Shown: positions 1 to 59,203 of the stretch, piece after piece
Numbering within the stretch: the first letter of the stretch is position 1
Layout: each line of letters begins with the position of its first letter
IMG/VR virus record: IMGVR_UViG_3300002143_000074
Span: 1 to 59,203 of that record
From: a virus
DNA length: 59,203 nt
Direction: 5' to 3' (one strand)
Program-made: the position numbers and the translations under genes
Notes under the pieces: generated by a model
The model's database searches: none
The model's input: only the letters and a program-made list of their open reading frames with translations
Told to the model about the DNA's origin: nothing

Positions 1-2
1 AT

Positions 3-98
3 GCCAATATTGCTAAGGGAAATTTAGAATTGGGACAGTTTCTATCTTTATGTGAAGAAATATTAAAATACAACGGATACACAGTTTTTAAAAATTAA
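3..98 (+). CDS. 3' end of an unidentified gene (partial)
   Basis: The frame is open from the left edge to a TAA at 96-98, giving the last 31 residues of a protein that starts outside the window. The next gene begins at the adjacent base, so the two are probably one operon. No motif is recognisable in the fragment. Confidence 0.6.
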   Translation, partial: ANIAKGNLELGQFLSLCEEILKYNGYTVFKN

Positions 99-602
99 AT
101 GGAAACTATACCAGAGTATGAAACCATAAAAGAAATACCAATCCATAGTTGGATGTGTAAAATGATTTTGCGTTATGATAATTTCATTTGGTATGATGAT
201 AAAATTGGTAAAATAAGACAAGATATTCTCAATTGGATGAATCAAGTTTCATCCTCGGTTGGAATAAAACATGGAAGTAGTTTAATATGGTATTATAGAA
301 TACCAGAAGCATCCACGCCAAACTTTAAATGTTTGCATATTGATGTATATTTATCAAAATTTAAGATATTTGATAGAATTCCGAGAAGTCATGTGGATTT
401 TGAACATTTTTCCAAATTTGTTAAAAAATCTTGGAATTTGGGAGAATTAACTATTGATAGTAATGTTACAACGGACGATGTAATGTCATCTTGTATTAGA
501 ATGACAAGAACTGAACAGATATATCACGATGTATATGTTTATTTTTCAAAAGGATTTGTAAATCGAAGAAGTGAATTGATTACTGATGTAATGGCAGCAT
601 GA
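99..602 (+). CDS. hypothetical protein, 167 aa
   Basis: ATG follows directly on the upstream stop. The protein is soluble, mixed alpha/beta and rich in aromatic residues (HSWMCKM, LIWYYRI), with no membrane segment and no family I recognise. Its last 26 nt lie inside the tRNA-Gln gene at 577-650, so tRNA processing would cut the mRNA. Function unknown. Confidence 0.65.
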   Translation: METIPEYETIKEIPIHSWMCKMILRYDNFIWYDDKIGKIRQDILNWMNQVSSSVGIKHGSSLIWYYRIPEASTPNFKCLHIDVYLSKFKIFDRIPRSHVDFEHFSKFVKKSWNLGELTIDSNVTTDDVMSSCIRMTRTEQIYHDVYVYFSKGFVNRRSELITDVMAA

Positions 603-650
603 AATGCTCTGAATATTTTCGTCCACGTTCAAATCGTGGGTAATCAACCA
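577..650 (+). tRNA. tRNA-Gln (anticodon CTG)
   Basis: The acceptor stem TGATTAC/GTAATCA is perfect, the D-arm is ATGT-AATGGCA-GCAT, the anticodon loop is CTCTGAA (CTG by position, normal U33), and the T-arm is CCACG-TTCAAAT-CGTGG. Discriminator A is followed by an encoded CCA at 648-650. The variable loop is only 4 nt. The D-loop is identical to that of the amber tRNA at 1785-1855, and the anticodon loops differ only at position 36, which suggests common origin. It overlaps the 3' end of the upstream CDS. Confidence 0.82.
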
Positions 651-651
651 T

Positions 652-903
652 ATGTTAATGTCAGACGTCAAATTAAATATTAATTGGAAAGTGACTTGGT
701 GGAAAAAATCCGAATCACCGACTATAGAACATTATTTGGGAAAAACAGCCGGTCCAGTGTTTACTACGATGGATGAGTGTCAGGGTGCTATCAACACATT
801 CCCACAGGTGGATAAATTTTTTAATCCATGGGTATATCAAGTAAGTCCGACAGATGAAGAAGTCACTCATAAGTTTGAAGACAATAAAGTGATTGCGTTT
901 TAA
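652..903 (+). CDS. hypothetical protein, 83 aa
   Basis: Starts one base after the CCA of tRNA-Gln; a second in-frame ATG at 658 is an alternative start. Small, soluble, Trp-rich at the N-terminus (KVTWWKK). It is followed within 5 nt by the promoter of the tRNA cluster. No family recognised. Confidence 0.6.
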   Translation: MLMSDVKLNINWKVTWWKKSESPTIEHYLGKTAGPVFTTMDECQGAINTFPQVDKFFNPWVYQVSPTDEEVTHKFEDNKVIAF

Positions 904-907
904 GGTG

Positions 908-935
908 TTGACAAATCAGAAAGACCTGATACAGT
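908..935 (+). promoter_or_regulatory. sigma70-like promoter for the tRNA cluster
   Basis: TTGACA (908-913), a 16-nt spacer, then TACAGT (930-935). The first tRNA begins 21 nt after the -10 box. It has the same geometry as at least nine other promoters in the window. Confidence 0.65.
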
Positions 936-955
936 AAAACCAGATTAGATTTTTT

Positions 956-1028
956 GGTGTTGTGGCCGAGTTTAGGCATCTGTTCGCAAGACAGATTTAC
1001 ACTGGCTAAGTTCCAGTCGATACCTCCA
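956..1028 (+). tRNA. tRNA-Cys-like (GCA) with atypical loops
   Basis: Acceptor GGTGTTG/CGATACC pairs fully with wobble; discriminator T (typical of Cys) and an encoded CCA follow. Anticodon stem TCTGT/ACAGA encloses TCGCAAG, giving GCA by position but with C at the normally invariant U33, so the loop can close as a C-GCAA-G tetraloop. The T-loop is CTAAGTT instead of TTCRANY, and the D-loop lacks GG. It could be a divergent functional tRNA, a decoy or a decaying gene. Confidence 0.5.
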
Positions 1029-1037
1029 TTTTATTAT

Positions 1038-1109
1038 GGGTAGGTCGTCTAACTGTTAGGACAGTTCCCATTTCTGGAACAAATGCTGGTTCAAATCCAG
1101 CCCTACCCA
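1038..1109 (+). tRNA. tRNA-Glu-like, anticodon uncertain (TTT/TTC)
   Basis: Acceptor GGGTAGG/CCTACCC and T-arm GCTGG-TTCAAAT-CCAGC are perfect. The D-arm (TCGTCTA...TAGGACA) is that of tRNA-Glu. The anticodon stem GTTCC/GGAAC encloses CATTTCT: by position the anticodon is TTT with A33, and TTC appears only if read one base later. No CCA is encoded (ACCT), so the CCA-adding enzyme at 10601-12052 or a host enzyme must complete it. Confidence 0.6.
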
Positions 1110-1118
1110 CCTTTTAAT

Positions 1119-1318
1119 AGGACGTTAGCTCAATTGGTGTAGATATAGTTCTAATTGAATAGTTAGAAATATTTTACAGTATGAACTTGGTAGGTGAGTT
1201 GAAATCAACCAAAGTTACCGGTGACGATGGATGTGAGTAACCTTAAATATCATACTTTGTGGAGAGCACTTACTTTCTAAGTAAGGGGTTGGTGGTTCGA
1301 GTCCATCACGGCCTGCCA
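1119..1318 (+). tRNA. tRNA-Arg (TCT) interrupted in the D-loop
   Basis: The 5' part (1119-1138) gives acceptor AGGACGT, TA, D-stem GCTC and loop AATTGGT. The 3' part (1263-1318) gives GAGC, anticodon arm CTTAC-TTTCTAA-GTAAG (TCT), T-arm GGTGG-TTCGAGT-CCATC, acceptor ACGGCCT, discriminator G and encoded CCA. Joining them makes a normal tRNA apart from one A/G mismatch at acceptor position 4. The 124 nt between fold into hairpins (see separate entry). I know of no bacterial tRNA intron at this position. Confidence 0.65.
1139..1262 (+). other. 124-nt structured insertion inside tRNA-Arg D-loop
   Basis: It contains TCTAA/TTAGA (1150-1154 with 1163-1167), an enclosing 7-bp pair AGTATGA/TCATACT (1178-1184 with 1250-1256), a hairpin GTTGA-AA-TCAAC (1198-1209) and GTTAC/GTAAC (1214-1218 with 1237-1241). 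It is too short for an ordinary group I or II intron and I see no group I core. Exact boundaries could shift by a base or two. Confidence 0.5.
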
Positions 1319-1321
1319 TTT

Positions 1322-1552
1322 ATGGTTTTGACTGAAAATGAAGAGAAGTTTTTGAAACGGTATTTTAACGAATACGCAATACACCGTGGAGAAGATGTTA
1401 TTGGTGTGTTGATGTTAAATGGTGCGTTCAAAGAACTTCCCGATGGTCAATTGGTTGAATTTTCTAATAAGTTAGAAGATAAACGGGTGGAAATTGAGTT
1501 AAGAGAACAGATTGAAAAACAAAAACAACGATACAACAAAAATGAAAACTGA
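1322..1552 (+). CDS. hypothetical protein, 76 aa
   Basis: ATG lies 4 nt after the CCA of tRNA-Arg; the frame is open further upstream but that part is tRNA. The C-terminal third is highly charged and probably coiled coil (KLEDKRVEIELREQIEKQKQ). No family recognised. Confidence 0.6.
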   Translation: MVLTENEEKFLKRYFNEYAIHRGEDVIGVLMLNGAFKELPDGQLVEFSNKLEDKRVEIELREQIEKQKQRYNKNEN

Positions 1553-1574
1553 ATTGTAGAATTGCAAAGAAGCC

Positions 1575-1799
1575 GTGTTTCACTTTAATAAAGCACATTT
1601 AACGAATCCGTCGATTCCTATGTGGGTGATTAAAGCCAAGGGTGAAACATTTTACGTGAATCACGTTACGGCGAATGTTGGTTGGACAACGAAAGAAACA
1701 GTTGACAATCCTCATACTAAGGGTAGTATCAAGTTTAAGAATGTGGATGTAGTAATTGAAAACGGTGACGGACTGATTACAAATGCATCAGTAGCTTAA
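1575..1799 (+). CDS. conserved small phage protein, 74 aa
   Basis: GTG start at 1575; an in-frame ATG at 1620 is the alternative. From memory, the pattern NPSIPMWVIKAKGETFYVNH...WTTKE...HTKGSIKFKN matches a small protein of unknown function found in many T4-like marine phages, and in those proteins the homologous segment extends back to the GTG. The last 15 nt overlap the amber-suppressor tRNA. Confidence 0.7.
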   Translation: MFHFNKAHLTNPSIPMWVIKAKGETFYVNHVTANVGWTTKETVDNPHTKGSIKFKNVDVVIENGDGLITNASVA

Positions 1800-1855
1800 T
1801 GGCAAAGCGGGAATCTCTAAAATTCTGCATGTGGGTTCGATCCCCACCTTTTGCA
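1785..1855 (+). tRNA. amber suppressor tRNA (anticodon CTA)
   Basis: D-arm GCTT-AATGGCA-AAGC, anticodon stem GGAAT/ATTCT around CTCTAAA (CTA at 1817-1819, normal U33), 4-nt variable loop and perfect T-arm GTGGG-TTCGATC-CCCAC. The acceptor GCATCAG/CTTTTGC has two mismatches (positions 4 and 5). Discriminator A; CCA not encoded. The D-loop equals that of tRNA-Gln at 577-650 and the anticodon loop differs by one base, so glutamine is the likely amino acid (inference). Genes with an in-frame TAG lie at 4483-5109 and 46994-47479. Confidence 0.75.
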
Positions 1856-1928
1856 CCTTTGTTGAAAATTAAAATAAGTCGTTTGGAAAGTTTGATAATA
1901 CTTATCTGAACAATGAAGTGAAAATCGG

Positions 1929-1956
1929 TTGACAAAAAGAAAAACGGTGATAGAGT
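1929..1956 (+). promoter_or_regulatory. sigma70-like promoter within the tRNA cluster
   Basis: TTGACA (1929-1934), 16-nt spacer, TAGAGT (1951-1956), 18 nt upstream of the second tRNA-Cys. Confidence 0.6.
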
Positions 1957-1974
1957 AAGTGAAGTAAGAAAAAC

Positions 1975-2048
1975 GGTGTTGTGGGAAAGCGGTAATCCAC
2001 TTGTTCCGCAAGAACAGGAAATCAGTGGTTCAAATCCATCCAGCACCT
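1975..2048 (+). tRNA. tRNA-Cys-like (GCA)
   Basis: Acceptor GGTGTTG/CAGCACC, D-loop with AAGCGGTAA as in bacterial tRNA-Cys, discriminator T, T-loop TTCAAAT. The anticodon loop is CCGCAAG: GCA by position but C33 and G38 instead of U33 and A38, as in the copy at 956-1028. The T-stem has one mismatch. No encoded CCA. Confidence 0.6.
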
Positions 2049-2060
2049 CTTAGGTTAGTT

Positions 2061-3064
2061 GAGTGTTATACGTGAAACCTTAGATTAAAAACTCAACAGT
2101 ATGGTCGATAATACTAAAAGTTATCCGTCACCTATTGCCGACAAATAATGGAAACTATCATGAAGGGTGATTCATGACATTATTGGATTTATGTGTAAAT
2201 CCACGTTTTTGTAAATTTGTTCTTTGTAAGTTTAGAATTTGGGGGCTTGACCCCTTTAGATAAGTCATCGAAAGGTGACAAAAGAGAATTCCCCCTAACG
2301 GGAGCTCGCCATCGCAAGATGGACACTCAAGCAACTGATAGAGTCGTTGTCCTTCACTCAAAAGGTGGAGGTATATCTGACGCTGGATTGGAAAATTGTT
2401 GGTTTAGGGTAACACTGTAAACCGCATACTAACGGTACCGCCGAGCAATACCAATTCCTAACGGAACAGCCAAGAATAAGATTCAAGTCAAACATGTAGG
2501 TGTGAAACCGCAATTAAATGCTTACATGTAGAATGATAGAGAGTGGTCGGGGTAACCATGAACACAATCTTGAAATTCCGTTGAGTATCCGCAAGAGAAA
2601 GACATGGGTCGTGTCGCATATTGTATCCCAAAAGGATATGAAACGACAAGTAACGCACGACCCTGTTAGGTGCATTAATAGCTCAATGGTAGAGCAATAG
2701 TATTATACACTATATGATTGGTTCAATTCCAAGAATGAAAACGCAAAGTCGTTACGCTCAGTGAATGAAAGTGACTTAATTCCGAACTCTTAGGAGAATT
2801 CGGACGATAGACTGCTCGCAAGGCATAAATCGTTGATATTAAATCAAACGGTGCTCGCAAAGCTTAACTGTCCGCAAGACAGACGGGTGTAGAGATATTG
2901 AGTAGTTCATTGGTTGACTGGAAAAGCTACCAGTATAAAAAAGCAGTCATGTTAAATACTGATATAGGTTTCGACCATATTAGTGGATAAAATTAGGAAG
3001 CATTGTCGGCAGACGATGTATAATCTAATCAAAGATTAACGTAATATGGTGTAATCTCAACCAT
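2061..3064 (+). ncRNA. non-coding stretch with many hairpins, unidentified
   Basis: About 1 kb without a convincing gene apart from the tRNA-Ile-like piece at 2672-2733. Visible structures: CCATC-GCAA-GATGG (near 2304), ACATGTA/TACATGT (near 2495-2528), a long hairpin GGGTCGTG...CACGACCC with inner TATCC/GGATA (2606-2663), CCGAA...TTCGG (near 2782-2803), CTGTC-CGCAA-GACAG (near 2867), GCATTGTC/GACGATGT (near 3000) and TAATCT/AGATTA (near 3020). CGCAAG recurs five times here. It could be one large structured RNA, decayed tRNAs or an intron. I could not match it to RNase P RNA, tmRNA or a group I core. Confidence 0.4.
2672..2733 (+). tRNA. partial tRNA-Ile-like sequence (TAT)
   Basis: The D-arm GCTC-AATGGTA-GAGC, anticodon arm ATAGT-ATTATAC-ACTAT (TAT by position) and T-arm TTGG-TTCAATT-CCAA are good. 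The putative 5' acceptor GCATTAA has no matching 3' strand after the T-arm. This is either a pseudogene or a second interrupted tRNA. Confidence 0.35.
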
Positions 3065-3610
3065 TTAAACTAAAACCCACCCAAAATAAGACTTTTTCTT
3101 TTTAGAGATTAAACTAGAAATGCAACAATCAGCCGATTTTTTATTTTCCGATTTTAACATCTTGATAAAATCAAATCGTAACCCTGTAAAATTTCGACCA
3201 TCATATTTATTTTTAAAATTATAAATGAGATTATCAAACGATGGATTTTTATTTTTTGGTTGACTCCTTTTTTTTCGTTCCAAATCATTATAAAAAACGG
3301 TTAGTGGAGTACATGCTTTATAGTGTATATTATAAGCATTTTCGGTTTTGGCTATATCTAAATAAGTCTGTTCGACATTACGTAAATTGTTTATGTCTTC
3401 AACTATTTCTATTATTTGAAAATCGAAGTTTTCAATACCATATTTATTCCAAGCATTTTGTAAAGGTGCATTTTTATGTTTATTGTTGATTAAATCTTTT
3501 TTATGTCGGTTGAATCTTGATGTACATCCATAATTTATATTTTTACTACTACCGACGTAATATCGACTGTTAATTTTATTGATTATCTTGTATATTCCCA
3601 CTTTTTTCAT
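3065..3610 (-). CDS. GIY-YIG homing endonuclease, 181 aa
   Basis: The N-terminus GIYKIINKINSRYYVGSS is the GIY-YIG motif, followed by the typical LQNAWNKYGIENFDFQIIE segment and a basic C-terminus with a DNA-binding repeat. It lies on the minus strand inside the tRNA cluster, a common home for mobile endonucleases. ATG follows an in-frame stop. Its first 35 nt are overlapped by a 51-codon basic ORF (3576-3731), an arrangement repeated at 17919-18776. Confidence 0.88.
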   Translation of the reverse strand: MKKVGIYKIINKINSRYYVGSSKNINYGCTSRFNRHKKDLINNKHKNAPLQNAWNKYGIENFDFQIIEIVEDINNLRNVEQTYLDIAKTENAYNIHYKACTPLTVFYNDLERKKRSQPKNKNPSFDNLIYNFKNKYDGRNFTGLRFDFIKMLKSENKKSADCCISSLISKKKKSYFGWVLV

Positions 3611-3731
3611 AATATCTGTTTAAATTTTTCAACTGTTCCATTTTTTGATTTTTCCAGTAATATTTCATTCTTCGTTTATTACGGGCCTCAATTCGATCCG
3701 ATTCCGTTAAATATTTCTTTTTTCTTCCCAT
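3576..3731 (-). CDS. 51-aa basic ORF overlapping GIY-YIG gene
   Basis: Starts MGRKK and is Lys/Arg/Tyr-rich. It aligns without gaps to the 51-aa ORF at 18616-18771 (shared MGRKK, YY at 24-25, RY at 39-40, a final IQ), and both precede and overlap a GIY-YIG gene in the same relative frame. It may be a DNA-binding partner or a translational-coupling leader. Function inferred only from context. Confidence 0.55.
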   Translation of the reverse strand: MGRKKKYLTESDRIEARNKRRMKYYWKNQKMEQLKNLNRYYEKSGNIQDNQ

Positions 3732-3786
3732 GTATATACATATGAAACATATAATAAAAACAACAAAAAAGTTACAAAAGAAAATG

Positions 3787-3814
3787 TTGACGTTTTCAAA
3801 TCTTGAGTTATATT
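3787..3814 (+). promoter_or_regulatory. sigma70-like promoter of the tRNA-Ser pair
   Basis: TTGACG (3787-3792), 16-nt spacer, TATATT (3809-3814), 11 nt before tRNA-Ser(TGA). Confidence 0.65.
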
Positions 3815-3825
3815 TATTTGGACAT

Positions 3826-3915
3826 GGATGAGTAACCGGACAGGCGTGCCGGAACGGTTTTGAAAACCGATTGGTCCTTCACGGGATTGGCCTTCGAGTG
3901 GTCACTTTTCCGCCA
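3826..3915 (+). tRNA. tRNA-Ser (TGA)
   Basis: Acceptor GGATGAG/CTTTTCC with a T/T mismatch at position 4 and one G-T pair. D-arm CCGG-ACAGGCGTG-CCGG, anticodon loop TTTGAAA (TGA), a long variable arm, T-arm TGGCC-TTCGAGT-GGTCA, discriminator G and encoded CCA. The first base of the anticodon stem is unpaired (A/A). Confidence 0.68.
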
Positions 3916-3916
3916 T

Positions 3917-4003
3917 GGTTCTTTGGGTGAGAGGATTAAACCAGAAGTTTGCTAAACTTCCGTAGTGTAAAATCTACCATCAGTTCAAATCTGATAGGAA
4001 CCG
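3917..4003 (+). tRNA. tRNA-Ser (GCT)
   Basis: Acceptor GGTTCTT/AGGAACC, anticodon arm GAAGT-TTGCTAA-ACTTC (GCT), long variable arm with GTAG/CTAC, T-arm ATCAG-TTCAAAT-CTGAT, discriminator G. No CCA encoded. It begins 2 nt after the CCA of the preceding tRNA-Ser. Confidence 0.88.
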
Positions 4004-4055
4004 CAGAGTCCCCTTCTTTCTTCTAATTCTTCAAACTTCTTCGTCTCATTCCCAC

Positions 4056-4063
4056 TATTTATA
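4056..4063 (+). promoter_or_regulatory. TATTTATA box, 3 nt before start codon
   Basis: TATTTATA directly upstream of the ATG at 4067. The same box and spacing precede at least eight other genes. Probably a late-promoter -10 element. Confidence 0.5.
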
Positions 4064-4066
4064 CCC

Positions 4067-4441
4067 ATGGACAAACAACCGAAATCTGATTTAACGCAAA
4101 TTGCGAAGGAATTTACTGCATTTATCGTTAAGGAATTGGGAATACAAAAACCCTACAAGATTAAATTGTCTCCAACCAGAACAGAAGCCTTCACCACCCA
4201 CGCATACTACAATCCCTCCAATGGTGAAATCGGTGTTTGCATAAATAAGCGTCAAACCGCAGATGTATTACGTAGTTTAGCCCATGAAATGATTCATCAC
4301 AAACAAAATCAGGAAGGCCGATTGAAAACCGGTGAAGAAATACCTGATATTGGTGGAGAAATCGAAGATGAGGCCAATAGTGTTGCTGGGCAACTAGTTA
4401 AGAAGTTCGGTTACACCACAAAACACCAGATTTACGAATAA
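4067..4441 (+). CDS. zincin-type metallopeptidase domain, 124 aa
   Basis: LAHEMIHHKQ at residues 82-91 is an HExxH zinc site, followed by GGEIEDEANSVAGQLVKKFG, which supplies the downstream Glu/Asp typical of small zincins. N-terminal DKQPKSDLTQIAKEFTAFIV is helical. Likely a short peptidase or peptidase-like virion protein. The TATTTATA box directly before ATG groups it with the late genes. Confidence 0.7.
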   Translation: MDKQPKSDLTQIAKEFTAFIVKELGIQKPYKIKLSPTRTEAFTTHAYYNPSNGEIGVCINKRQTADVLRSLAHEMIHHKQNQEGRLKTGEEIPDIGGEIEDEANSVAGQLVKKFGYTTKHQIYE

Positions 4442-4445
4442 CGAC

Positions 4446-4473
4446 TTGACACAATCGGTGTAGATAGTATCAT
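4446..4473 (+). promoter_or_regulatory. sigma70-like promoter
   Basis: TTGACA (4446-4451), 16-nt spacer, TATCAT (4468-4473). The ATG of the deoxyribosyltransferase-like gene is 10 nt downstream. Confidence 0.65.
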
Positions 4474-4482
4474 TCTCTATGA

Positions 4483-5109
4483 ATGAGAGAAATTTATACT
4501 GACAGTGTTTTGCCCAGTGATTTTCGTTTACGTCACGGTGATAAGGTCATTTTCTTGGCCGGACCAACTCCACGGGATGTCACCGTCAAATCTTGGCGAC
4601 CAGCCGCATTAGAACATTTGAATAGATGTTTATATGATGGTGTCGTGTGTATCCCCGAACGAAAAGATTGGAATGCACAGTTTGATTATGTGGACCAAGT
4701 TTCGTGGGAAAGAAAATAGTTACAAACCGCTGATGCCATTTTGTTTTGGATTCCTCGTAATCTGGTAGATATGCCAGCATTCACAACCAACGTGGAATTT
4801 GGTTATTATCTCTGTAAGAATCCACGTAAGGTTTATTATGGTCGTCCAGATGATTCTGAAAAGAACAAATATTTGGATTGGTTGTTTGAGTTGGAGACTG
4901 GTATGAATCGACTATGTGCGGTTATGCCTTATCCAAATATGACGAAAACACCTTTTATTGACCAATTCATTCATAGTAATACCGTTGACATTTGGTGGAA
5001 ATTGAAGTATAAACCAGTAGATATAAAAACATTGGATGTGAGTAAGATATTCGCTAAGGCGATTAAGAGCATCCATAACAACGAAAGTGTAAGTGAGTTA
5101 TTTGTATGA
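4483..5109 (+). CDS. nucleoside 2-deoxyribosyltransferase-like protein with in-frame TAG
   Basis: The N-terminal FLAGPTPRDV...SWRPAALEHL...PERKDW and the C-terminal TADAILFWIPR...MPAFTTNVEFGYYL are the two halves of one domain (nucleoside 2-deoxyribosyltransferase-like family of nucleotide-salvage enzymes). A TAG at 4717-4719 (codon 79) splits them in the same frame, at a non-catalytic spot between QVSWERK and LQTADAI. Readthrough gives about 208 residues. The C-terminal part has no good internal start before the conserved block. The phage carries a CTA tRNA (1785-1855), so amber suppression is plausible. Confidence 0.75.
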
Positions 5110-5456
5110 ACACAGTTGATAAATATACATTTGGAAATACTACGTCGGCCATAAATTTGGCCGACATTCTGACCAAAGAAAATAATCCAAAACTACTTGG
5201 AAAGGTAAGTTCGGTGTTGTCACGGGTCAACCGATACATTAATCTGATTGACTGTGGGTTGGAAAAAACTGATGATAGGAAAGTCATTCTCCAAATGGTC
5301 AAGAATGCAATCATATCGGAGATAGATGAAAAAGAGTGGCCGAAGTCGGTTAAAACACATGTCAAATTGATGGTTACAACAAATTATCGAAAAGCCTTTC
5401 ATGGAGAACCTGATAGAAATGATTTAACCAGAAAATTACAAAAGACTAGAAAATGA
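5106..5456 (+). CDS. hypothetical protein, 116 aa
   Basis: The ATGA overlap with the upstream stop indicates translational coupling. Mostly helical and basic at the C-terminus (RKLQKTRK). It overlaps the next gene by 4 nt. No family recognised. Confidence 0.65.
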   Translation: MNTVDKYTFGNTTSAINLADILTKENNPKLLGKVSSVLSRVNRYINLIDCGLEKTDDRKVILQMVKNAIISEIDEKEWPKSVKTHVKLMVTTNYRKAFHGEPDRNDLTRKLQKTRK

Positions 5457-5749
5457 AATCAAGAGAATATACCGAAGAGGAAGTAAGAAAAATGTTTTTG
5501 GACCACATTCGAGGTCTGGCTGCATATTGGGATAGTGTTGAAGGTAGAACATCACGGGAGAAATTAGATGGGTTGGCATTTTCAATTTTGGTTATGTTAG
5601 ATGGTGGAAGTGCGTTGCCCGGATTTGATGTGTCACCAAGTCCTCATCCAAGTGACAAGGAATTTCACATTGACGAGGGAACAAATTATTTCCCAAGTGA
5701 CGGAGAGTGTCAAATTGCCGGTTGTTTACACGAAGAATACCATAAGTAG
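5453..5749 (+). CDS. conserved phage/bacterial protein, 98 aa
   Basis: The sequence REKLDGLAFSILVMLDGGSALPGF...PHPSDKE...IAGCLHEEYHK matches, from memory, a small widespread family of unknown function. It ends in TAG, and reading through (TAG ACT ATG) would continue in frame into the RNA-ligase fragment at 5753. This is another site where the CTA tRNA could act. Confidence 0.65.
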   Translation: MKSREYTEEEVRKMFLDHIRGLAAYWDSVEGRTSREKLDGLAFSILVMLDGGSALPGFDVSPSPHPSDKEFHIDEGTNYFPSDGECQIAGCLHEEYHK

Positions 5750-5752
5750 ACT

Positions 5753-6061
5753 ATGATAGAGTATCCATCAATTATCAATTCAAGTAAAGCTCCACGGGGA
5801 AACTGTGTCGCTTTCGTGAAGTATGATGGGTCGAATTTTAGAGCCAAATATACTCAAAAACAGGGATTTAATCTATTTGGTTCACGTCGAGAATTGATTG
5901 ACGAATCACACAAATTTTTGGGGGAGTCGGTGACTATATTCAAGAAGAAATATGCCAGTACCCTCACCGACTTCTTCAAGAAAGATAAAGAACTGCGTAA
6001 TGAAAGAGAAATCATCGTTTTTGGTGAATTTTTCACCGAAAGATTTACCGAATTATTTTAA
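5753..6061 (+). CDS. truncated RNA ligase (adenylation domain only)
   Basis: VAFVKYDGSNFRAKY carries the nucleotidyltransferase motif I (KYDGSN); IIVFGEFF resembles motif III of Rnl2-type RNA ligases. The family is usually about 250-350 residues, but this one stops at residue 102 right after GEFF, so motifs IV and V are absent. The next gene starts 4 nt later. It is probably a deletion remnant without ligase activity. Confidence 0.65.
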   Translation: MIEYPSIINSSKAPRGNCVAFVKYDGSNFRAKYTQKQGFNLFGSRRELIDESHKFLGESVTIFKKKYASTLTDFFKKDKELRNEREIIVFGEFFTERFTELF

Positions 6062-6065
6062 ATTT

Positions 6066-6551
6066 ATGAAATTACAATCAACAGACGAGTGTAAACAGTT
6101 TTTGAGTGACCATTATGGGTTAGCCGTTAATGGTTGGAAACGAGTATCGAAATCGGGAGATAAAAAAGAATCGACTCGAATCTTTACTCACAAAGATTCA
6201 AAATTTCGATACCAAGTAATTACCGTGGGAGATTACTTTTTCTCCGTGTCACCAATCGTAGAATTACCAGTATTTACTACCGAGGAATTGAAAAAGGCTG
6301 CGAAGGGAATTAAACACTGTGGGGATTATTGTCATTTTTACTTCAATCGAAAACTTGGAGAATTGTATATTTCTATGGGTGATGGAGATTGTGCGGGTGA
6401 GGAAGAAAATGGAACCTCGACATATGAAGAAATCGTTGAAATGGTCAAAGATTTGAAAGGTGTCAAAACCATCACTGTTGAGGCCGAATGTAATCCCGAC
6501 ACAGATAGTGGAGAATGGGTTAGGATTGAGGGTACATTTGGAACCACATAA
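6066..6551 (+). CDS. hypothetical protein, 161 aa
   Basis: ATG at 6066 is chosen because it follows the ligase fragment's stop; the open frame extends upstream only by overlapping that gene. N-terminal KLQSTDECKQFLSDHYGLAVNGWKR and a Gly/Glu-rich acidic segment (GDGDCAGEEENG) are visible. No family recognised. Confidence 0.6.
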   Translation: MKLQSTDECKQFLSDHYGLAVNGWKRVSKSGDKKESTRIFTHKDSKFRYQVITVGDYFFSVSPIVELPVFTTEELKKAAKGIKHCGDYCHFYFNRKLGELYISMGDGDCAGEEENGTSTYEEIVEMVKDLKGVKTITVEAECNPDTDSGEWVRIEGTFGTT

Positions 6552-6649
6552 ACATGGAACGTGGACTTTCTACACCTTTGACGAAGCTCTAAAGTTACCA
6601 TTAATGGTTAGTACGGACGATATTTTGAGACATTTGATTAAGAAAAATT

Positions 6650-7351
6650 ATGAGGCCAAGTAAGATATTTATTGTCAGGCACGGTGAAAGTGAAGGAAAC
6701 ATAGATAAGAGTGTATATGGCACAAAGCCTGATTATGCGGTTAGATTGACACCCAAGGGTATCGAACAGTCGTTTGAGGCTGGAAAGTCCTTGGTAAGTC
6801 GAATGGTTGATAATGGTGAGGGAAAGAAAAACTGCATCATCTACCACAGTCCATATATACGTGCGATTGAGACAACCAACCACATTATTCGAGGAATGAA
6901 GCCGGATGTTGTTCTTACTAGAGACATGGTTATAGAAGAACCACGGTTGAGAGAACAGGAATGGCACTCGACTACTCCGTTGAGTGACTATACCAAACAA
7001 GCCGAGTCGGATAGAGTTGGTTACGGTATATTTCACTATCAGTTTCCATTTGGTGAAAGTTGTGCGCACGTCTTTGATAGATTGTGCGGATATGTCACAG
7101 ATATGGGACTTTCTTTTCAACAGTCGTCGAAATTTCCACCGAATCTCATAATTGTTACTCATGGTATGACTATGAGAGTGTTGTTAATGAAAATTTTCGG
7201 TAAAACTGTGAGTGAGTTTGAAACGTGGAGGAATCCACACAATTGTCAGATTTTGGAATTGACGAAGGAAAAGGTTCATTATCACTTTGATTTTGAGACT
7301 CTAAGAAAACGTCCGTTGGCTCACGAACATAGTTTACAGATTGAAGTATGA
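6650..7351 (+). CDS. histidine phosphatase (phosphoglycerate mutase-like)
   Basis: IFIVRHGESEGN at residues 6-17 is the RHG catalytic motif; IYHSPYIRAIET supplies the second conserved Arg, EPRLREQEW the catalytic acid, and IIVTHGMTMRVL the second histidine. A full-length member (233 aa) of the family that removes phosphate through a phosphohistidine. Substrate unknown. It overlaps the next gene by 4 nt, which encodes another phosphatase-type fold. Confidence 0.88.
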   Translation: MRPSKIFIVRHGESEGNIDKSVYGTKPDYAVRLTPKGIEQSFEAGKSLVSRMVDNGEGKKNCIIYHSPYIRAIETTNHIIRGMKPDVVLTRDMVIEEPRLREQEWHSTTPLSDYTKQAESDRVGYGIFHYQFPFGESCAHVFDRLCGYVTDMGLSFQQSSKFPPNLIIVTHGMTMRVLLMKIFGKTVSEFETWRNPHNCQILELTKEKVHYHFDFETLRKRPLAHEHSLQIEV

Positions 7352-7767
7352 AAACTTGGACACAAATTATAACAAATACCCTTGACCAACAACGAGTCCG
7401 TCGTTGGTCAAATGTATTCTGGGCGATTGATTTACATGACAGTGTAATCACCGGTAAGTATAATAGATTCAATCAGGGGTCTACTCTTTACCCTTATGCC
7501 AAGGAGACATTGGACCTATTGTATAATAGTCCAATACACCGAACGACTCTATGGACGTCCAGTTACAAAGACTCGGCTCAAGAGGTAATTCATCGGTTTG
7601 ATTTGAAATTTCACTATTTTAACGCAAATCCAGAGTGTCCTAATGATGAATTGTGCGATTTTGGTTCCAAATTCTACTTTAACTTCCTAATTGACGATAA
7701 AGCAGGGTTTGATGGTAATAGTGATTGGGAAGAAATCTACAACTGTTTAAAAACGTTGTCGGTTTAA
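7348..7767 (+). CDS. HAD-like hydrolase, 139 aa
   Basis: FWAIDLHDSVI has the shape of HAD motif I (DxDxT variant DLHDS), LWTSSY motif II and FLIDDKAGFD motif III with two acidic residues. Short, cap-less form. Translationally coupled to the histidine phosphatase. Confidence 0.65.
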   Translation: MKTWTQIITNTLDQQRVRRWSNVFWAIDLHDSVITGKYNRFNQGSTLYPYAKETLDLLYNSPIHRTTLWTSSYKDSAQEVIHRFDLKFHYFNANPECPNDELCDFGSKFYFNFLIDDKAGFDGNSDWEEIYNCLKTLSV

Positions 7768-7779
7768 GTATAATTCCTC

Positions 7780-7787
7780 TATTTATA
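7780..7787 (+). promoter_or_regulatory. TATTTATA box, 4 nt before start codon
   Basis: Heads the operon 7792-12052, whose five genes all carry the capsid-targeting-like leader. Confidence 0.5.
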
Positions 7788-7791
7788 GAGT

Positions 7792-8628
7792 ATGATTAGT
7801 CTCAAAGAATTACTATCCGAAGTTCCAGTCGATACGTTTCAAACCGTAGGTGACTTTGAAAAGGGTGCATCGTTCCAAGATAAACGGGACCGTGCATTAT
7901 TAACCAACCCTATAACTCCGGTAAAAGTTAGGGATTTCTTCAAAAACACCAGTTCGGATTTCGACTTCTATTTCGTAAATTTAAAAGGTCGTCGTAAATT
8001 TGCAGAAAGAGGTAAAGTTGATGAATCCGTCATCTATGCACCCTATCCAGATGGGTTGGGTATTAAACGTGAAACTTTGGCTGGTGGTGGTATAAATGAA
8101 AACAATATCACCGTATTCTTCGTTGGTAATTCCGCAGCTGAAAAAGTTCCCATGACTTCGTGGACCATTGCACATAGATTCGGTCATGCAATTCGATTTG
8201 AATATGGTTTTAAAGAATATGTCAAATGGTTGGAATCCCAATTCAATGAAATTTTAAAGATGTATAATGTGGGAATAAACCCACGATATGATCGTTATGG
8301 TTATCGTATCGACACTAATGTAGATTCCGCAAAAGCAAAATTATTCAATCAGGTTGGAACCATGAGAAGTGCAAGACAAGGTGGAATTGATAGATATGCA
8401 GAGTTCTACTATGAATTATTTGCACAATATTTGAAAGATGGTAAGGTTACTCTCAATAGATTGAAAAATACCATTAAGACGGGAACTGGACCTTATGGAC
8501 GTGCTGAAACCGCTTATACGAAACAGGTAGAGGTTGTAAATGATATATTGGAGGGTATTGAAAGAGATTTCTACTTCTATGCCGAAGATGCTTTGAATGG
8601 TTGCGTGGGAAATGTTTACATCATGTAA
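7792..8628 (+). CDS. zincin-like protein with HRFGH motif and capsid-targeting-like leader
   Basis: N-terminal MISLKELLSEV has the T4 prohead-protease pattern [LI]-x-E. The core SWTIAHRFGHAIRFEYGF plus RYAEFYYELFAQYL resembles a zinc-peptidase site in which HExxH is replaced by HRFGH, so the catalytic Glu is missing. It may be a non-catalytic metal-binding virion protein. 278 aa. First gene after a TATTTATA box. Confidence 0.6.
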   Translation: MISLKELLSEVPVDTFQTVGDFEKGASFQDKRDRALLTNPITPVKVRDFFKNTSSDFDFYFVNLKGRRKFAERGKVDESVIYAPYPDGLGIKRETLAGGGINENNITVFFVGNSAAEKVPMTSWTIAHRFGHAIRFEYGFKEYVKWLESQFNEILKMYNVGINPRYDRYGYRIDTNVDSAKAKLFNQVGTMRSARQGGIDRYAEFYYELFAQYLKDGKVTLNRLKNTIKTGTGPYGRAETAYTKQVEVVNDILEGIERDFYFYAEDALNGCVGNVYIM

Positions 8629-8634
8629 AAGGTT

Positions 8635-9399
8635 ATGATTAAATTGAGTAAATTACTAATTGAAGCTTTATCCCGATTGAAGAAAATATCGTTGGGAGAA
8701 TCCACCGACTCGAATACGGATGGGGATGAAAATTTTGATGAACATCCTGATTGGTCGCCTGGTAAAATTGTAGTTGGTTATGTTGATGGAAATTTGAACA
8801 TCATAGGAAGTTCCAAACACCCCGGCCATGCTGAATTATACAACGCGGGATTAACAAAAAGAATCAACTACGCGGGGAGAATAGCATGGAGATATAATAT
8901 TCTACATAAAACTTTGTTCATGTGGCAAACGACTTCTACTTCGTAACAACGTGATGCAATAAAAAGTTATTTGTTAAAAATGAACCCATCATATAAAATT
9001 GAAGATATACAGTCTTTGGCTAGTTTTGAACCAAATTCTTATGAGAGTCAAGCAGCTCAATATTTGTCGCATGGTGGATATTCTGGTTATGAACAAAAAC
9101 CCGTTAAACCGGAAAAAACCAGAACATATTCCTATGACCCAAATATGGATGCAATTGCAGAGTCATTGGTTGATATTAAGTGGATTTTAGGATATATTGA
9201 CAATTATGGAAAAGTCCATTATAAGGTTGTCAAGAAACAAGATACGGTGGATAATCACAATGGACTGTGGCCCGGACCAAAACAACGTAAGTGGAGATGG
9301 TTACCTGAAAAACCAAATCATATCAATGCCTATGGTGATGAATTGGATGTAGAGGATCAAGATGTGATATGGAGAATAATAGACCGATATAAAGTATGA
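8635..9399 (+). CDS. two-repeat phage protein with leader, interrupted by TAA
   Basis: Leader MIKLSKLLIEA ([LI]-x-E) is followed by GYVDGNLNIIGSSKHPGH...RIAWRYN...MWQ, a TAA at 8944-8946, then in the same frame QRDAIKSYLLK and a second copy of the domain, LGYIDNYGKVHYK...KWRWLPEK...DQDVIWRIIDRYK. The segment right after the TAA completes repeat 1, judged by repeat 2, so the ancestral gene was continuous (254 codons). The CTA tRNA cannot read TAA. Internal restart at ATG 8980 is possible. Confidence 0.6.
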
Positions 9400-10202
9400 T
9401 TAAACTCAAAGATATTTTAGAGAGTGTGGGAATTGACGATGGTGAAGTCAAATTTGATTTGATGAATGACCATCCGAACGACCCACTCAAGACATTCATC
9501 AATTCCAAACAGAATAGATTTGAACCAGTCAGTGCATTTCGATTGACAAATGTTTACTATGCGTATCGGTTTACTCCATACACCCAACAAGTTAAAATGT
9601 ATGGTGACAAAAACGCATTAACCAGAGATGAGTGGAATGATAAAATCAATGCAATTAGAACGGATATAAAGGCGTATAAGAACCCCAATACGGTTACGAA
9701 TGTCAATACCATGATTGATACCTCGTTGTTGAGATTTGAGAGAGTTGCTAAATTATCAAGCTTCGATACCATTATCCCACTCAAATCCTCATCGGTGTTG
9801 AACGACGTTATTGCAGAAAAGATAAGCAAGAAAACCAATGCTAAGGTGTTATCAGACATTATCGTAAAAAACACGTTAAAGAACGTTAAGTTGAGTATTC
9901 CAAGTTCCGAAACGAGTGATAAGACGAAAGAATATTTGGCAACAATTGATAAACGATTCGCTAAAATGTCGGATGAGGAATTCAAGAGTAAGATGATAAA
10001 AGCTAGCTTTAGACGATATGTGTCAAACTTCCTAAAGTATAAAAACGACCCGAATTTGGTCAAAGAATATATCGCTGGTAAAAATATTCTAATTATCGAC
10101 GATACGTTGGGTGAAGGTGCAACTCTCGCTGAACTACGTCGGTTAATTATGGAATATAACCCAAAATCTATCACATTCTACGTCTTTTTGAAAGACTATT
10201 AA
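9396..10202 (+). CDS. phosphoribosyltransferase-fold protein with capsid-targeting-like leader
   Basis: Leader MIKLKDILESVG. The C-terminus NILIIDDTLGEGATLAELRRLI is a PRPP-binding loop (two Asp followed by a GEGAT turn) of type I phosphoribosyltransferases. The N-terminal 200 residues are helical and unfamiliar. 268 aa; overlaps the previous gene by 4 nt. Substrate unknown. Confidence 0.72.
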   Translation: MIKLKDILESVGIDDGEVKFDLMNDHPNDPLKTFINSKQNRFEPVSAFRLTNVYYAYRFTPYTQQVKMYGDKNALTRDEWNDKINAIRTDIKAYKNPNTVTNVNTMIDTSLLRFERVAKLSSFDTIIPLKSSSVLNDVIAEKISKKTNAKVLSDIIVKNTLKNVKLSIPSSETSDKTKEYLATIDKRFAKMSDEEFKSKMIKASFRRYVSNFLKYKNDPNLVKEYIAGKNILIIDDTLGEGATLAELRRLIMEYNPKSITFYVFLKDY

Positions 10203-10205
10203 ACC

Positions 10206-10604
10206 ATGATTAAATTAAAAGACCTTATACAAGAAGGGTGGATTGATGAGGTATCCACGACCACTCGTAGTTTTCGTCAAATTCATCAAGATGAAGATCC
10301 TTCTGGACAAAGACACGATTTGAGATTAACATGTGTCGAATGTGGAACTACCTCGACATGTAGATGTAGGAAACCAAAGAGAGAATTTAAGGGTTTATGT
10401 GATACGTGTGCTAAGGTCGATGAAAATAACGATTTTCTGGCCAAATTTGGAGTCGGTCCAAAATACAAAGCTCCCGAACCAGTAAAACGTAAATGTCCTA
10501 AATGTAATAAAGAAAATGCGGTTGTGAGAGAAAGTCATGCCGATACTGACATGAATGAAATGGTATTGGAATGTCCTGACTGTGGTTGTGAGGTAAGTTT
10601 ATGA
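10206..10604 (+). CDS. zinc-ribbon protein with capsid-targeting-like leader
   Basis: Leader MIKLKDLIQEGW. A first Cys cluster (CVECGTTSTCRC...CDTC) and a second, TFIIS-like ribbon (CPKCNKENAVVRES...LECPDCG) each fit one zinc ion. Probably nucleic-acid binding. Overlaps cca by 4 nt. Confidence 0.68.
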   Translation: MIKLKDLIQEGWIDEVSTTTRSFRQIHQDEDPSGQRHDLRLTCVECGTTSTCRCRKPKREFKGLCDTCAKVDENNDFLAKFGVGPKYKAPEPVKRKCPKCNKENAVVRESHADTDMNEMVLECPDCGCEVSL

Positions 10605-12052
10605 TTAAGATGAAAGATTTAGTTATGGAAGGTGCGAAGGAAAATGCTGCGTTAGATTACTTGAGTCAGTTGGTCCAAAGTGGACCATTCAAAAACCGAG
10701 TATATCTGGCGGGTGGTGCCGTGCGTGATATGGAATTGGGTAAAGACCCAAAAGACCTAGATGTAGTGGTAACGGGTGGTATTGACGCAGGCATGGAGTT
10801 TGCGAAGTGGGCAACGCAACATATGGGGAATTTCAAGGATGGTAGTAATCCTGTCTTATTTCCGACGTATGGAACGGCTAAATTTACATTATCTGGTATC
10901 ACGCACAAGGATATTGATTTGAGTGACGTCGATATTGAGGCGGTTGCAACTCGTAAGGAGAAATACACGGCTGGTAGTCGTAAACCAGAGGTTAGTGCTG
11001 GTGACTTGGAAGATGATGTAAATCGTCGTGATTTCACTGTCAACAGTTTGTTGAAAGATTTGACGACGGGTGAAATCTTGGATTTGACTGGTAAAGGTAA
11101 AGAGGACATTAAACGTGGTGTGGTTCAAACACCACTGAATCCTGATGTCATCTTCTCCGAAGACCCACTGCGTATTTTGAGAGCGGCACGATTTGCGGTC
11201 AAGTATAATTGGGATTTACCAATGTTCATGATTCGGGCAATGAAACGAAATGCACCTCAGTTAAAGAATATCAGTTTTGAACGTATCCGTGATGAATTGG
11301 ATAAGATGTTATTGACGACTTCCCCACACCGTGCAATCAAGTTGTTGAAGGTGACGGGTGTTCTTGATTATGTCATTCCAGAGTTCAAGGATGCGTATAA
11401 AATGACGCAGAACAAGTATCATACTGCGACGGTATTCAATCATACGTTGGACGTGTTATCCAACACACAATCGAATAGTTTGATTTCTCGTATTGGTGCA
11501 TTATTGCACGATATTGGTAAGACGGCTACACGAACGGTGGTAGATAACGAAGTTCATTTCTATGCACACGAAATGGTTGGTGCAAAAATGGCTGAGAAGA
11601 TTCTTACCCGTTTGAAGTATCCACGGGAAATCATTGATGCGGTTGTTTTGGGTGTTCGTAACCACATGCGTTTGAAACAGTCGGGTGAAGAAGGAGAGAA
11701 AATTTCCGACAAAGCCCTACGTAAAATTACGGTGGAATTACAACCTCATTTACATGACATTTTGAGTATTATCCAAGCTGATAACTTGGCTCATGCTCCG
11801 GGTCATCAAATGCCAAATCAAATTCCGAATATCATCAAACGTATTGAACAGTTGATGAATACCATTCCTGTTAAGGGTCAGAAATTACCTGTCACGGGTG
11901 AGGACTTGAAGGCCATGGGAATTCCTACTGGACCATTATACAAAGAGTTGTTGGACTTGGTGAGAGACAAGAGATTGGAAACACCAAACGCAACAAAAGA
12001 AGAGTATTTAGAGTTGATTAAGAACTACCTGTCAACGAAGAATCCTCAATAA
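10601..12052 (+). CDS. cca: CCA-adding tRNA nucleotidyltransferase with capsid-targeting-like leader
   Basis: YLAGGAVRDMELGKDPKDLDVVV is the class II nucleotidyltransferase signature (GG...DLDVVV carries the metal-binding Asp pair); RRDFTVNSLL is the RRD motif; EDPLRILRAARFA follows; LLHDIGKTATR begins a C-terminal HD domain. Full length (483 aa). Adds or repairs the 3' CCA of tRNAs, and several tRNA genes here lack CCA. The leader MIKMKDLVMEG suggests packaging into the head (inference). Confidence 0.93.
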   Translation: MIKMKDLVMEGAKENAALDYLSQLVQSGPFKNRVYLAGGAVRDMELGKDPKDLDVVVTGGIDAGMEFAKWATQHMGNFKDGSNPVLFPTYGTAKFTLSGITHKDIDLSDVDIEAVATRKEKYTAGSRKPEVSAGDLEDDVNRRDFTVNSLLKDLTTGEILDLTGKGKEDIKRGVVQTPLNPDVIFSEDPLRILRAARFAVKYNWDLPMFMIRAMKRNAPQLKNISFERIRDELDKMLLTTSPHRAIKLLKVTGVLDYVIPEFKDAYKMTQNKYHTATVFNHTLDVLSNTQSNSLISRIGALLHDIGKTATRTVVDNEVHFYAHEMVGAKMAEKILTRLKYPREIIDAVVLGVRNHMRLKQSGEEGEKISDKALRKITVELQPHLHDILSIIQADNLAHAPGHQMPNQIPNIIKRIEQLMNTIPVKGQKLPVTGEDLKAMGIPTGPLYKELLDLVRDKRLETPNATKEEYLELIKNYLSTKNPQ

Positions 12053-12056
12053 TAGT

Positions 12057-12194
12057 CTATTTAAAAAGGCTGAAAAGCCATTTAATAAACTCGACTATTT
12101 GAACTAAAATAAACACAATCGCCATAATGAAGAACGTAACTGTTGTCATTATGGCGATAAACGTGCAGTAAAGAAATATCAGTAAATAAATCAT
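12057..12194 (-). CDS. small membrane protein, 45 aa
   Basis: One or two hydrophobic helices (LLIFLYCTFIAIM, FFIMAIVFILVQIV) and a short polar tail. ATG overlaps the stop of the 66-aa minus gene by 4 nt, indicating coupling. The coding sequence contains a perfect 13-bp inverted repeat and a GGCT-GAAA-AGCC hairpin. Confidence 0.6.
   Translation of the reverse strand: MIYLLIFLYCTFIAIMTTVTFFIMAIVFILVQIVEFIKWLFSLFK
12068..12079 (+). terminator. weak hairpin after cca
   Basis: GGCT-GAAA-AGCC followed by ATTTAAT, 16 nt after the cca stop. A GNRA tetraloop but no clean T-run. Confidence 0.35.
12118..12158. repeat. perfect 13-bp inverted repeat
   Basis: ATCGCCATAATGA (12118-12130), 15-nt loop, TCATTATGGCGAT (12146-12158). 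It lies in the convergent zone between cca and the minus-strand pair, inside the 45-aa membrane gene. It could act as a bidirectional terminator or RNA stabiliser. Confidence 0.75.
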
Positions 12195-12391
12195 GGGGAT
12201 ACGATTTCAATTTTGGATTTCTTCTTTTCGATAAATGCTTCATCCATGAGATATTGGACTAATCTATCGGATGTGGATTTGAAGTCGTAAAATGGAATAT
12301 TTTCGTCGTTAAAGATTCTGACCTTACCTTCGTAAATATGAATCTTCACACCCATTAGTGTAATTTCCTCGTAGTTATCAGTTTTCTTCAT
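12191..12391 (-). CDS. hypothetical protein, 66 aa
   Basis: Short beta-rich N-terminus (ITLMGVKIHIYEGKVRIFN) and basic C-terminus. Coupled to the downstream membrane protein. No family recognised. Confidence 0.55.
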   Translation of the reverse strand: MKKTDNYEEITLMGVKIHIYEGKVRIFNDENIPFYDFKSTSDRLVQYLMDEAFIEKKKSKIEIVSP

Positions 12392-12478
12392 ACTTCAAAT
12401 GTATATACAGGAGAGGTGAGATAGTCAAGGTTATTATGACTCTCTATTTGATAAATAGAAACAGTTAAACCAAATGTA

Positions 12479-12506
12479 TTGACTTTGTGAAAAAAACTTC
12501 TATGAT
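12479..12506 (+). promoter_or_regulatory. sigma70-like promoter
   Basis: TTGACT (12479-12484), 16-nt spacer, TATGAT (12501-12506), 6 nt before the ATG at 12513, so the transcript would be nearly leaderless. Confidence 0.7.
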
Positions 12507-12512
12507 ACAGAA

Positions 12513-12851
12513 ATGATTTACACGATTACTCGTTTATGTCCAATTGTTAGATGGTATCTCAATGAAGAGGAAGATAGATTCTTCAAGAGGGAAAGATATG
12601 AACACGACTGCGTTGGTTACTTTAATTACTTCTCGGATGCGATAGAATTTGTAGAGAGTGACGCTGGTAGAGAATTGGTGGAGTGTCTTTATGACTATTT
12701 GGTGATTGAAAGTTGTTTAGAAGGAATTCAACGTTATTCACCATCTGACTACAATCAATGGTGGTATAAATACAACGATGTATCTAAAAAGTGGGAGTAT
12801 GTCGAGGAAACTCCCAAACAATTTTATGGAACGGTTGGATTTGCGATGTGA
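12513..12851 (+). CDS. hypothetical protein, 112 aa
   Basis: First gene after a strong promoter; acidic and aromatic (EEDRFFKRERYEHD, YNQWWYKYNDVSKKW). No family recognised. Confidence 0.65.
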   Translation: MIYTITRLCPIVRWYLNEEEDRFFKRERYEHDCVGYFNYFSDAIEFVESDAGRELVECLYDYLVIESCLEGIQRYSPSDYNQWWYKYNDVSKKWEYVEETPKQFYGTVGFAM

Positions 12852-12907
12852 GATAAGGCAACCATATCAGTTTTGAAAAAGAATACAATCAATGGATACA
12901 GTCTGAA

Positions 12908-13483
12908 ATGTATGACCGTATAAAACAGATTTATAAGAAAAATAAATATGCACATTATCATACATTTAAACACATTGAAAACTGCCTTCATTTGTTAGAG
13001 ACTCATCCAAAGTTAAAACAACTCGACAGTCCATTAATGCGTTGGGCCATCATATTCCACGACCATGTATATGACCCAAGAGACAGTGATAACGAAATTA
13101 AGAGTGCAATGATGTCCCGAATAAATTTGGAATTTTACTTTCGTGATAATCTGGAAATTCGAGAAATGGCGAAGTATCTTGCTAGGTTAATCAGAGTGAC
13201 GGATCATAAAAAAAGTGAATTCGCATTGGATGACAACATGAAAGCTTTGTTGGATATTGATTTATCCATATTGGGGTCTGAACCAAGGAAATATCTGACA
13301 TACAGTAAACAGATTCGGAAAGAGTATGCACACGTTCCCCACAATGCGTATAATGAGGGACGTATCGCAGTTTTAAAATCATTTTTGAATCGTGAAAGAA
13401 TTTATCATTTCCTTCTTGAATTAGAGGGACCAGCTAGAAAGAATATACAAAATGAAATCGTGCGTTTATCCGGGCAGTTTTGA
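12908..13483 (+). CDS. HD-domain metal-dependent hydrolase
   Basis: YHTFKHIENCLHLL and RWAIIFHDHVYDPRDSDNE give the H...HD signature of the bacterial HD family typified by COG4339 (function unknown, probably phosphohydrolase). ATG chosen at the start of YDRIKQIYKKN. Its 3' end overlaps the CoaD-CoaE gene by 32 nt. Confidence 0.75.
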   Translation: MYDRIKQIYKKNKYAHYHTFKHIENCLHLLETHPKLKQLDSPLMRWAIIFHDHVYDPRDSDNEIKSAMMSRINLEFYFRDNLEIREMAKYLARLIRVTDHKKSEFALDDNMKALLDIDLSILGSEPRKYLTYSKQIRKEYAHVPHNAYNEGRIAVLKSFLNRERIYHFLLELEGPARKNIQNEIVRLSGQF

Positions 13484-14585
13484 CCCATTTACTTTGGGAC
13501 ACCTTGACGTAGTTGAGAGGGCCGCGTCATTGTTTGACAAAGTTTATGTTTTAATTGGTGTAAATATCGGTAAGAATTACACCTTTACGTTGGAAGAACG
13601 AATTGCGTTAATTCGTCACAATGTCAAACACCTACCCAACGTCAGTGTTCAATCATTCACAGGTTTATTGGTTGACACAGCCTATGAATTGGGTGCTAAA
13701 GCGGTTATTAAGGGAGTTCGTAATCTACAAGATTTCGACTATGAAAGACTTCTCCACGAAGTCGGCGCGACTCAACAACGAGGCATCGAAACTTTCACTA
13801 TCTTCTCAAGAAATGAGTTATCACATGTCAGTTCATCCGCAGCCAAGGAGATTTGTAAGAATTATGGTTTGTTGGACACATACGTTCCTCTGAATGTCAA
13901 ACAGTCGATGGAATTGAAGTTTATGAAAAAGAGGATTGTTGGATTAACTGGTAGTATTGGTATGGGTAAGTCCTACATTATGGACCAATTAAAGAATCGT
14001 CAATACCGACACAGTTACTTGAATATTCATCATATTGATTTGGATAAAGTTGCACATGACATTCTTCACACTCGTACAGAAGAGGTTTACATACAGTTGC
14101 GACAGGACATTATTGATGTATTTGATTTGGGTGAAACCAGAGTCATTAATAGAAAGAAATTGGGTGATTTGGTTTTCAATGACCCGGACGCATTAAATAC
14201 CCTGAATGCAATGATGCGTATTCCTATTCTGACACGTATTCGTAAAGAAATGGCGTTAGAGGACAACAAACATAAATCTACGGTGATATTGGATGGAGCA
14301 ATTATCGCAGAAGCCAATTTGTTGACGATTGTAAATAATAACGTAATTGTGGTGGATGCCCCTCTAAGTCAACAATTGGAAAGACTCAAAAGACGTGGAT
14401 TAGATGACACTCAGATTCAAACGAGATTGAAATCTCAACTGAATACCAAGTGCAAGATTGAATTGATTGAACGTTCAATTGCTAAACACAATTATGGTAA
14501 ATTATTCTACCATTTGAATGATTCCAATGAAACGGACACCACACAGTCTTTTGCAAATTTGGGTAGTTTCGTTAGCTATAATTAA
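13452..14585 (+). CDS. bifunctional phosphopantetheine adenylyltransferase / dephospho-CoA kinase
   Basis: Residues 1-155: CoaD, with CVYPGSFDPFTLGHLDVVERA (HxGH variant TLGH), VIKGVRNLQDFDYE and SSSAAKEI. Residues about 157-377: CoaE, with P-loop GLTGSIGMGKS, HIDLDKVAHDIL, and a C-terminal helical lid. The two enzymes make the last two steps of CoA synthesis. In bacteria they are normally separate; the fusion joins directly through KFMKKRIVG. Overlaps the HD gene by 32 nt. Confidence 0.88.
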   Translation: MKSCVYPGSFDPFTLGHLDVVERAASLFDKVYVLIGVNIGKNYTFTLEERIALIRHNVKHLPNVSVQSFTGLLVDTAYELGAKAVIKGVRNLQDFDYERLLHEVGATQQRGIETFTIFSRNELSHVSSSAAKEICKNYGLLDTYVPLNVKQSMELKFMKKRIVGLTGSIGMGKSYIMDQLKNRQYRHSYLNIHHIDLDKVAHDILHTRTEEVYIQLRQDIIDVFDLGETRVINRKKLGDLVFNDPDALNTLNAMMRIPILTRIRKEMALEDNKHKSTVILDGAIIAEANLLTIVNNNVIVVDAPLSQQLERLKRRGLDDTQIQTRLKSQLNTKCKIELIERSIAKHNYGKLFYHLNDSNETDTTQSFANLGSFVSYN

Positions 14586-14588
14586 TGT

Positions 14589-15188
14589 ATGAGAACTGTA
14601 AATGGTAACAAGACGTTTATTGCGGAAATCAAGACTCAATCACCATTTGGGTATAAATCGACGCATAATTTCAATCAATTAATGGATGTCGCATTGGAGT
14701 GTGGTGACTGGATTAGTGTCCATACTTGCGCCATGTGGGGTGGAGACTATCAGACTCTTTCATACGTCCGAAAATACACCGACAAACCCATTGTGGCCAA
14801 GGGAATACACGGAACAGATGATGATATTGCACGAGCGTTTGACCATGGTGCTAATTATGTTTTGGTGGTCAATAGATATTCTTACAAATATTTGTCAAAT
14901 TTCGATGTAAGTGATAAAATCCTCAATGAATTGACCACTTTTGAGAGTTTACAAAACTTTAATATATCTGGTTCTTTTTTTGATTATCGTAACAATAATT
15001 ACGTCTGGAATAGTCGTGATTTGAGAACTGGAAACGTACAGGAATGTCGAATTAAAGAACTTAAAGACTTACAGTTGAAAACCGTCGTTCAAGCCTCCAA
15101 TATCAAGTCTATCGACGACGTTCATGCAAACGCAGATGCGTTTATTGTGGGAACCCACTTGGTCGATTTTTGCGAAACATTAAAATAA
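14589..15188 (+). CDS. TrpC-like (indole-glycerol-phosphate synthase) TIM barrel
   Basis: FIAEIKTQSPFGYKS corresponds to the first strand of IGPS (catalytic Lys of EIKxxSP), KPIVAKGIHGTDDDI to the third, and AFDHGANYVLVVNR to the next. At 199 aa it is shorter than bacterial TrpC (about 260), so it may lack the N-terminal extension or have another substrate. Follows CoaD-CoaE by 3 nt. Confidence 0.68.
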   Translation: MRTVNGNKTFIAEIKTQSPFGYKSTHNFNQLMDVALECGDWISVHTCAMWGGDYQTLSYVRKYTDKPIVAKGIHGTDDDIARAFDHGANYVLVVNRYSYKYLSNFDVSDKILNELTTFESLQNFNISGSFFDYRNNNYVWNSRDLRTGNVQECRIKELKDLQLKTVVQASNIKSIDDVHANADAFIVGTHLVDFCETLK

Positions 15189-15191
15189 CCA

Positions 15192-15219
15192 TTGACTTTG
15201 TTTAATCTGTTAGTAGAGT
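15192..15219 (+). promoter_or_regulatory. sigma70-like promoter
   Basis: TTGACT (15192-15197), 16-nt spacer, TAGAGT (15214-15219), just upstream of two small genes. Confidence 0.65.
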
Positions 15220-15226
15220 GTTTCCT

Positions 15227-15313
15227 ATGAAGATTGTTCGTTTTTTTAAAACTATATTTTTGGATTTTGGGTGGCATCTTTGGTCACTCATTAAAACTGG
15301 ATACTACTATTAA
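15227..15313 (+). CDS. mini-protein, 28 aa
   Basis: Basic start (MKIVRFFK) followed by aromatic/hydrophobic residues (TIFLDFGWHLWSLI), ATG 8 nt after a -10 box. Could be a short membrane peptide. Confidence 0.4.
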   Translation: MKIVRFFKTIFLDFGWHLWSLIKTGYYY

Positions 15314-15318
15314 ATCTC

Positions 15319-15510
15319 ATGAGAGTTGTTTTGAAAAAAGCCAGAGAGTTTGATAAGATTTCCTATGAGAAATATGCGGAATTCACCCTGAAAGGAATTA
15401 CTTGGGGACCGACAATTGGTGAAAAGTTCACCATTTTATCAACCAAAGGTAAAGAACACTTTGAGGATAGAGATTACTTTGATTACGACGTTAGAGACAC
15501 TAAACGGTGA
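15319..15510 (+). CDS. hypothetical protein, 63 aa
   Basis: Charged and soluble, with beta-like GITWGPTIGEKFTILSTKG. Same transcript as the 28-aa ORF. No family recognised. Confidence 0.55.
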   Translation: MRVVLKKAREFDKISYEKYAEFTLKGITWGPTIGEKFTILSTKGKEHFEDRDYFDYDVRDTKR

Positions 15511-15570
15511 AAACATATTTTCAATAAAACATGACTTTCTATGTTGTAATACATTTGTTAAACGATAATT

Positions 15571-16353
15571 ATGAATTCAACTATTCACGCGAAAATTTCG
15601 GTTAAGAATTATGGTGGGTCTATCGAAGACTACAATCATCTACATGATTGGATGGATTGTAGCAAAGAAGTCGAGTCGTCAAACAAACACCGATTTCTGA
15701 CTCACACCATGTTCTTCATCAAACGTGTGATGGTTCCTATCTACGGTTTCACAATCACGAATAGTGATGGTAAGTCGGTCAATCTCAAGGATTTACTTGA
15801 ACAAGACCACGTTCTCGCTGATTACCGGGGTAAGTTTATTCCTACTCTCATGGACTTCGCATGTGAAATTGAAAAAGACAATAATGACGAAACCATTTTG
15901 AATCATTATCACGACGATAATGCACATTTCTACAAAGACAATCCCGATGTCGAGGAAACCATGATGTTACCATATCACCTATCAGGTGATTACCGTGCAT
16001 TATTTGCAACGCATAACAGTTGGTTTGTCGGTTACATCCTTCCCAAAGTATTCAAAAATATGAAGGGTAAATTGGAGTGTAATATCTCACCATCGCACTT
16101 TTTCAACAAGATGGCCTACAAACCGTGGATGCAAAATGGTCAGGGAGTTCCACCAAGTTTTGAGATGATGGAGAAAACCAAAAAGACGCGAGTTCTCGAA
16201 GAACTTGCACCAAAATCAGTTAAACCTGAAAATGTGGTTATTGATGGTTCACGACAATTTGTGGTTCGGGAGTTGTTACAACCTGTAACGGATGATTTTG
16301 CTAAAAAACCAGTTGAACCAGAAATACCCTATTTTCCACGTAGATTGGATTGA
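15571..16353 (+). CDS. DUF6915-like phage protein, 260 aa
   Basis: HAKISVKNYGGSIEDY, HLHDWMDCSKE, NKHRFLTHTMFFIKRV and HVLADYRGKFIPTLMDF match, from memory, a family annotated DUF6915 in phages and bacteria; function unknown. Several conserved His/Asp suggest metal binding. The C-terminal third is an added phage-specific tail with PWMQNGQGVPP. Confidence 0.55.
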   Translation: MNSTIHAKISVKNYGGSIEDYNHLHDWMDCSKEVESSNKHRFLTHTMFFIKRVMVPIYGFTITNSDGKSVNLKDLLEQDHVLADYRGKFIPTLMDFACEIEKDNNDETILNHYHDDNAHFYKDNPDVEETMMLPYHLSGDYRALFATHNSWFVGYILPKVFKNMKGKLECNISPSHFFNKMAYKPWMQNGQGVPPSFEMMEKTKKTRVLEELAPKSVKPENVVIDGSRQFVVRELLQPVTDDFAKKPVEPEIPYFPRRLD

Positions 16354-16357
16354 TTTT

Positions 16358-16717
16358 ATGGACAAATATAGAAAACTTACTAAAGAAGAACTTCGTGTTT
16401 ACGGATTTGGTTCCAAAGACACGTCATCAGACAATGTATATCGTGATTTTGCACGAAAATACTATCCAAAAGAAGCTGCGTTGGTTGAAATTGTTATTCA
16501 TAGTGAATACATCGCCATCCGCGAGAACAGTATTACTTATGTTGCGGTATATGACAAAAATGGTGATGAGTTACTTCCATTGAAAGAAAGTCGTGTCGAG
16601 GCTCGTAGAGCAATGACGGCTTTACCACTCACGTCATACCGCACAAATGATGGTTTGGATTCATTGTTTATCCGAATGGAAAAAACGTTGCCAGACTTTT
16701 ACATTAAAGAGAGTTAA
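16358..16717 (+). CDS. hypothetical protein, 119 aa
   Basis: ATG 5 nt after the previous stop. Helical N-terminus (KYRKLTKEELRVYGF) and a beta-rich middle (SITYVAVYDKNGDELLPL). No family recognised. Confidence 0.6.
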   Translation: MDKYRKLTKEELRVYGFGSKDTSSDNVYRDFARKYYPKEAALVEIVIHSEYIAIRENSITYVAVYDKNGDELLPLKESRVEARRAMTALPLTSYRTNDGLDSLFIRMEKTLPDFYIKES

Positions 16718-16726
16718 TCTAGTTGG

Positions 16727-16754
16727 TTGACTTTCAATAAAACTGATTTAGGAT
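16727..16754 (+). promoter_or_regulatory. sigma70-like promoter of DNA ligase
   Basis: TTGACT (16727-16732), 16-nt spacer, TAGGAT (16749-16754); ligase ATG at 16775. Confidence 0.65.
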
Positions 16755-16774
16755 AGAAGTTGAATAGTTTCAAT

Positions 16775-17935
16775 ATGAAAAAAACTTACGATAATCTCTA
16801 CACTCTTGACACCACTGGTAAAACCCGTATTTGGCATATGGTCCAGAACGGTAATAAATACCGAACGATTTCGGGTGTGAAAGACGGCCAGCTCGTAGAA
16901 TCTGATTGGACCGAGTGTGACGGAAAGAATCTTGGTAAGACGAACGAAACGTCTGGTGCGGACCAAGCAACCAAGGAAATTGAGGCCAAGTACAAAAAGC
17001 AACTCAAGACTGGTTATCACAAAAAAGAGAGTGATATTTCCGAAGGAACGACTTATTTTAAACCAATGTTGGCTAAGCATTTGGACGATTATATTGAAAA
17101 GATTGACTTCAAAAAGGGTGTTCTTGTCCAGAACAAATACAACGGTGTCCGGTGCGTAGCTCGGTTGGAAGATGGTGAAGTTGTGCTTCGTAGTCGTAAA
17201 GGTGAGTTGTGGATTAGTGTTCCCCACATCAACCGAGATTTGGAGTCGTTTTTTAACGAATACCCAAGTGCTATTTTGGATGGTGAATTGTATAATTATG
17301 ACCTACGATTCAAATTGAATGAATTGGTCAAGCTGGTCCGTAAAACTAAATCGTCCAGTATCACACCTGACATTCTCAAACAGAGTGAAGAGATGGTGCG
17401 ATTCTATGTTTACGATGGTTATGACAATTCGTGGGACCAATATAGTTCGGAGACGTTTTACACCATTCGTAAAACTTGGATTGATAGTATTGTTCCTAAA
17501 TACTCCAAATACTATCGTAAGGTAAAGAGTGATTTGGTTCATTCTATGGCCGCAGTGGATAAAATTTATGAATCCTATTTGGCCGATGGGGAAGAGGGTG
17601 CGATTATTCGTTTGGCCGATTCTCCATATGAACATAAACGTAGTAAATATCTTCTCAAGTATAAACCAGAAGATGACGCGGAGTGTGTTATCATCAAATT
17701 GATTGAGGGAACGGGTAATTGGTCAGGCACGGCCAAGACGGCCACAATTACATGGAATGGAGAAACCTTCGATGCGACGTTCAAAGGAACGTATGAACAA
17801 GGTGTGGAACGCCTAAACAATCCTAAAGATTGGGAAGGTAAGACGGTTACTTTTCTTTATACCGGATTAACGGGTAAGGGCGTGCCTAACTATGCTCGAA
17901 TTGACCCGGATAATTGTTTTAAAGGGGACCGATAA
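16775..17935 (+). CDS. ATP-dependent DNA ligase with N-terminal WGR-like domain
   Basis: Residues 1-80 resemble a WGR domain (RIWHMVQNGNKYRTI...KNLGKTNETSGADQA). Then the adenylation domain: motif I NKYNGVR (catalytic Lys; Asp of KxDG replaced by Asn), motif III AILDGELYN, motif IV EEGAIIR, motif V LLKYKP; a C-terminal OB fold follows (AECVIIKLIEGTGNWSG...VTFLYTG). Seals nicks using ATP. ATG 16775 is preferred over the upstream TTG. Ends 17 nt inside the convergent GIY-YIG gene. Confidence 0.9.
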   Translation: MKKTYDNLYTLDTTGKTRIWHMVQNGNKYRTISGVKDGQLVESDWTECDGKNLGKTNETSGADQATKEIEAKYKKQLKTGYHKKESDISEGTTYFKPMLAKHLDDYIEKIDFKKGVLVQNKYNGVRCVARLEDGEVVLRSRKGELWISVPHINRDLESFFNEYPSAILDGELYNYDLRFKLNELVKLVRKTKSSSITPDILKQSEEMVRFYVYDGYDNSWDQYSSETFYTIRKTWIDSIVPKYSKYYRKVKSDLVHSMAAVDKIYESYLADGEEGAIIRLADSPYEHKRSKYLLKYKPEDDAECVIIKLIEGTGNWSGTAKTATITWNGETFDATFKGTYEQGVERLNNPKDWEGKTVTFLYTGLTGKGVPNYARIDPDNCFKGDR

Positions 17936-18776
17936 GTGTCCATCCTTTATGATGAGGACGTTGTTTATAACAAACTAAAGAAACGTTACTTGGATTTAGA
18001 GAATATTTTGTATATAAATCATATCTAGTTCCGGTAAACGTTTCTTGGGAATTTGTATTATAAAATTTATAAATGGTGTGGTCATAACATGCATTATTAC
18101 TTCCTTTGGATATATTACTTTTTATTCTTTTATCTCGTAATATTTGCTTCGTCACCTCTGTATGTTTTTTACCATAAAAAGAATTTTTTTCACCAATATT
18201 TAATTCACGTAGTTTATCAATTGTTTCTTTAGAATGTTTTGTTCCCAATTTAATTATTTTTAATTTGTTTTTTGTTTCGTTGGTGTGTTTACGACCGATA
18301 TTAGCTTTTCTGAGCTTTTCGATAACTTCCGGGGTCATTTCCACCTTTCCAGCTATAAAACTTAAATTATAACATTTATTTGGTTCGAGTTTTGCAATAT
18401 CTAAATATTTTTGTTCAGTTATTAATAACTCACCGATATTCGTCAGTTCTACTATTTCCCATACAAAATTTTCACTTCCATATTTATTCCACGCACGTTG
18501 TAAACGGATGTTAGGGTGTGTTTTGGAATTAAGCATATATTTATGTGTCACCCATCTACCCTTGTATTTTGAGTTGATGTCTTTTGAACTTCCCACATAA
18601 TACTTTCCGGTCACCTTATTCACTATTTTGTATATCCCGCTGAGTTTCCCAATATCGTTCCATTCTTTTTTTATTACATTTATCTCGGTTTCTTTGATAA
18701 TATCGTTTGGAACGTTCGTTTGATTGTTTTCGACGATATTCGACTGTTCGGTTAAGTTTTTTTCTTCCCATATCAT
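17919..18776 (-). CDS. GIY-YIG homing endonuclease with NUMOD3 repeats, 285 aa
   Basis: SGIYKIVNKVTGKYYVGSS is the GIY-YIG motif (from about residue 46), then LQRAWNKYGSENFVWEIVE, and NUMOD3-type DNA-binding repeats GRKHTNETKNKLK and GTKHSKETIDKLRE. The N-terminal 45 residues are encoded in the same DNA as the 51-aa basic ORF (18616-18771). No ATG is present at the position homologous to the start used at 3610. Inserted downstream of DNA ligase. Confidence 0.85.
   Translation of the reverse strand: MIWEEKNLTEQSNIVENNQTNVPNDIIKETEINVIKKEWNDIGKLSGIYKIVNKVTGKYYVGSSKDINSKYKGRWVTHKYMLNSKTHPNIRLQRAWNKYGSENFVWEIVELTNIGELLITEQKYLDIAKLEPNKCYNLSFIAGKVEMTPEVIEKLRKANIGRKHTNETKNKLKIIKLGTKHSKETIDKLRELNIGEKNSFYGKKHTEVTKQILRDKRIKSNISKGSNNACYDHTIYKFYNTNSQETFTGTRYDLYTKYSLNPSNVSLVCYKQRPHHKGWTLIGPL
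18616..18771 (-). CDS. 51-aa basic ORF overlapping GIY-YIG gene (paralogue)
   Basis: MGRKK start, KRYYQRN and MERYWETQRDIQ; aligns gap-free with the ORF at 3576-3731, and is also 51 aa. It lies entirely within the 5' part of the GIY-YIG gene in another frame. Confidence 0.5.
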   Translation of the reverse strand: MGRKKLNRTVEYRRKQSNERSKRYYQRNRDKCNKKRMERYWETQRDIQNSE

Positions 18777-18817
18777 GATTATAAATATAACGTGAAAACA
18801 TAAAACGTGAAAGAATC

Positions 18818-18846
18818 TTGACTTTTTGGTGAGAGTAGTCGATACT
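18818..18846 (+). promoter_or_regulatory. sigma70-like promoter
   Basis: TTGACT (18818-18823), 17-nt spacer, GATACT (18841-18846). ATG of the next gene 19 nt downstream. Confidence 0.5.
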
Positions 18847-18864
18847 AGATTCAGATTAATAAAA

Positions 18865-19113
18865 ATGAACACACCTGAGAGTTTATACGAAGTCTGGCTT
18901 AACACTCGGAATATAACCACCGTTTATGATGAAGCGATTGAACGGTATGAAGGTGATATAAAGGGTTATGAATGGTCCATTCGTGAACAGGAATGGTTGG
19001 ATATAAGTAAACCGGTTAAAGAACATAATTTAAAAATATTAAAAAAAGAGTTACGTAAAGTTAAATCGAAATTGACTAAAACTCTAAAAATCAGAAAAGA
19101 GATAGTAAAATGA
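18865..19113 (+). CDS. hypothetical coiled-coil protein, 82 aa
   Basis: Charged helical protein; the C-terminus is strongly basic (LKILKKELRKVKSKLTKTLK). Coupled by ATGA overlap to the next gene. Confidence 0.6.
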   Translation: MNTPESLYEVWLNTRNITTVYDEAIERYEGDIKGYEWSIREQEWLDISKPVKEHNLKILKKELRKVKSKLTKTLKIRKEIVK

Positions 19114-19778
19114 AAATAAAAGTATCAGATTTTAAATGTGACGCCATACTATGTTTGGAGATGTGTAAATTTAGTAGTACATGTGCAAACCACGACTCAG
19201 CTGGTGACTTTCGTAACGAAGGTGGATTTAAACCAGAACTTATAATGGTTGATAATGAAGTACATTGTGAGACGTATAACCAAGAAATATCAGATTATGA
19301 CGATTGTGGTAATCTACCAAAAAATCATGGACAATTGTCGAGTGGTTTGGTTGTTTGGGATGATATCAAATCACCGGATTTGAGTGTTTCTTTGGAAAGT
19401 ATTTTTGGCCCCACATACAGACTTACTATATCTGCTGATGGTAAGGAATTCATGGGAATGAGTGTGAAGGGCACAGCTCCAAAAAGAAGTGGTGAAATTT
19501 TGCCAGTATTAAAAGAGATTGTCCGTATGTTAGAGGCTCCTGATTTGCCCGATGAATGGGTTTTAGGTAAATATTCCCCAACCGTGTCTACGGTTAAAGG
19601 AGTTGGTGAGGGTGCAAAAGCTTTTCTAGAAGCAAATCCAGATTTTTGGCCGGGAGTTTCGGATAAAATACCAGATTCCGGCGTGGAGATAGACAATAAT
19701 GTTCCTGTTTCTAAATTAACCAAGGATTTGGAAAGTATTGGTGTCGAGCAGTCAAAACGGATGGATGGATTAATATGA
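19110..19778 (+). CDS. Cys-rich N-terminal domain protein, 222 aa
   Basis: First 55 residues carry CDAILCLEMCKFSSTCANH...GGFKPEL...CETY, a possible iron-sulfur or zinc site; the CANHDSAGDFR pattern recurs in other phage proteins as far as I recall. The rest is alpha/beta, with a Pro/Asp-rich tail. Function unknown. Confidence 0.62.
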   Translation: MKIKVSDFKCDAILCLEMCKFSSTCANHDSAGDFRNEGGFKPELIMVDNEVHCETYNQEISDYDDCGNLPKNHGQLSSGLVVWDDIKSPDLSVSLESIFGPTYRLTISADGKEFMGMSVKGTAPKRSGEILPVLKEIVRMLEAPDLPDEWVLGKYSPTVSTVKGVGEGAKAFLEANPDFWPGVSDKIPDSGVEIDNNVPVSKLTKDLESIGVEQSKRMDGLI

Positions 19779-19954
19779 TATTTACTATCTATTTAATTAT
19801 TGGGATTATTATGGCGATATATGCGTGTATAAACCAATCAAAGTATTTCCCAGATAGAACTTGCTTTTTGGATTATGCGTTGTGTTTTTCGGCCAATGTT
19901 TTGTTGTGGCCAATATCTATATATTTCATCTATGTCAATTATATAAATAAATAA
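19775..19954 (+). CDS. small membrane protein A, 59 aa
   Basis: Two predicted membrane helices (IFTIYLIIGIIMAIYA; ALCFSANVLLWPISIYFIY) separated by a polar loop. ATGA overlap with the previous gene. The same length and LLWPIS motif as the next gene indicate tandem duplication. Confidence 0.65.
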   Translation: MIFTIYLIIGIIMAIYACINQSKYFPDRTCFLDYALCFSANVLLWPISIYFIYVNYINK

Positions 19955-19959
19955 TTATA

Positions 19960-20139
19960 ATGATTCTAGTTTACATTTTAATTGGGATAGTCTGGTCTTT
20001 GGTGTTATCATTTCTACAACGTAAAAATTTTAACAATGGTGTAGATTTACTATCAATTGTCTTGTTCTTTTTAATCAATATGATACTGTGGCCGGTGTCG
20101 ATGTTTAGTTTACATTTACAGTCGAATAAGAAATTATGA
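19960..20139 (+). CDS. small membrane protein B, 59 aa
   Basis: Two membrane helices (ILVYILIGIVWSLVLSF; LSIVLFFLINMILWPVSMF). Paralogue of the preceding gene; ends overlapping the NADAR gene by 4 nt. Confidence 0.65.
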   Translation: MILVYILIGIVWSLVLSFLQRKNFNNGVDLLSIVLFFLINMILWPVSMFSLHLQSNKKL

Positions 20140-20663
20140 GTGATTTATTGTATAATGAAGTTCCGGTGGTTGGAAATGAGTATAAAAAAGGTGATTGGGA
20201 AAAAATTGCAATCCACGATGAAAACAGTATCAAGGGTTTCTTCGGAGATTTTAGGTGGTTAAGCAATTTTTACACCACTCCAGTATATTATGATGGGCTT
20301 TTGTATAAAAGTTCCGAAAACGCATATCAAGCAGCCAAACTACTTCCACACTATCGGGTAGAATTACAAACCGTTAGTGCATCAACTGCCAAAAGATTGT
20401 GGAAGTCTTTTGGTGAGGATAGTCTTTATGACGATACTCCCGATGCTTGGGATGATAGAAAATATGACGTAATGAGTGTCATTCTATTTGATAAATTTTA
20501 TCGGAATGTCTTATTGCGTGAGAAGCTATTAGAAACAGATGATAAATTCCTAGAAGAAACTAATTGGTGGAAGGATGTGTACTGGGGGGTTGACGCCAAA
20601 TTGGGTGGTGAAAACAATTTGGGTAAAATTCTCATGAAAATTAGGACGTATTGGAAAGTTTAA
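20136..20663 (+). CDS. NADAR (YbiA-like) domain protein
   Basis: IKGFFGDFRWLSNFYTTPVYYDG, YKSSENAYQAAKL and YWGVDAKLGGENNLGKILMKIR are the NADAR hallmarks. Members are N-glycosidases that remove ADP-ribose from nucleobases or cleave related nucleotides, and several counteract DarT-type ADP-ribosylation. In a phage it most likely protects against NAD/ADP-ribose based defence (inference). 175 aa, full length. Confidence 0.85.
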   Translation: MSDLLYNEVPVVGNEYKKGDWEKIAIHDENSIKGFFGDFRWLSNFYTTPVYYDGLLYKSSENAYQAAKLLPHYRVELQTVSASTAKRLWKSFGEDSLYDDTPDAWDDRKYDVMSVILFDKFYRNVLLREKLLETDDKFLEETNWWKDVYWGVDAKLGGENNLGKILMKIRTYWKV

Positions 20664-20666
20664 TTT

Positions 20667-20909
20667 ATGAAATCAATTTTGATTTCAACATTAATATTGT
20701 TTTTGGTTGGTTGTGCAACGGTCTATTCTCCAACAAGATATGAAGTTGCATATAATGAATTGAAATCCAAGTATCCATCATGTAACGTCCTATCAACCAA
20801 CACCCACGTCACGTTTTTGATGGAAAATGGTGGAATCCACTATTTTGTTCGATTCGACAATGTTGGTAAAATAACCAGAATCACCAAACACAATTCTCTG
20901 GACAAATAA
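20667..20909 (+). CDS. lipoprotein, 80 aa
   Basis: Signal peptide with lipobox LVGC at residues 14-17, followed by a small soluble domain. Outer- or inner-membrane anchored; may be a superinfection-exclusion or lysis lipoprotein, but no motif decides this. Confidence 0.65.
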   Translation: MKSILISTLILFLVGCATVYSPTRYEVAYNELKSKYPSCNVLSTNTHVTFLMENGGIHYFVRFDNVGKITRITKHNSLDK

Positions 20910-20932
20910 AAAAACCATGATAGGGTTTTTAT

Positions 20933-21259
20933 ATGAAAGAAAAAGCAACTGCACCAGAACAAAAAACTGAACGGTTTGAGGTAAAGAGTGGTGATTGGGA
21001 CTTCAAAGCTCCTGCAAATTTTCGTGGTTGGGAAGACCAAATAAAGGGTTTGTTTGGAAACGAATCCTATGTTGGAACTGACCACTGCGTTCTCTTGGTT
21101 GAATACTCACCAAAATTAGTTCAACTGTTACGTCCGTTTCCAGACCCGAATGTTGTTGAAAAGGTCAACTTCAAGTTGTATGATGACGTTTTAAGTGAAC
21201 GTGCAAAGAGTGGAAAATGGGTTGTGAAATCCACGACTCGTAAACTGGTATTGGAGTAA
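20933..21259 (+). CDS. hypothetical protein, 108 aa
   Basis: Soluble alpha/beta protein with WDFKAPANFRGWEDQIKGLFG near the N-terminus. No family recognised. Confidence 0.6.
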   Translation: MKEKATAPEQKTERFEVKSGDWDFKAPANFRGWEDQIKGLFGNESYVGTDHCVLLVEYSPKLVQLLRPFPDPNVVEKVNFKLYDDVLSERAKSGKWVVKSTTRKLVLE

Positions 21260-21265
21260 AATAAC

Positions 21266-21697
21266 ATGAATAGAGTAATACAAAATGCGGTCAAAATCAC
21301 CGAGGATGGTGTTGTCACCTATCTGCGGTCATCACATCGTCACGATTATGTCGTTCACACCTTCAAGAATGGTGGACGATATGCACTCGACGGTGGATTG
21401 GATTATTGTAAAGTTGGAACGAGTAACATTCCAGACAACGCCACCATTGAACCATTTTCCGTGGTTGATACTGATAATTTCACAACTATTGCGGATAGAC
21501 TTCTTTGGGGAACAAGGGGACCATCTGGTAACGACAAAATCCGTATTGTGCCATTTAAAGAATTGACTTTGGACCACCTTCAAGCTATATTGGATTATAA
21601 CGATACGTTGACAACGAAGTTGAGTGACATTCAAGTTGACGTTATCAATCATTGGATTAAAGAAAGACTAACAAGTAAAAATTATGGGACTATTTAA
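21266..21697 (+). CDS. hypothetical protein, 143 aa
   Basis: N-terminus has repeated strands (VVTYLRSSHRHDYVVHTFKNGGRYALDGG); C-terminus helical. Overlaps the next gene by 14 nt. Confidence 0.6.
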   Translation: MNRVIQNAVKITEDGVVTYLRSSHRHDYVVHTFKNGGRYALDGGLDYCKVGTSNIPDNATIEPFSVVDTDNFTTIADRLLWGTRGPSGNDKIRIVPFKELTLDHLQAILDYNDTLTTKLSDIQVDVINHWIKERLTSKNYGTI

Positions 21698-21992
21698 GAA
21701 AGCACCACCGGTTATTGAATCAAAAACTCCTGAGTATCAATCACAATATTTGATTGGTATGGACGCGGAGAGAGATTCTATCAAATTTTGTTTGACACCA
21801 CGATTTGTAGATAGCATTGTTGGAGTCGAACGTGTCGATATTGGAACGCCACACGAAAGAACCACAATCACGTATATTCGTGACGATGAATCCACAAAGT
21901 CATCGGAGTTTTATATGGCAATCAGTCGCAAACAACACAATGCGTTTGTGGATAGAATGGTCAAAGACAAACAAGCAATTTCAGGGGATTAA
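21684..21992 (+). CDS. hypothetical protein, 102 aa
   Basis: Soluble, mixed charge, ending KQHNAFVDRMVKDKQ. Overlaps its upstream neighbour and lies 3 nt before the membrane gene. No family recognised. Confidence 0.6.
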   Translation: MGLFKKAPPVIESKTPEYQSQYLIGMDAERDSIKFCLTPRFVDSIVGVERVDIGTPHERTTITYIRDDESTKSSEFYMAISRKQHNAFVDRMVKDKQAISGD

Positions 21993-21995
21993 TTT

Positions 21996-22355
21996 ATGAC
22001 AGTTGGAATTCTTATTTTTGTGTTAATTGTAATTGCAATTGCAATTTTCAACTACAAAACTTTTTATGGAGATATGGGAACAACAGTTTTGATGACGTTG
22101 TTGTTATCAATGTTTCCATTAATGTTGTTTATGATAGTCACACCGTCATATAAACAATCTGAAATAACAACGAACGTCGTTCAGGGTGAACATAATACAT
22201 TTGTGGAATATTTTGCACAGGGTCAACCTAAACATGTGGTATTTCCAAAAATATCTGAGAATGCAATGAAACGTGCTAAGTTTTATAAACGTGATTACTA
22301 CAATCTTTTCTCTCAAGAATTCAGAAGTGAAGTCGTCGCACTATACGGTGAATAA
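21996..22355 (+). CDS. membrane protein with two N-terminal helices, 119 aa
   Basis: Helices GILIFVLIVIAIAIF and TTVLMTLLLSMFPLMLFMIV, then a soluble C-terminal half. The topology would suit a phage envelope or lysis protein, but no motif supports that. Confidence 0.65.
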   Translation: MTVGILIFVLIVIAIAIFNYKTFYGDMGTTVLMTLLLSMFPLMLFMIVTPSYKQSEITTNVVQGEHNTFVEYFAQGQPKHVVFPKISENAMKRAKFYKRDYYNLFSQEFRSEVVALYGE

Positions 22356-22360
22356 ATAAC

Positions 22361-22969
22361 ATGAATCTCCGAACCCTCATAAACAAATGTCATTTACCAG
22401 ACGTCTATACATACATCTTTAACAAGGAATCTGATGCGTATAGTCGTGGAGTCAATCTGGACAAAATTATTTTGGCATATTCCAAGGTTATTGAGGATTT
22501 GAAGTCAAGACCCGAAATGTCGGTAGATACGAAAATATCGGTTGATTATGATATTGATTGGTATTGGGATTATTTGAAACAACACCCCGACAAAAAAACT
22601 AAGGAGGATAGTGATAATATTGAAGATTACAAGTATATCAACGTATCGTTATTGAATTCCGAATATGAGTCTGAACCACCTTCCAATCTAGCACCTTGGG
22701 GTGGAAGTTCGGATAATAAAAACGATTGTCCAGAAGGTTATTACAATCTCAATTACAAAGGTTATCAGAAACGTTACGGAATATCCGGTCAATACTGGAC
22801 GGAGTTTGTGAATATGGAAATTGTGAATAACGACAATTTGGATGATTCTGATTTGTTGGCTGAGATTCTTTGGGAATTGACATTCCATGGGTTTACGGAG
22901 AAAGTTTCCACCGAATTTTGGGAAGAAATGGGTCGTCGTGTCAAAGAAATTGACGAGAATAATCCTTAA
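22361..22969 (+). CDS. hypothetical protein, DUF6557-like C-terminus, 202 aa
   Basis: The C-terminus DLLAEILWELTFHGFTEKVSTEFWEEMGRRVKE resembles, from memory, the ending of DUF6557 proteins (unknown function). Trp-rich centre (YDIDWYWDYL). Confidence 0.5.
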   Translation: MNLRTLINKCHLPDVYTYIFNKESDAYSRGVNLDKIILAYSKVIEDLKSRPEMSVDTKISVDYDIDWYWDYLKQHPDKKTKEDSDNIEDYKYINVSLLNSEYESEPPSNLAPWGGSSDNKNDCPEGYYNLNYKGYQKRYGISGQYWTEFVNMEIVNNDNLDDSDLLAEILWELTFHGFTEKVSTEFWEEMGRRVKEIDENNP

Positions 22970-22986
22970 ATTGATGGAATAGTTGT

Positions 22987-23175
22987 ATGAGTGACTCGAA
23001 ATTGAATTTTAACTTAGACCGAATTCATATTAATGAGTTTAGTAAAATGACACATGAAAATGTTAGTCGAGATGACCTACTTAAAGACGTATTTGACCCA
23101 CTATATGTGGATAAATTTTTTCCCATTCAATTAGACCAAGAGGTTAGATTGGAACATTTTTATGAACGACAATAG
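22987..23175 (+). CDS. hypothetical protein, 62 aa
   Basis: Acidic, helical, ends in TAG and overlaps the zinc-ribbon gene by 14 nt. Confidence 0.55.
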   Translation: MSDSKLNFNLDRIHINEFSKMTHENVSRDDLLKDVFDPLYVDKFFPIQLDQEVRLEHFYERQ

Positions 23176-23335
23176 ATGTCCAAAGTGCGGTGTGCTATTC
23201 TGTATCTACCCAAAACCGGAAGATTCGGATTACTGTTTAATGTGCGCATATAAAGAATTGCAACACATGCGTCGTGATTACCGAACTGCAAGTGAACAGT
23301 GGAATCAATACAGAAAACTTTACACTACAAATTGA
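23162..23335 (+). CDS. zinc-ribbon mini-protein, 57 aa
   Basis: CPKCGVLFC and YCLMCAYKEL form a four-cysteine zinc knuckle near the N-terminus; the C-terminus is basic and helical. Confidence 0.6.
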   Translation: MNDNRCPKCGVLFCIYPKPEDSDYCLMCAYKELQHMRRDYRTASEQWNQYRKLYTTN

Positions 23336-23336
23336 T

Positions 23337-23741
23337 ATGAATAATAGAGAAACACATTTTAGAGTTTGGGATACTGATAGTAAAAAATTTTGGAATGGTC
23401 CATTTAATAATTATTTAAACGAAATTTTTGAAAAAAAGAGATTTATTTTTCAACAATATACCGGATTAAAAGACAAAAACGGTGTAAGAATTTATGATGG
23501 TGATATTTTAAAAGAAACCCACTATGAAGATTGGACCGATGAAAATGGATTTGAATATTTGGGTGTGGTGAGACATAAAGTTTACTCTAATAATGATGCT
23601 GGTAATCAGTTTTCAGGTTTCGTAACATTTCCTAATTTAAATGAAAATAAAGAATATAGTGGAAATCCAATAAAGACAAATTGTGAAATTGTCGGGAATA
23701 TCTTTGAAAACCCCGATTTAATTAAACAAACCTTGGAATAA
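23337..23741 (+). CDS. YopX family protein
   Basis: THFRVWDTDSKKFW at the N-terminus, FQQYTGLKDKNGVRIYDGDIL in the middle and CEIVGNIFENPDLI at the end are diagnostic of YopX phage proteins (beta-barrel, unknown function). ATG 23337 is chosen because homologues start just before RVWD. Confidence 0.85.
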   Translation: MNNRETHFRVWDTDSKKFWNGPFNNYLNEIFEKKRFIFQQYTGLKDKNGVRIYDGDILKETHYEDWTDENGFEYLGVVRHKVYSNNDAGNQFSGFVTFPNLNENKEYSGNPIKTNCEIVGNIFENPDLIKQTLE

Positions 23742-23791
23742 AAACTTCTTCTTTTTTCTTTACCTTTCTTGTAATACTCTTGAACTGACAT

Positions 23792-24223
23792 ATGAAGATT
23801 TTATCGAAGGTAAAGACTATCAAATCAAAGACTGGTGAATTGCATTTTGAGAGATTTGCAATCATTGAGTTGTCACGATTCGCTATCTACATTCACCGTA
23901 TTCATAAGGAGGATAAGGATTTACACCTACACAGTCACCCATGGAATTTTTGGTCAATGATTTTGAGTGGTGAGTATTACGAGAAATACATTGGTCGGGA
24001 TGTTTTTTACGAACCGCAAGAATTCACACGTATTCGTGATAAATGGTCAGTGTCAAAGGCCGATAGAAGTTTTTATCATAAGATACTTGCTATTGTGAAG
24101 GGACCAGTATATACTCTATTCGTTACGTGGGGAAAACACGAACCGTGGTATTATATGGTCGATGAGGAAAAAATCGAATCGACAAAATATCGTGAAATGA
24201 AGAATACAACCGGATTCAAATAA
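23792..24223 (+). CDS. cupin-fold protein, 143 aa
   Basis: HLHSHPWNFWSMILSGEYYE gives the cupin HxH...E metal site, and SFYHKI...YTLFVTWGK the second half with another His. Small single-domain phage cupin. Substrate unknown. Confidence 0.68.
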   Translation: MKILSKVKTIKSKTGELHFERFAIIELSRFAIYIHRIHKEDKDLHLHSHPWNFWSMILSGEYYEKYIGRDVFYEPQEFTRIRDKWSVSKADRSFYHKILAIVKGPVYTLFVTWGKHEPWYYMVDEEKIESTKYREMKNTTGFK

Positions 24224-24225
24224 TT

Positions 24226-24795
24226 ATGACTGGATATACTGCAGTATTACAAGAGGGTGACGTATCACTTAAACAATTTGTGTTGACTTGTGCGCGAGCA
24301 TTTGGTCCATGTATTGAACAACGTGATGAAAATTCTGACGTTCCTCCACGAAAAGTTGAGTTGGACGTTTCCTATGAACAATCGGAAATTGAACGATTGA
24401 AGAATGAAGAATACACTCTCACAGACTTTGAGGAATACGTTGCAAAACAACGTGAGTATTATGTGACCACCAAGAATAAAAAGAAGGTCATTAAGAAAAA
24501 ATATCAAGAAATGTTGACTCAGGTTAAAAATTGGTCACCACCAACGGAATCCCATACTCCATTGAAGAATTTCATGATTTCGCAGATTGAAGATTCTATC
24601 GAATTCGATTGTAAAATGAAGTATTATGATGATGAACAACGTCGTCTTGGTGAATTGACGTTTGGAGAATGGCAATCCACTATGATTGAATGCCGTGATA
24701 AAGCTCTCAGAAACATGAATATTTCGATTGAAGAGAAAACACGAAACGTCAAATTCCAAAACGAATGGATTGACAAACTCTACGCTAGCCTATAA
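24226..24795 (+). CDS. conserved phage protein (MTGYTA...CARAFG type), 189 aa
   Basis: MTGYTAVLQEGDVSLKQFV followed by CARAFGP is a pattern I recall from a widespread phage and bacterial family of unknown function. The rest is a long charged coiled coil. Confidence 0.6.
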   Translation: MTGYTAVLQEGDVSLKQFVLTCARAFGPCIEQRDENSDVPPRKVELDVSYEQSEIERLKNEEYTLTDFEEYVAKQREYYVTTKNKKKVIKKKYQEMLTQVKNWSPPTESHTPLKNFMISQIEDSIEFDCKMKYYDDEQRRLGELTFGEWQSTMIECRDKALRNMNISIEEKTRNVKFQNEWIDKLYASL

Positions 24796-24798
24796 AGT

Positions 24799-25011
24799 AT
24801 GAAAATAACCAGAGAACGACGTATTGAATTGACAGATGGAAATATGGTCATTACGTGGGACGAAAGATTCTATTCCGATAGAGTCCAGATAAATGTCAAA
24901 AATGATACATATAGAGGTGATAGTCTCATTATTAAAATCAGTGAAATCGACAAACTTATCGAGACATTAAAATCAATGAAAGAGACGTTGAAAACAGACA
25001 AAATTATATGA
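24799..25011 (+). CDS. hypothetical protein, 70 aa
   Basis: Beta-rich N-terminus and a helical C-terminus EIDKLIETLKSMKETLK that resembles the end of the 60-aa protein at 32573-32755 (EVDTLINMLNKLKEELK); possibly distant paralogues. Confidence 0.6.
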   Translation: MKITRERRIELTDGNMVITWDERFYSDRVQINVKNDTYRGDSLIIKISEIDKLIETLKSMKETLKTDKII

Positions 25012-25820
25012 AAACGACAAGACAAGGTGCATTTGAAACCAACAGTAGTTCATCTCACAGCATCACGATTAATGATAAGAATGTCCTTTTGGACAGCATT
25101 ACTCCCGATGCGAATGGTGTGATTACTTTGTATGGTGGTGAATTTGGTTGGGAATATGCGAAATATACCGACCCTATCACCAAGGCCAATTATTGTGCAA
25201 TTGATGCGCAACATAATGAAGAAATGATAAATATGCTCCGTGAGGTTATTATGGAACATACCGGAGCCAAGGATGTCGTCATTAAATTTTCAACTGATTG
25301 GAATAGTCCAGACCATTCCTACATTGACCATCAAAGTATGGGAACCAGTAACACCGCATTTGTCAGTAAAGACCAATTGAAGAATTTCATTTTCAATGTC
25401 AAGAGTGTTCTTTACACCGGAAATGATAATGATAGTGGTCCTCCAAATTTCTACGATGAAGATGTAGATTCGATGACGTATTATGTTTCTCTCGAAGGAA
25501 CATCTGGTGGTAAATGTTATATTCATGAAAAGGATATTGATAACAAAGAAAAATTGACAAAAATTCTATGTAATCTCTATAGAGAAAATGTCAACAATGA
25601 ATATTCATCTTGGAATCAATCTCATAACTTCATGACATATGAAGAAAGAAAAAGTCACTATTATCACATGGATTATAGGTCTGGTGACGAGGGTATCGAC
25701 TTTGATAAAAAGACGGTGAGACTTGTTAGAGAATCGTATCTATATGATGGTGAGGGTAATTTAAAAGAACGAAAAGTTGACGCTGAAAAATTCATCAAGT
25801 TTGAAGTTCTTCCTCGATAA
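25008..25820 (+). CDS. TNSSSSHS-motif phage protein, 270 aa
   Basis: RQGAFETNSSSSHSITI at the N-terminus is a motif I recall from conserved phage proteins of unknown function. Acidic, soluble, without other recognisable domains. Confidence 0.6.
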   Translation: MKTTRQGAFETNSSSSHSITINDKNVLLDSITPDANGVITLYGGEFGWEYAKYTDPITKANYCAIDAQHNEEMINMLREVIMEHTGAKDVVIKFSTDWNSPDHSYIDHQSMGTSNTAFVSKDQLKNFIFNVKSVLYTGNDNDSGPPNFYDEDVDSMTYYVSLEGTSGGKCYIHEKDIDNKEKLTKILCNLYRENVNNEYSSWNQSHNFMTYEERKSHYYHMDYRSGDEGIDFDKKTVRLVRESYLYDGEGNLKERKVDAEKFIKFEVLPR

Positions 25821-25826
25821 AATCGG

Positions 25827-25854
25827 TTGACTTTATCTAAAACCTAGATATAGT
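25827..25854 (+). promoter_or_regulatory. sigma70-like promoter of the split radical SAM gene
   Basis: TTGACT (25827-25832), 16-nt spacer, TATAGT (25849-25854). The expected start of transcription coincides with the ATG at 25862, so the mRNA may be leaderless. AAAACCTAGATAT (25839-25851) recurs at 29612-29624. Confidence 0.65.
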
Positions 25855-25861
25855 GACGTCA

Positions 25862-26305
25862 ATGAATGTTTTGAACAAATACATCAATGGTAACTACACA
25901 GTAACCATCTTTGATGATGGAACCAAGGAACGGGAGTATGAAGGTATTCCCGTTCCTAAATGGCCCGAATCATGTGATGTGAAGGTGACTGATTACTGTG
26001 ATGCGAATTGTCCGTTTTGTTTTCACCCCGATTCCGAAGTAATGACATTATTAGGAAACAAAAAAATATCAGAATTGGTGGTTGGTCAATTGATATATTC
26101 TTTTGATGAAACTAAAAAACAGATAGAACTATCTACAATAGAACAGGTTATAACTAAAAATGTAGATGAAAAGTTGATTGTAATTGAATTAGAAAATGGG
26201 AAAGTCATCAAATGTACCTATAATCATGAAATTTTTACAAATAATCGTGGTTGGGTAGAAGCATCTAAACTTTCAATAGAAGACGATATAAATCACATTT
26301 TATAA
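25862..26305 (+). CDS. radical SAM protein, N-terminal half plus N-intein
   Basis: Residues 1-52 are N-extein and end at CDANCPF, the start of the CxxxCxxC iron-sulfur motif. Residue 53 (codon 26018-26020) is Cys1 of an intein: CFHPDSEVMTLLGNKKISEL is intein block A, and IKCTYNHEIFTNNRGWVEASKL is block B with its conserved His. The frame stops at TAA after 95 intein residues, so the protein can only be completed by trans-splicing with the product of 27112-27957. Confidence 0.85.
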   Translation: MNVLNKYINGNYTVTIFDDGTKEREYEGIPVPKWPESCDVKVTDYCDANCPFCFHPDSEVMTLLGNKKISELVVGQLIYSFDETKKQIELSTIEQVITKNVDEKLIVIELENGKVIKCTYNHEIFTNNRGWVEASKLSIEDDINHIL

Positions 26306-26330
26306 TTGGTTTTAGATACTTATATCTATA

Positions 26331-27122
26331 ATGAATAGATATATAACAAATTTAAAATTAAAAACGTGCCATATTTGTAATTCCACATTTAATGGAACAC
26401 GACATAGAAAAACATGTTCTCCAGAATGTACTAGAAAATCAAAATTAAATGGAATGGTTAAGGTATTCCATCGTAAATTTTGTAAAGATTGTAATATTTT
26501 AATTTCCGAAAAAATTAAATTTGGATCTCTTGCAAAAGAAATAAACAATAACAATAAAAGATGTAAAAAATGTTCGGATATAAATCGACACAATTGGTAT
26601 ATCAATAGAAACAAAATTAAATCCGAAGCAAATAAGAAAAGTAATGGTAAAAAAATGGAAACCTTAAAACATCGGATGAAGATTAATAATCCAATGTTTA
26701 AATCGGAGACAAGATTAAAAGTTAAAAAAACTTTAGATGAAAAAATAAAATCTGGAATTATAAAATACAAAACTGGTCCAGAACACCATCTATGGAAAGG
26801 AAATCGTCAAAATAACAGTGTAATTAGAACAAGATTGAAAAATTGGAAAAAATCAGTATTGGAGAAATTTGATTACAAGTGTTATCATTGTGAATCTAAT
26901 ATAAATTTAGAAATACATCACATAGAACCATTAAGAAATATCATAAAAAAATTCACAGATAAACCGTTAAAAGAATACAATCAAGATTCCAAAGAATTTG
27001 AAAATTTAATTTTTATCTTGATTAATTATCATTTCAATAGTAATATTGGCGTATGTTTATGTGATAAGTGTCATTCGCAAGTGGATAAATTTAGAAAACA
27101 AACTTTTATTAATGAAAATTAA
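26331..27122 (+). CDS. free-standing HNH homing endonuclease between split-intein halves
   Basis: Three Cys pairs (CHICNSTF...TCSPEC; FCKDCNI; RCKKCSD) precede a C-terminal HNH nuclease: KCYHCESNINLEIHHIEPLR followed by VCLCDKCHSQVD. 263 aa, with its own ATG 25 nt after the N-half stop. Its stop overlaps the C-half start (ATGAAAATTAA). This is the fractured-gene arrangement described for metagenomic phages, where the endonuclease is not fused to the intein. Confidence 0.85.
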   Translation: MNRYITNLKLKTCHICNSTFNGTRHRKTCSPECTRKSKLNGMVKVFHRKFCKDCNILISEKIKFGSLAKEINNNNKRCKKCSDINRHNWYINRNKIKSEANKKSNGKKMETLKHRMKINNPMFKSETRLKVKKTLDEKIKSGIIKYKTGPEHHLWKGNRQNNSVIRTRLKNWKKSVLEKFDYKCYHCESNINLEIHHIEPLRNIIKKFTDKPLKEYNQDSKEFENLIFILINYHFNSNIGVCLCDKCHSQVDKFRKQTFINEN

Positions 27123-27957
27123 ATCAATTAGTCGAGAAAAATATACTGGTGTTGTCTATGATTTGACCGTGGTTAAAAATCATAATTATTTTGTTTCTAA
27201 TTGTTTGGTACACAACTGTCACGAAAAATCAACCGTGGATGGACTTCATGGTGATGAAGAATTGGGATTGAATCTATTTCGAGACTTGCCAGCCGGTGCA
27301 GAACTTGCTATTGGTGGTGGTAATCCTTTGAGTTGGGATGGTTTGTATAGATTTACCGACACCATGAAAGAACGGGGTGTAATCTGTAACATCACCGTCA
27401 ATAGTGTTCACGTTCGTAAATTCGATTCTCTAATCGAAAGTATGGTTCAAGACAAAACCATTCACGGTCTTGGTATCAGTTACTTCCGAGCATTACTGCA
27501 CAATTGTCTCCCATTCACTAAGATGACTCCAAATGTCGTATTTCACGTCATTATGGGTGTTCATACCATTGAGGATTTGCGACACATTATCAAGACAGTT
27601 CCCAACGCAAAAGTGTTGTTGTTGGGATACAAACAATATGGTCGTGGTGAAAAATACTTCTCCCCAACCATTGAGAAAAATTTGTATGATTGGTATGTGA
27701 CTTTGCATGAATTTTTCAAGGTCAAGGATTTGACTCTCAGTTTTGATAACTTGGGAATCAAACAAATGAAGCTGGAGAGATTCTTTGATAAAGAACAATG
27801 GAATCAATTTTACATGGGTGACGATGGAAAGTTCACACTTTTTGTCGATTTAGTTAAACTAGAATATTGTAAATCTTCAACCACACCAATACGATATAAA
27901 ATTGAAAAAGACGATAATTCTGAGTCTATTTTTAGAAAAATTAGAGAAATAGGATAA
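27112..27957 (+). CDS. C-intein plus radical SAM protein, C-terminal half
   Basis: ATG 27112 starts a 35-residue C-intein: GVVYDLTVVKNHNYFVSNCLVHN ends in the HN splice dipeptide, and the +1 residue is Cys (27217). C-extein begins CHEKSTVDG, supplying the third Cys of CxxxCxxC, then GGGNPLSWDGLYRFTD and a (beta/alpha) body. Spliced protein about 298 aa. Target reaction unknown. Every product lacks the complete cluster motif until splicing. Confidence 0.87.
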   Translation: MKIKSISREKYTGVVYDLTVVKNHNYFVSNCLVHNCHEKSTVDGLHGDEELGLNLFRDLPAGAELAIGGGNPLSWDGLYRFTDTMKERGVICNITVNSVHVRKFDSLIESMVQDKTIHGLGISYFRALLHNCLPFTKMTPNVVFHVIMGVHTIEDLRHIIKTVPNAKVLLLGYKQYGRGEKYFSPTIEKNLYDWYVTLHEFFKVKDLTLSFDNLGIKQMKLERFFDKEQWNQFYMGDDGKFTLFVDLVKLEYCKSSTTPIRYKIEKDDNSESIFRKIREIG

Positions 27958-27964
27958 TGATATA

Positions 27965-27972
27965 TATTTATA
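27965..27972 (+). promoter_or_regulatory. TATTTATA box, 6 nt before start codon
   Basis: Same box as at 4056 and other late genes, upstream of a GIY-YIG gene. Confidence 0.4.
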
Positions 27973-27978
27973 TGGGTA

Positions 27979-28872
27979 ATGAGTAAAAATTATCACATAT
28001 ATAGAATAAAAAATATTCTCACAAATAAAGTTTATGTCGGAATGACAACATGTTTAACAAATCGTTGGAAAAGACATCTAAAACTGTTAAAGTGGAATAA
28101 ACATCATAGTGTAAAATTGCAAAGAAGTTATAATAAATATGGCGTTGAAAATTTTACATTTGAGAAAATATCGTCACACATCTGTTCATTATCCGAAATA
28201 CGGTTGATAGAAATAAAAATCATAAAGATAGAAAATTCTTATCATGATGGGTATAATTGTACAGAAGGTGGAGATTGTTATACACATAAACTTGGTAAAT
28301 TACATCCTCTTTCAAAACCTTTACATCAATATGATTTAGATGGAAATTGGATTAAAACTTGGGAATCCCGTTCTCTCGCAGTTGGTGAATTAAAAAAAGA
28401 AATATCGGTGACCAAATCAAAAAAACCAAAAATTTCACACAATCATATATGGTCATACGATTTCTACGGACCATTAACACGTCGTTTTCATAAAGTGTTT
28501 AAGTATTCTCTCAATGGTCTATTCATATCATCTTATGTCAATTGTCAACATGCGGCTAAGGTAAATAAATTAAATTCATCAAATATAGACCGATGCATCC
28601 GAGGAAAGACAAAAACTGCATATGGGTATCAGTGGAATTCTAAGTATTGTGATAAAATTTGTGAAGTAATTCCCAATAATCATGATAAAATAGTAAAACA
28701 GTCGGGAAAACGTATAGTGCAATATGACATTTATGGTAATTTAATTAACTCATTTCCATCATTAGGGAAAGCCGCTTTATCGGTTTCTGGAAACTACGAA
28801 AATATATCAAAATGCTGTAACGGTCACAGTAAAACCGCATATGGGTATATCTGGTCGTTTGAAAAGAGTTGA
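27979..28872 (+). CDS. GIY-YIG homing endonuclease with NUMOD1 repeats, 297 aa
   Basis: HIYRIKNILTNKVYVGMTT is GIY-YIG; LQRSYNKYGVENFTFEKI follows; the C-terminus has NUMOD1-type repeats (LHQYDLDGNWIKTW; VFKYSLNGLFISSY; VQYDIYGNLINSFPS...GYIWSF). Sits directly after the split radical SAM gene. Confidence 0.85.
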   Translation: MSKNYHIYRIKNILTNKVYVGMTTCLTNRWKRHLKLLKWNKHHSVKLQRSYNKYGVENFTFEKISSHICSLSEIRLIEIKIIKIENSYHDGYNCTEGGDCYTHKLGKLHPLSKPLHQYDLDGNWIKTWESRSLAVGELKKEISVTKSKKPKISHNHIWSYDFYGPLTRRFHKVFKYSLNGLFISSYVNCQHAAKVNKLNSSNIDRCIRGKTKTAYGYQWNSKYCDKICEVIPNNHDKIVKQSGKRIVQYDIYGNLINSFPSLGKAALSVSGNYENISKCCNGHSKTAYGYIWSFEKS

Positions 28873-28896
28873 CATTGTATAAACATGTGATAAAAA
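28869..28896 (+). promoter_or_regulatory. sigma70-like promoter
   Basis: TTGACA (28869-28874) overlapping the endonuclease stop, 16-nt spacer, TAAAAA (28891-28896). Would drive the phosphatase pair. Confidence 0.5.
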
Positions 28897-28907
28897 TTAA
28901 GAAGTCT

Positions 28908-29054
28908 ATGATTCGTTTTAATAATCTTGTTCATCAATTTAGAGTATTGGATGATATTAAATCGTTGCCACCAAGTGGAACGGTGAGGACAAACGTAACT
29001 CCCAATCTTCGTGCTGATAAGGTGGCGTTTTTCGACGGAAAAGATGAAGCCTAA
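28908..29054 (+). CDS. hypothetical protein, 48 aa
   Basis: ATG 12 nt after the -10 box; overlaps the phosphatase start by 11 nt. No motif. Confidence 0.5.
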   Translation: MIRFNNLVHQFRVLDDIKSLPPSGTVRTNVTPNLRADKVAFFDGKDEA

Positions 29055-29574
29055 ACGTATTTTCAAAGTCACACGTAATCCAGATGATTATGATGAACTT
29101 CGAGATGTGAACTATGTAAAGGAGAACTTTGCATCGGTAATCAATGTCTCTGATACAGAGTGTCTTACGTTTAAATATATGGAATCTGGAATACCTAGTT
29201 ACTGGTTTCCAATCCACGAAACTTGGCATTGGGGTTATGGCCCATTTTACGCAACTGCGAAAATTCACGACCAAAACACGACTGGCAAACCAATCCTCAT
29301 TCACTGTCACGCAGGAGCCAATAGGTCTGTCACGGTTGCTTACTGTGTGTTGAAGTCTCTTGGACGAACCGATGAAGAATGTAATCGTGAAATTGGTAGA
29401 GATGCCAAGTTTCAATATGATATGAATATCTATAAGGGATACATACCTCATGACGTTATCGACTTTTTATATGGTCGTTACGAAAAACCTACATACTCTA
29501 TTGGTGGATTACTGCAAAATATCGGAAGTCCCAACATTTTTTTAAAGAAAAAAGAAATCACAATCACTAAATAA
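29044..29574 (+). CDS. dual-specificity/tyrosine phosphatase
   Basis: ILIHCHAGANRSVTVAYCVL carries the HCxxGxxR P-loop with the catalytic Cys and Arg; NVSDTECLTF and GYGPFYATAKIHD fit the DSP fold (general-acid loop). 176 aa. May act on host phosphoproteins or phosphorylated RNA ends. Confidence 0.85.
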   Translation: MKPKRIFKVTRNPDDYDELRDVNYVKENFASVINVSDTECLTFKYMESGIPSYWFPIHETWHWGYGPFYATAKIHDQNTTGKPILIHCHAGANRSVTVAYCVLKSLGRTDEECNREIGRDAKFQYDMNIYKGYIPHDVIDFLYGRYEKPTYSIGGLLQNIGSPNIFLKKKEITITK

Positions 29575-29580
29575 AAACCA

Positions 29581-29608
29581 TTGACAAAATAAACAAACCA
29601 TAGTAAAA
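29581..29608 (+). promoter_or_regulatory. weak sigma70-like promoter
   Basis: TTGACA (29581-29586), then GTAAAA after 16 nt, or TAAAAC after 17 nt. Between it and the ATG lies AAAACCTAGATAT, shared with the promoter at 25827. Confidence 0.4.
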
Positions 29609-29622
29609 CTTAAAACCTAGAT

Positions 29623-30717
29623 ATGACAGCTCCAAATACTGAAACACCAAAGTATAAACTAACCGAAGAACATCGAGCACAACTTGACCCATGGGCAAAG
29701 AGATGGGTTAAAAACGCATTGTCAACCGACGCAATGACGGATGACGACAAGTTGGATTGTGTGAAGTATGTTCGTGAAATGTATAAAGCAGCTGATGTTG
29801 CTGAACCCAAGGATATTTTCTTTGTCAAGAGTCCATTTGCATTGGCTCTCGCGGGTGGATTTTGTTTGGCGGCTGACCGACTTGGTGCCGCTAGTAAGTT
29901 CACGAAGTCTGAAATTGTGAATCACATCAACTCTCTTGAAGGTCCAATCGTTTCCGACGAGAAGTGGTATTCAACCAAATACGACAAACGTGCGTTGTCT
30001 GAATATTTTGGGTTTGGTCAAAGTGGATTGGACGCAATTAAGGAAGTCCACGACATGTGGAATGGTGGTAATCAATGGAGTGGTTGGATTAGTTATATTT
30101 CCTTCTTCCGATACGTCGCCAAGTTGGACATCGACTATACCAAGTGGAATCCATATGAAAAACTCGCTGAGTTGTCTGGACCACGTATTGTTCATGAGAA
30201 TTTCTGTATTATTTCCGATAAGCCAGAGGTTTTGAAGTTGAATTCGACGGATGCTCCCCACAACGAAACCGGACCATTCTGTAAGTGGCGGGACGGTTCT
30301 GCTCTATACTGTCACAACGGTGTACGAGTTCCTGCTTACGTCATTGAATCGCCACAAACCATTACGGTTGAGGATATTGAACAAGAAACGAACGCGGAAG
30401 TCCGTCGTGTCAAAATCACCAAGTATGGTCAAGAGAAGTTCATTCTTGATAGTAAGTCGGACGTTGTTCACACCGACGACTTTGGAACATTGTATAAAAA
30501 GTCAATGTCCAACGATGAACCAATGATGATGGTCAAGGTGGTTAATTCGACACCCGAACCAGATGGTTCATTCAAAGATTATTTCATCCGAGTTGACCCG
30601 AACGCATACGGTGGTTTACAAACCGCCAGAGCCGCTGTGGCCTCCACTTGGAGAAAAGAAGATGGTTCGATGTTATTTCCTCGACCAGAAGATTATGTCT
30701 TGGAAGTAGAGACTTAA
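29623..30717 (+). CDS. DUF6745 protein, 364 aa
   Basis: NETGPFCKWRDGSALYCHNGVRVP, TVEDIEQETNAEVRRVKITKYG and VKVVNSTPEPDGSFKDYFIRV are the features I associate with DUF6745, a bacterial family of unknown function. N-terminal half helical. Followed by a small partner also seen near this family in bacteria (memory). Confidence 0.7.
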   Translation: MTAPNTETPKYKLTEEHRAQLDPWAKRWVKNALSTDAMTDDDKLDCVKYVREMYKAADVAEPKDIFFVKSPFALALAGGFCLAADRLGAASKFTKSEIVNHINSLEGPIVSDEKWYSTKYDKRALSEYFGFGQSGLDAIKEVHDMWNGGNQWSGWISYISFFRYVAKLDIDYTKWNPYEKLAELSGPRIVHENFCIISDKPEVLKLNSTDAPHNETGPFCKWRDGSALYCHNGVRVPAYVIESPQTITVEDIEQETNAEVRRVKITKYGQEKFILDSKSDVVHTDDFGTLYKKSMSNDEPMMMVKVVNSTPEPDGSFKDYFIRVDPNAYGGLQTARAAVASTWRKEDGSMLFPRPEDYVLEVET

Positions 30718-30751
30718 TTCGGTAAACAAACTAGTTATTAATACAAATATT

Positions 30752-31069
30752 ATGAAAAACAACACATATCGACAGGGAGATGTTCTATTGGTTCCAACCA
30801 ATGAAATTCCAACAACACTCAAAGTCACTGAACGTGTCACATTGGCACTCGGTGAAGTAACCGGACATCATCACAGCATCCTCGACGGTTCTACCGTTGG
30901 TTATGCCGCTGATGCAGAGGGACTATGTGAATACCTCGAAGTCAAGTCCTCCGCTGGTGGACAATTGACTCACCAAGAACACAGCACCATTGTTTTGCCG
31001 AAGGGTAAATACAAGGTTGTGAAGCAAGTGGAATACACTCCTGCTGCCTTGGTCAACGTCCGAGACTAA
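30752..31069 (+). CDS. partner of DUF6745 protein, 105 aa
   Basis: YRQGDVLLVPTNEIP, ALGEVTGHHHSI and HQEHSTIVLPKGKYKVVKQVEYTP resemble a small beta-sandwich protein that, as I recall, is encoded next to DUF6745 genes in bacteria. Several His suggest metal binding. Confidence 0.6.
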   Translation: MKNNTYRQGDVLLVPTNEIPTTLKVTERVTLALGEVTGHHHSILDGSTVGYAADAEGLCEYLEVKSSAGGQLTHQEHSTIVLPKGKYKVVKQVEYTPAALVNVRD

Positions 31070-31100
31070 GTTGATTAGTCTCAATTAAAATTCAGTGTTT

Positions 31101-31138
31101 GTGGGGATATGGTTTATTCCAATCCCCACCAACTTTTT
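31101..31138 (+). terminator. rho-independent terminator
   Basis: GTGGGGAT (31101-31108) pairs with ATCCCCAC (31122-31129), with extra inner TGG/CCA pairs, followed by CAAC and TTTTT (31134-31138). Ends the DUF6745 transcript. Confidence 0.78.
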
Positions 31139-31143
31139 GTAAA

Positions 31144-31326
31144 ATGAAAAAGAAAGAGTTTTGGTCAGCATCTTTTAAAACGCAAAGAATTTATTCCGAT
31201 ATGGATAGGGTTATTGATACTAAGAAAGATAATACTTTCTGTTTAGTATTTAACTCAACAAATAAATATCCACAGATCCATACGCATGTGGAGTTATACG
31301 AAGGTATTTATGAATTTATTAGTTAA
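31144..31326 (+). CDS. hypothetical protein, 60 aa
   Basis: ATG directly after the terminator; basic N-terminus MKKKEFW. Overlaps the next ORF by 17 nt. No family. Confidence 0.5.
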   Translation: MKKKEFWSASFKTQRIYSDMDRVIDTKKDNTFCLVFNSTNKYPQIHTHVELYEGIYEFIS

Positions 31327-31522
31327 TAGAAATATTCAATTTCTAAACAAAATTGATTATATCAAACCTTTTACAAAACTGCGCATTTCATATGCGATAA
31401 CAGAAAAATATGTTGTAAAGGTAATTGATGAAGCGGATATTTGGTCCGGTTTAAAGATTTTTGGAAATCCCAAAGATATATTCAGCAATTCATCGAAACC
31501 ATATAGTGAATTTATTTTTTAG
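31310..31522 (+). CDS. hypothetical protein, 70 aa
   Basis: Overlaps the upstream gene; hydrophobic-charged alternation, ends in TAG. No family. Confidence 0.5.
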   Translation: MNLLVNRNIQFLNKIDYIKPFTKLRISYAITEKYVVKVIDEADIWSGLKIFGNPKDIFSNSSKPYSEFIF

Positions 31523-31552
31523 TAACCATGACTTATCGAAGTTGTCAAGAAT

Positions 31553-31816
31553 ATGATGAAAACACCAAACGTCTATAATTTAATTGAAGATCGAATTTAC
31601 AAAACAGTTAATGCACAAATAACTAAAAACTGTGAAGATGGTGCTTGGATGGAATGTTTTTCTACATGTGAAACGAGTAAAGGTGGGGATGATTACGATT
31701 TCGCAACGGTTAGAAATGGTGTATGCGAATTTACGTTGGGGCTGACCACTGGGGCTGCGGATGAGCAGATAACGAAATATATCATCGACAAACCGAGATA
31801 TTGGCTGAAATCGTAG
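31553..31816 (+). CDS. hypothetical protein, 87 aa
   Basis: Acidic with four Cys spread over the protein; ends in TAG, with the frame open for 28 further codons, so amber suppression would give a longer form. Confidence 0.55.
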   Translation: MMKTPNVYNLIEDRIYKTVNAQITKNCEDGAWMECFSTCETSKGGDDYDFATVRNGVCEFTLGLTTGAADEQITKYIIDKPRYWLKS

Positions 31817-31898
31817 ATTCGGATTGTCTATTTATTGTTACTGTATTTTGCATCTCAAGGCATTCCTATCCAATTTAGAGATAGTGATGATTTTTTGT

Positions 31899-32135
31899 AT
31901 GAGTAAGAAATCAAAGAAATTGAAAAGTTATAACGTTAACACACTAAACGATTTTTCACACCGAACGTCTAATAGTTTAGAGTGGGGGCATGAAAATGAA
32001 TCCATTCCCATGTTGATTCACATTGATATAGTCCACACGTTAAACGACATGTCATATGATGTGCGTGAGGAATTTCGTATTGACAATATAACAATCCATG
32101 GTAAATTGAAGTCAGATTATGAAAACCAAAATTGA
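31899..32135 (+). CDS. hypothetical protein, 78 aa
   Basis: Basic start MSKKSKKLKSYN. Overlaps the YqeY-like gene by 17 nt. The longer upstream open frame lacks a good start. Confidence 0.5.
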   Translation: MSKKSKKLKSYNVNTLNDFSHRTSNSLEWGHENESIPMLIHIDIVHTLNDMSYDVREEFRIDNITIHGKLKSDYENQN

Positions 32136-32565
32136 CACATTAATTCTCGAAGCACGTAAATCACGTAATACCCCTCATTTGGCTGCGTATCAATACGTCA
32201 AATCGGCGATTCAAACTACCGAGGGTAGAGATACGGTGTTGCCCGATGGTAAGGTAGTTCCAACAGTGTTGTCCGATGTGGATGTTTTGAAGGTCATTGA
32301 GAAGGAGATTAAGTCTCTCAACGAAATGATTGAAAACAAAATTGCACATAACAACGAATCGGAAATGGTGACGGTTTTGTTGAAACTTCTTCCAGCCAAG
32401 GTTGAGGTTTCCCAATACGATTCGATTGTCACTACCGCAATTACAACAGTTGGTGCAACCACTCCAAAAGATATGGGTAAGGTCATGGCTGAAATCAAGA
32501 AGGTCTATGGTTCAACCGTTGACAACAAGGTAATCAGTGAAGTGGTTAAATCCAAATTGAAATAA
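32119..32565 (+). CDS. yqeY: GatB/YqeY-domain protein
   Basis: The order LRxx-like helices, VLSDVDVLKVIEKEIKSLNEMIENK, LLKLLPAKVEVSQYDSIVTTAITTVGATTPKDMGKVMAEIKK and VDNKVISEVVKSKL is that of YqeY, related to the tail domain of the GatB amidotransferase that binds tRNA. 148 aa, full length. In this tRNA-rich phage it may help tRNA-dependent amidation (inference). Confidence 0.85.
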   Translation: MKTKIDTLILEARKSRNTPHLAAYQYVKSAIQTTEGRDTVLPDGKVVPTVLSDVDVLKVIEKEIKSLNEMIENKIAHNNESEMVTVLLKLLPAKVEVSQYDSIVTTAITTVGATTPKDMGKVMAEIKKVYGSTVDNKVISEVVKSKLK

Positions 32566-32572
32566 CCTCTAT

Positions 32573-32755
32573 ATGAGTCAAGAAATCAAAATCCAAAAAG
32601 ATTTGACAGTGAAGTTGGATTGTGGTAATTTCCATATACATGGTGGAAAGGGTATGACGACGGTGCGAAATGGGAAGCAAGAGATTGTTTTCTACACTCC
32701 CGAAGTTGATACTCTCATAAATATGTTGAATAAACTGAAAGAAGAGTTGAAATGA
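32573..32755 (+). CDS. hypothetical protein, 60 aa
   Basis: Beta-rich with a helical end similar to 24799-25011. Overlaps the next gene by 4 nt. Confidence 0.6.
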   Translation: MSQEIKIQKDLTVKLDCGNFHIHGGKGMTTVRNGKQEIVFYTPEVDTLINMLNKLKEELK

Positions 32756-32973
32756 AAAAACAACAACTATTTGATGCTATTAATAATCTAGCTAAAGACC
32801 TTGGATTATACCATTGGATTGAAATAAATGACTTGGTTCATGTTCCTATGGCTATGAATACTCTTTCATCTGTGGCTTGGTATAAAAATTTTCCAGAAAA
32901 TAACAATACTAAACTAATCCGAGAACAATTGGATAATCTTTGGATACGTGGTGGCATGAAATTTTTAGATTAA
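32752..32973 (+). CDS. hypothetical protein, 73 aa
   Basis: Helical, soluble, coupled to its neighbour by an ATGA overlap. No family. Confidence 0.6.
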   Translation: MKKQQLFDAINNLAKDLGLYHWIEINDLVHVPMAMNTLSSVAWYKNFPENNNTKLIREQLDNLWIRGGMKFLD

Positions 32974-32977
32974 AATC

Positions 32978-33178
32978 ATGAAAAAATCTGATTTAAATAA
33001 ACTAAACGAAATAATCGGTAAGATGACCGATTTAGAAGTTGCTATTGCTCAACATTCTCATTTTTCTGGTGTCTATGGTGTGGCTACACAAGCAAAGCAA
33101 TTAGAATGGTTCAATAGTTTAAGCAAAATAACTAGTGAATTGGATACATTTTATAAAGAACAAGCAAAGATAAAATAA
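32978..33178 (+). CDS. hypothetical helical protein, 66 aa
   Basis: All-helical (KKSDLNKLNEIIGKMTDLEV...). No family. Confidence 0.6.
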   Translation: MKKSDLNKLNEIIGKMTDLEVAIAQHSHFSGVYGVATQAKQLEWFNSLSKITSELDTFYKEQAKIK

Positions 33179-33180
33179 AT

Positions 33181-33246
33181 ATGGCACAACCTGAAAAATT
33201 GATAGAATTTTATTACACATACTATTGGAAAACCCATGAAATTTAG
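33181..33246 (+). CDS. possible mini-protein, 21 aa
   Basis: ATG directly after the previous stop, aromatic-rich (LIEFYYTYYWKTHE), ends inside the next start region. May be only a coupling leader. Confidence 0.25.
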   Translation: MAQPEKLIEFYYTYYWKTHEI

Positions 33247-33484
33247 AATAATCCAGTCCGAATCCGATGATAGATACTATGTCCAAGTTGAAACGAAATT
33301 TTTGTTTTGGAAATCTTGGAGATATTATGACAGGGATGTATATGGATTTACAAATCCTACATCTGGATTTGTAAATTTATTGTCTGCCGAGTATTTCGTG
33401 GCAGCAGTAATTGCTCGTGAACAGAATGAAATCGAGGCAGATAAAAAACGGGGATTTAAGGTGATAAAGGAAATAGAATTATGA
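33236..33484 (+). CDS. hypothetical protein, 82 aa
   Basis: RIIQSESDDRYYVQVETKFLFWKSWRYYDRD looks like a small beta-sheet protein often found in phages. Function unknown. Confidence 0.6.
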   Translation: MKFRIIQSESDDRYYVQVETKFLFWKSWRYYDRDVYGFTNPTSGFVNLLSAEYFVAAVIAREQNEIEADKKRGFKVIKEIEL

Positions 33485-33550
33485 AAGATACACTTGGCGA
33501 TAGAATGAAAATTTTCATTCTTTATCCCATTCGGTTTAATATATATTAAT

Positions 33551-34318
33551 ATGAAGAAATTCTATGTATATATTTATTTAGACCAGCGAAAACATGGCAA
33601 GTGGATTTTTAAAGATAAAGTTTTTAGCTATCAGCCATTCTACGTAGGAAAGGGAACAAATAAAAGAGATATCTCGCATTTATGCCCGTATATGTTGAAT
33701 AAAAAAACATATAAATCATCAACAATAAAATCAATCATTTCAGAAACTGGTGAATTACCGATACATGAAAGAATATACGAAAATTTAACAGAAGCAGAAG
33801 CTATTTCAATAGAAAAAGATATAATCAAACATTTTAAACGAAAAGATTTATTCACGAGTGGTATTTTATGTAATCACACAGATGGTGGTGATGGTGTAGT
33901 TAATCTCTCAAATGAGATTAGAAATAATATGGGTAAGAAATTCCAAAAACCCGTATATCAATACGATTTAGATGGTAATTTTATTAAAAAATGGGATTCT
34001 TTAACATCTGTTTCAAATATAGTAGAAACTATTTCTAATATATCTACTGCTATAAAAAGAAATGGAACTTGTGCAGGGTTTCGATGGTCTTATGAAGATA
34101 AAGGAAAAAAAATCGAAAAAACAATAAAATATCAGATGCCTATAAAATACAAAAATATTCATCAAATTTCAATAGATGGCGGGACTACTGTGGCAGTCCA
34201 TAAAAGTGCATTGGAAGCAGCTACCAGTTTAAACTTGACAAACAGATGCGCCCGTAATAAGATAACAGAGGCTGTTAAAAAAGGAACAACTGCATATGGA
34301 TATAAATGGAAAATATAA
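33551..34318 (+). CDS. GIY-YIG (LEM3-like) homing endonuclease, 255 aa
   Basis: FYVYIYLDQR...PFYVGKGTNKR is the GIY-YIG variant seen in LEM-3 like nucleases; NUMOD1-type repeats follow (VYQYDLDGNFIKKWDSL; GYKWKI). Its last 23 nt overlap the Thg1 start, so the element sits right at the Thg1 5' end. Confidence 0.8.
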   Translation: MKKFYVYIYLDQRKHGKWIFKDKVFSYQPFYVGKGTNKRDISHLCPYMLNKKTYKSSTIKSIISETGELPIHERIYENLTEAEAISIEKDIIKHFKRKDLFTSGILCNHTDGGDGVVNLSNEIRNNMGKKFQKPVYQYDLDGNFIKKWDSLTSVSNIVETISNISTAIKRNGTCAGFRWSYEDKGKKIEKTIKYQMPIKYKNIHQISIDGGTTVAVHKSALEAATSLNLTNRCARNKITEAVKKGTTAYGYKWKI

Positions 34319-35150
34319 AAAAGACGCATTAGGTATGCGTATAAAATCTAGTTACGAGGATAGAACTAGATACTCTCTACCTCGTAGAACATATACAATT
34401 ATTCGTTTAGACGGAAAAGCATTTCATACTTACACAAAAGGGTTGAAAAAACCATTTGATAAAGAATTGATTGATGATTTGGACAATACTGTAAAAGCAA
34501 TCCTTCCTCAAATACAAGGGGCAGTATTCGCATATGTTCAAAGCGATGAAATCTCAATTCTCTTGACTGATTTTGAAAAGGATACTACTGATGCGTGGTT
34601 TGATGGTAATATTCAGAAAATCTGTTCTGTGTCAGCAAGTTTGATGACTGCTGAGTTTAACCAATATAGGTTTAAAACTTGGCTTAAAGAGTATTCCAAA
34701 GCATTATCTGAATCGGATTTACATACATTTTCAGACGGACAAGTGGTGGGTATCGAAGAATTTCGTCCTGCGGCATTCGATTCCCGTGTATTCACCATTC
34801 CCGATAGAACGGAAGTGATGAACTACTTTATTTGGAGAAATCAAGACTGCACACGTAACAGTGTCAGTATGGTGGCCCAAAGTCTATACAGTCACAAGGA
34901 ATTGCACGGTAAGAACAGTTCTCAACTCCAAGAAATGATTTTCCAAAAGGGAATCAATTGGGCTGACTATGACCCAAGTTTGAAGAATGGTCGTGTCATT
35001 ATCAAAGAGAAAGTGTTTGATTTGGATGAAATAACTCCTGAGAACATTGCACCACCCGCAAGAACTCGATGGACATCACAACCTGCGTGGAAATTCACAC
35101 AGGACAAGGATAAGTTGTTGACCATGATTCCCGAATACCAATATGATTAA
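34296..35150 (+). CDS. thg1: tRNA-His guanylyltransferase (Thg1-like)
   Basis: KKDALGMRIKSSYEDRTRY, IIRLDGKAFHTYTKG (first metal Asp), FAYVQSDEISILL (second carboxylates) and RNSVSMVAQSLYSHKEL are the Thg1 signatures; 284 aa is full length. Thg1-like enzymes add nucleotides 3'-to-5' to tRNA 5' ends and can repair damaged tRNAs. ATG 34296 lies inside the preceding endonuclease gene. Its residues K7-D10 are part of the conserved family N-terminus, supporting this start. Confidence 0.9.
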   Translation: MDINGKYKKDALGMRIKSSYEDRTRYSLPRRTYTIIRLDGKAFHTYTKGLKKPFDKELIDDLDNTVKAILPQIQGAVFAYVQSDEISILLTDFEKDTTDAWFDGNIQKICSVSASLMTAEFNQYRFKTWLKEYSKALSESDLHTFSDGQVVGIEEFRPAAFDSRVFTIPDRTEVMNYFIWRNQDCTRNSVSMVAQSLYSHKELHGKNSSQLQEMIFQKGINWADYDPSLKNGRVIIKEKVFDLDEITPENIAPPARTRWTSQPAWKFTQDKDKLLTMIPEYQYD

Positions 35151-35349
35151 AATTGAAAATGAGAAACGTGTTCCGGCTATTTTAGCCAAGGCTGCACGTG
35201 ATTATTGTGAATCCATCGGTGCGATAGAGATTTACAATATCGCAACTTTATGCGATAGAGACTATCGTATTATGTATTATATCATGGAAGGTGAAAAACG
35301 AGTGATGCGAGCGGTCATTCTACAAACTCCCGAAGAATACAACCGATGA
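35143..35349 (+). CDS. hypothetical protein, 68 aa
   Basis: Overlaps Thg1 by 8 nt and the next gene by 4 nt. Alpha/beta, no family. Confidence 0.6.
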   Translation: MIKIENEKRVPAILAKAARDYCESIGAIEIYNIATLCDRDYRIMYYIMEGEKRVMRAVILQTPEEYNR

Positions 35350-35618
35350 ATCCACTACCACAAATGTATTGTCTGGTTGCGATGGACGAACTACGTGATT
35401 GTAAAAATTTCGGAGAAACGTTTGTGCATTTGAAGATGCACTTTTTCCGAACATATCAATCAGGTGTCATCTTCTCTACTCGGTTTGGTGCTGAATTCTT
35501 CAATGAGGTTTATTATCGAATTGTCAACAATAAACCCATTGTTGCGGAGAAGGGAAGTCTATTGGGTGAGTTTGATAAGAATTTTAATGCGTGGTTAAAA
35601 ACTGTGGTCAATGATTAA
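35346..35618 (+). CDS. hypothetical protein, 90 aa
   Basis: Soluble, aromatic; coupled to both neighbours. No family. Confidence 0.6.
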   Translation: MNPLPQMYCLVAMDELRDCKNFGETFVHLKMHFFRTYQSGVIFSTRFGAEFFNEVYYRIVNNKPIVAEKGSLLGEFDKNFNAWLKTVVND

Positions 35619-35892
35619 TATGAAAAAATTGAAATTGTGGTGGGGATGGTTTTTTCATCCAAATGAAACAATCCGTGAAGAACGTAAAGTGGTTGTTTGG
35701 GAATTTAACCCGGATGAAACCATATCGGCATTTGATTTATACCAATGTCGGAAACGACAAATTGTATTCAATACTATAGATGAATATTTAAAACACAATG
35801 AGTTGTGGTATAATGGACTCACACCCTCTGCTAAAAAATATCTCAAACCAGTTGAGGTAACATTAACGGAAACGCGGTTGAAATACGAATAA
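35611..35892 (+). CDS. hypothetical protein, 93 aa
   Basis: Trp-rich N-terminus (KLKLWWGWFFHPNETIREER); ATG 35620 is an alternative start. No family. Confidence 0.55.
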   Translation: MINMKKLKLWWGWFFHPNETIREERKVVVWEFNPDETISAFDLYQCRKRQIVFNTIDEYLKHNELWYNGLTPSAKKYLKPVEVTLTETRLKYE

Positions 35893-36066
35893 ATGAATAC
35901 AAATCTAAAATTTAGAGCGTGGAATGCGTTTACAAAAAGTTTTTATACTAAACCGTTTTTAATTGGTTCGACGGGATTACCATTTATTTATAACGAGGAA
36001 TACCTTCATATACTTCAATTCGGAAGTAAAGGGAAATATCATGGAATCTCCAGAACTATTAACTAA
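35893..36066 (+). CDS. short YopX-like N-terminal fragment, 57 aa
   Basis: LKFRAWNAFTKSF at the N-terminus resembles the opening strand of YopX proteins, but the conserved TGLKDKNG and final parts are missing, so this may be a remnant. Confidence 0.45.
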   Translation: MNTNLKFRAWNAFTKSFYTKPFLIGSTGLPFIYNEEYLHILQFGSKGKYHGISRTIN

Positions 36067-36068
36067 AT

Positions 36069-36272
36069 ATGACTAAATATAAATGGATTGAATTGACCGA
36101 GGATGATGTGGTACAATTTGAGAAAATTATCAAAGAAACTGAATTGAATGCCAAACATACTTTCAAAGATGATGAAGATGGTCCCGATGGGCGTTTTGAT
36201 GATATGAGTCGTGAGGATGTGATTAAACGAGCCGAACAATCGGCCAAAGATTTATTGAGATATGAAAATTAA
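36069..36272 (+). CDS. acidic hypothetical protein, 67 aa
   Basis: DDEDGPDGRFDDMSREDVI centre, helical ends. Overlaps the zinc protein by 11 nt. Confidence 0.6.
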   Translation: MTKYKWIELTEDDVVQFEKIIKETELNAKHTFKDDEDGPDGRFDDMSREDVIKRAEQSAKDLLRYEN

Positions 36273-36480
36273 TTGTGATAAATGTGGAAAGGTTTTGGAT
36301 AAACCGGGAGCCTTGGTTTTTTCCCCACCATCTAATAATGCGTTGGTTGGTCAATCAACATTGAAGTTTCATTTTTGTGTGGGTTGTTGGGATTTACACT
36401 TGAAACCAATGGTATCCACGTTTAGACTTCGTACTATCGAAGAAGATGACGTCGAAGAAGATAATCATATTGGAATATAA
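36262..36480 (+). CDS. zinc-binding protein, 72 aa
   Basis: CDKCGKVLDKPG and HFCVGCWDLH provide two CxxC pairs of a treble-clef-like zinc site; acidic tail. Confidence 0.65.
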   Translation: MKINCDKCGKVLDKPGALVFSPPSNNALVGQSTLKFHFCVGCWDLHLKPMVSTFRLRTIEEDDVEEDNHIGI

Positions 36481-36483
36481 TAT

Positions 36484-36906
36484 ATGAATACAAATCAAAA
36501 CGGTAAGGGTGATGCTCCACGGAATTGTTTTAGTGAAGAGTATCGTCAGAATTATGACCTTGTGTTTCGTAAAGTAAAACCGGTTATTAAACGAAAATCC
36601 AAAAAACAAGTGAGTGTTCCAGTAGAGGGTGACGAGGGTCGTTTTGGTAAAACATTCATTGGGAATTCCTGTGACGTTTGTGAACCAAAAGTAAAAAAGG
36701 GATATAGTCTTTGGATTGAATGGGGACGTTGGTTCATCGCACCAACTGTGGATTCTAAACAATTTGGTCGCCACTCTTATGATGATGAAATGGCGACATA
36801 TCATGGAATTCATGACTGTTCGTGTGGTTGTTATATGGGTTCTAGTGCGTCATCTGGTCCGGTTGACCCATTTGGTCCATGTCCAATGAATCAATTCAAA
36901 AAATGA
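36484..36906 (+). CDS. phage protein with NGKGDAPR start and Cys-rich tail, 140 aa
   Basis: NGKGDAPRNCFSEEYRQNYDLVF is a short motif common at the ends of phage proteins. The C-terminus has CDVCEP and CSCGCYMGSS clusters that may bind metal. Confidence 0.55.
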   Translation: MNTNQNGKGDAPRNCFSEEYRQNYDLVFRKVKPVIKRKSKKQVSVPVEGDEGRFGKTFIGNSCDVCEPKVKKGYSLWIEWGRWFIAPTVDSKQFGRHSYDDEMATYHGIHDCSCGCYMGSSASSGPVDPFGPCPMNQFKK

Positions 36907-37127
36907 ACGAACGAATATACAGTCTCGACGATTACCGAGCATACGACATTATTCGTCGTGCATCTATTAAATTGACGAAACTCAAATACAACACGTATGT
37001 TGAAGTCACCTTTAACGAAACATATGGATACCAACTGTCCGTTCGGGGAGTCATATTTGCAAATTCCCACGATGAACAAGAAGCTTGGAGAATTCTCTTG
37101 GATTTATTGATGAAAGAGATACAATGA
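36903..37127 (+). CDS. hypothetical protein, 74 aa
   Basis: ATGA overlap with the upstream stop; alpha/beta, no family. Confidence 0.55.
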   Translation: MNERIYSLDDYRAYDIIRRASIKLTKLKYNTYVEVTFNETYGYQLSVRGVIFANSHDEQEAWRILLDLLMKEIQ

Positions 37128-37306
37128 TTGTCGAAACGTGTCCATTTTGCGGTGCAGGTAGAGATGTGACATCCGAAAGAATTCGTATCCCACATAAGTC
37201 GGATTGTTTCTTTCGAGGTGTCGTCCACCTATTTCCTCTCAATGAGACACAAGAATTTTTGACAAGATGGAACAAACGGGTTGACAAAAACAAAAAGAAG
37301 ATATAG
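37124..37306 (+). CDS. Lar-like zinc-finger mini-protein, 60 aa
   Basis: CPFCGAGRDV...CFFRGVVHLF...TRWNKRV resembles small restriction-alleviation (Lar) type zinc proteins, which usually end with a Trp-Asn segment. Identity uncertain. Confidence 0.5.
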   Translation: MIVETCPFCGAGRDVTSERIRIPHKSDCFFRGVVHLFPLNETQEFLTRWNKRVDKNKKKI

Positions 37307-37308
37307 AA
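37281..37308 (+). promoter_or_regulatory. sigma70-like promoter
   Basis: TTGACA (37281-37286) inside the end of the Lar-like gene; -10 TATAGA or TAGAAT after 15-17 nt; next ATG at 37318. Confidence 0.45.
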
Positions 37309-37317
37309 TCTAAAAAT

Positions 37318-37722
37318 ATGAAAACACTAACAGAAATCAAACAACAAGTCGCTGACCTTCATAAACAAATTGAAGCTCTCAAGGAAACACTGCAACTATC
37401 TTTTAAGGAAGATTTGAAAGAACTACTACAAAAACATAAAGGTAAGTTTGATGAGATTTCCATGGGCATTAATAACCACGAATTTAATGATGGAGATTCA
37501 ACCTATTTTAGTCTCTACTATGATGATTTGACACTCATATACACAAACGCTGATGGAGAATCAGTGGAATGTGGTGGTTATGGTGAAGAGTCTGACAATA
37601 AAGAAATGGAATCCATTCGTGAAGAGTTTTTTGAACTGTTTTCATCCTACGACGTGGATAATCTTCACGAAGAGATTTATGGTGGTGAATACGGAACTAT
37701 TGCCATTCAAGGAGTAAAGTAA
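37318..37722 (+). CDS. hypothetical protein with N-terminal coiled coil, 134 aa
   Basis: Residues 1-40 form a coiled coil (LTEIKQQVADLHKQIEALKE); an acidic globular part follows. No family. Confidence 0.6.
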   Translation: MKTLTEIKQQVADLHKQIEALKETLQLSFKEDLKELLQKHKGKFDEISMGINNHEFNDGDSTYFSLYYDDLTLIYTNADGESVECGGYGEESDNKEMESIREEFFELFSSYDVDNLHEEIYGGEYGTIAIQGVK

Positions 37723-37723
37723 A

Positions 37724-37951
37724 ATGTTGGAATTTTATAAACACGTAACGAGTGGAATATTTGAATATTTGATATTCGCATGCTTGATGGTGGGAACACT
37801 ATTCACCATACAAATTATGGTGGTTGCCGCTATTCGAGTGGTTATCTCAGAATTCTTCACACAGAAGCTCGTACATAAACATTCGGTAAAAATTATGGCC
37901 GACCTTGACGCAGAAGAAAAAGAAGAAGTCAAGGCTATTTTGAAAGATTAA
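37724..37951 (+). CDS. single-helix membrane protein, 75 aa
   Basis: IFEYLIFACLMVGTLFTIQI begins a long hydrophobic stretch; charged C-terminus (DLDAEEKEEVKAIL). Confidence 0.6.
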   Translation: MLEFYKHVTSGIFEYLIFACLMVGTLFTIQIMVVAAIRVVISEFFTQKLVHKHSVKIMADLDAEEKEEVKAILKD

Positions 37952-38400
37952 TTACACTCACCTAATTCATAACCGACTGTCACACCAACTCCATCTTTCA
38001 GATGGAGTTTCTTTTTGCCCTGATATATCGCAATCAAATGTAGTTCCTTACATTGAAACGTCATATTCACATTAAATAGGTTTGCGATGGCATATTTACT
38101 AATAGATGAGAAATCTTCCTCCGATACACGGACACGACCATTGCACTTCAATAACTCTTTATAGGGAATGGTGAAGTCTTCACCAACTTTACAATCCAAG
38201 TTGATTTTCTCTGGAAAGAATAACAAGTCCATTTCTAAGGAATTTTCAATGGTGTCGGTTATGATAGTCAAATCGACAATCTTACCACTTAAAAATTTGC
38301 CAGATGTCGTCACCAAAACCACAGGGTTACATAGGAGTTTGTTTTCCCCATCTATTTCAGTCGGAACAGTTAAAACCGTAGATACTTCACGTATATCCAT
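37948..38400 (-). CDS. hypothetical virion-region protein, 150 aa (paralogue of 46539-46991)
   Basis: Shares with the gene at 46539 MDIRE..., DLLFFP-KI, KVGE-F, AIANLFNVNMTF, and a final GYELGE. Beta-rich. Function unknown; the intact copy shows what the other copy's interrupted start should look like. Confidence 0.65.
   Translation of the reverse strand: MDIREVSTVLTVPTEIDGENKLLCNPVVLVTTSGKFLSGKIVDLTIITDTIENSLEMDLLFFPEKINLDCKVGEDFTIPYKELLKCNGRVRVSEEDFSSISKYAIANLFNVNMTFQCKELHLIAIYQGKKKLHLKDGVGVTVGYELGECN
37987..38016 (+). terminator. terminator inside the convergent gene
   Basis: AACTCCATC-TTTCA-GATGGAGTT followed by TCTTTTT; reads as an intrinsic terminator for the plus-strand genes and is encoded within the last codons of the minus gene 37948-38400. 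Confidence 0.6.
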
Positions 38401-38435
38401 ATGTTAATATATATCACAAATGAGTCATAATTTGA

Positions 38436-38443
38436 TATTTATA
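38436..38443 (+). promoter_or_regulatory. TATTTATA box, 4 nt before start codon
   Basis: Upstream of the LamG gene. Confidence 0.5.
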
Positions 38444-38447
38444 TGGT

Positions 38448-39176
38448 ATGATGATACTAAACCCATATTTTTTTGAACCAGTTTCTTTGGGAGTTGATTT
38501 AACTGCCTATTGGAAATTAGATGAAACTACTGGCACACGTGCAGATGTATTTTCTATATCTGACTTAACCGATTTCAATAGTGTTGGGTTTGCAGCTGGT
38601 AAACAAAGTAATGCGGCTGAATTCGTTAGGTCATCTGAACAACGGCTTACAACCCCGTCTAACTCGTCTTTAACGGTTGGGGATATAGACTTCACATTTT
38701 CCATGTGGATTCGTCCTACGGGAACTGTGTCAGATGTACAGGGTGTTATAAACAAGTGGTATGATAACAGTGAAAGAGAGTATTGTTTATATCTCTCAGT
38801 GTTTACTCCAAATCGACTTTCTTTCATTGTTAGAGATGCGGCGAATACTACGGATACAAGTATAGATTCCACATTTGATTTAGTTGCGGATACGTGGTAT
38901 CATGTTGTAATATACCATGACTCGGTGAATAATGAATTGGGTATAATTATAAACGACGGTACACCAGTTACAGTGAGTTACAGTTTGGGTGTTTATGATG
39001 GTAGTGTCAATCCAAGAGAATTCAGTGTAGGATGTGACCAAGACCCACCAGTAACCGGAAATAACAGCTATTTTGATGGTCGCATAGATGAGTTAGCAAT
39101 GTGGAAACGTATGCTTACACCTGCTGAAATCACATATTTATACAACTCTGGAAACGGACTTACCTATCCATTTTAA
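38448..39176 (+). CDS. LamG/concanavalin-like lectin domain protein
   Basis: GVDLTAYWKLDETTGTRADV, FTFSMWIRPTG, WYHVVIYHDS and FDGRIDELAMWKRMLTPAEITYLYN are the Laminin-G-like jelly-roll signature. 242 aa, single domain. Probably a carbohydrate-binding virion (tail fibre or capsid decoration) protein. Convergent with the gene at 39173. Confidence 0.88.
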   Translation: MMILNPYFFEPVSLGVDLTAYWKLDETTGTRADVFSISDLTDFNSVGFAAGKQSNAAEFVRSSEQRLTTPSNSSLTVGDIDFTFSMWIRPTGTVSDVQGVINKWYDNSEREYCLYLSVFTPNRLSFIVRDAANTTDTSIDSTFDLVADTWYHVVIYHDSVNNELGIIINDGTPVTVSYSLGVYDGSVNPREFSVGCDQDPPVTGNNSYFDGRIDELAMWKRMLTPAEITYLYNSGNGLTYPF

Positions 39177-39946
39177 CGATTTGATTTAGCAAGTTGTGCC
39201 AACACGCTATTTGCTTTGTCAATTTCCAACTGCAATCTATCAATAGATGGTAAAGAATTATAATTACCTTCTTTAAGTTTTTGCACACCAATTGTGGATG
39301 CAATAGCACTTTTTGTTTGTGTTTCTTTTAACACCGCATTTAGGATATTTTTAGTAGCTTCGTTGACTTTTGTCAAAGCCAATACAAATGCTTCTTTATA
39401 TTTCGTATTGGTTCTTTCATAACCCGCTTTTTTAATGACTACCAAATAATGTTCGGTCATCAAAGTCTTTTCCTTGGTTTCTTTCAACTCTTCCAACAAT
39501 GGTCTTAATTCCTCTTCAATGTTTGAATACTTGGTTTTAAGTTCTTGTATTTTAGAACCCAACAAATCGATTTGGTCAGATAACAAACCAAATTCCTCAA
39601 TTTTCTTCTCTAATTCGTGATCGGTTACTTGCATCTCCGATACCACCGATGTTTCATTCATCTCATTGACATGCTTTTGTACAAAATCACGGTTTGAATA
39701 ATTCAACCAATCTAACTCTTCATGTGTCAGTGGTCTATAATCTTCTGATCCATCGATGTGGAAGTCACCCGCTGGATAATAAGCCATTGAAATGTATGCA
39801 TCGGAAAAGTCGGGTGCATCTTGTGGGTCAATACCATCCACTTCAACATCTACAATTTTATTTAAATCCAGAATTGGTTCTTGGGTTATTTCTCCCAATA
39901 CTTCTTTGATTATGGATTTTAGTTCGGACACTGTTATTTTATTCAT
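39173..39946 (-). CDS. coiled-coil virion-type protein with capsid-targeting-like leader
   Basis: MNKITVSELKSIIKEVLGE carries the I-x-E leader pattern. Residues about 110-190 form a long coiled coil (ELEKKIEEFGLLSDQIDLLGSK...). A second start 33 nt upstream (39979) exists because the ribosome-binding site and first codons are tandemly duplicated. Confidence 0.65.
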   Translation of the reverse strand: MNKITVSELKSIIKEVLGEITQEPILDLNKIVDVEVDGIDPQDAPDFSDAYISMAYYPAGDFHIDGSEDYRPLTHEELDWLNYSNRDFVQKHVNEMNETSVVSEMQVTDHELEKKIEEFGLLSDQIDLLGSKIQELKTKYSNIEEELRPLLEELKETKEKTLMTEHYLVVIKKAGYERTNTKYKEAFVLALTKVNEATKNILNAVLKETQTKSAIASTIGVQKLKEGNYNSLPSIDRLQLEIDKANSVLAQLAKSNR

Positions 39947-39998
39947 ATTGTTTCCTTTTCTGGTTGTTATTTTATTCATATTGTTTCCTTTTCTGGTG
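39933..39998. repeat. 33-bp tandem duplication of an RBS/start region
   Basis: Two nearly identical 33-bp units (39933-39965, 39966-39998), each holding, on the minus strand, AAAAGGAAACAATATGAAT: a Shine-Dalgarno sequence and ATG. The period is exactly 11 codons. The first copy also contains the stop of the 1153-aa gene. Confidence 0.85.
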
Positions 39999-42900
39999 CA
40001 ATGGTTTTTGGTTTCTTGACTTTATTCATAGTCATTCTAATTTTATACATGGTGATACCACCCCAATCCCACGTGCTTTCTGATTCGATATTCAACCAAC
40101 CCAATGCCTCAGCTTTCTTTAACATACGGTAGGAAGTATCTTCCTTACAATCCGCAACAATTGTCTTGTCTCCAAATCCCTTCATAATATTGAAGAATTT
40201 CTTTGCACCGTTGATACTGAATCCACCAGCACATGCCAAGTCTTCAATTTGAACTTTATTAGGTCTGACACATGCCAATATATACCAATTGTCTCCGACG
40301 TAGATAAAGACTTCACTTACATCACACTCTAAATAGTTTGCAATGTCTTCAATACTAATATCATCACCGATATTTCGATTGATATATTGCATATATCGTG
40401 GGTAAGTTTTTGCTTCAATCTCCTTAACCTTCATCAAATCCGCATGACTGACGTTTTCGGTGAAAAATTCATTGAGTGTATGTTTTATAGACTCATCCAC
40501 GATAGAGTCAACCGTTGGTTTGTTGTTCATAATTTCTCCCAATTTGATTTTTGATTTTGCGCTTTTCAAGTCAACTAATATTTGATATAAAGTTTCTTGT
40601 GCCCCAGTATAGTAGTCTCTAGGTCGCGTTCCAGGAAAGCGTGGTGGATTGGGCCATAAAAAGTGTTCTATTTTTTCTTTTCCAAGGATTTTAGGTATAT
40701 ACCATTTTTTAGAGGTATTACCCATATAATCGACTATATGAGAAATTTCTTTATCTGTCAATTTATTAAGATTTTCTCTACCCAACAATTCGGCGTAAGG
40801 CATCCATATACCATCCTCGCCCGTCAATAGAGTAGCTATTGTTCCTGCAGGTAGTAAATTTATTTTATCTTTACCGATAAGATTTATCATTAAACTATAA
40901 TCTTTTGGAAGGGAATTTATCAACATACTAAGTAAGTAAGAATCGGCGTGAATTTTTCTGATATTTTCAATACCTAAAATCGGTATTACTGACCGAATGT
41001 TTTTTATGTTGTCGATAACCATACTCGCAATGGTATATTCGGAAACATCTTGTAATATTTCACGACCAAACACCTTAACCAGTTGTAATGGTGCTCGTGA
41101 AGTATATATAAGATTCGTATAATCAGATGGTTCCAATTTACTCTTTATAAAATCCGCACCCAAAATCTGTATAAGTTTTTCGGGATTTCGTGTTTTTAGT
41201 AAAACTTGGTTAACATTTTCACCACTCATTTTTTTGAGATTTTCTAAACCAACGGATTGAACCAATATATTCAAATCTGTCCGCATATTTAGAAATGACA
41301 CAAGGAGGTATGCTATATCATCATCACCCAATTCATTAATTCTCTCCTGACCAATAAGACGAGCAATAATCGGAGCCTTTTCATCCGCAGAACGTATAAA
41401 CGATTTAGTTAAGTAAGGTGTGATTACAATTTGATTTTGTTCAAAATATTGAAAAAGTGTTTGTAAAAATTCCATATCACTACTATTTTGAATTAGTAAT
41501 GATAAATGGGTTGGGTCTAGTCTTTTTACTAACGTGTTAAAATCAATATGTTTGATAAATTGTAATGTATATGAGCTACTAATCAAATAGTCCATTATTT
41601 GATATACAGGAACGACTTGCCAAAATTGGGGATTGATAGCATCGAGAAATGCGTATAAATTCTCATCCTCACGAAATCTACTAATCATGGACATGATACT
41701 ATTTGGTGTGAATGGATAACCAACTTTGTTAAAAAAAGTGTAAAGACTAATCACCGAATCAGCCCGACCTTCAATCTTCCCGGCGTTATACTTCGTATAG
41801 AATATTGTATCAATTTGCTCTTCATATAACTTTTTTATATTAGATTCACCAAGAAACTCAGCCATTTGAACAGCGTTATCTGCTTTTTGTAACATAAAAC
41901 TAACGGATGAACTATTTAATTTATCAACTCCATTAGTCAGTAACATATTGTTTATAAATTCCGACGTAACACCCTCGTAATGAAGAAAATCATTTAAAGT
42001 ACTTGATGAAAAACTTTGTATAATATCTGGACCAACTCTCTGTAATACATCAACGGGATTATCAGATGCACTAACAAATGTTTTAATTGCTTGTTCAAAG
42101 TTATATGAATCATCTTTAAATTTTTGAAAATTGTTTTTGAAAAATGATAACATGAAATTTCTATCTTCGGGGGAAGCTGAAACTATAATATCTCCTAAAC
42201 GACTTGCACCAAGGTCTAATATCTTACTCATGTCGATTTTCTCAAAAACAATTCGTTTGTCACTTGAGTTTAATAATATTGATGAAATAGCATTTATATC
42301 CAAATCTTTAACGCGATATTCCAGAAGGAAGTCAATTACTTTCTGTCTATATTCCGTAGAAGTTCTTTTTATAAGTTTGTATAACTTATCACCATCCATA
42401 CCCATCATAATTCTACGACCTTCTGATTTATCTATGATTAAAGGAAGGATGTCCGCTGGAATTGGTACCAATGCAGCTTCAACTAAAGCTAAATAGGTAT
42501 TTTTCATACCTTTATCCATCATCTCCCATTTAGCGACGTTTATAACACGCCAACCAGTTTGTAAATACAAAAGTCTTTCTTGATAATTTAATCTTTTAAA
42601 TTCATCATCTCCAATGTCATTATCCATTTCCACAATTTCCCTTTCATGTGGATTTGGTTCGATGTAAGGAAATGCTTTTTTCAAATCGACATTAGCCAAT
42701 TCGGTAAAGTTACGCTTTACCCATAGTAACGTTTTTACAGATTCATGATTACTACGATTGGTATAACTTACCTCTTCGTCATTATTAACTCCAAAATGTA
42801 TTACTGCATCAAGATCTTCAGGATTTGCAGCATATCGTTTTGGAAAATAAACATAATACATTGTCTGTTTACCAATTTCACCATATTCACCCGACTTGTA

Positions 42901-43437
42901 AGCATAAAAATAATTTGTTCCTTCGGATGGATTTTTCGCAGTACACCAGTCTGAAAACCCACTTCCATACTTGATACTCTTAACCATGTTATCGGCTCTT
43001 ACAACCACCACATTTTCATCTTTATAGGTTACATCGGTCATATCAATATTTTTACCACAAACTTCGAGTGAACCGTTACCCGAAGTCATTTTATCTTTAT
43101 TTACATCTTTGGTATCATGTTTGTTTTCAATGGTGACGACATCATCTGAAAACTCTTTAAAGTTTTTATATGTGTTGATGTCTTTTTTCAACAATTTGCG
43201 TTTAATTAAATTCAAAAACCTAGTAAAAAAGTCTTTAATGTGCGTGAAATGGTGTTCTTCTGGTTTCTCAAGAAAGAATTTAGATAATTTTGGGGAATAA
43301 ACGTGATTTGGGGTTGGGTCTAACGCAAGAATTTTATCAACGAATTCGGGATGTTTTTCCAATCGTTTTACAACCGCGTCTTTATTCAAAAATTCAAGGA
43401 TTAAAGCCTCTACTAAGAGTCTGAAAGTATCATTCAT
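39976..43437 (-). CDS. giant helical-repeat protein, 1153 aa, with capsid-targeting-like leader
   Basis: Leader MNDTFRLLVEALILEFLN (L-V-E). Residues 100-270 include IKYGSGFSDWCTAKNPS...MYYVYFP, a domain with a WCTA motif that I recall from other large phage proteins. Residues about 300-980 are tandem helical repeats of about 35-45 residues with recurring LGxENIxKL / LLxxxS units. The C-terminal 160 residues form an alpha/beta domain (VFIYVGDNWYILAC...KKFFNIMKGFGDKTIVADC) resembling an acetyltransferase fold. Probably an internal or injected virion protein. Confidence 0.6.
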   Translation of the reverse strand: MNDTFRLLVEALILEFLNKDAVVKRLEKHPEFVDKILALDPTPNHVYSPKLSKFFLEKPEEHHFTHIKDFFTRFLNLIKRKLLKKDINTYKNFKEFSDDVVTIENKHDTKDVNKDKMTSGNGSLEVCGKNIDMTDVTYKDENVVVVRADNMVKSIKYGSGFSDWCTAKNPSEGTNYFYAYKSGEYGEIGKQTMYYVYFPKRYAANPEDLDAVIHFGVNNDEEVSYTNRSNHESVKTLLWVKRNFTELANVDLKKAFPYIEPNPHEREIVEMDNDIGDDEFKRLNYQERLLYLQTGWRVINVAKWEMMDKGMKNTYLALVEAALVPIPADILPLIIDKSEGRRIMMGMDGDKLYKLIKRTSTEYRQKVIDFLLEYRVKDLDINAISSILLNSSDKRIVFEKIDMSKILDLGASRLGDIIVSASPEDRNFMLSFFKNNFQKFKDDSYNFEQAIKTFVSASDNPVDVLQRVGPDIIQSFSSSTLNDFLHYEGVTSEFINNMLLTNGVDKLNSSSVSFMLQKADNAVQMAEFLGESNIKKLYEEQIDTIFYTKYNAGKIEGRADSVISLYTFFNKVGYPFTPNSIMSMISRFREDENLYAFLDAINPQFWQVVPVYQIMDYLISSSYTLQFIKHIDFNTLVKRLDPTHLSLLIQNSSDMEFLQTLFQYFEQNQIVITPYLTKSFIRSADEKAPIIARLIGQERINELGDDDIAYLLVSFLNMRTDLNILVQSVGLENLKKMSGENVNQVLLKTRNPEKLIQILGADFIKSKLEPSDYTNLIYTSRAPLQLVKVFGREILQDVSEYTIASMVIDNIKNIRSVIPILGIENIRKIHADSYLLSMLINSLPKDYSLMINLIGKDKINLLPAGTIATLLTGEDGIWMPYAELLGRENLNKLTDKEISHIVDYMGNTSKKWYIPKILGKEKIEHFLWPNPPRFPGTRPRDYYTGAQETLYQILVDLKSAKSKIKLGEIMNNKPTVDSIVDESIKHTLNEFFTENVSHADLMKVKEIEAKTYPRYMQYINRNIGDDISIEDIANYLECDVSEVFIYVGDNWYILACVRPNKVQIEDLACAGGFSINGAKKFFNIMKGFGDKTIVADCKEDTSYRMLKKAEALGWLNIESESTWDWGGITMYKIRMTMNKVKKPKTIAPEKETI

Positions 43438-43476
43438 AGTATTTTACTACCATAAATATCTACAAACCGTCTTAAA

Positions 43477-44751
43477 TTAGATAAATAGTGAGCTTAATTT
43501 CTCTTTATCTTTTTTACTTTTCAAATCTGCAAATTTAGAAGTCGGTTGAACTTCTCCACTTTTAATGTCTTTTGCAGGTAAACCAGTCATGGAAGACGAA
43601 CCATTCAGGGTAAATCTAACCTTACCATGTTCTCTAACAGCGGTAATAGTCTGAGAATCAGCCCCATTTTCGGATTTTAAAACAACTTTATTTCTCGACT
43701 TGGCGATTTTGGGTAAAATTAGAAAATATTGAATCCACTTTACGAAGATACTTGGTGTTTTGACAATGGTGCTGGAAAGATACCTAAACTCAATGGTTCC
43801 ACGTAACATTGCTTTTACATTGGTTCCGTGAAATCTATCAATACCAGTCAATAGTGTTTGTAAATCCGAATTGCTTAACACAAACGTATTCGTTGCACTG
43901 GACTGATTTGACTTGGTTTTGATTATCTGATTTACAATGATATTGTGTAACGAATTTCTTAATTTAGACCATGACTTAAATTCTCTTTGCGGACCAGCGT
44001 CGGTTTTGACTGCGTTTTCATCTGTTAAAGTGGTTATGGTCAATAAATCAAATGCGTCAAAGTCTTTGGGTAAACCAATGTGAACGTGAGCACTTGTTCC
44101 CCCACTGGTTGTCTGGTATCTAACATGATTACAAATACTTACCACCAAATCAAATTCGGTTTGTTTCAAATGTTTACTTCGTATTTCTACATTATCACCA
44201 TCGGGACCAACCGCCCACGTATCAGCATCTGTATCTGTTCCCTCAACCACGTTCTGATTCATTTCATTTTGAATATAGTCAATGGAACCATCCACACCAA
44301 ATTGAATATCTACGTCGTTATTAGAATCGAGAAAATAATTTCCATCGTCAATATAATTAACCCACTCCCCATCGTCAATTAATTCATCAACAAACTCCGA
44401 AATATTATCCAATTTATCATTTCTTTCCCACCTTCTATATTCCCAATCCACATCACTTTGTTCATCTTCCCACAGTTTGTGTTCTTCTTCATTGGTGGAA
44501 TCTGGTTCTGCGTTATGAGATGACCAATCATCTAAACTAACCGGTCCATATGAATCATCCCACCTAGATAGAGTCCCATCCCAACGACGATTCAACTTTT
44601 CACGTTTATTATCCAACCATTCAAAATATGCATCCGTAACAGAACTGTGATCCATTAATGCGTCTCTTATTGCATCAACATCCAATTCTTTATCTTGGTC
44701 CGACGAGTCGGGAACGTATTCTAATTCAATGCCAAACGTGTAAGCTTCCAA
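43477..44751 (-). CDS. amidoligase-like enzyme (COOH-NH2 ligase)
   Basis: AYTFGIELEYVP at the start, GGTSAHVHIGLP in the middle and GTIEFRYLSSTI near the end are the three conserved stations of the Amidoligase_2 family (glutamine-synthetase-like ligases that make amide or peptide bonds). 424 aa with a long acidic Trp-rich insert (residues 40-150). Start by TTG at 44751 has no good ribosome-binding site; in the same frame a TAA (44755-44757) separates it from a leader peptide. Confidence 0.75.
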   Translation of the reverse strand: MEAYTFGIELEYVPDSSDQDKELDVDAIRDALMDHSSVTDAYFEWLDNKREKLNRRWDGTLSRWDDSYGPVSLDDWSSHNAEPDSTNEEEHKLWEDEQSDVDWEYRRWERNDKLDNISEFVDELIDDGEWVNYIDDGNYFLDSNNDVDIQFGVDGSIDYIQNEMNQNVVEGTDTDADTWAVGPDGDNVEIRSKHLKQTEFDLVVSICNHVRYQTTSGGTSAHVHIGLPKDFDAFDLLTITTLTDENAVKTDAGPQREFKSWSKLRNSLHNIIVNQIIKTKSNQSSATNTFVLSNSDLQTLLTGIDRFHGTNVKAMLRGTIEFRYLSSTIVKTPSIFVKWIQYFLILPKIAKSRNKVVLKSENGADSQTITAVREHGKVRFTLNGSSSMTGLPAKDIKSGEVQPTSKFADLKSKKDKEKLSSLFI

Positions 44752-44754
44752 TTC

Positions 44755-44841
44755 TTAACGATTGTATTTTTGAACAAGTCCTTGTTGAATCGCTGATGCC
44801 GATACAAATGGAACTATTTCGGATAGTAAAATATTTGACAT
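44755..44841 (-). CDS. 28-aa leader ORF in frame with the amidoligase
   Basis: MSNILLSEIVPFVSASAIQQ: begins with an [LIV]-x-E type leader and, after TAA, the frame continues GAA TTG into the amidoligase. Preceded by a TATTTATA box 4 nt before ATG. It may be a translational leader or the proper N-terminus cut off by a stop. Confidence 0.5.
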   Translation of the reverse strand: MSNILLSEIVPFVSASAIQQGLVQKYNR

Positions 44842-44845
44842 TTAG

Positions 44846-44853
44846 TATAAATA
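44846..44853 (-). promoter_or_regulatory. TATTTATA box, 4 nt before start codon
   Basis: In gene orientation TATTTATA-CTAA-ATG, heading the leader-amidoligase unit. Confidence 0.5.
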
Positions 44854-44873
44854 TACACTAATGTCGGTTAATT

Positions 44874-45236
44874 CTAAGAATCTAACGGATTGTCAAATTT
44901 GTAGATATTTTTATCGACAATAATAACTTTGTATGCACTGTGTATTGGTTGTGCGTTTTTACGTAATACGAAGGTTTTGTAGATGTAAGGATTGTAAGTG
45001 ACCTGACTACCTCGTTTGTCGATATTACGATAGTTTAATCCGTAGTTGATTAAGGTTCCACGAATGACTGCGTGAACATTCTTACGTCTCGTCTTGACTA
45101 CTCTTCGACGACCCTTCTCACTAACAACGAATGTAACATCATCCAATTCAACGGTTTGTGTATGATGTATAACCTTACCTTTGTGTCTTATGGAAAGACA
45201 CTTCTTGTGTAAATTGTAATAAACATCGACTCTCAT
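44874..45236 (-). CDS. conserved phage protein (YYNLHKKCLS type), 120 aa
   Basis: VDVYYNLHKKCLSIRHKGKVI and GRRRVVKTRRKNVHAVIRG resemble a small conserved phage family of unknown function (memory). Highly basic, likely nucleic-acid binding. Downstream of the 203-aa gene. Confidence 0.55.
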   Translation of the reverse strand: MRVDVYYNLHKKCLSIRHKGKVIHHTQTVELDDVTFVVSEKGRRRVVKTRRKNVHAVIRGTLINYGLNYRNIDKRGSQVTYNPYIYKTFVLRKNAQPIHSAYKVIIVDKNIYKFDNPLDS

Positions 45237-45237
45237 T

Positions 45238-45849
45238 TCAAAAGAATTTGTTGTAACTGTCAGTTGGCTTCTTAATTTTCATCTTCCACACATCCAACTC
45301 TGCAAAACTATAATCGTTGTAATTAGACATATTCTTCTTGATTGAATCCAACGTAATTTTCAATTCGTTGTTGGTTTCAATTTTCCAAGGTTTGATGTTT
45401 TGTCCGGGGTTTTTAATAATGTGTATTTCAACATAATCACATACACCCTCAACCACCTTACTGAAATCCAACCATATCCACAAATCGCAATCCAAATTGT
45501 TTTTACTTACCGTTGTGAATAAATCTTCACTGGTTGTCGCCTTCACTTCAATCTTATGTTTTCCGTTAATGTATAAGTCGTTTGATTTCTGTTTGTTATT
45601 ACGACCCGTTGATTCAACCAATGGAGTGTCACCGTATCTATCTGGTAACAACTGACGTTGTTGTATCAATAACTTCGCCATGTCTTCTGTGGCCTCACAA
45701 GAGATGTTGTCATTCTTCTGTCTGTATCTCTTGTTCTTATTCATCATTTTTTTGAGATTACGTATTTCTATGTAATCCCTAAGATACACTTGGATGTCCC
45801 GAATGGTATCTTTGATGTTGAAATCTTTTTTTGTTTTCTTGGAACTCAT
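45238..45849 (-). CDS. possible PD-(D/E)XK nuclease-fold protein, 203 aa
   Basis: NDLYINGKHKIEVKAT followed by CDLWIWLDFSKV fits the D...ExK core of restriction-endonuclease-like folds; a basic helical N-terminus precedes it. Only the core motif supports this. Confidence 0.45.
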   Translation of the reverse strand: MSSKKTKKDFNIKDTIRDIQVYLRDYIEIRNLKKMMNKNKRYRQKNDNISCEATEDMAKLLIQQRQLLPDRYGDTPLVESTGRNNKQKSNDLYINGKHKIEVKATTSEDLFTTVSKNNLDCDLWIWLDFSKVVEGVCDYVEIHIIKNPGQNIKPWKIETNNELKITLDSIKKNMSNYNDYSFAELDVWKMKIKKPTDSYNKFF

Positions 45850-45947
45850 GATTCTAATATAGTATCAATGAGTTAATTAAAACCCATCAATCACAACCTA
45901 ACACCCAAAAGTGTTTTCACAACTTCTTATAAATAGAATGTGAGTTT

Positions 45948-46247
45948 TCAAATCTCACCAGTATCAACGAATTTCTGCAATAAAGGAATTAGTTCAGCCA
46001 CTTGTTGACGGTTGAGATGCATTTTCTCATTACCAACATAATGTTCTTCAATGGTCGATTCTGGATATACAACGGTATTCCAACCTTGACCAGCTTTGAA
46101 GTGTTGGACTTTTAATTTTTTAGCGCCTAGAAAAATGAAATCTCCTACAGCACTACTTTTTTGTAGGATACATTCATCTCCATTAGAATTTGAAAATGTG
46201 TAGTAACTAAATCCTCGTGCGGTAATTTGTTTGTCGTTCATAATCAT
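45948..46247 (-). CDS. hypothetical protein, 99 aa
   Basis: Beta-rich; ATGA overlap with the upstream minus gene. No family. Confidence 0.55.
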   Translation of the reverse strand: MIMNDKQITARGFSYYTFSNSNGDECILQKSSAVGDFIFLGAKKLKVQHFKAGQGWNTVVYPESTIEEHYVGNEKMHLNRQQVAELIPLLQKFVDTGEI

Positions 46248-46507
46248 TTATGGTATGTATCAATCAATTTCTTGACATTATCAATGGGAACTGAATAACC
46301 CCTATCCGGTGTGTTTGCATCGGTTTTCAATTGTTCAAAGTCAAGTTTGAGTGCATTTTGCAAATCAGTTTCATCCAACAACCGAGATGTAATTGGGATT
46401 GACCCGCCCGAATCCAAATTCAAAAATTTGATTGGTGAGTTGTAAAACAATCGTTGTCCAAGGTTAATTCTTTTTTTAAAACTTCTAAATGGTATGTTTT
46501 TTGACAT
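46244..46507 (-). CDS. hypothetical protein, 87 aa
   Basis: Basic N-terminus (MSKNIPFRSFKKRINLGQRL). Divergent from the gene at 46539. No family. Confidence 0.55.
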   Translation of the reverse strand: MSKNIPFRSFKKRINLGQRLFYNSPIKFLNLDSGGSIPITSRLLDETDLQNALKLDFEQLKTDANTPDRGYSVPIDNVKKLIDTYHK

Positions 46508-46525
46508 TTATATTCTTGAATTGTA

Positions 46526-46533
46526 TATTTATA
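46526..46533 (+). promoter_or_regulatory. TATTTATA box, 5 nt before start codon
   Basis: Precedes the MDIRE start at 46539, supporting that ATG as the original start of the interrupted paralogue. Confidence 0.5.
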
Positions 46534-46538
46534 AGTAT

Positions 46539-46991
46539 ATGGACATACGCGAAATATCTTTATCTTTTAACAATGTTGGGTAATTCAAGGAGAAAAACAC
46601 TTTGATGATGCCTCCGACATGTTTATTAACAACCCCCATTGGATATAAATGTGGTAAATTCACCGATGTCACCCTAATAACAGATTCATATAAAAATGTA
46701 TTTGAGTTGGATTTGTTATTTTTTCCAAAAAAAATAACACCTGATTCTAAAGTTGGAGAGAAATTTAATTTGGATTACAATGAGTTAAAATCCTGTGTAG
46801 GTAGGATGAGAATCATGGAAGATGATTTCACTCAAATAGGAGATGCTGCTATTGCAAATTTATTCAATGTCAATATGACATTCAGTTTCAAAGATTTATA
46901 TATGATATTAGTGTATCAATCTGATAAAAAGTTATCATTTAATAAAGATTTATCTTTGAATCTTGGATATGAGTTGGGAGACAGTTTTTAA
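46539..46991 (+). CDS. paralogue of 37948-38400 with in-frame TAA at codon 15
   Basis: From ATG 46539 it reads MDIREISLSFNNVG, then TAA (46581-46583), then continues in the same frame to align gap-free with the intact paralogue (32 codons from MDIRE to the TT before the conserved core in both). AAGGAG (46587-46592) stands before TTG 46602 and ATG 46605, so translation can restart. Product from 46602: 129 aa. Confidence 0.6.
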
Positions 46992-46993
46992 TT

Positions 46994-47479
46994 CTATCCA
47001 AACATACATTCTTTAACCAATTTCTTTAAATCATTTCTACTGATATGACTACTGAAATATTTATCTGTGGTGTTTTCATCCAAAGATGAAATATCTTCCC
47101 CACCAACTGTCACCGTTTTCATTATAGAATTATTTAAAGACAATCCATCAGACCAATATTTATTGATATCCTCCAATTCGATATATGTATTTCCGTTAGC
47201 ATCTTCGACATCAACTATTTTACCTTGATCAAACATGACGGTTATTTCTTGACCGTTACTTGCTTTAAATCTAAATCTGCCACTCTTATTTCCAATCTGA
47301 GTATTTTTTATGAATCCCTCGCCACCGTCGCCAATTTTATCTAGATTTTCACTAATTACTTCATTTATAAACTTCTTTAGTTTATGTTTAATCTAAATTT
47401 CGGATAATTTGGGTTTGGTTGACATGTTCAGTTCAGACATACATTCTTTTATTAGTTTTTTAAAAAGTTCTTTGTTCAT
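46994..47479 (-). CDS. virion-type protein with leader, in-frame TAG at codon 29
   Basis: ATG 47479 gives MNKELFKKLIKECMSELNM (leader), TAG at 47393-47395, then in frame LKKFINEVISENLDKIGDGG and on to HISRNDLKKLVKECMFG at the end; the LKKLIKEC motif thus appears at both ends. The first ATG after the TAG is 47236, far into the coding-like stretch. The CTA tRNA could read this TAG. Confidence 0.55.
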
Positions 47480-47483
47480 AATT

Positions 47484-48680
47484 TTAGTGAATTAATAGAT
47501 ATGTTCCCAATACATCTGATCTATTTGCAGAATCGTCACCATCCCCTGGACGCACAATTACATTATATTTAGGTTCGTCACTAGACGAAATTTTTTGCAT
47601 TTCATCATACGTGATGATACTATCAGTAGACACGTTATACTTATTACCAAGTCGTTTTCTCAATATATCCAAATTTTCCGGACTAAATTGTATTCTACCC
47701 CTCTCATCTTTAATCACTTTTCCATCTTCATTTTTTGTTATCAATTCTGCGAAAATATCCTTTGGAACCACCGTGCTGTGTTTCGTGTTTTTGAAATCTA
47801 TTTGTTTTTCTTGTTCAGGAGTAGCCCCGCTGGAGAAATTTATTTTAAAGTTTTTAGGTTTTTCTCCCATAGCAACGCTAGCCATTTTAGTGTAAGCATA
47901 AAATTCTACGTCTGGGAGAGTTCTAGCCACACTATAAGCTAAAGATAGATAATCCGGTGAGAAAAAGTCTCCCGCATCGTGCCATCTAACCACCACATTG
48001 GTATTTTTCTTTTTATACTTGACTTCTTCGGCTCTCAATTCTGATATTAATTTTGTCTTAAATCCCTCCGGATCGTTAAGTAGAAAATTTAACATTCTGG
48101 TCTGAGACATACTGGATGATTTCCACTGAACATATCCCCCTTTACGAGCATAACAATATACCTTACAGGCTCCTGCGCCGGGACACGTATCGACAATCAC
48201 GAATTGATCCGACTTCTCATCTACAGCTAGACCCTTGAGAGCTGGGAGGCCTATATTAAAATAAATTGTCGAATCCCCACCCGAATGAGTAATCTTCTCA
48301 TTTTGTTTTAAAATCTTAGCCGGTCGGGTTTTTACTGCCAATTTTAATTTTTCTAAATCAAATTTTCTATCTAACTCATCTTTTATTTCAACATTACTTC
48401 GGTGGATGAACGGCATTTTATATTTTTCGCCCGGAGTTTTTGTCTTGTCAACGACTCGATTTAGATATGATTGCATCTCGTCAGATGACATGGGGCGTGT
48501 AGTCGATCCTAACATATCACCTTCCGCTTCTGATAATTCTTCTTTCTTGGGATTTGATAAATCTAGAAAACTATCTAAGCTCATAGTTTTTAATTCACAT
48601 ATGGGTATGTGTTTAGCGTATTCTGACATACATTCCCGTATGATGATTTTAACTACATCTTTTAATTTTAAATTTGACAT
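47484..48680 (-). CDS. GP88-like Cys-motif protein with capsid-targeting-like leader, 398 aa
   Basis: Leader MSNLKLKDVVKIIIRECMSE. The middle VDTCPGAGACKVYCYARKGG, TRMLNFLLNDPEGF, VVRWHDAGDFFSPDYLSLA and FYAYTK matches the mycobacteriophage gene product 88 family (Cys-cluster domain, possibly metal-dependent, unknown reaction). ATG 48680 chosen: it lies 3 nt after a TATTTATA box. Confidence 0.7.
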   Translation of the reverse strand: MSNLKLKDVVKIIIRECMSEYAKHIPICELKTMSLDSFLDLSNPKKEELSEAEGDMLGSTTRPMSSDEMQSYLNRVVDKTKTPGEKYKMPFIHRSNVEIKDELDRKFDLEKLKLAVKTRPAKILKQNEKITHSGGDSTIYFNIGLPALKGLAVDEKSDQFVIVDTCPGAGACKVYCYARKGGYVQWKSSSMSQTRMLNFLLNDPEGFKTKLISELRAEEVKYKKKNTNVVVRWHDAGDFFSPDYLSLAYSVARTLPDVEFYAYTKMASVAMGEKPKNFKINFSSGATPEQEKQIDFKNTKHSTVVPKDIFAELITKNEDGKVIKDERGRIQFSPENLDILRKRLGNKYNVSTDSIITYDEMQKISSSDEPKYNVIVRPGDGDDSANRSDVLGTYLLIH

Positions 48681-48683
48681 GTC

Positions 48684-48691
48684 TATAAATA
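48684..48691 (-). promoter_or_regulatory. TATTTATA box, 3 nt before start codon
   Basis: In gene orientation TATTTATA-GAC-ATG. Confidence 0.5.
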
Positions 48692-48718
48692 TATGGTAAA
48701 TTGTCAAATAGATGATAA

Positions 48719-48726
48719 TATTTATT
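48719..48726 (+). promoter_or_regulatory. TATTTATT variant box, 5 nt before start codon
   Basis: Upstream of the divergent 2H phosphoesterase gene; together with 48684 it forms a divergent pair. Confidence 0.4.
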
Positions 48727-48731
48727 AAAAT

Positions 48732-49181
48732 ATGGATAATTTTAAATTAAAAAATATTGTAAAAGGAATTTTTGAAAATTCCGATATTAAAAAGCCAAGG
48801 TGGTGCGCTATTATTTTAGATGATGAGTCTCACAATAAACTAACATCATTTTTCAGAAATAATTTTTCTAAATTAGATAATTGGGATATTATTTCACATC
48901 ACATGACTGTCGATCCTTTTAACCCATTGACCAGTAAGGATATAGATAAGATTGGTAAAAAATACACATTAACCGTCACCGAAGTTGGACTTAGTAAATT
49001 AGCATGTGCTGTAAAAGTAGAAGGTTATGATGGAGAGACTAATAATAAATTTCCACATGTCACATTGGCGATAAATCGTGATATTGGCGGCAAACCCAAG
49101 GATAGTAATGATGTTTCAAAATGGAAACCCCTCCATATTACTGATCAAATTGAACTTAATGGTGTCGCCGAGAATTTGTGA
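48732..49181 (+). CDS. 2H phosphoesterase-like protein with leader
   Basis: Leader FKLKNIVKGIFEN. Two HxTx motifs, HHMTVDPF (about residue 57) and PHVTLAIN (about residue 101), are the paired catalytic His of 2H phosphoesterases, which cleave 2',5' or cyclic phosphodiesters. 149 aa. Phage relatives include RNA-repair and anti-CBASS (Acb1-type) enzymes, so counter-defence is possible (inference). Confidence 0.65.
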   Translation: MDNFKLKNIVKGIFENSDIKKPRWCAIILDDESHNKLTSFFRNNFSKLDNWDIISHHMTVDPFNPLTSKDIDKIGKKYTLTVTEVGLSKLACAVKVEGYDGETNNKFPHVTLAINRDIGGKPKDSNDVSKWKPLHITDQIELNGVAENL

Positions 49182-49214
49182 CAAATCACATTTTCTTATA
49201 ATAAAGTCAACGAA

Positions 49215-49247
49215 AAACCCACCATCAGTTTTAATGATGGTGGGTTT
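49215..49247. terminator. bidirectional intrinsic terminator
   Basis: AAACCCACCATCA (49215-49227), 7-nt loop, TGATGGTGGGTTT (49235-49247): a perfect 13-bp stem with A- and T-rich flanks between convergent genes. Confidence 0.85.
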
Positions 49248-49267
49248 GTCTTATAAGTTGTTATATT

Positions 49268-49327
49268 TTAGTAACCCTTACTCTTCTTTGTATCAGGAGT
49301 TGGAAAACCAGATTTCTTCGCACTCAT
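49268..49327 (-). CDS. basic mini-protein, 19 aa
   Basis: ATGA overlap with the 90-aa gene; KKSGFPTPDTKKSKGY. Too short for certainty. Confidence 0.35.
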   Translation of the reverse strand: MSAKKSGFPTPDTKKSKGY

Positions 49328-49596
49328 CCACCACCAAATTCAGAACCACCCTCTTCACCAACTGGTCCTAAAACACCCATTAATGCAGTGTGTAGTTGAC
49401 GTGCAATTTCCATAGGCATAACAAAAGATTGTTCTCCTTCTGGTCCGGTAATAACAAAAGTAACGTCTTTTGGTTGTTCCTCTTGTTGTGGTTCATCGGA
49501 ACCCATTGGTTTTTCAAATGGTGTTTCCATTCCTCCATCAGATTGAAGTTCATTGATACATTCTCTGATAATTGATACAAGTTGTTTTCTGGTCAT
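49324..49596 (-). CDS. small virion-type protein with leader, 90 aa
   Basis: MTRKQLVSIIRECINE carries the I-x-E leader. Then a Gly/Pro/Glu-rich linker and a short beta/helix domain (DVTFVITGPEGEQSFVMPMEIARQL). Preceded by a TATTTATA box. Confidence 0.6.
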   Translation of the reverse strand: MTRKQLVSIIRECINELQSDGGMETPFEKPMGSDEPQQEEQPKDVTFVITGPEGEQSFVMPMEIARQLHTALMGVLGPVGEEGGSEFGGG

Positions 49597-49600
49597 ATCC

Positions 49601-49608
49601 TATAAATA
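49601..49608 (-). promoter_or_regulatory. TATTTATA box, 4 nt before start codon
   Basis: In gene orientation TATTTATA-GGAT-ATG. Confidence 0.5.
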
Positions 49609-49644
49609 TAATCTTCAAGAGAAAAACGTCATTTTAAAATCATT

Positions 49645-50160
49645 TTATGATTCAAAATCGAATACATAAATTATACGTTTACACCCCCAAGGTGGCATTA
49701 TGATTGCTTTCAGTGGTTTGGTTTGATTAAACCACTTGTCAAAGTCAGATAATTTAAGGTTATTATGACAATCTTTTGGGTCAGCACATCACCACTCCAA
49801 TGGTAAACTGATAATTGCCCGTCGTGCGACTCGTTTGACTTCCTCGAAGATTTTAGATTGGTGTCCGTCTAAATGTTCAAACACCTGTAAGGCCATGAAT
49901 ATATCAAATTGTTTATTTTCAAACGGCCACGGAGTTTTACGTGCATCATGAATGACTCCACCCATTTTACAAGACTGTTGATTCATTGGAATGCTATTTT
50001 TAAACAATGGAAAATCCCACGTTCCTAACTCTAAACAAGTGTTGGGTTTGAACTCCATTGTTTGTTTTATAGCTTCTGCATAATATGGCCACCTATCCGC
50101 ATAATAGGGATTTTGTTTTAAGGTGTTGAGATAATCTTCATAATTTACTGGTTCTAACAT
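49645..50160 (-). pseudogene. SAM-dependent methyltransferase with in-frame TGA
   Basis: CLELGTWDFPLFKNS, GGVIHDARKTPWPFENKQFDIFMALQVFEHL and AIISLPLEW are class I methyltransferase features. After SLPLEW a TGA (49789-49791) interrupts, then the same frame continues CADPKDCHNNLKLSDFDKWF...CKRIIYVFDFES to TAA, as expected for the final strand of the fold. Total 172 codons. The shortened form would lack the last strands. Confidence 0.65.
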
Positions 50161-50164
50161 ATAT

Positions 50165-51880
50165 TTAATCCTCCCAATCATCGAAGAATTTACCATTACC
50201 CATCCAATATACGATGTTTACATTTGGGTGGTCACGTCGTATTTCTTTCAATGCGGTTTCCTTACCATACTTTTTACGTGGGGTTTTTCTTACATCAACC
50301 GCAGTCAATTTATTAGCTGGACAATTCCAACTCATATCATTAATCATACATTTATCCATTACACAAATTCTCGTTGCCCAAATCAATGCACCTTGGTCAA
50401 AACATTTGAGTGACTCTTCAACCTCTGGTTTAGTTAATGCTTGTTTGCATGCAAATAACCAGTTGTATAATAGACCACCACACTCACTTTTATCTATTGC
50501 CAATATACCGGTGTTGAATGTCAAACTTGGGTCGTTGGTGCTGTTGTATGGTAACACCGATTCCACATTACCATTGATACAAAATGATGGATTGTAAGTG
50601 TCCTTGAATACCACAAACTTTTGTTTATTCATCATTTCAATCAATGGATACAGGGGTTCCAACACAATCGCATCAACATCAATCCAGAGGATTTTGTTAT
50701 ACTGACACTTGTTTATGAGAAATGGTTTCTTCCAAATATTCAGATGGTATAGTTTATCTTTGAACTGTTCATGTATTTCTTCGTGAGTGAATATATCGGT
50801 ATCAAATCTATGTTTGATTGGGTTGATTCCATTTTTGACACACCACGTTGTTTGTTCAGGTGTCAAACCCAAATCATAAATTACAATCGGACCATTCCAC
50901 ACATTACGTATCGCAGCCAACCATGTTGGAAAGACTTTGAAAAATTTACTATCAATAGCAGAAACAACAGCGGTTTGATTGACTCCAACCAATCCATCAT
51001 CGTTACGTATAAGAAAATACTGTTTAACCAAATGAATCATTTCTTCATCTGCGATATCAGTCCATGTCAACAATCCATCTTCATTATATGTTAGGTCTGT
51101 ATAAGGATTGAGATTGGTAATGTTGTCTTGACGTTTAATATACTGTCTATCTTTCTTGTCACCATGCCATAAGTGTTGAATATTGGCACGTAATACACCA
51201 ACCTCATCTGTGCTCGATATATATTCTCTCACTTTATTGGACCATACATCATATGCAGCCATTAACTCACTGTTGAGATTATAGAAGCGATTGTGTAGTT
51301 TTATATCCAACACGGTAACGACAAACCACGAATCGTTTGACCCCATAATATGTTTATCAAACAAACCAACCTGAGTAAAGAAATCACGTCGAGCAGCCCA
51401 AGCCCACCCCGGTCGAAATATTCTCCAATCCTCACATGTCTCTATTTTTTGTTTAAGACTAGCGACAGATTTCACAATTTGTATAATATTACCAGATGAA
51501 TCCAAATCCTCACAATATTCAAACATTTGAACAATTTTATATTCATCTAATAATGTTTCAGCACGTTGTGCCCAAGTATCGTCACTATATAATAAATCAG
51601 CATCAATCCACGCAACCTTGGTTATGTAGTCAGGTAACTTGGATACCATGACGTTAATTAAGTTCTCTTTATACCACAGAACTGTATTGCTTCGTAGTTG
51701 TAACGTGTTTGGTCCAGCTGGTAAATCGAATGGTTTATCGTCAAACGCAACTTCGATGGTAAACAACTCATAACCAGTTCTTTCCACACCCTCTTTGAAC
51801 TTGAAATAATTGTCTTTAATTAGTTTGTAACCACCGTAGTTAAAATAACATGCGATTATTGCTAATGACTTCTGACTCAT
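50165..51880 (-). CDS. protein with two glycosyltransferase domains, 571 aa
   Basis: The N-terminal half has KVAWIDADLLYSDDTWAQ (DxD-type GT-A site) and WAWAARRDFF; the C-terminal half has NKILWIDVDAIVLEPLYPLI and FNTGILAIDKS, typical of GT8-like enzymes. Probably decorates phage DNA, virion or host surface sugars. The methyltransferase gene follows 4 nt downstream. Confidence 0.8.
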   Translation of the reverse strand: MSQKSLAIIACYFNYGGYKLIKDNYFKFKEGVERTGYELFTIEVAFDDKPFDLPAGPNTLQLRSNTVLWYKENLINVMVSKLPDYITKVAWIDADLLYSDDTWAQRAETLLDEYKIVQMFEYCEDLDSSGNIIQIVKSVASLKQKIETCEDWRIFRPGWAWAARRDFFTQVGLFDKHIMGSNDSWFVVTVLDIKLHNRFYNLNSELMAAYDVWSNKVREYISSTDEVGVLRANIQHLWHGDKKDRQYIKRQDNITNLNPYTDLTYNEDGLLTWTDIADEEMIHLVKQYFLIRNDDGLVGVNQTAVVSAIDSKFFKVFPTWLAAIRNVWNGPIVIYDLGLTPEQTTWCVKNGINPIKHRFDTDIFTHEEIHEQFKDKLYHLNIWKKPFLINKCQYNKILWIDVDAIVLEPLYPLIEMMNKQKFVVFKDTYNPSFCINGNVESVLPYNSTNDPSLTFNTGILAIDKSECGGLLYNWLFACKQALTKPEVEESLKCFDQGALIWATRICVMDKCMINDMSWNCPANKLTAVDVRKTPRKKYGKETALKEIRRDHPNVNIVYWMGNGKFFDDWED

Positions 51881-51884
51881 ATAT

Positions 51885-51892
51885 CATAAATA
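51885..51892 (-). promoter_or_regulatory. TATTTATG variant box, 4 nt before start codon
   Basis: Variant of the late-gene box upstream of the glycosyltransferase gene. Confidence 0.4.
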
Positions 51893-51895
51893 CTA

Positions 51896-52087
51896 ATGGA
51901 TGTTCAAAACCACCTCAAATCTTTTGTTGACAAATCAATCGGGGTATGGTTATATATAAACATGTGGATTAAATGGAAATACAACGACCATGCTCACCCC
52001 GGTAGTGCAAGAGATATGTCTTATCAAGTTGGTGTTCAACTTGCACTTTACGATGAACTAATGAAAAATAGAAATGAACCTGTATGA
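51896..52087 (+). CDS. hypothetical protein, 63 aa
   Basis: GVWLYINMWIKWKYNDHAHPGSARDMSYQ; overlaps the next gene by 4 nt. No family. Confidence 0.55.
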   Translation: MDVQNHLKSFVDKSIGVWLYINMWIKWKYNDHAHPGSARDMSYQVGVQLALYDELMKNRNEPV

Positions 52088-52338
52088 TTTGGGGAAGTGA
52101 CATAAAGCCAAAGAAGAATCCTAAGTATTTATTCCGTTCGGATGACGGTGTAAGATTCACCCGACAATCTGATGGTCTATACACAATGGACGATAGTTAT
52201 ATGGACGAGATTATTCGTCATAGATACAGTTATGATGTATTGATGTCACATAGATTTGTTACACGACTGAGAGACTGTCGTATAACAAAAACAATTCAGT
52301 ATAACGATGGACATGGAAATGGTGATTTTGATGAGTGA
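52084..52338 (+). CDS. hypothetical protein, 84 aa
   Basis: Basic start (KPKKNPKYLFRSDD). Part of the small-gene zone; no family. Confidence 0.55.
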   Translation: MIWGSDIKPKKNPKYLFRSDDGVRFTRQSDGLYTMDDSYMDEIIRHRYSYDVLMSHRFVTRLRDCRITKTIQYNDGHGNGDFDE

Positions 52339-52489
52339 AGAAGAATTTGAAAAATATATCGACGTGTTGGGTGATGAAGTCATGTGCAAATTTTTGGAGT
52401 TAGATGAGGTTCAGATGGAACACTTCGATTCAAAGTTAACCAAGTTAATTATGGATAGAAAGAATAAGTTATGTCCACCAATTCTATAA
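52331..52489 (+). CDS. hypothetical acidic protein, 52 aa
   Basis: ATG 52331 overlaps the previous stop by 8 nt; helical, acidic (MSEEEFEKYIDVLGDE). Confidence 0.5.
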   Translation: MSEEEFEKYIDVLGDEVMCKFLELDEVQMEHFDSKLTKLIMDRKNKLCPPIL

Positions 52490-52662
52490 CATTTATGACA
52501 ACTAAAATAGACGAATCTATAAAATCCGTAGAAAATGCAACCGAACACTATATGACTCTAACTCGTTGGATGTATACTGAGGAACTTGATGGAGAAATTG
52601 GTAATCTGTTTAGTAGAGTGTACTATCAAACCTACGATTTTATTCACTCCGATTCTATTTAA
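52471..52662 (+). CDS. hypothetical protein, 63 aa
   Basis: Overlaps its neighbour by 19 nt; ATG 52495 is an alternative. Ends convergently inside the minus-strand array. Confidence 0.5.
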   Translation: MSTNSITFMTTKIDESIKSVENATEHYMTLTRWMYTEELDGEIGNLFSRVYYQTYDFIHSDSI

Positions 52663-52817
52663 TCCTCGGTAACGGTTATCATGATTTGTGGTATCATCAG
52701 TTCATCTGGAATGGTAGGCATCAACGCATCAAAACATTCGTAACTTGATTCTTTGTCAATCAATTTATCGGTGTATAACACCCATTCATATAATCTAATT
52801 TTCGGTGATTTATTCAT
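52659..52817 (-). CDS. small array gene, 52 aa
   Basis: MNKSPKIRLYEWVLYTDKLI...; last gene of the minus-strand array; overlaps the upstream gene by 8 nt. Contains the LYEWVLY aromatic core seen across the array. Confidence 0.5.
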   Translation of the reverse strand: MNKSPKIRLYEWVLYTDKLIDKESSYECFDALMPTIPDELMIPQIMITVTED

Positions 52818-52986
52818 GGTGATAGTCCCAAATACTTACTATCATTTCATTATTTGCCATTCTGAGTTGTCTGGTGACGAATAACTCTGCACAGACACCA
52901 CTAATTGTCTCTTTATCAATCCACTCATTTTGACCAGTCATTACATTAATGAGTTCAAACATGTTATCTACATTCTTATTCTTCAT
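52810..52986 (-). CDS. small array gene, 58 aa
   Basis: NNEMIVSIWDYHH near the C-terminus shows the hydrophobic-strand-plus-Trp core typical of the plus-strand array. Overlaps both neighbours. Confidence 0.5.
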   Translation of the reverse strand: MKNKNVDNMFELINVMTGQNEWIDKETISGVCAELFVTRQLRMANNEMIVSIWDYHHE

Positions 52987-53146
52987 CTATAAACTCCATA
53001 TCATATCGACGTCCTAAGTTTAAAAGGTCATGCACTACATGTACAGTTTGATAAAAAGCTGCATCGGCTGTTGATGTATAAATTTTCTTATTCGTAGCCA
53101 ACGGATAGATATACCATGGGATTTGTATTTCTATAATTTCACTCAT
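52976..53146 (-). CDS. small array gene, 56 aa
   Basis: EIIEIQIPWYIYPLATNKK; overlaps neighbours by 8-11 nt. No family. Confidence 0.5.
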   Translation of the reverse strand: MSEIIEIQIPWYIYPLATNKKIYTSTADAAFYQTVHVVHDLLNLGRRYDMEFIDEE

Positions 53147-53393
53147 TTACAAACTCCTTTATGACGGTTGGAAAGTTTGTTAGTCCCACAATTCTAATAT
53201 CACTAAAACGACGATGTGCATTATATGTTGTTCTAAACACAATATCCAAAGATTCATCACCCAATACACAATCGTCGGTAAGATGTATATACTGATATAA
53301 TTTAATGGGTGCAAATTTAGTCATTGGTGAAATCTTGGATATAACTTGGGTTATTGTCGGCACCAAATTCTCTTGGGATGAACCGTAAATCAT
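53139..53393 (-). CDS. small array gene, 84 aa
   Basis: Ends NFPTVIKEFVNE, similar to SSNIIHEFLTD (53933 gene) and SYIQDFTND (53317 gene). Its start lies inside the 53317-53469 frame. Confidence 0.5.
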   Translation of the reverse strand: MIYGSSQENLVPTITQVISKISPMTKFAPIKLYQYIHLTDDCVLGDESLDIVFRTTYNAHRRFSDIRIVGLTNFPTVIKEFVNE

Positions 53394-53539
53394 CGGCTGC
53401 CCACACTACACGAATCCAAGTCTCACGCATGATGACCCCATAATCATACGTTTCTGCATATGAACCCATTGTCACTATTAAACGTGAATGAGAGTTTATT
53501 CAAACATTCGACGGTTGGTGATAATAATCGTTTATCCAT
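53317..53539 (-). pseudogene. small array gene, probably frameshifted
   Basis: ATG 53539 encodes MDKRLLSPTVECLNKLSFTF and stops at 53444; from 53469 another frame continues SYAETYDYGVIMRETWIRVVW and ends SYIQDFTND, matching the array's C-terminal pattern. Joined by a one-base shift near 53455-53470 they make a normal-sized member. Alternatively two overlapping genes. Confidence 0.35.
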
Positions 53540-53541
53540 AT

Positions 53542-53754
53542 TTAACGCATAAATTCCTCTGCCGCAGTTCCTCGGAGAGCCCAATCTTCATCCGATGTCT
53601 CGAATATAGATGTATTAAAAACTCTAGCTGATTCAATAATAACAAAATCTTTACATTCACGAACCGACTGACGAGATGAATCCCCACATTTTACTCGTAT
53701 ATCCGCGTCCAATTTATATTTTGTTTTGAGATGTTTTTCGATAAGTTTATTCAT
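53542..53754 (-). CDS. small array gene, 70 aa
   Basis: NKLIEKHLKTKYKLDADIRVK, ends TAAEEFMR; overlaps the upstream gene by 8 nt. Confidence 0.5.
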   Translation of the reverse strand: MNKLIEKHLKTKYKLDADIRVKCGDSSRQSVRECKDFVIIESARVFNTSIFETSDEDWALRGTAAEEFMR

Positions 53755-53929
53755 CTTCTAAATAATCTATTAAAATACTAATATGATTACCCATCATATT
53801 TTCCATACTTGGTTGAAAGTCGATACGTGTATTTTTTGTCAATCCAAAGTCAAAATCTTCACATTTTTCTCCAAGCTGGTTATACATATCTGGTCCACGC
53901 ATATTTTCTATTTTATAGTGAGTGTTCAT
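53747..53929 (-). CDS. small array gene, 60 aa
   Basis: Acidic, ends SILIDYLEDE; no family. Confidence 0.5.
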   Translation of the reverse strand: MNTHYKIENMRGPDMYNQLGEKCEDFDFGLTKNTRIDFQPSMENMMGNHISILIDYLEDE

Positions 53930-53932
53930 AAC

Positions 53933-54172
53933 TCAATCTGTCAAAAATTCATGAATGATGTTTGAACTTTCCGCTAGGAAGAAGTGTTTGCGTTCATTTT
54001 CGTTATATACATCTATTACCAAGTCACCACTAAACACATGTCCAGATGTGCTAGTGAATAAAAGTCTATGAAATAAAGCAGTCGAAAATATCTCTTCACG
54101 GGATTTTCCAAATTCAAATCCATTTTCAGATAAACACTTTAAAATTGGTAACGGAAATTTATTCATAACCAA
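53933..54172 (-). CDS. small array gene, 79 aa
   Basis: Starts MVMNKFPLPILKCL, ends SSNIIHEFLTD. ATG 54166 is an alternative start. Overlaps the membrane gene by 10 nt. Confidence 0.5.
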   Translation of the reverse strand: MVMNKFPLPILKCLSENGFEFGKSREEIFSTALFHRLLFTSTSGHVFSGDLVIDVYNENERKHFFLAESSNIIHEFLTD

Positions 54173-54378
54173 CTTTTTAGAATTTTAGTCCTGTAAATTT
54201 CCATGAAGAAAGTATGTGCGGGTTCTAACAAAAATATATAACCACCTGTGAACATTAACAGTTGAATCACATGTAGGGTGGTGTTCCACAACTCCACAAC
54301 ATTAACCATCGCACCGAAAATGAATAGTGCATAGAGTAACATACTAATAAATCTGGTTAAAAAATTGAGATATTTCAT
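54163..54378 (-). CDS. small membrane protein, 71 aa
   Basis: Two hydrophobic helices (FISMLLYALFIFGAMVNVV; VIQLLMFTGGYIFLLEPA) and a basic end. Confidence 0.6.
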   Translation of the reverse strand: MKYLNFLTRFISMLLYALFIFGAMVNVVELWNTTLHVIQLLMFTGGYIFLLEPAHTFFMEIYRTKILKSWL

Positions 54379-54384
54379 ACAAAT

Positions 54385-54612
54385 CTACTTTACTGGAAGT
54401 CCGTGCATTGTCAATGATTTTTTAGATACGTCAATGATATTGGTCATACAAGTATTTTTCAACTGTTTCCATGCTATACTCTTTATCTTTCTCTTACTCA
54501 ATGGTTTAGGTGTGAATGTGGAGAATTTAACCGATGTCATAAATTTACGGTTGCTGTCGAAGAATTCGACTTCATAATCTTTCGTTTCAATTGTTATTAT
54601 TGACGTATTCAT
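54385..54612 (-). CDS. small protein, 75 aa, first of the minus array
   Basis: Beta-rich N-terminus (SIITIETKDYEVEFFDSN) and basic middle (KPLSKRKIKSIAWKQLK). Divergent from the plus-strand array at 54698. Confidence 0.5.
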   Translation of the reverse strand: MNTSIITIETKDYEVEFFDSNRKFMTSVKFSTFTPKPLSKRKIKSIAWKQLKNTCMTNIIDVSKKSLTMHGLPVK

Positions 54613-54697
54613 TTAATGAGACTACATCCTCATTTGAGATACACAACTTATTATAGATTGACTATTTGAGTTGTTTGTGGTTCACTGGATGAGTTAA

Positions 54698-54751
54698 ATG
54701 AAAATCAGTGACTATGACAATATGTGGATTGATGATTTTCTATCAGATTGA
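54698..54751 (+). CDS. possible 17-aa ORF opening the plus array
   Basis: MKISDYDNMWIDDFLSD, then a TGATATG junction to the next gene. Very short; perhaps a remnant or leader. Confidence 0.25.
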   Translation: MKISDYDNMWIDDFLSD

Positions 54752-54752
54752 T

Positions 54753-54908
54753 ATGACCAAGTATAAAGATAAAGAACGTGTAGTGTTTATGATGATTTTA
54801 GACGACATTGAGAAAATGACGGATGGTATGAATGACAATAACATGAGCCTGACCTTGTGGCCACCAAACCAGTTTTGGTCTGGTGATTTTTTTGTAGATG
54901 AAAATTAA
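54753..54908 (+). CDS. small array gene, 51 aa
   Basis: NNMSLTLWPPNQFW carries the array's strand-plus-Trp core; overlaps the next gene by 11 nt. Confidence 0.5.
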   Translation: MTKYKDKERVVFMMILDDIEKMTDGMNDNNMSLTLWPPNQFWSGDFFVDEN

Positions 54909-55062
54909 AAATGATGAAAATGTGGTATTCACAGCATACTGTCGTCAAATTCAAAATACGACGGATGATAATTGTGATGTAGTCCAGTGGAAATCATATG
55001 AATTCCACCCATTCATATTCAATGAATATATCATTTTGGAGTTTGCAAAATATGAAAACTAA
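54898..55062 (+). CDS. small array gene, 54 aa
   Basis: Starts MKIKNDENVVFTAYCRQI; core DDNCDVVQWKSYEF. Overlaps the next gene by 11 nt. Confidence 0.5.
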   Translation: MKIKNDENVVFTAYCRQIQNTTDDNCDVVQWKSYEFHPFIFNEYIILEFAKYEN

Positions 55063-55231
55063 GACTTACAACTTATCACAACGTATCAATAACATAGCTT
55101 CTGGTTATGATACTGACCCATGGTGTAAAGATGAAAACTATCTGTTTATATGGCGTTCAGCACCACGAACGGATTTAATACAACTGACTCAGGGTATGGC
55201 TGTTAATGATTATAAAGATGATGAAAACTAA
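55052..55231 (+). CDS. small array gene, 59 aa
   Basis: NLSQRINNIASGYDTDPWCKDENYLFIWRS: clear paralogue of the next gene (RITEMAANYDVDPWC...VTIWRT). Confidence 0.6.
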   Translation: MKTKTYNLSQRINNIASGYDTDPWCKDENYLFIWRSAPRTDLIQLTQGMAVNDYKDDEN

Positions 55232-55397
55232 AATTTGTTACATTACCGACCGTATCACCGAAATGGCTGCAAATTATGATGTTGACCCATGGTGTATCAA
55301 TGATGAAAATGTGACTATATGGAGAACATTGGGATTGGTGAAATTTAACAACTCATTATCCATACAAACCGGCATTATCGGGGAATATATGTATTAA
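55221..55397 (+). CDS. small array gene, 58 aa
   Basis: Paralogue of the preceding gene with DPWC and the IWR core; ATG 55221. Confidence 0.6.
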   Translation: MKTKICYITDRITEMAANYDVDPWCINDENVTIWRTLGLVKFNNSLSIQTGIIGEYMY

Positions 55398-55569
55398 GAC
55401 TAAACTTAAAAATAATGAAGATTGTATTTTTTCATTACATTGTGATTCCATTATAGAAACAACTGATAGAGGGTGTCATGTTTTAATGTGGGATTTATAT
55501 TCATCCAACCACATACAACCATTTGATGTATTTGAATTAATTAGAGATGAACATGAAGACTATGATTAA
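55393..55569 (+). CDS. small array gene apparently starting at ATT
   Basis: Frame IKTKLKNNEDCIFSLHCDS...CHVLMWDLYSS...FELIRDEHEDYD matches array members that begin MKTK or MKIK, but the first codon is ATT (55393-55395); no ATG, GTG or TTG lies nearby in frame. Either a rare ATT start or a lost start codon. Confidence 0.4.
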   Translation: MKTKLKNNEDCIFSLHCDSIIETTDRGCHVLMWDLYSSNHIQPFDVFELIRDEHEDYD

Positions 55570-55738
55570 TAAAGATGTCCTTTGGAGACATAAAGTGGAA
55601 AAATTTACCAAACTTCAAAATGAAATGAAAGAATTAGTGTCACAACAATTCGCAGGAGACATTGTTGATTCGTCGTGTAGATTTGGATTGATAATTTCTC
55701 CACTGAGGTTGATTGTAAATTATACACATGAAAATTAA
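55553..55738 (+). CDS. small array gene, 61 aa
   Basis: VLWRHKVEKFTKLQNEMKEL; overlaps both neighbours. No family. Confidence 0.5.
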   Translation: MKTMINKDVLWRHKVEKFTKLQNEMKELVSQQFAGDIVDSSCRFGLIISPLRLIVNYTHEN

Positions 55739-55922
55739 CGACGCACATCTCAATAAACGAATCAATGCCATGGCTTCAAGTTATGATTTTCTAAACAGTT
55801 TAGATGAACCATATCTGTCTATATGGGCTAAATTAACTCGTATGAAAAAACACTCAGGTGTCCGAAATATTGTTATAAGCGAATATATTTACGATGAATA
55901 CGAACCAAAAAAGCAATATTAA
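55728..55922 (+). CDS. small array gene, 64 aa
   Basis: HLNKRINAMASSYDFLNSLDEPYLSIWAKL is a paralogue of 55052 and 55221. Confidence 0.58.
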   Translation: MKINDAHLNKRINAMASSYDFLNSLDEPYLSIWAKLTRMKKHSGVRNIVISEYIYDEYEPKKQY

Positions 55923-56076
55923 TTACACCGTCTTTAATGGTGACATATACAATCTCCGTAAGGAGATGAACGTCACAATCTATGATGATTTGGTAGCTTG
56001 GGAACATTTGGTTTTATTAGTTAGGAATACTCCCGCACAAATAGATGGTTTTATCAACGATAGTGATATTTTATGA
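55894..56076 (+). CDS. small array gene, 60 aa
   Basis: NVTIYDDLVAWEHLVLL core and end PAQIDGFINDSD; overlaps its neighbours by 29 and 4 nt. Confidence 0.52.
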   Translation: MNTNQKSNINYTVFNGDIYNLRKEMNVTIYDDLVAWEHLVLLVRNTPAQIDGFINDSDIL

Positions 56077-56269
56077 ATACTAAAAATGCAAATGAAACTA
56101 ATAAACGTATATCACGGGAAATTGGGCATTTCAGTAATAAACATGGTGTCATGGATGGTGATATTTTTTGGTGTGGAAAAAGGCATCACGATTAACTCCG
56201 ATAACCGCAATGTTTATGAGTGATAATTTTAACGGTACCCTTGATTTTATCGACGACAATAATATATGA
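56073..56269 (+). pseudogene. small array gene with T-tract frameshift
   Basis: Frame 0 reads NKRISREIGHFSNKHGVMDGDIF and then stops. Adding one T to the T6 run (56164-56169) gives ...IFLVWKKASRLTPITAMFMSDN, which aligns with the next gene (VFLVWQNVALTTPTTSILMSDN), where the run is T7. Slippage, decay or a sequencing homopolymer error. Confidence 0.5.
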
Positions 56270-56448
56270 ATCCTGAAAAAAACATTAATAGGTGTATAAT
56301 GAATATAATTGGCCCTTTCAGTAAAAAACATGGGGACTTTGATGATGATGTTTTTTTGGTTTGGCAAAACGTAGCATTGACAACTCCAACAACATCAATA
56401 TTGATGAGTGATAATGTTGATAACACCCGTGATTTTAGCCGTAATTAA
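56266..56448 (+). CDS. small array gene, 60 aa
   Basis: FSKKHGDFDDDVFLVWQNVA; intact paralogue of the preceding frameshifted gene. Confidence 0.58.
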   Translation: MNPEKNINRCIMNIIGPFSKKHGDFDDDVFLVWQNVALTTPTTSILMSDNVDNTRDFSRN

Positions 56449-56451
56449 AAT

Positions 56452-56817
56452 ATGAAAGTAATACTAGAAAACCTCGACACCCCGAATAAAAACAACCGTA
56501 TCTATTCCAAGGAGTGTATAACCAACGCTATTGAAAAGTCTCGTAGTGACACAGTATTGGTTTATTTAAATCAAACATCCAATCCTCGACTACAAGATGC
56601 GGCTGGTGTAGTCAATGAAGTGAAAATTGAGAATAACCAAGTGGTTGCCGATATTCAAATTCTTTCATCTCCAAGCGGTATGGTGTTGAAAGATACTCTA
56701 CTCAATAATTCGGTTGGTTGGAATATGGTAGGAGTTGGTCGGTTACAAACTAATAAAGATAATCAACAGATAGTCACCGATTATCGAATTGAGTATATTA
56801 ACGCAAATCCTACTTAA
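56452..56817 (+). CDS. gp21-like prohead-protease fold, catalytic residues missing
   Basis: LENLDTPNKNNRIYSKECITNAI, NPRLQDAAGVVNEVKIENNQVVADIQIL and WNMVGVGRL follow the T4 gp21 (peptidase S80) layout. At the His position (NHP in T4) it has NQT, and at the Ser position (GVSSRG) it has MVGVGR, so it is probably inactive. 121 aa, shorter than T4 gp21 (about 210). Confidence 0.5.
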   Translation: MKVILENLDTPNKNNRIYSKECITNAIEKSRSDTVLVYLNQTSNPRLQDAAGVVNEVKIENNQVVADIQILSSPSGMVLKDTLLNNSVGWNMVGVGRLQTNKDNQQIVTDYRIEYINANPT

Positions 56818-56918
56818 AACCTCTAATCAGATGAAAAATATCAAAAGAATCGTCTAATTCCATGAAATATATCACCGGAACCCACTTTTTGTTCGTAACC
56901 GCATAAAACAAAATTCGA

Positions 56919-56946
56919 TTGACAATTGTTAGACTTAGTATAAAGT
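56919..56946 (+). promoter_or_regulatory. sigma70-like promoter
   Basis: TTGACA (56919-56924), 16-nt spacer, TAAAGT (56941-56946), 9 nt before the YopX-like ATG at 56956. Confidence 0.6.
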
Positions 56947-56955
56947 TGTGAATGT

Positions 56956-57357
56956 ATGAAGAAATTCACATTCAAAGTCTACTCATTTAAGGAACGAAGG
57001 TTCTTGCCACAAAATGGTCAAGAGTGTTACGTTCTTGCAAAGGATGCGTGGGTTGGTATTGGTGACCTATTGAACAATGCTGATTACCACGTTTGTATAT
57101 CAACCGGAGTCTTGGATAAGAATGGGTGGGAAATCTATTGTGATGACATTGTGTTCAAGTTACACACTCATGCAGACTATGTTACTCCACGTAAGTTTAG
57201 AGTATTTTACGAATTGGGAAGTTTCAAAATTGGTCCGGTTGGTAATAATGGAACAACTCTCTGTGGAGAAGATTCAGACAATATGCTCTTGGAGAATTGT
57301 ATAACCGGAGTTCCATACACCTTTCTGGAAGTATCGGGTAACGCATTTGTTGTATGA
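56956..57357 (+). CDS. YopX-like protein, 133 aa
   Basis: FKVYSFKERRF at the start, CISTGVLDKNGWEIYCDDIV in the middle (TGLKDKNGxEIYxGDI of YopX) and FLEVSGNAF at the end. Overlaps the next gene by 4 nt. Confidence 0.68.
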   Translation: MKKFTFKVYSFKERRFLPQNGQECYVLAKDAWVGIGDLLNNADYHVCISTGVLDKNGWEIYCDDIVFKLHTHADYVTPRKFRVFYELGSFKIGPVGNNGTTLCGEDSDNMLLENCITGVPYTFLEVSGNAFVV

Positions 57358-57566
57358 ATGACTTATTTTTAAAACGTAAGTTGAAATATTATAAATGGAG
57401 TGACGTCTATAAAGATACCAAACGTCATGATATGGAAACCTTAAATCTTACCACATGCATTGACCATAGTGAATATAAAATCATAGGTGATGCGACCAAT
57501 AGTGTCTTGGAAACATCCGCAGTAAGGTTGTATGAGAGTCAATTGGATTTTATTAGCGATTTATGA
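57354..57566 (+). CDS. small array gene, 70 aa
   Basis: Basic N-terminus (LKRKLKYYKWSDVYKD); no family. Confidence 0.5.
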   Translation: MNDLFLKRKLKYYKWSDVYKDTKRHDMETLNLTTCIDHSEYKIIGDATNSVLETSAVRLYESQLDFISDL

Positions 57567-57748
57567 ACTTCCAAGTTAAAATTCAGATGGATGTCTTTGA
57601 TGAGATTTCTAAAAATATACAGAAGCCGTTGGGTTTTAATGTCAACCATACGACTGAATATATAGTCATATCGAAATTGGCTTCACCAATACTGGCTCCG
57701 TTGAACAATACATTTGATTTCAACTTTACAGACTCTAAGAATGAATAA
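57563..57748 (+). CDS. small array gene, 61 aa
   Basis: Ends LNNTFDFNFTDSKNE; coupled by ATGA overlap. Confidence 0.5.
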   Translation: MNFQVKIQMDVFDEISKNIQKPLGFNVNHTTEYIVISKLASPILAPLNNTFDFNFTDSKNE

Positions 57749-57751
57749 CGT

Positions 57752-58000
57752 ATGAATGTCCTATCACCAAATTATATTAATGATGTCGTCCGTAGTATGG
57801 TTGACGATAAATCATTTAAACCCAATAGTTGTGATGAACTGTGGATGTTAAACAAACCATTTATGGGCGTGTGGTGTGATAATAACTTGGTTTACATAGT
57901 TGACCCATCAAATGATTATGATATACTGTGGAATCTCGGTTTTCCGTATAATACGAGTTTCGTTTATGTAGAAGATGAAGAAGACACTGATAGCATATAA
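57752..58000 (+). CDS. small array gene, 82 aa
   Basis: YINDVVRSMVDDKSFKPNSCDELWMLN, paralogous to 58153 (YVSKKVRDKVADESYESFGFDVLWMS). Overlaps the next ORF by 26 nt. Confidence 0.58.
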   Translation: MNVLSPNYINDVVRSMVDDKSFKPNSCDELWMLNKPFMGVWCDNNLVYIVDPSNDYDILWNLGFPYNTSFVYVEDEEDTDSI

Positions 58001-58151
58001 TCTACCACCATTCGACATAACTCCTAGAGTCAATGCATTGTTGGATAAAGAACCACATCCAAATCAATATCAAACACTTTGGTTGCCCGGACACGCATCT
58101 GTGAATACACTGTTTGAGTTAGAATGTTTAACTGATTTTACAGAGAATTGA
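57975..58151 (+). CDS. small array gene, 58 aa
   Basis: FDITPRVNALLDKEPHPNQYQTLWLPG shows the same helix-DE-strand-Trp layout. Confidence 0.52.
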   Translation: MKKTLIAYNLPPFDITPRVNALLDKEPHPNQYQTLWLPGHASVNTLFELECLTDFTEN

Positions 58152-58152
58152 T

Positions 58153-58377
58153 ATGTCATTACAGAGATACACTTCACCCGATTATGTGAGTAAAAAAGTC
58201 CGCGATAAAGTCGCTGATGAATCGTATGAGTCGTTCGGATTCGATGTATTATGGATGTCGTTGAGAGAAGAACCGTCCCATATTGACATAGCCAAATTTA
58301 TTCTTTATGGTGATGTATGGACAGTGTTGAATGCTACCACGGATAGTCTATGGGAATTCAAACACAATGAGGATTGA
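58153..58377 (+). CDS. small array gene, 74 aa
   Basis: Paralogue of 57752; ends SLWEFKHNED. Joined to both neighbours by TGATATG junctions. Confidence 0.58.
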   Translation: MSLQRYTSPDYVSKKVRDKVADESYESFGFDVLWMSLREEPSHIDIAKFILYGDVWTVLNATTDSLWEFKHNED

Positions 58378-58378
58378 T

Positions 58379-58570
58379 ATGAACGATTCAAAAAATAAAG
58401 AAACAACGGTTTATGGTGGAGTCGATGTCCTTCTATCCGAAATTGGAGAGTTAATTAATGATGAGAATTCACCATCCATGGCCGGTTGTCTTTATACTGA
58501 ATTGGAGGATGGTCCTCTAAACATGACAATAGCCGTTTCACATAGTCGAGATGCGTTTATAAAGGATTGA
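58379..58570 (+). CDS. small array gene, 63 aa
   Basis: ATG 58379 in a TGATATG junction is preferred to ATG 58370. Acidic, no family. Confidence 0.5.
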   Translation: MNDSKNKETTVYGGVDVLLSEIGELINDENSPSMAGCLYTELEDGPLNMTIAVSHSRDAFIKD

Positions 58571-58571
58571 T

Positions 58572-58766
58572 ATGTATAGTAAAAAACTAGAAAGAATAAG
58601 AGATTTTCAATACGAGTAAGAGATAGAAAGACTGTTGTCAATAGTTGGAATAATCGACCCCACTAGTGATACATTGATATGTTATAAACTAAATATGCCT
58701 GCACTTAGGGATGTTAGAATGGAATTTCATAGTGGTGTATTACAATCAACCTATGATGACATATGA
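58572..58766 (+). pseudogene. small array gene with in-frame TAA at codon 16
   Basis: MYSKKLERIRDFQYE, TAA (58617-58619), then the same frame continues EIERLLSIVGIIDPTSDTLI to TGA at 58764-58766, which overlaps the next ATG. Length and junctions fit one 64-residue array gene. Confidence 0.45.
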
Positions 58767-58963
58767 ATGAATTAAAAATTAGTCCACGTCGTCATATGCT
58801 TGAAAGTTTGGACTCGGTAATAGATTATTCACATACTAAGGATGTGTATGACATAATAATACTCGGTTATAATAATGGTATGAGACTCAATACATTTGTC
58901 AATCAATTTACCTATACTGAAATGACCACCCTCTCCATGGTGGGTACCCCTCCCCCACGTTAA
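58763..58963 (+). CDS. small array gene, 66 aa
   Basis: LKISPRRHMLESLDSVIDY; last gene before the terminus; its C-terminal codons run into the GGGTACCCC tract. Confidence 0.45.
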   Translation: MNELKISPRRHMLESLDSVIDYSHTKDVYDIIILGYNNGMRLNTFVNQFTYTEMTTLSMVGTPPPR

Positions 58964-59203
58964 CGGTAACGCACCAAGTCTAAAATCGCACTTATAAATT
59001 CACCACCGACACGCTGAAACAAGCCCGGTTAATAATAAATTTATTTCTATATCACTACAACCAATTCAGGAGATATACAAACGCAATTATCATATACGCA
59101 TATAACAACAGTAGAAGAATCAAATATACAAGAATAACAAGATATAGACAATATGCTATAAGACAATCAAACTCCCTCATGGGGAGGGGGTACCCCCCCC
59201 CCC
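58964..59203. other. non-coding right end with GC homopolymers
   Basis: No gene with a plausible start. Plus strand is A-rich and poor in G until the last 25 bases, which are GGGGAGGGGG-TA followed by a run of C. A related GGGTACCCC tract lies at 58943-58956. Looks like a contig or genome terminus. Confidence 0.5.

Follow-up and report, generated by a model that had tools for sequence, protein, structure and literature searches.

An array of tiny, diverging genes with a recurrent C-terminal tail on both strands of a phage contig

Organisation of the array

The window analysed here covers positions 1 to 59,203 of IMG/VR record IMGVR_UViG_3300002143_000074 (59,203 nucleotides). Its two strands carry about 33 short open frames at the place given by an earlier reading of the letters (the sequence-only reading), and the array is real. 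It consists of two divergent, coupled operons, one on the minus strand (52659-54612) and one on the plus strand (54698-58963), and an extra group of short plus-strand genes at 52016-52662 makes it begin earlier than had been proposed. Codon usage ranked the array frame best of six in 30 of the 32 reading frames scored. Neighbours on the same strand overlapped or were at most 5 nt apart in 28 of 32 pairs. ATGA and TGATATG gene junctions were confirmed, and the description of short genes on both strands coupled by short overlaps was borne out. The first plus-strand gene is a 17-aa ORF, and the following gene starts at 54753. The features are listed below; in the text, a single number denotes the first coordinate of a gene.

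52016..52087 (+): short ORF of group F4, paralogous to 57563 (tblastn: 40% over 25 aa, E 1e-4; grouped at E<1e-3); a longer version starts at 51896 (+)
52084..52338 (+): 84-aa ORF, tail GDFDE
52331..52489 (+): 52-aa ORF without the tail motif
52495..52662 (+): 55-aa ORF (63 aa if from 52471), tail YDFIHSDSI
52659..52817 (−): 52-aa ORF, last gene of the minus operon, weakly similar to 53139 (E 0.02-0.05)
52810..52986 (−): 58-aa ORF, tail WDYHHE
52976..53146 (−): 56-aa ORF, tail MEFIDEE
53139..53324 (−): 61-aa ORF, tail IKEFVNE
53317..53469 (−): 50-aa ORF, tail IQDFTND
53542..53754 (−): 70-aa ORF, tail EEFMR, no coupled gene after it
53747..53929 (−): 60-aa ORF, tail IDYLEDE
53933..54166 (−): 77-aa ORF, tail HEFLTD
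54163..54378 (−): 71-aa hydrophobic (membrane-like) ORF, no tail, weak coding signal
54385..54612 (−): 75-aa basic ORF, no tail, first gene of the minus operon, weak coding signal (rank 2 of 6)
54613..54697: divergent intergenic gap separating the operons; promoters presumed, none identified
54698..54751 (+): 17-aa mini-ORF MKISDYDNMWIDDFLSD, start and tail only
54753..54908 (+): 52-aa ORF, group F2, tail GDFFVDEN; an earlier start had been listed
54898..55062 (+): 54-aa ORF, group F2, tail LEFAKYEN
55052..55231 (+): 59-aa ORF, group F1a, tail NDYKDDEN (phmmer 1.3e-10 to 55221; DNA 68.6%)
55221..55397 (+): 58-aa ORF, group F1a, tail GEYMY
55393..55569 (+): open frame, group F2 copy without an ATG, GTG or TTG start (tblastn of 54898: 36%, E 5.9e-9)
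55547..55738 (+): 63-aa ORF, C-terminus NYTHEN, weak coding signal (rank 2 of 6)
55728..55922 (+): 64-aa ORF, group F1a, tail SEYIYDEYEPKKQY
55894..56076 (+): 60-aa ORF; 3' end DNA-homologous to the junction following 56073
56073..56269 (+): frame-disrupted copy of 56266 (56073-56195, then another frame 56192-56269), tail LDFIDDNNI
56266..56448 (+): 60-aa ORF, group F1b, tail RDFSRN
56452..56817 (+): 121-aa ORF resembling a head maturation protease (PHROG 207, E 4.2e-6), non-member
56956..57357 (+): 133-aa YopX-like ORF, assigned by sequence layout, non-member
57354..57566 (+): 70-aa ORF, tail LDFISDL
57563..57748 (+): 61-aa ORF, group F4
57752..58000 (+): 82-aa ORF, group F3, strongly acidic (net −11; phmmer 3.3e-5 to 58153)
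57975..58151 (+): 58-aa ORF, probable group F3 (E 0.02), tail TDFTEN
58153..58377 (+): 74-aa ORF, group F3, tail WEFKHNED
58379..58570 (+): 63-aa ORF, C-terminus DAFIKD; junction DNA resembles that upstream of 54753
58572..58619 (+): 15-aa mini-ORF MYSKKLERIRDFQYE, start and tail only
58635..58766 (+): 43-aa ORF, TTG start
58763..58963 (+): 66-aa ORF, last residues over a GC-rich inverted repeat by the contig end

Because the last ORF covers this inverted repeat, its end may be unreliable. The start-less frame 55393..55569 had the best coding score of the six frames and zero stops. The prohead-protease-like and YopX-like ORFs lie inside the array region but belong elsewhere. Among the array-region proteins, one matched PF09643 (E 0.0017) and one matched phrog_98 (1.2e-8).

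Only these two non-members clearly matched entries in Pfam, PHROGs or PADLOC (which holds defence proteins); array members gave no convincing match there and no credible match among PDB sequences. The statement that no described family shows this pattern holds for these libraries. Scans of IMG/VR with 55221, F1a, F3 and F2, of GTDB genomes with F1a, and of INPHARED with 55052 and 57752 returned no homologues. Records covering the array in this same phage may be missing from the collections; an overlapping contig (G003) stops at window position 39997. XaC1, which has three genes in common with this phage, is without such an array; in the literature we did not find a phage array like this described.

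SD-like sites preceded 5 of 27 array genes, and their frequency was also low phage-wide (10 of 95). Promoter-like sites numbered 46 against 42.7 in shuffles, with none standing out, on the assumption of sigma-70 and SD signals where the phage may use others. A Bacteroidetes-type promoter pattern had 8 matches (4.6 expected), none within the array. A tRNA with a CTA anticodon raised the idea of stop-codon reassignment, which was rejected because TAG is still the stop in 9 of 122 genes.

Paralogy, duplication and decay

All-against-all phmmer comparison gave 8 pairs with E<1e-3; ten shuffles gave none. Sequence comparison defined five paralogue groups with 12 reading frames in total, three of the groups being weakly linked at E<0.05. 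HMMs built on the groups found first picked up no further member above shuffled decoys, and profile-profile comparison did not join the groups. A motif search without anchoring reached no significance at width 7; at width 10 it rose only modestly above eight shuffles, with no coherent motif. More than half of the array genes are without a proven paralogue. The sequence-only reading had taken all the genes to be related, and had named a lack of profile similarity among them as grounds for giving this up; the similarity exists for the 12 frames and was not found for the others. Kinship of all members is only partly borne out: similarity by profile falls short of the whole set, and a C-terminal tail, described below, is shared by most.

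A hydrophobic strand ending in Trp, also proposed as a common feature, occurred in 14 of 30 proteins against 9.8 in shuffles and is not beyond chance overall. The proposed layout of helix, acidic stretch and Trp-ending strand likewise fell short of significance across the array. The array proteins are acidic (−4.4 per 100 aa versus −0.9). AlphaFold models of F1 (five rows, pLDDT 50) and F3 (three rows, pLDDT 46) were both uninterpretable.

At the DNA level, four pairs of head-to-tail repeats were found in the array. The repeat at 56046-56270 matches 56242-56456 with 69% identity over 226 nt (E 2.7e-27), and the other pairs are 55052/55221, 55052/55728 and 54865-55066/55365-55561. Identities range from 59 to 70%, with changes at all bases; a diversity-generating retroelement would be marked by adenine-specific changes and by a reverse transcriptase with its template repeat. 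In two units the duplicated segment starts within the 3' end of the preceding gene and runs through the next gene; repeat starts sit in gene 3' ends, at a divergence too high for exact boundary mapping. Decayed copies are also present among the ~35 frames, namely the frame-disrupted 56073, the start-less 55393, and the stubs 54698 and 58572, which consist of a start and a tail. In young pairs dN/dS was about 0.9, 0.8, 0.5 and 0.7, and the pair 57752/58153 is under purifying selection. The repeated duplication and fast divergence suggested for the whole array have direct evidence in about a third of its genes, from these repeats, decayed copies and rates; for the remaining genes only the common tail suggests the same origin.

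The C-terminal tail

The tail, [DE][FY]-x-x-[DEN], scored as [DE][FY] followed by the last 2-6 residues of the protein, was present in 18 of 30 proteins, and in 21 of 35 after re-annotation. Across 2000 shuffles the mean was 2.2 and the maximum 8, and 6 of 39 other small proteins of the window carried it; control small proteins of the same contig were not enriched. In an unbiased scan it was the top C-terminal motif, reached by 0 of 400 shuffles. The tail is a stronger feature than the sequence-only reading had claimed. Genes of both strands encode it, on bodies unrelated to one another.

Statistically, the tail is conserved at the protein rather than the DNA level. Following Asp/Glu in the tail, Phe outnumbered Leu(TTR) by 14:3, compared with 139:186 window-wide (Fisher p 0.0008), and this preference shows that the tail is not a DNA-level GANTT motif. 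An origin as a ribosome-binding site or junction DNA was not supported.

Interpretation and comparable systems

We favour, with moderate confidence, a birth-and-death island of accessory, putatively host-interacting genes in a large tailed phage. Its two divergent operons, coupled in translation, would yield some 30 soluble, mostly acidic proteins of ~60 aa. New members arise by tandem or segmental duplication of a unit reaching from the preceding gene's 3' end through the next gene, as seen for two units; copies then diverge fast, and some have lost frame, start codon or body. By the statistics above, most products retain the one short tail as protein. The variable bodies may bind different or rapidly changing host targets, and the common tail may dock to a shared partner or stabilise the products. 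The most likely role, we infer, is host takeover or counter-defence, and the earlier reading of the genes as variable inhibitors or decoys is plausible. Fast change is supported by the dN/dS of the young pairs and by the lack of relatives in the scans above. Counting against the island reading, the near-neutral dN/dS values also fit weak constraint, 57752/58153 is under purifying selection, and over half of the genes lack a proven paralogue. The scarcity of SD-like sites, low as they are in the whole phage, and the want of a promoter above shuffles count against it too.

It is possible, though doubtful, that the array is a modular system of constant tails and variable bodies, in which units would span a tail and the next gene, one common partner would bind the tails, and similar arrays would have evolved independently in distant large phages. 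With such units running from a tail through the next gene, bodies and tails could be re-sorted.

Two distant large phages do carry analogous tiny-gene arrays. In the first (G002; IMG/VR contig 3300042516_005475, about 200.7-207.0 kb), more than 30 overlapping genes of ~60-70 aa show strong internal paralogy (18 pairs at E<1e-3) and lie near a homologue of window gene 43477-44751. In contrast to the window array, with which no sequence similarity was found, its proteins are basic (+4.8 per 100 aa) and LYxxL-rich, with conserved starts rather than an acidic-aromatic tail. The second (G005; contig 3300034073_003542, 182.6-183.5 kb) has five consecutive genes of 63-92 aa with diverse bodies and a single constant C-terminus, GYxxGYETRKII. 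There the constant tail is made of the same nucleotides, out of frame, as the next gene's start MKQEK, which is not so in the window array.

Among the alternatives to a host-interaction island, a neutral gene nursery is unlikely. Such a region would tolerate duplication and drift, its copies having little or no function while recombination keeps producing tiny frames. The dN/dS near 1 in several pairs and the disrupted, start-less and stub copies fit this picture, but nearly all frames remain intact and use codons in the typical way, the tail is maintained at the protein level in genes of both strands whose bodies are unrelated, and 57752/58153 is under purifying selection. Less likely still is that the region simply gathers small early genes of unrelated origin, a few of them recently duplicated in place, with no feature common to the whole set. 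The failure of profiles to recruit members or join groups, and the non-significant hydrophobic-Trp feature, agree with it; the tail, however, is far above chance across groups and strands yet unenriched in the contig's other small proteins, and three groups are weakly linked.

We consider it improbable that the tail is a duplication by-product, a recombination-junction sequence spread with each copied unit and not selected as protein. Duplicated units do start inside the preceding gene's 3' end, and the out-of-frame tail of G005 offers a precedent. However, the DNA at array starts shows no greater mutual similarity than at the contig's other starts, Phe/Tyr is favoured over Leu(TTR) after Asp/Glu, and genes without a coupled successor still carry the tail. 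Least probable is that these are virion-packaged or targeted proteins with the tail as an address signal, like the short N-terminal tags that other proteins of this phage seem to carry: a short common tail on diverse bodies would fit, as would the MIKLKDIL-like N-termini on 7792, 8635, 9396, 10206 and 10601, which suggest terminal tags, but structural neighbours are absent except for the partial prohead-protease-like ORF, the tail resembles no signal known to us, and packaging this many tiny proteins would be unusual.

Large-phage genomes are made up in good part of tiny genes for which neither function nor origin is known; in this array their birth, divergence and decay can be followed within a single region. 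The short tail offers a practical starting point in the search for a common partner. If the bodies do target the host, this array, G002 and G005 would be ready-made natural inhibitor libraries. To our knowledge, paralogue groups, copies in decay and a common C-terminal tail have not been described in the takeover module of Bacillus phage SPO1, which is like the array in packing mostly small genes densely into operons. That module has about 26 genes, many without a known target; the work on it emphasised that promoters and ribosome-binding sites are strong, and assayed effects on growth (PMC6873191). In the array SD-like sites are rare, and strong signals of the SPO1 type were not found when scored by sigma-70 and SD patterns, which this phage may not use.

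Phages also amplify counter-defence genes in tandem, as at the T4/T6 tifA-dmd and SegB loci (PMC9391042, PMC13096335). There, as here, small accessory genes are duplicated in tandem, and head-to-tail DNA repeats are present in the array too. The T4/T6 amplifications, however, are recent, selected and confined to one locus, with boundaries at 6-10 bp of microhomology (PMC9391042, PMC13096335), whereas the array holds old, diverged copies and many coexisting groups. Several GIY-YIG homing endonucleases are encoded elsewhere in this phage.

Coding signal and layout of the array

The array genes, named here by start coordinate, are real. With the long genes of the contig as the training set, codon usage was best of the six frames in the array frame of 30 of 32 scored genes, which bears out the sequence-only reading of many tiny genes on both strands, and GC skew switches together with the coding strand. 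The tight coupling claimed for them also held, as 28 of 32 same-strand neighbor pairs overlap or lie within 5 nt. The array consists of three parts:

52659-54612, - strand: operon
54698-58963, + strand: operon; the two operons diverge from an 85-base gap
ending convergently at 52662, + strand: short additional gene group

Re-annotation added a 17-aa ORF at 54698 (the following gene now starts at 54753), a further gene copy inside the gap 55393-55569, and a 15-aa ORF at 58572. Two genes are foreign to the series, 56956 (YopX-like) and 56452 (head-protease-like). The latter (56452-56817, +) is a 121-aa piece resembling head maturation protease (PHROG 207, 4e-6), stranded within the array, and its start junction resembles the array's repeated junction. 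The contig ends as a palindrome, with a GC-rich inverted repeat at 58939-58957 and 59180-59203; this is probably an assembly fold-back, and the end of ORF 58763 is therefore doubtful.

Paralogy, duplication and decay

Comparison by phmmer gave eight pairs at E<1e-3, with none in ten shuffled sets, and five groups result.

Paralogue groups among the array proteins (phmmer)
F1a: 55052, 55221, 55728
F1b: 56073 with its second half, 56266
F2: 54898, 55393; 54753 joins at E<0.01
F3: 57752, 58153
F4: 52016, 57563

The proposal that all members are related is borne out only in part: HMMs built on the first-found groups recruited no other member above decoys, and profile-profile comparison joined none of the groups. 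The hydrophobic-Trp signature, part of the proposed layout, did not stand out significantly overall (14 proteins with the signature versus 9.8 expected).

BLASTN of the region against itself revealed head-to-tail repeats. The clearest (56046-56270 versus 56242-56456, 69% over 226 nt, E 2.7e-27) runs from the 3' end of 55894, across 56073, into the start of 56266, and its junction is seen again before 56452. A second (54865-55066 versus 55365-55561, 59%, 6e-5) comprises the 3' ends of 54753 and 55221, which belong to different groups, followed by two F2 copies. Because the repeats take in the preceding gene's 3' end, the duplicated units include that gene's tail, and these two cases suggest that duplication may re-sort tails (the C-terminal motif [DE][FY]-x-x-[DEN]) and bodies (the rest of each protein). 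Decay can be seen in some copies: compared with 56266, 56073 has a disrupted frame, 55393 lacks any usual start, and 54698 and 58572 hold little beyond start and tail. Sequencing errors could account for part of this.

Nei-Gojobori dN/dS was ~0.9 for 55052/55221, ~0.8 for 55052/55728, ~0.7 for 56073/56266 and ~0.5 for 55221/55728, all with wide bootstrap ranges. Together with the repeats and decayed copies, these values agree with the suggested duplication and fast divergence. For 57752/58153, saturated dS with a dN of 0.42 indicates purifying selection on that pair.

A common C-terminal tail

Eighteen of 30 array proteins end in [DE][FY] plus 2-6 residues, compared with 2.2 in shuffles (maximum 8 in 2000), 6 of 39 other small proteins and 5 of 54 long ones. 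Since we had seen this pattern before testing it, we ran an unbiased scan of all residue-class pairs at N- and C-termini. [DE][FY] ranked first at array C-termini, [FY]xx[DEN] was also among the top motifs, and the top value was reached in 0 of 400 shuffles; neither array N-termini nor control proteins gave a significant motif. The tail is found across paralogue groups and on both strands.

We rejected a translation signal as the explanation of the tail. SD-like sites are rare in the array, and the DNA preceding array starts shows no greater similarity than that before other starts of the contig. After Asp/Glu, Phe is favored over Leu(TTR) by 14:3 versus 139:186, and 53542 and 55221 have the tail without any coupled ATG-started gene.

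Likely role, and the phage that carries the array

Small coupled genes, duplication, decay, rapid change and a common tail are all directly evident, and we are confident of a birth-and-death anatomy as such. The fuller reading, to which we give an even chance, is an accessory host-interaction island grown by birth and death, in which the bodies would serve varying targets and the shared tail would act as a docking element. Precedent and pattern point to this role: the array is like the takeover module of Bacillus phage SPO1 in layout (PMC6873191) and like amplification of the T4 counter-defence gene tifA in mode of growth (PMC9391042; see also PMC13096335). Structure models of the array proteins were too low in quality to add information.

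Searches of INPHARED, IMG/VR and the GTDB species genomes found no relatives of the tested groups, and none of any array member were found in five other contigs (G001-G005). Nevertheless, a separate array of >30 tiny basic genes is present in G002 (IMG/VR 3300042516_005475), strongly paralogous among themselves and alike in their starts; they form one LYxxL-rich run at about 200.7-207.0 kb, after which come four repeat proteins that contain WPEAE motifs. In G005 (3300034073_003542; L034:2577-3545, - strand), five genes with unrelated bodies share one constant C-terminus, GYxxGYETRKII, which is dual-coded: the nucleotides that encode it, read in another frame, give the start of the following gene, MKQEK. 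Tiny-gene arrays thus recur, with unrelated sequences, in some large phages; the 349-kb Xanthomonas phage XaC1 has none, and our literature search found no description of them.

The window is a 59,203-base IMG/VR contig of a tailed phage, probably a large one, with six tRNA genes; it also encodes a CCA-adding enzyme along with several homing endonucleases. G003 is the same phage, being 99.9% identical over 1-39997; it reaches 14 kb further left, and the array lies beyond its range. Only a few genes are shared with known records: three are common to XaC1, a DNA ligase is 46-52% to the large IMG/VR contigs G002, G004 and G005, and G001 and G002 have the amidoligase-like gene at 37%. Other features of the window are:

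1785-1857, +: tRNA with CTA anticodon (Pyl by ARAGORN label), a possible amber suppressor; TAG still terminates 9 of 122 called genes
2606-3063, +: full-length match to the GOLLD RNA model (RF02032, 209.8 bits, E 6.4e-58), enclosing a tRNA-Ile(tat) and adjoining other tRNAs; GOLLD forms RNA nanocages (PMC12286853)
3065-3610, 17919-18920, 27979-28872, 33551-34318: GIY-YIG-like homing endonuclease ORFs, one checked against PHROGs and three assigned by sequence; enzymes of this type can cause phage genes to amplify in tandem (PMC13096335)
25853-27957, +: radical-SAM-like gene (CDANCPFC...CHEKST) broken by two intein halves, both matching PF14890; an HNH-like ORF (26331-27122) separates the halves and is read in a different frame; apparently a split intein with free-standing endonuclease
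50165-51880, -: two-domain glycosyltransferase-like protein, its N-terminal half similar to XaC1 and its C-terminal half matching PF01501 at cut-off
7792, 8635, 9396, 10206, 10601, +: several neighboring unrelated proteins, the CCA-adding enzyme among them, with MIKLKDIL-like N-termini, as if tagged for packaging
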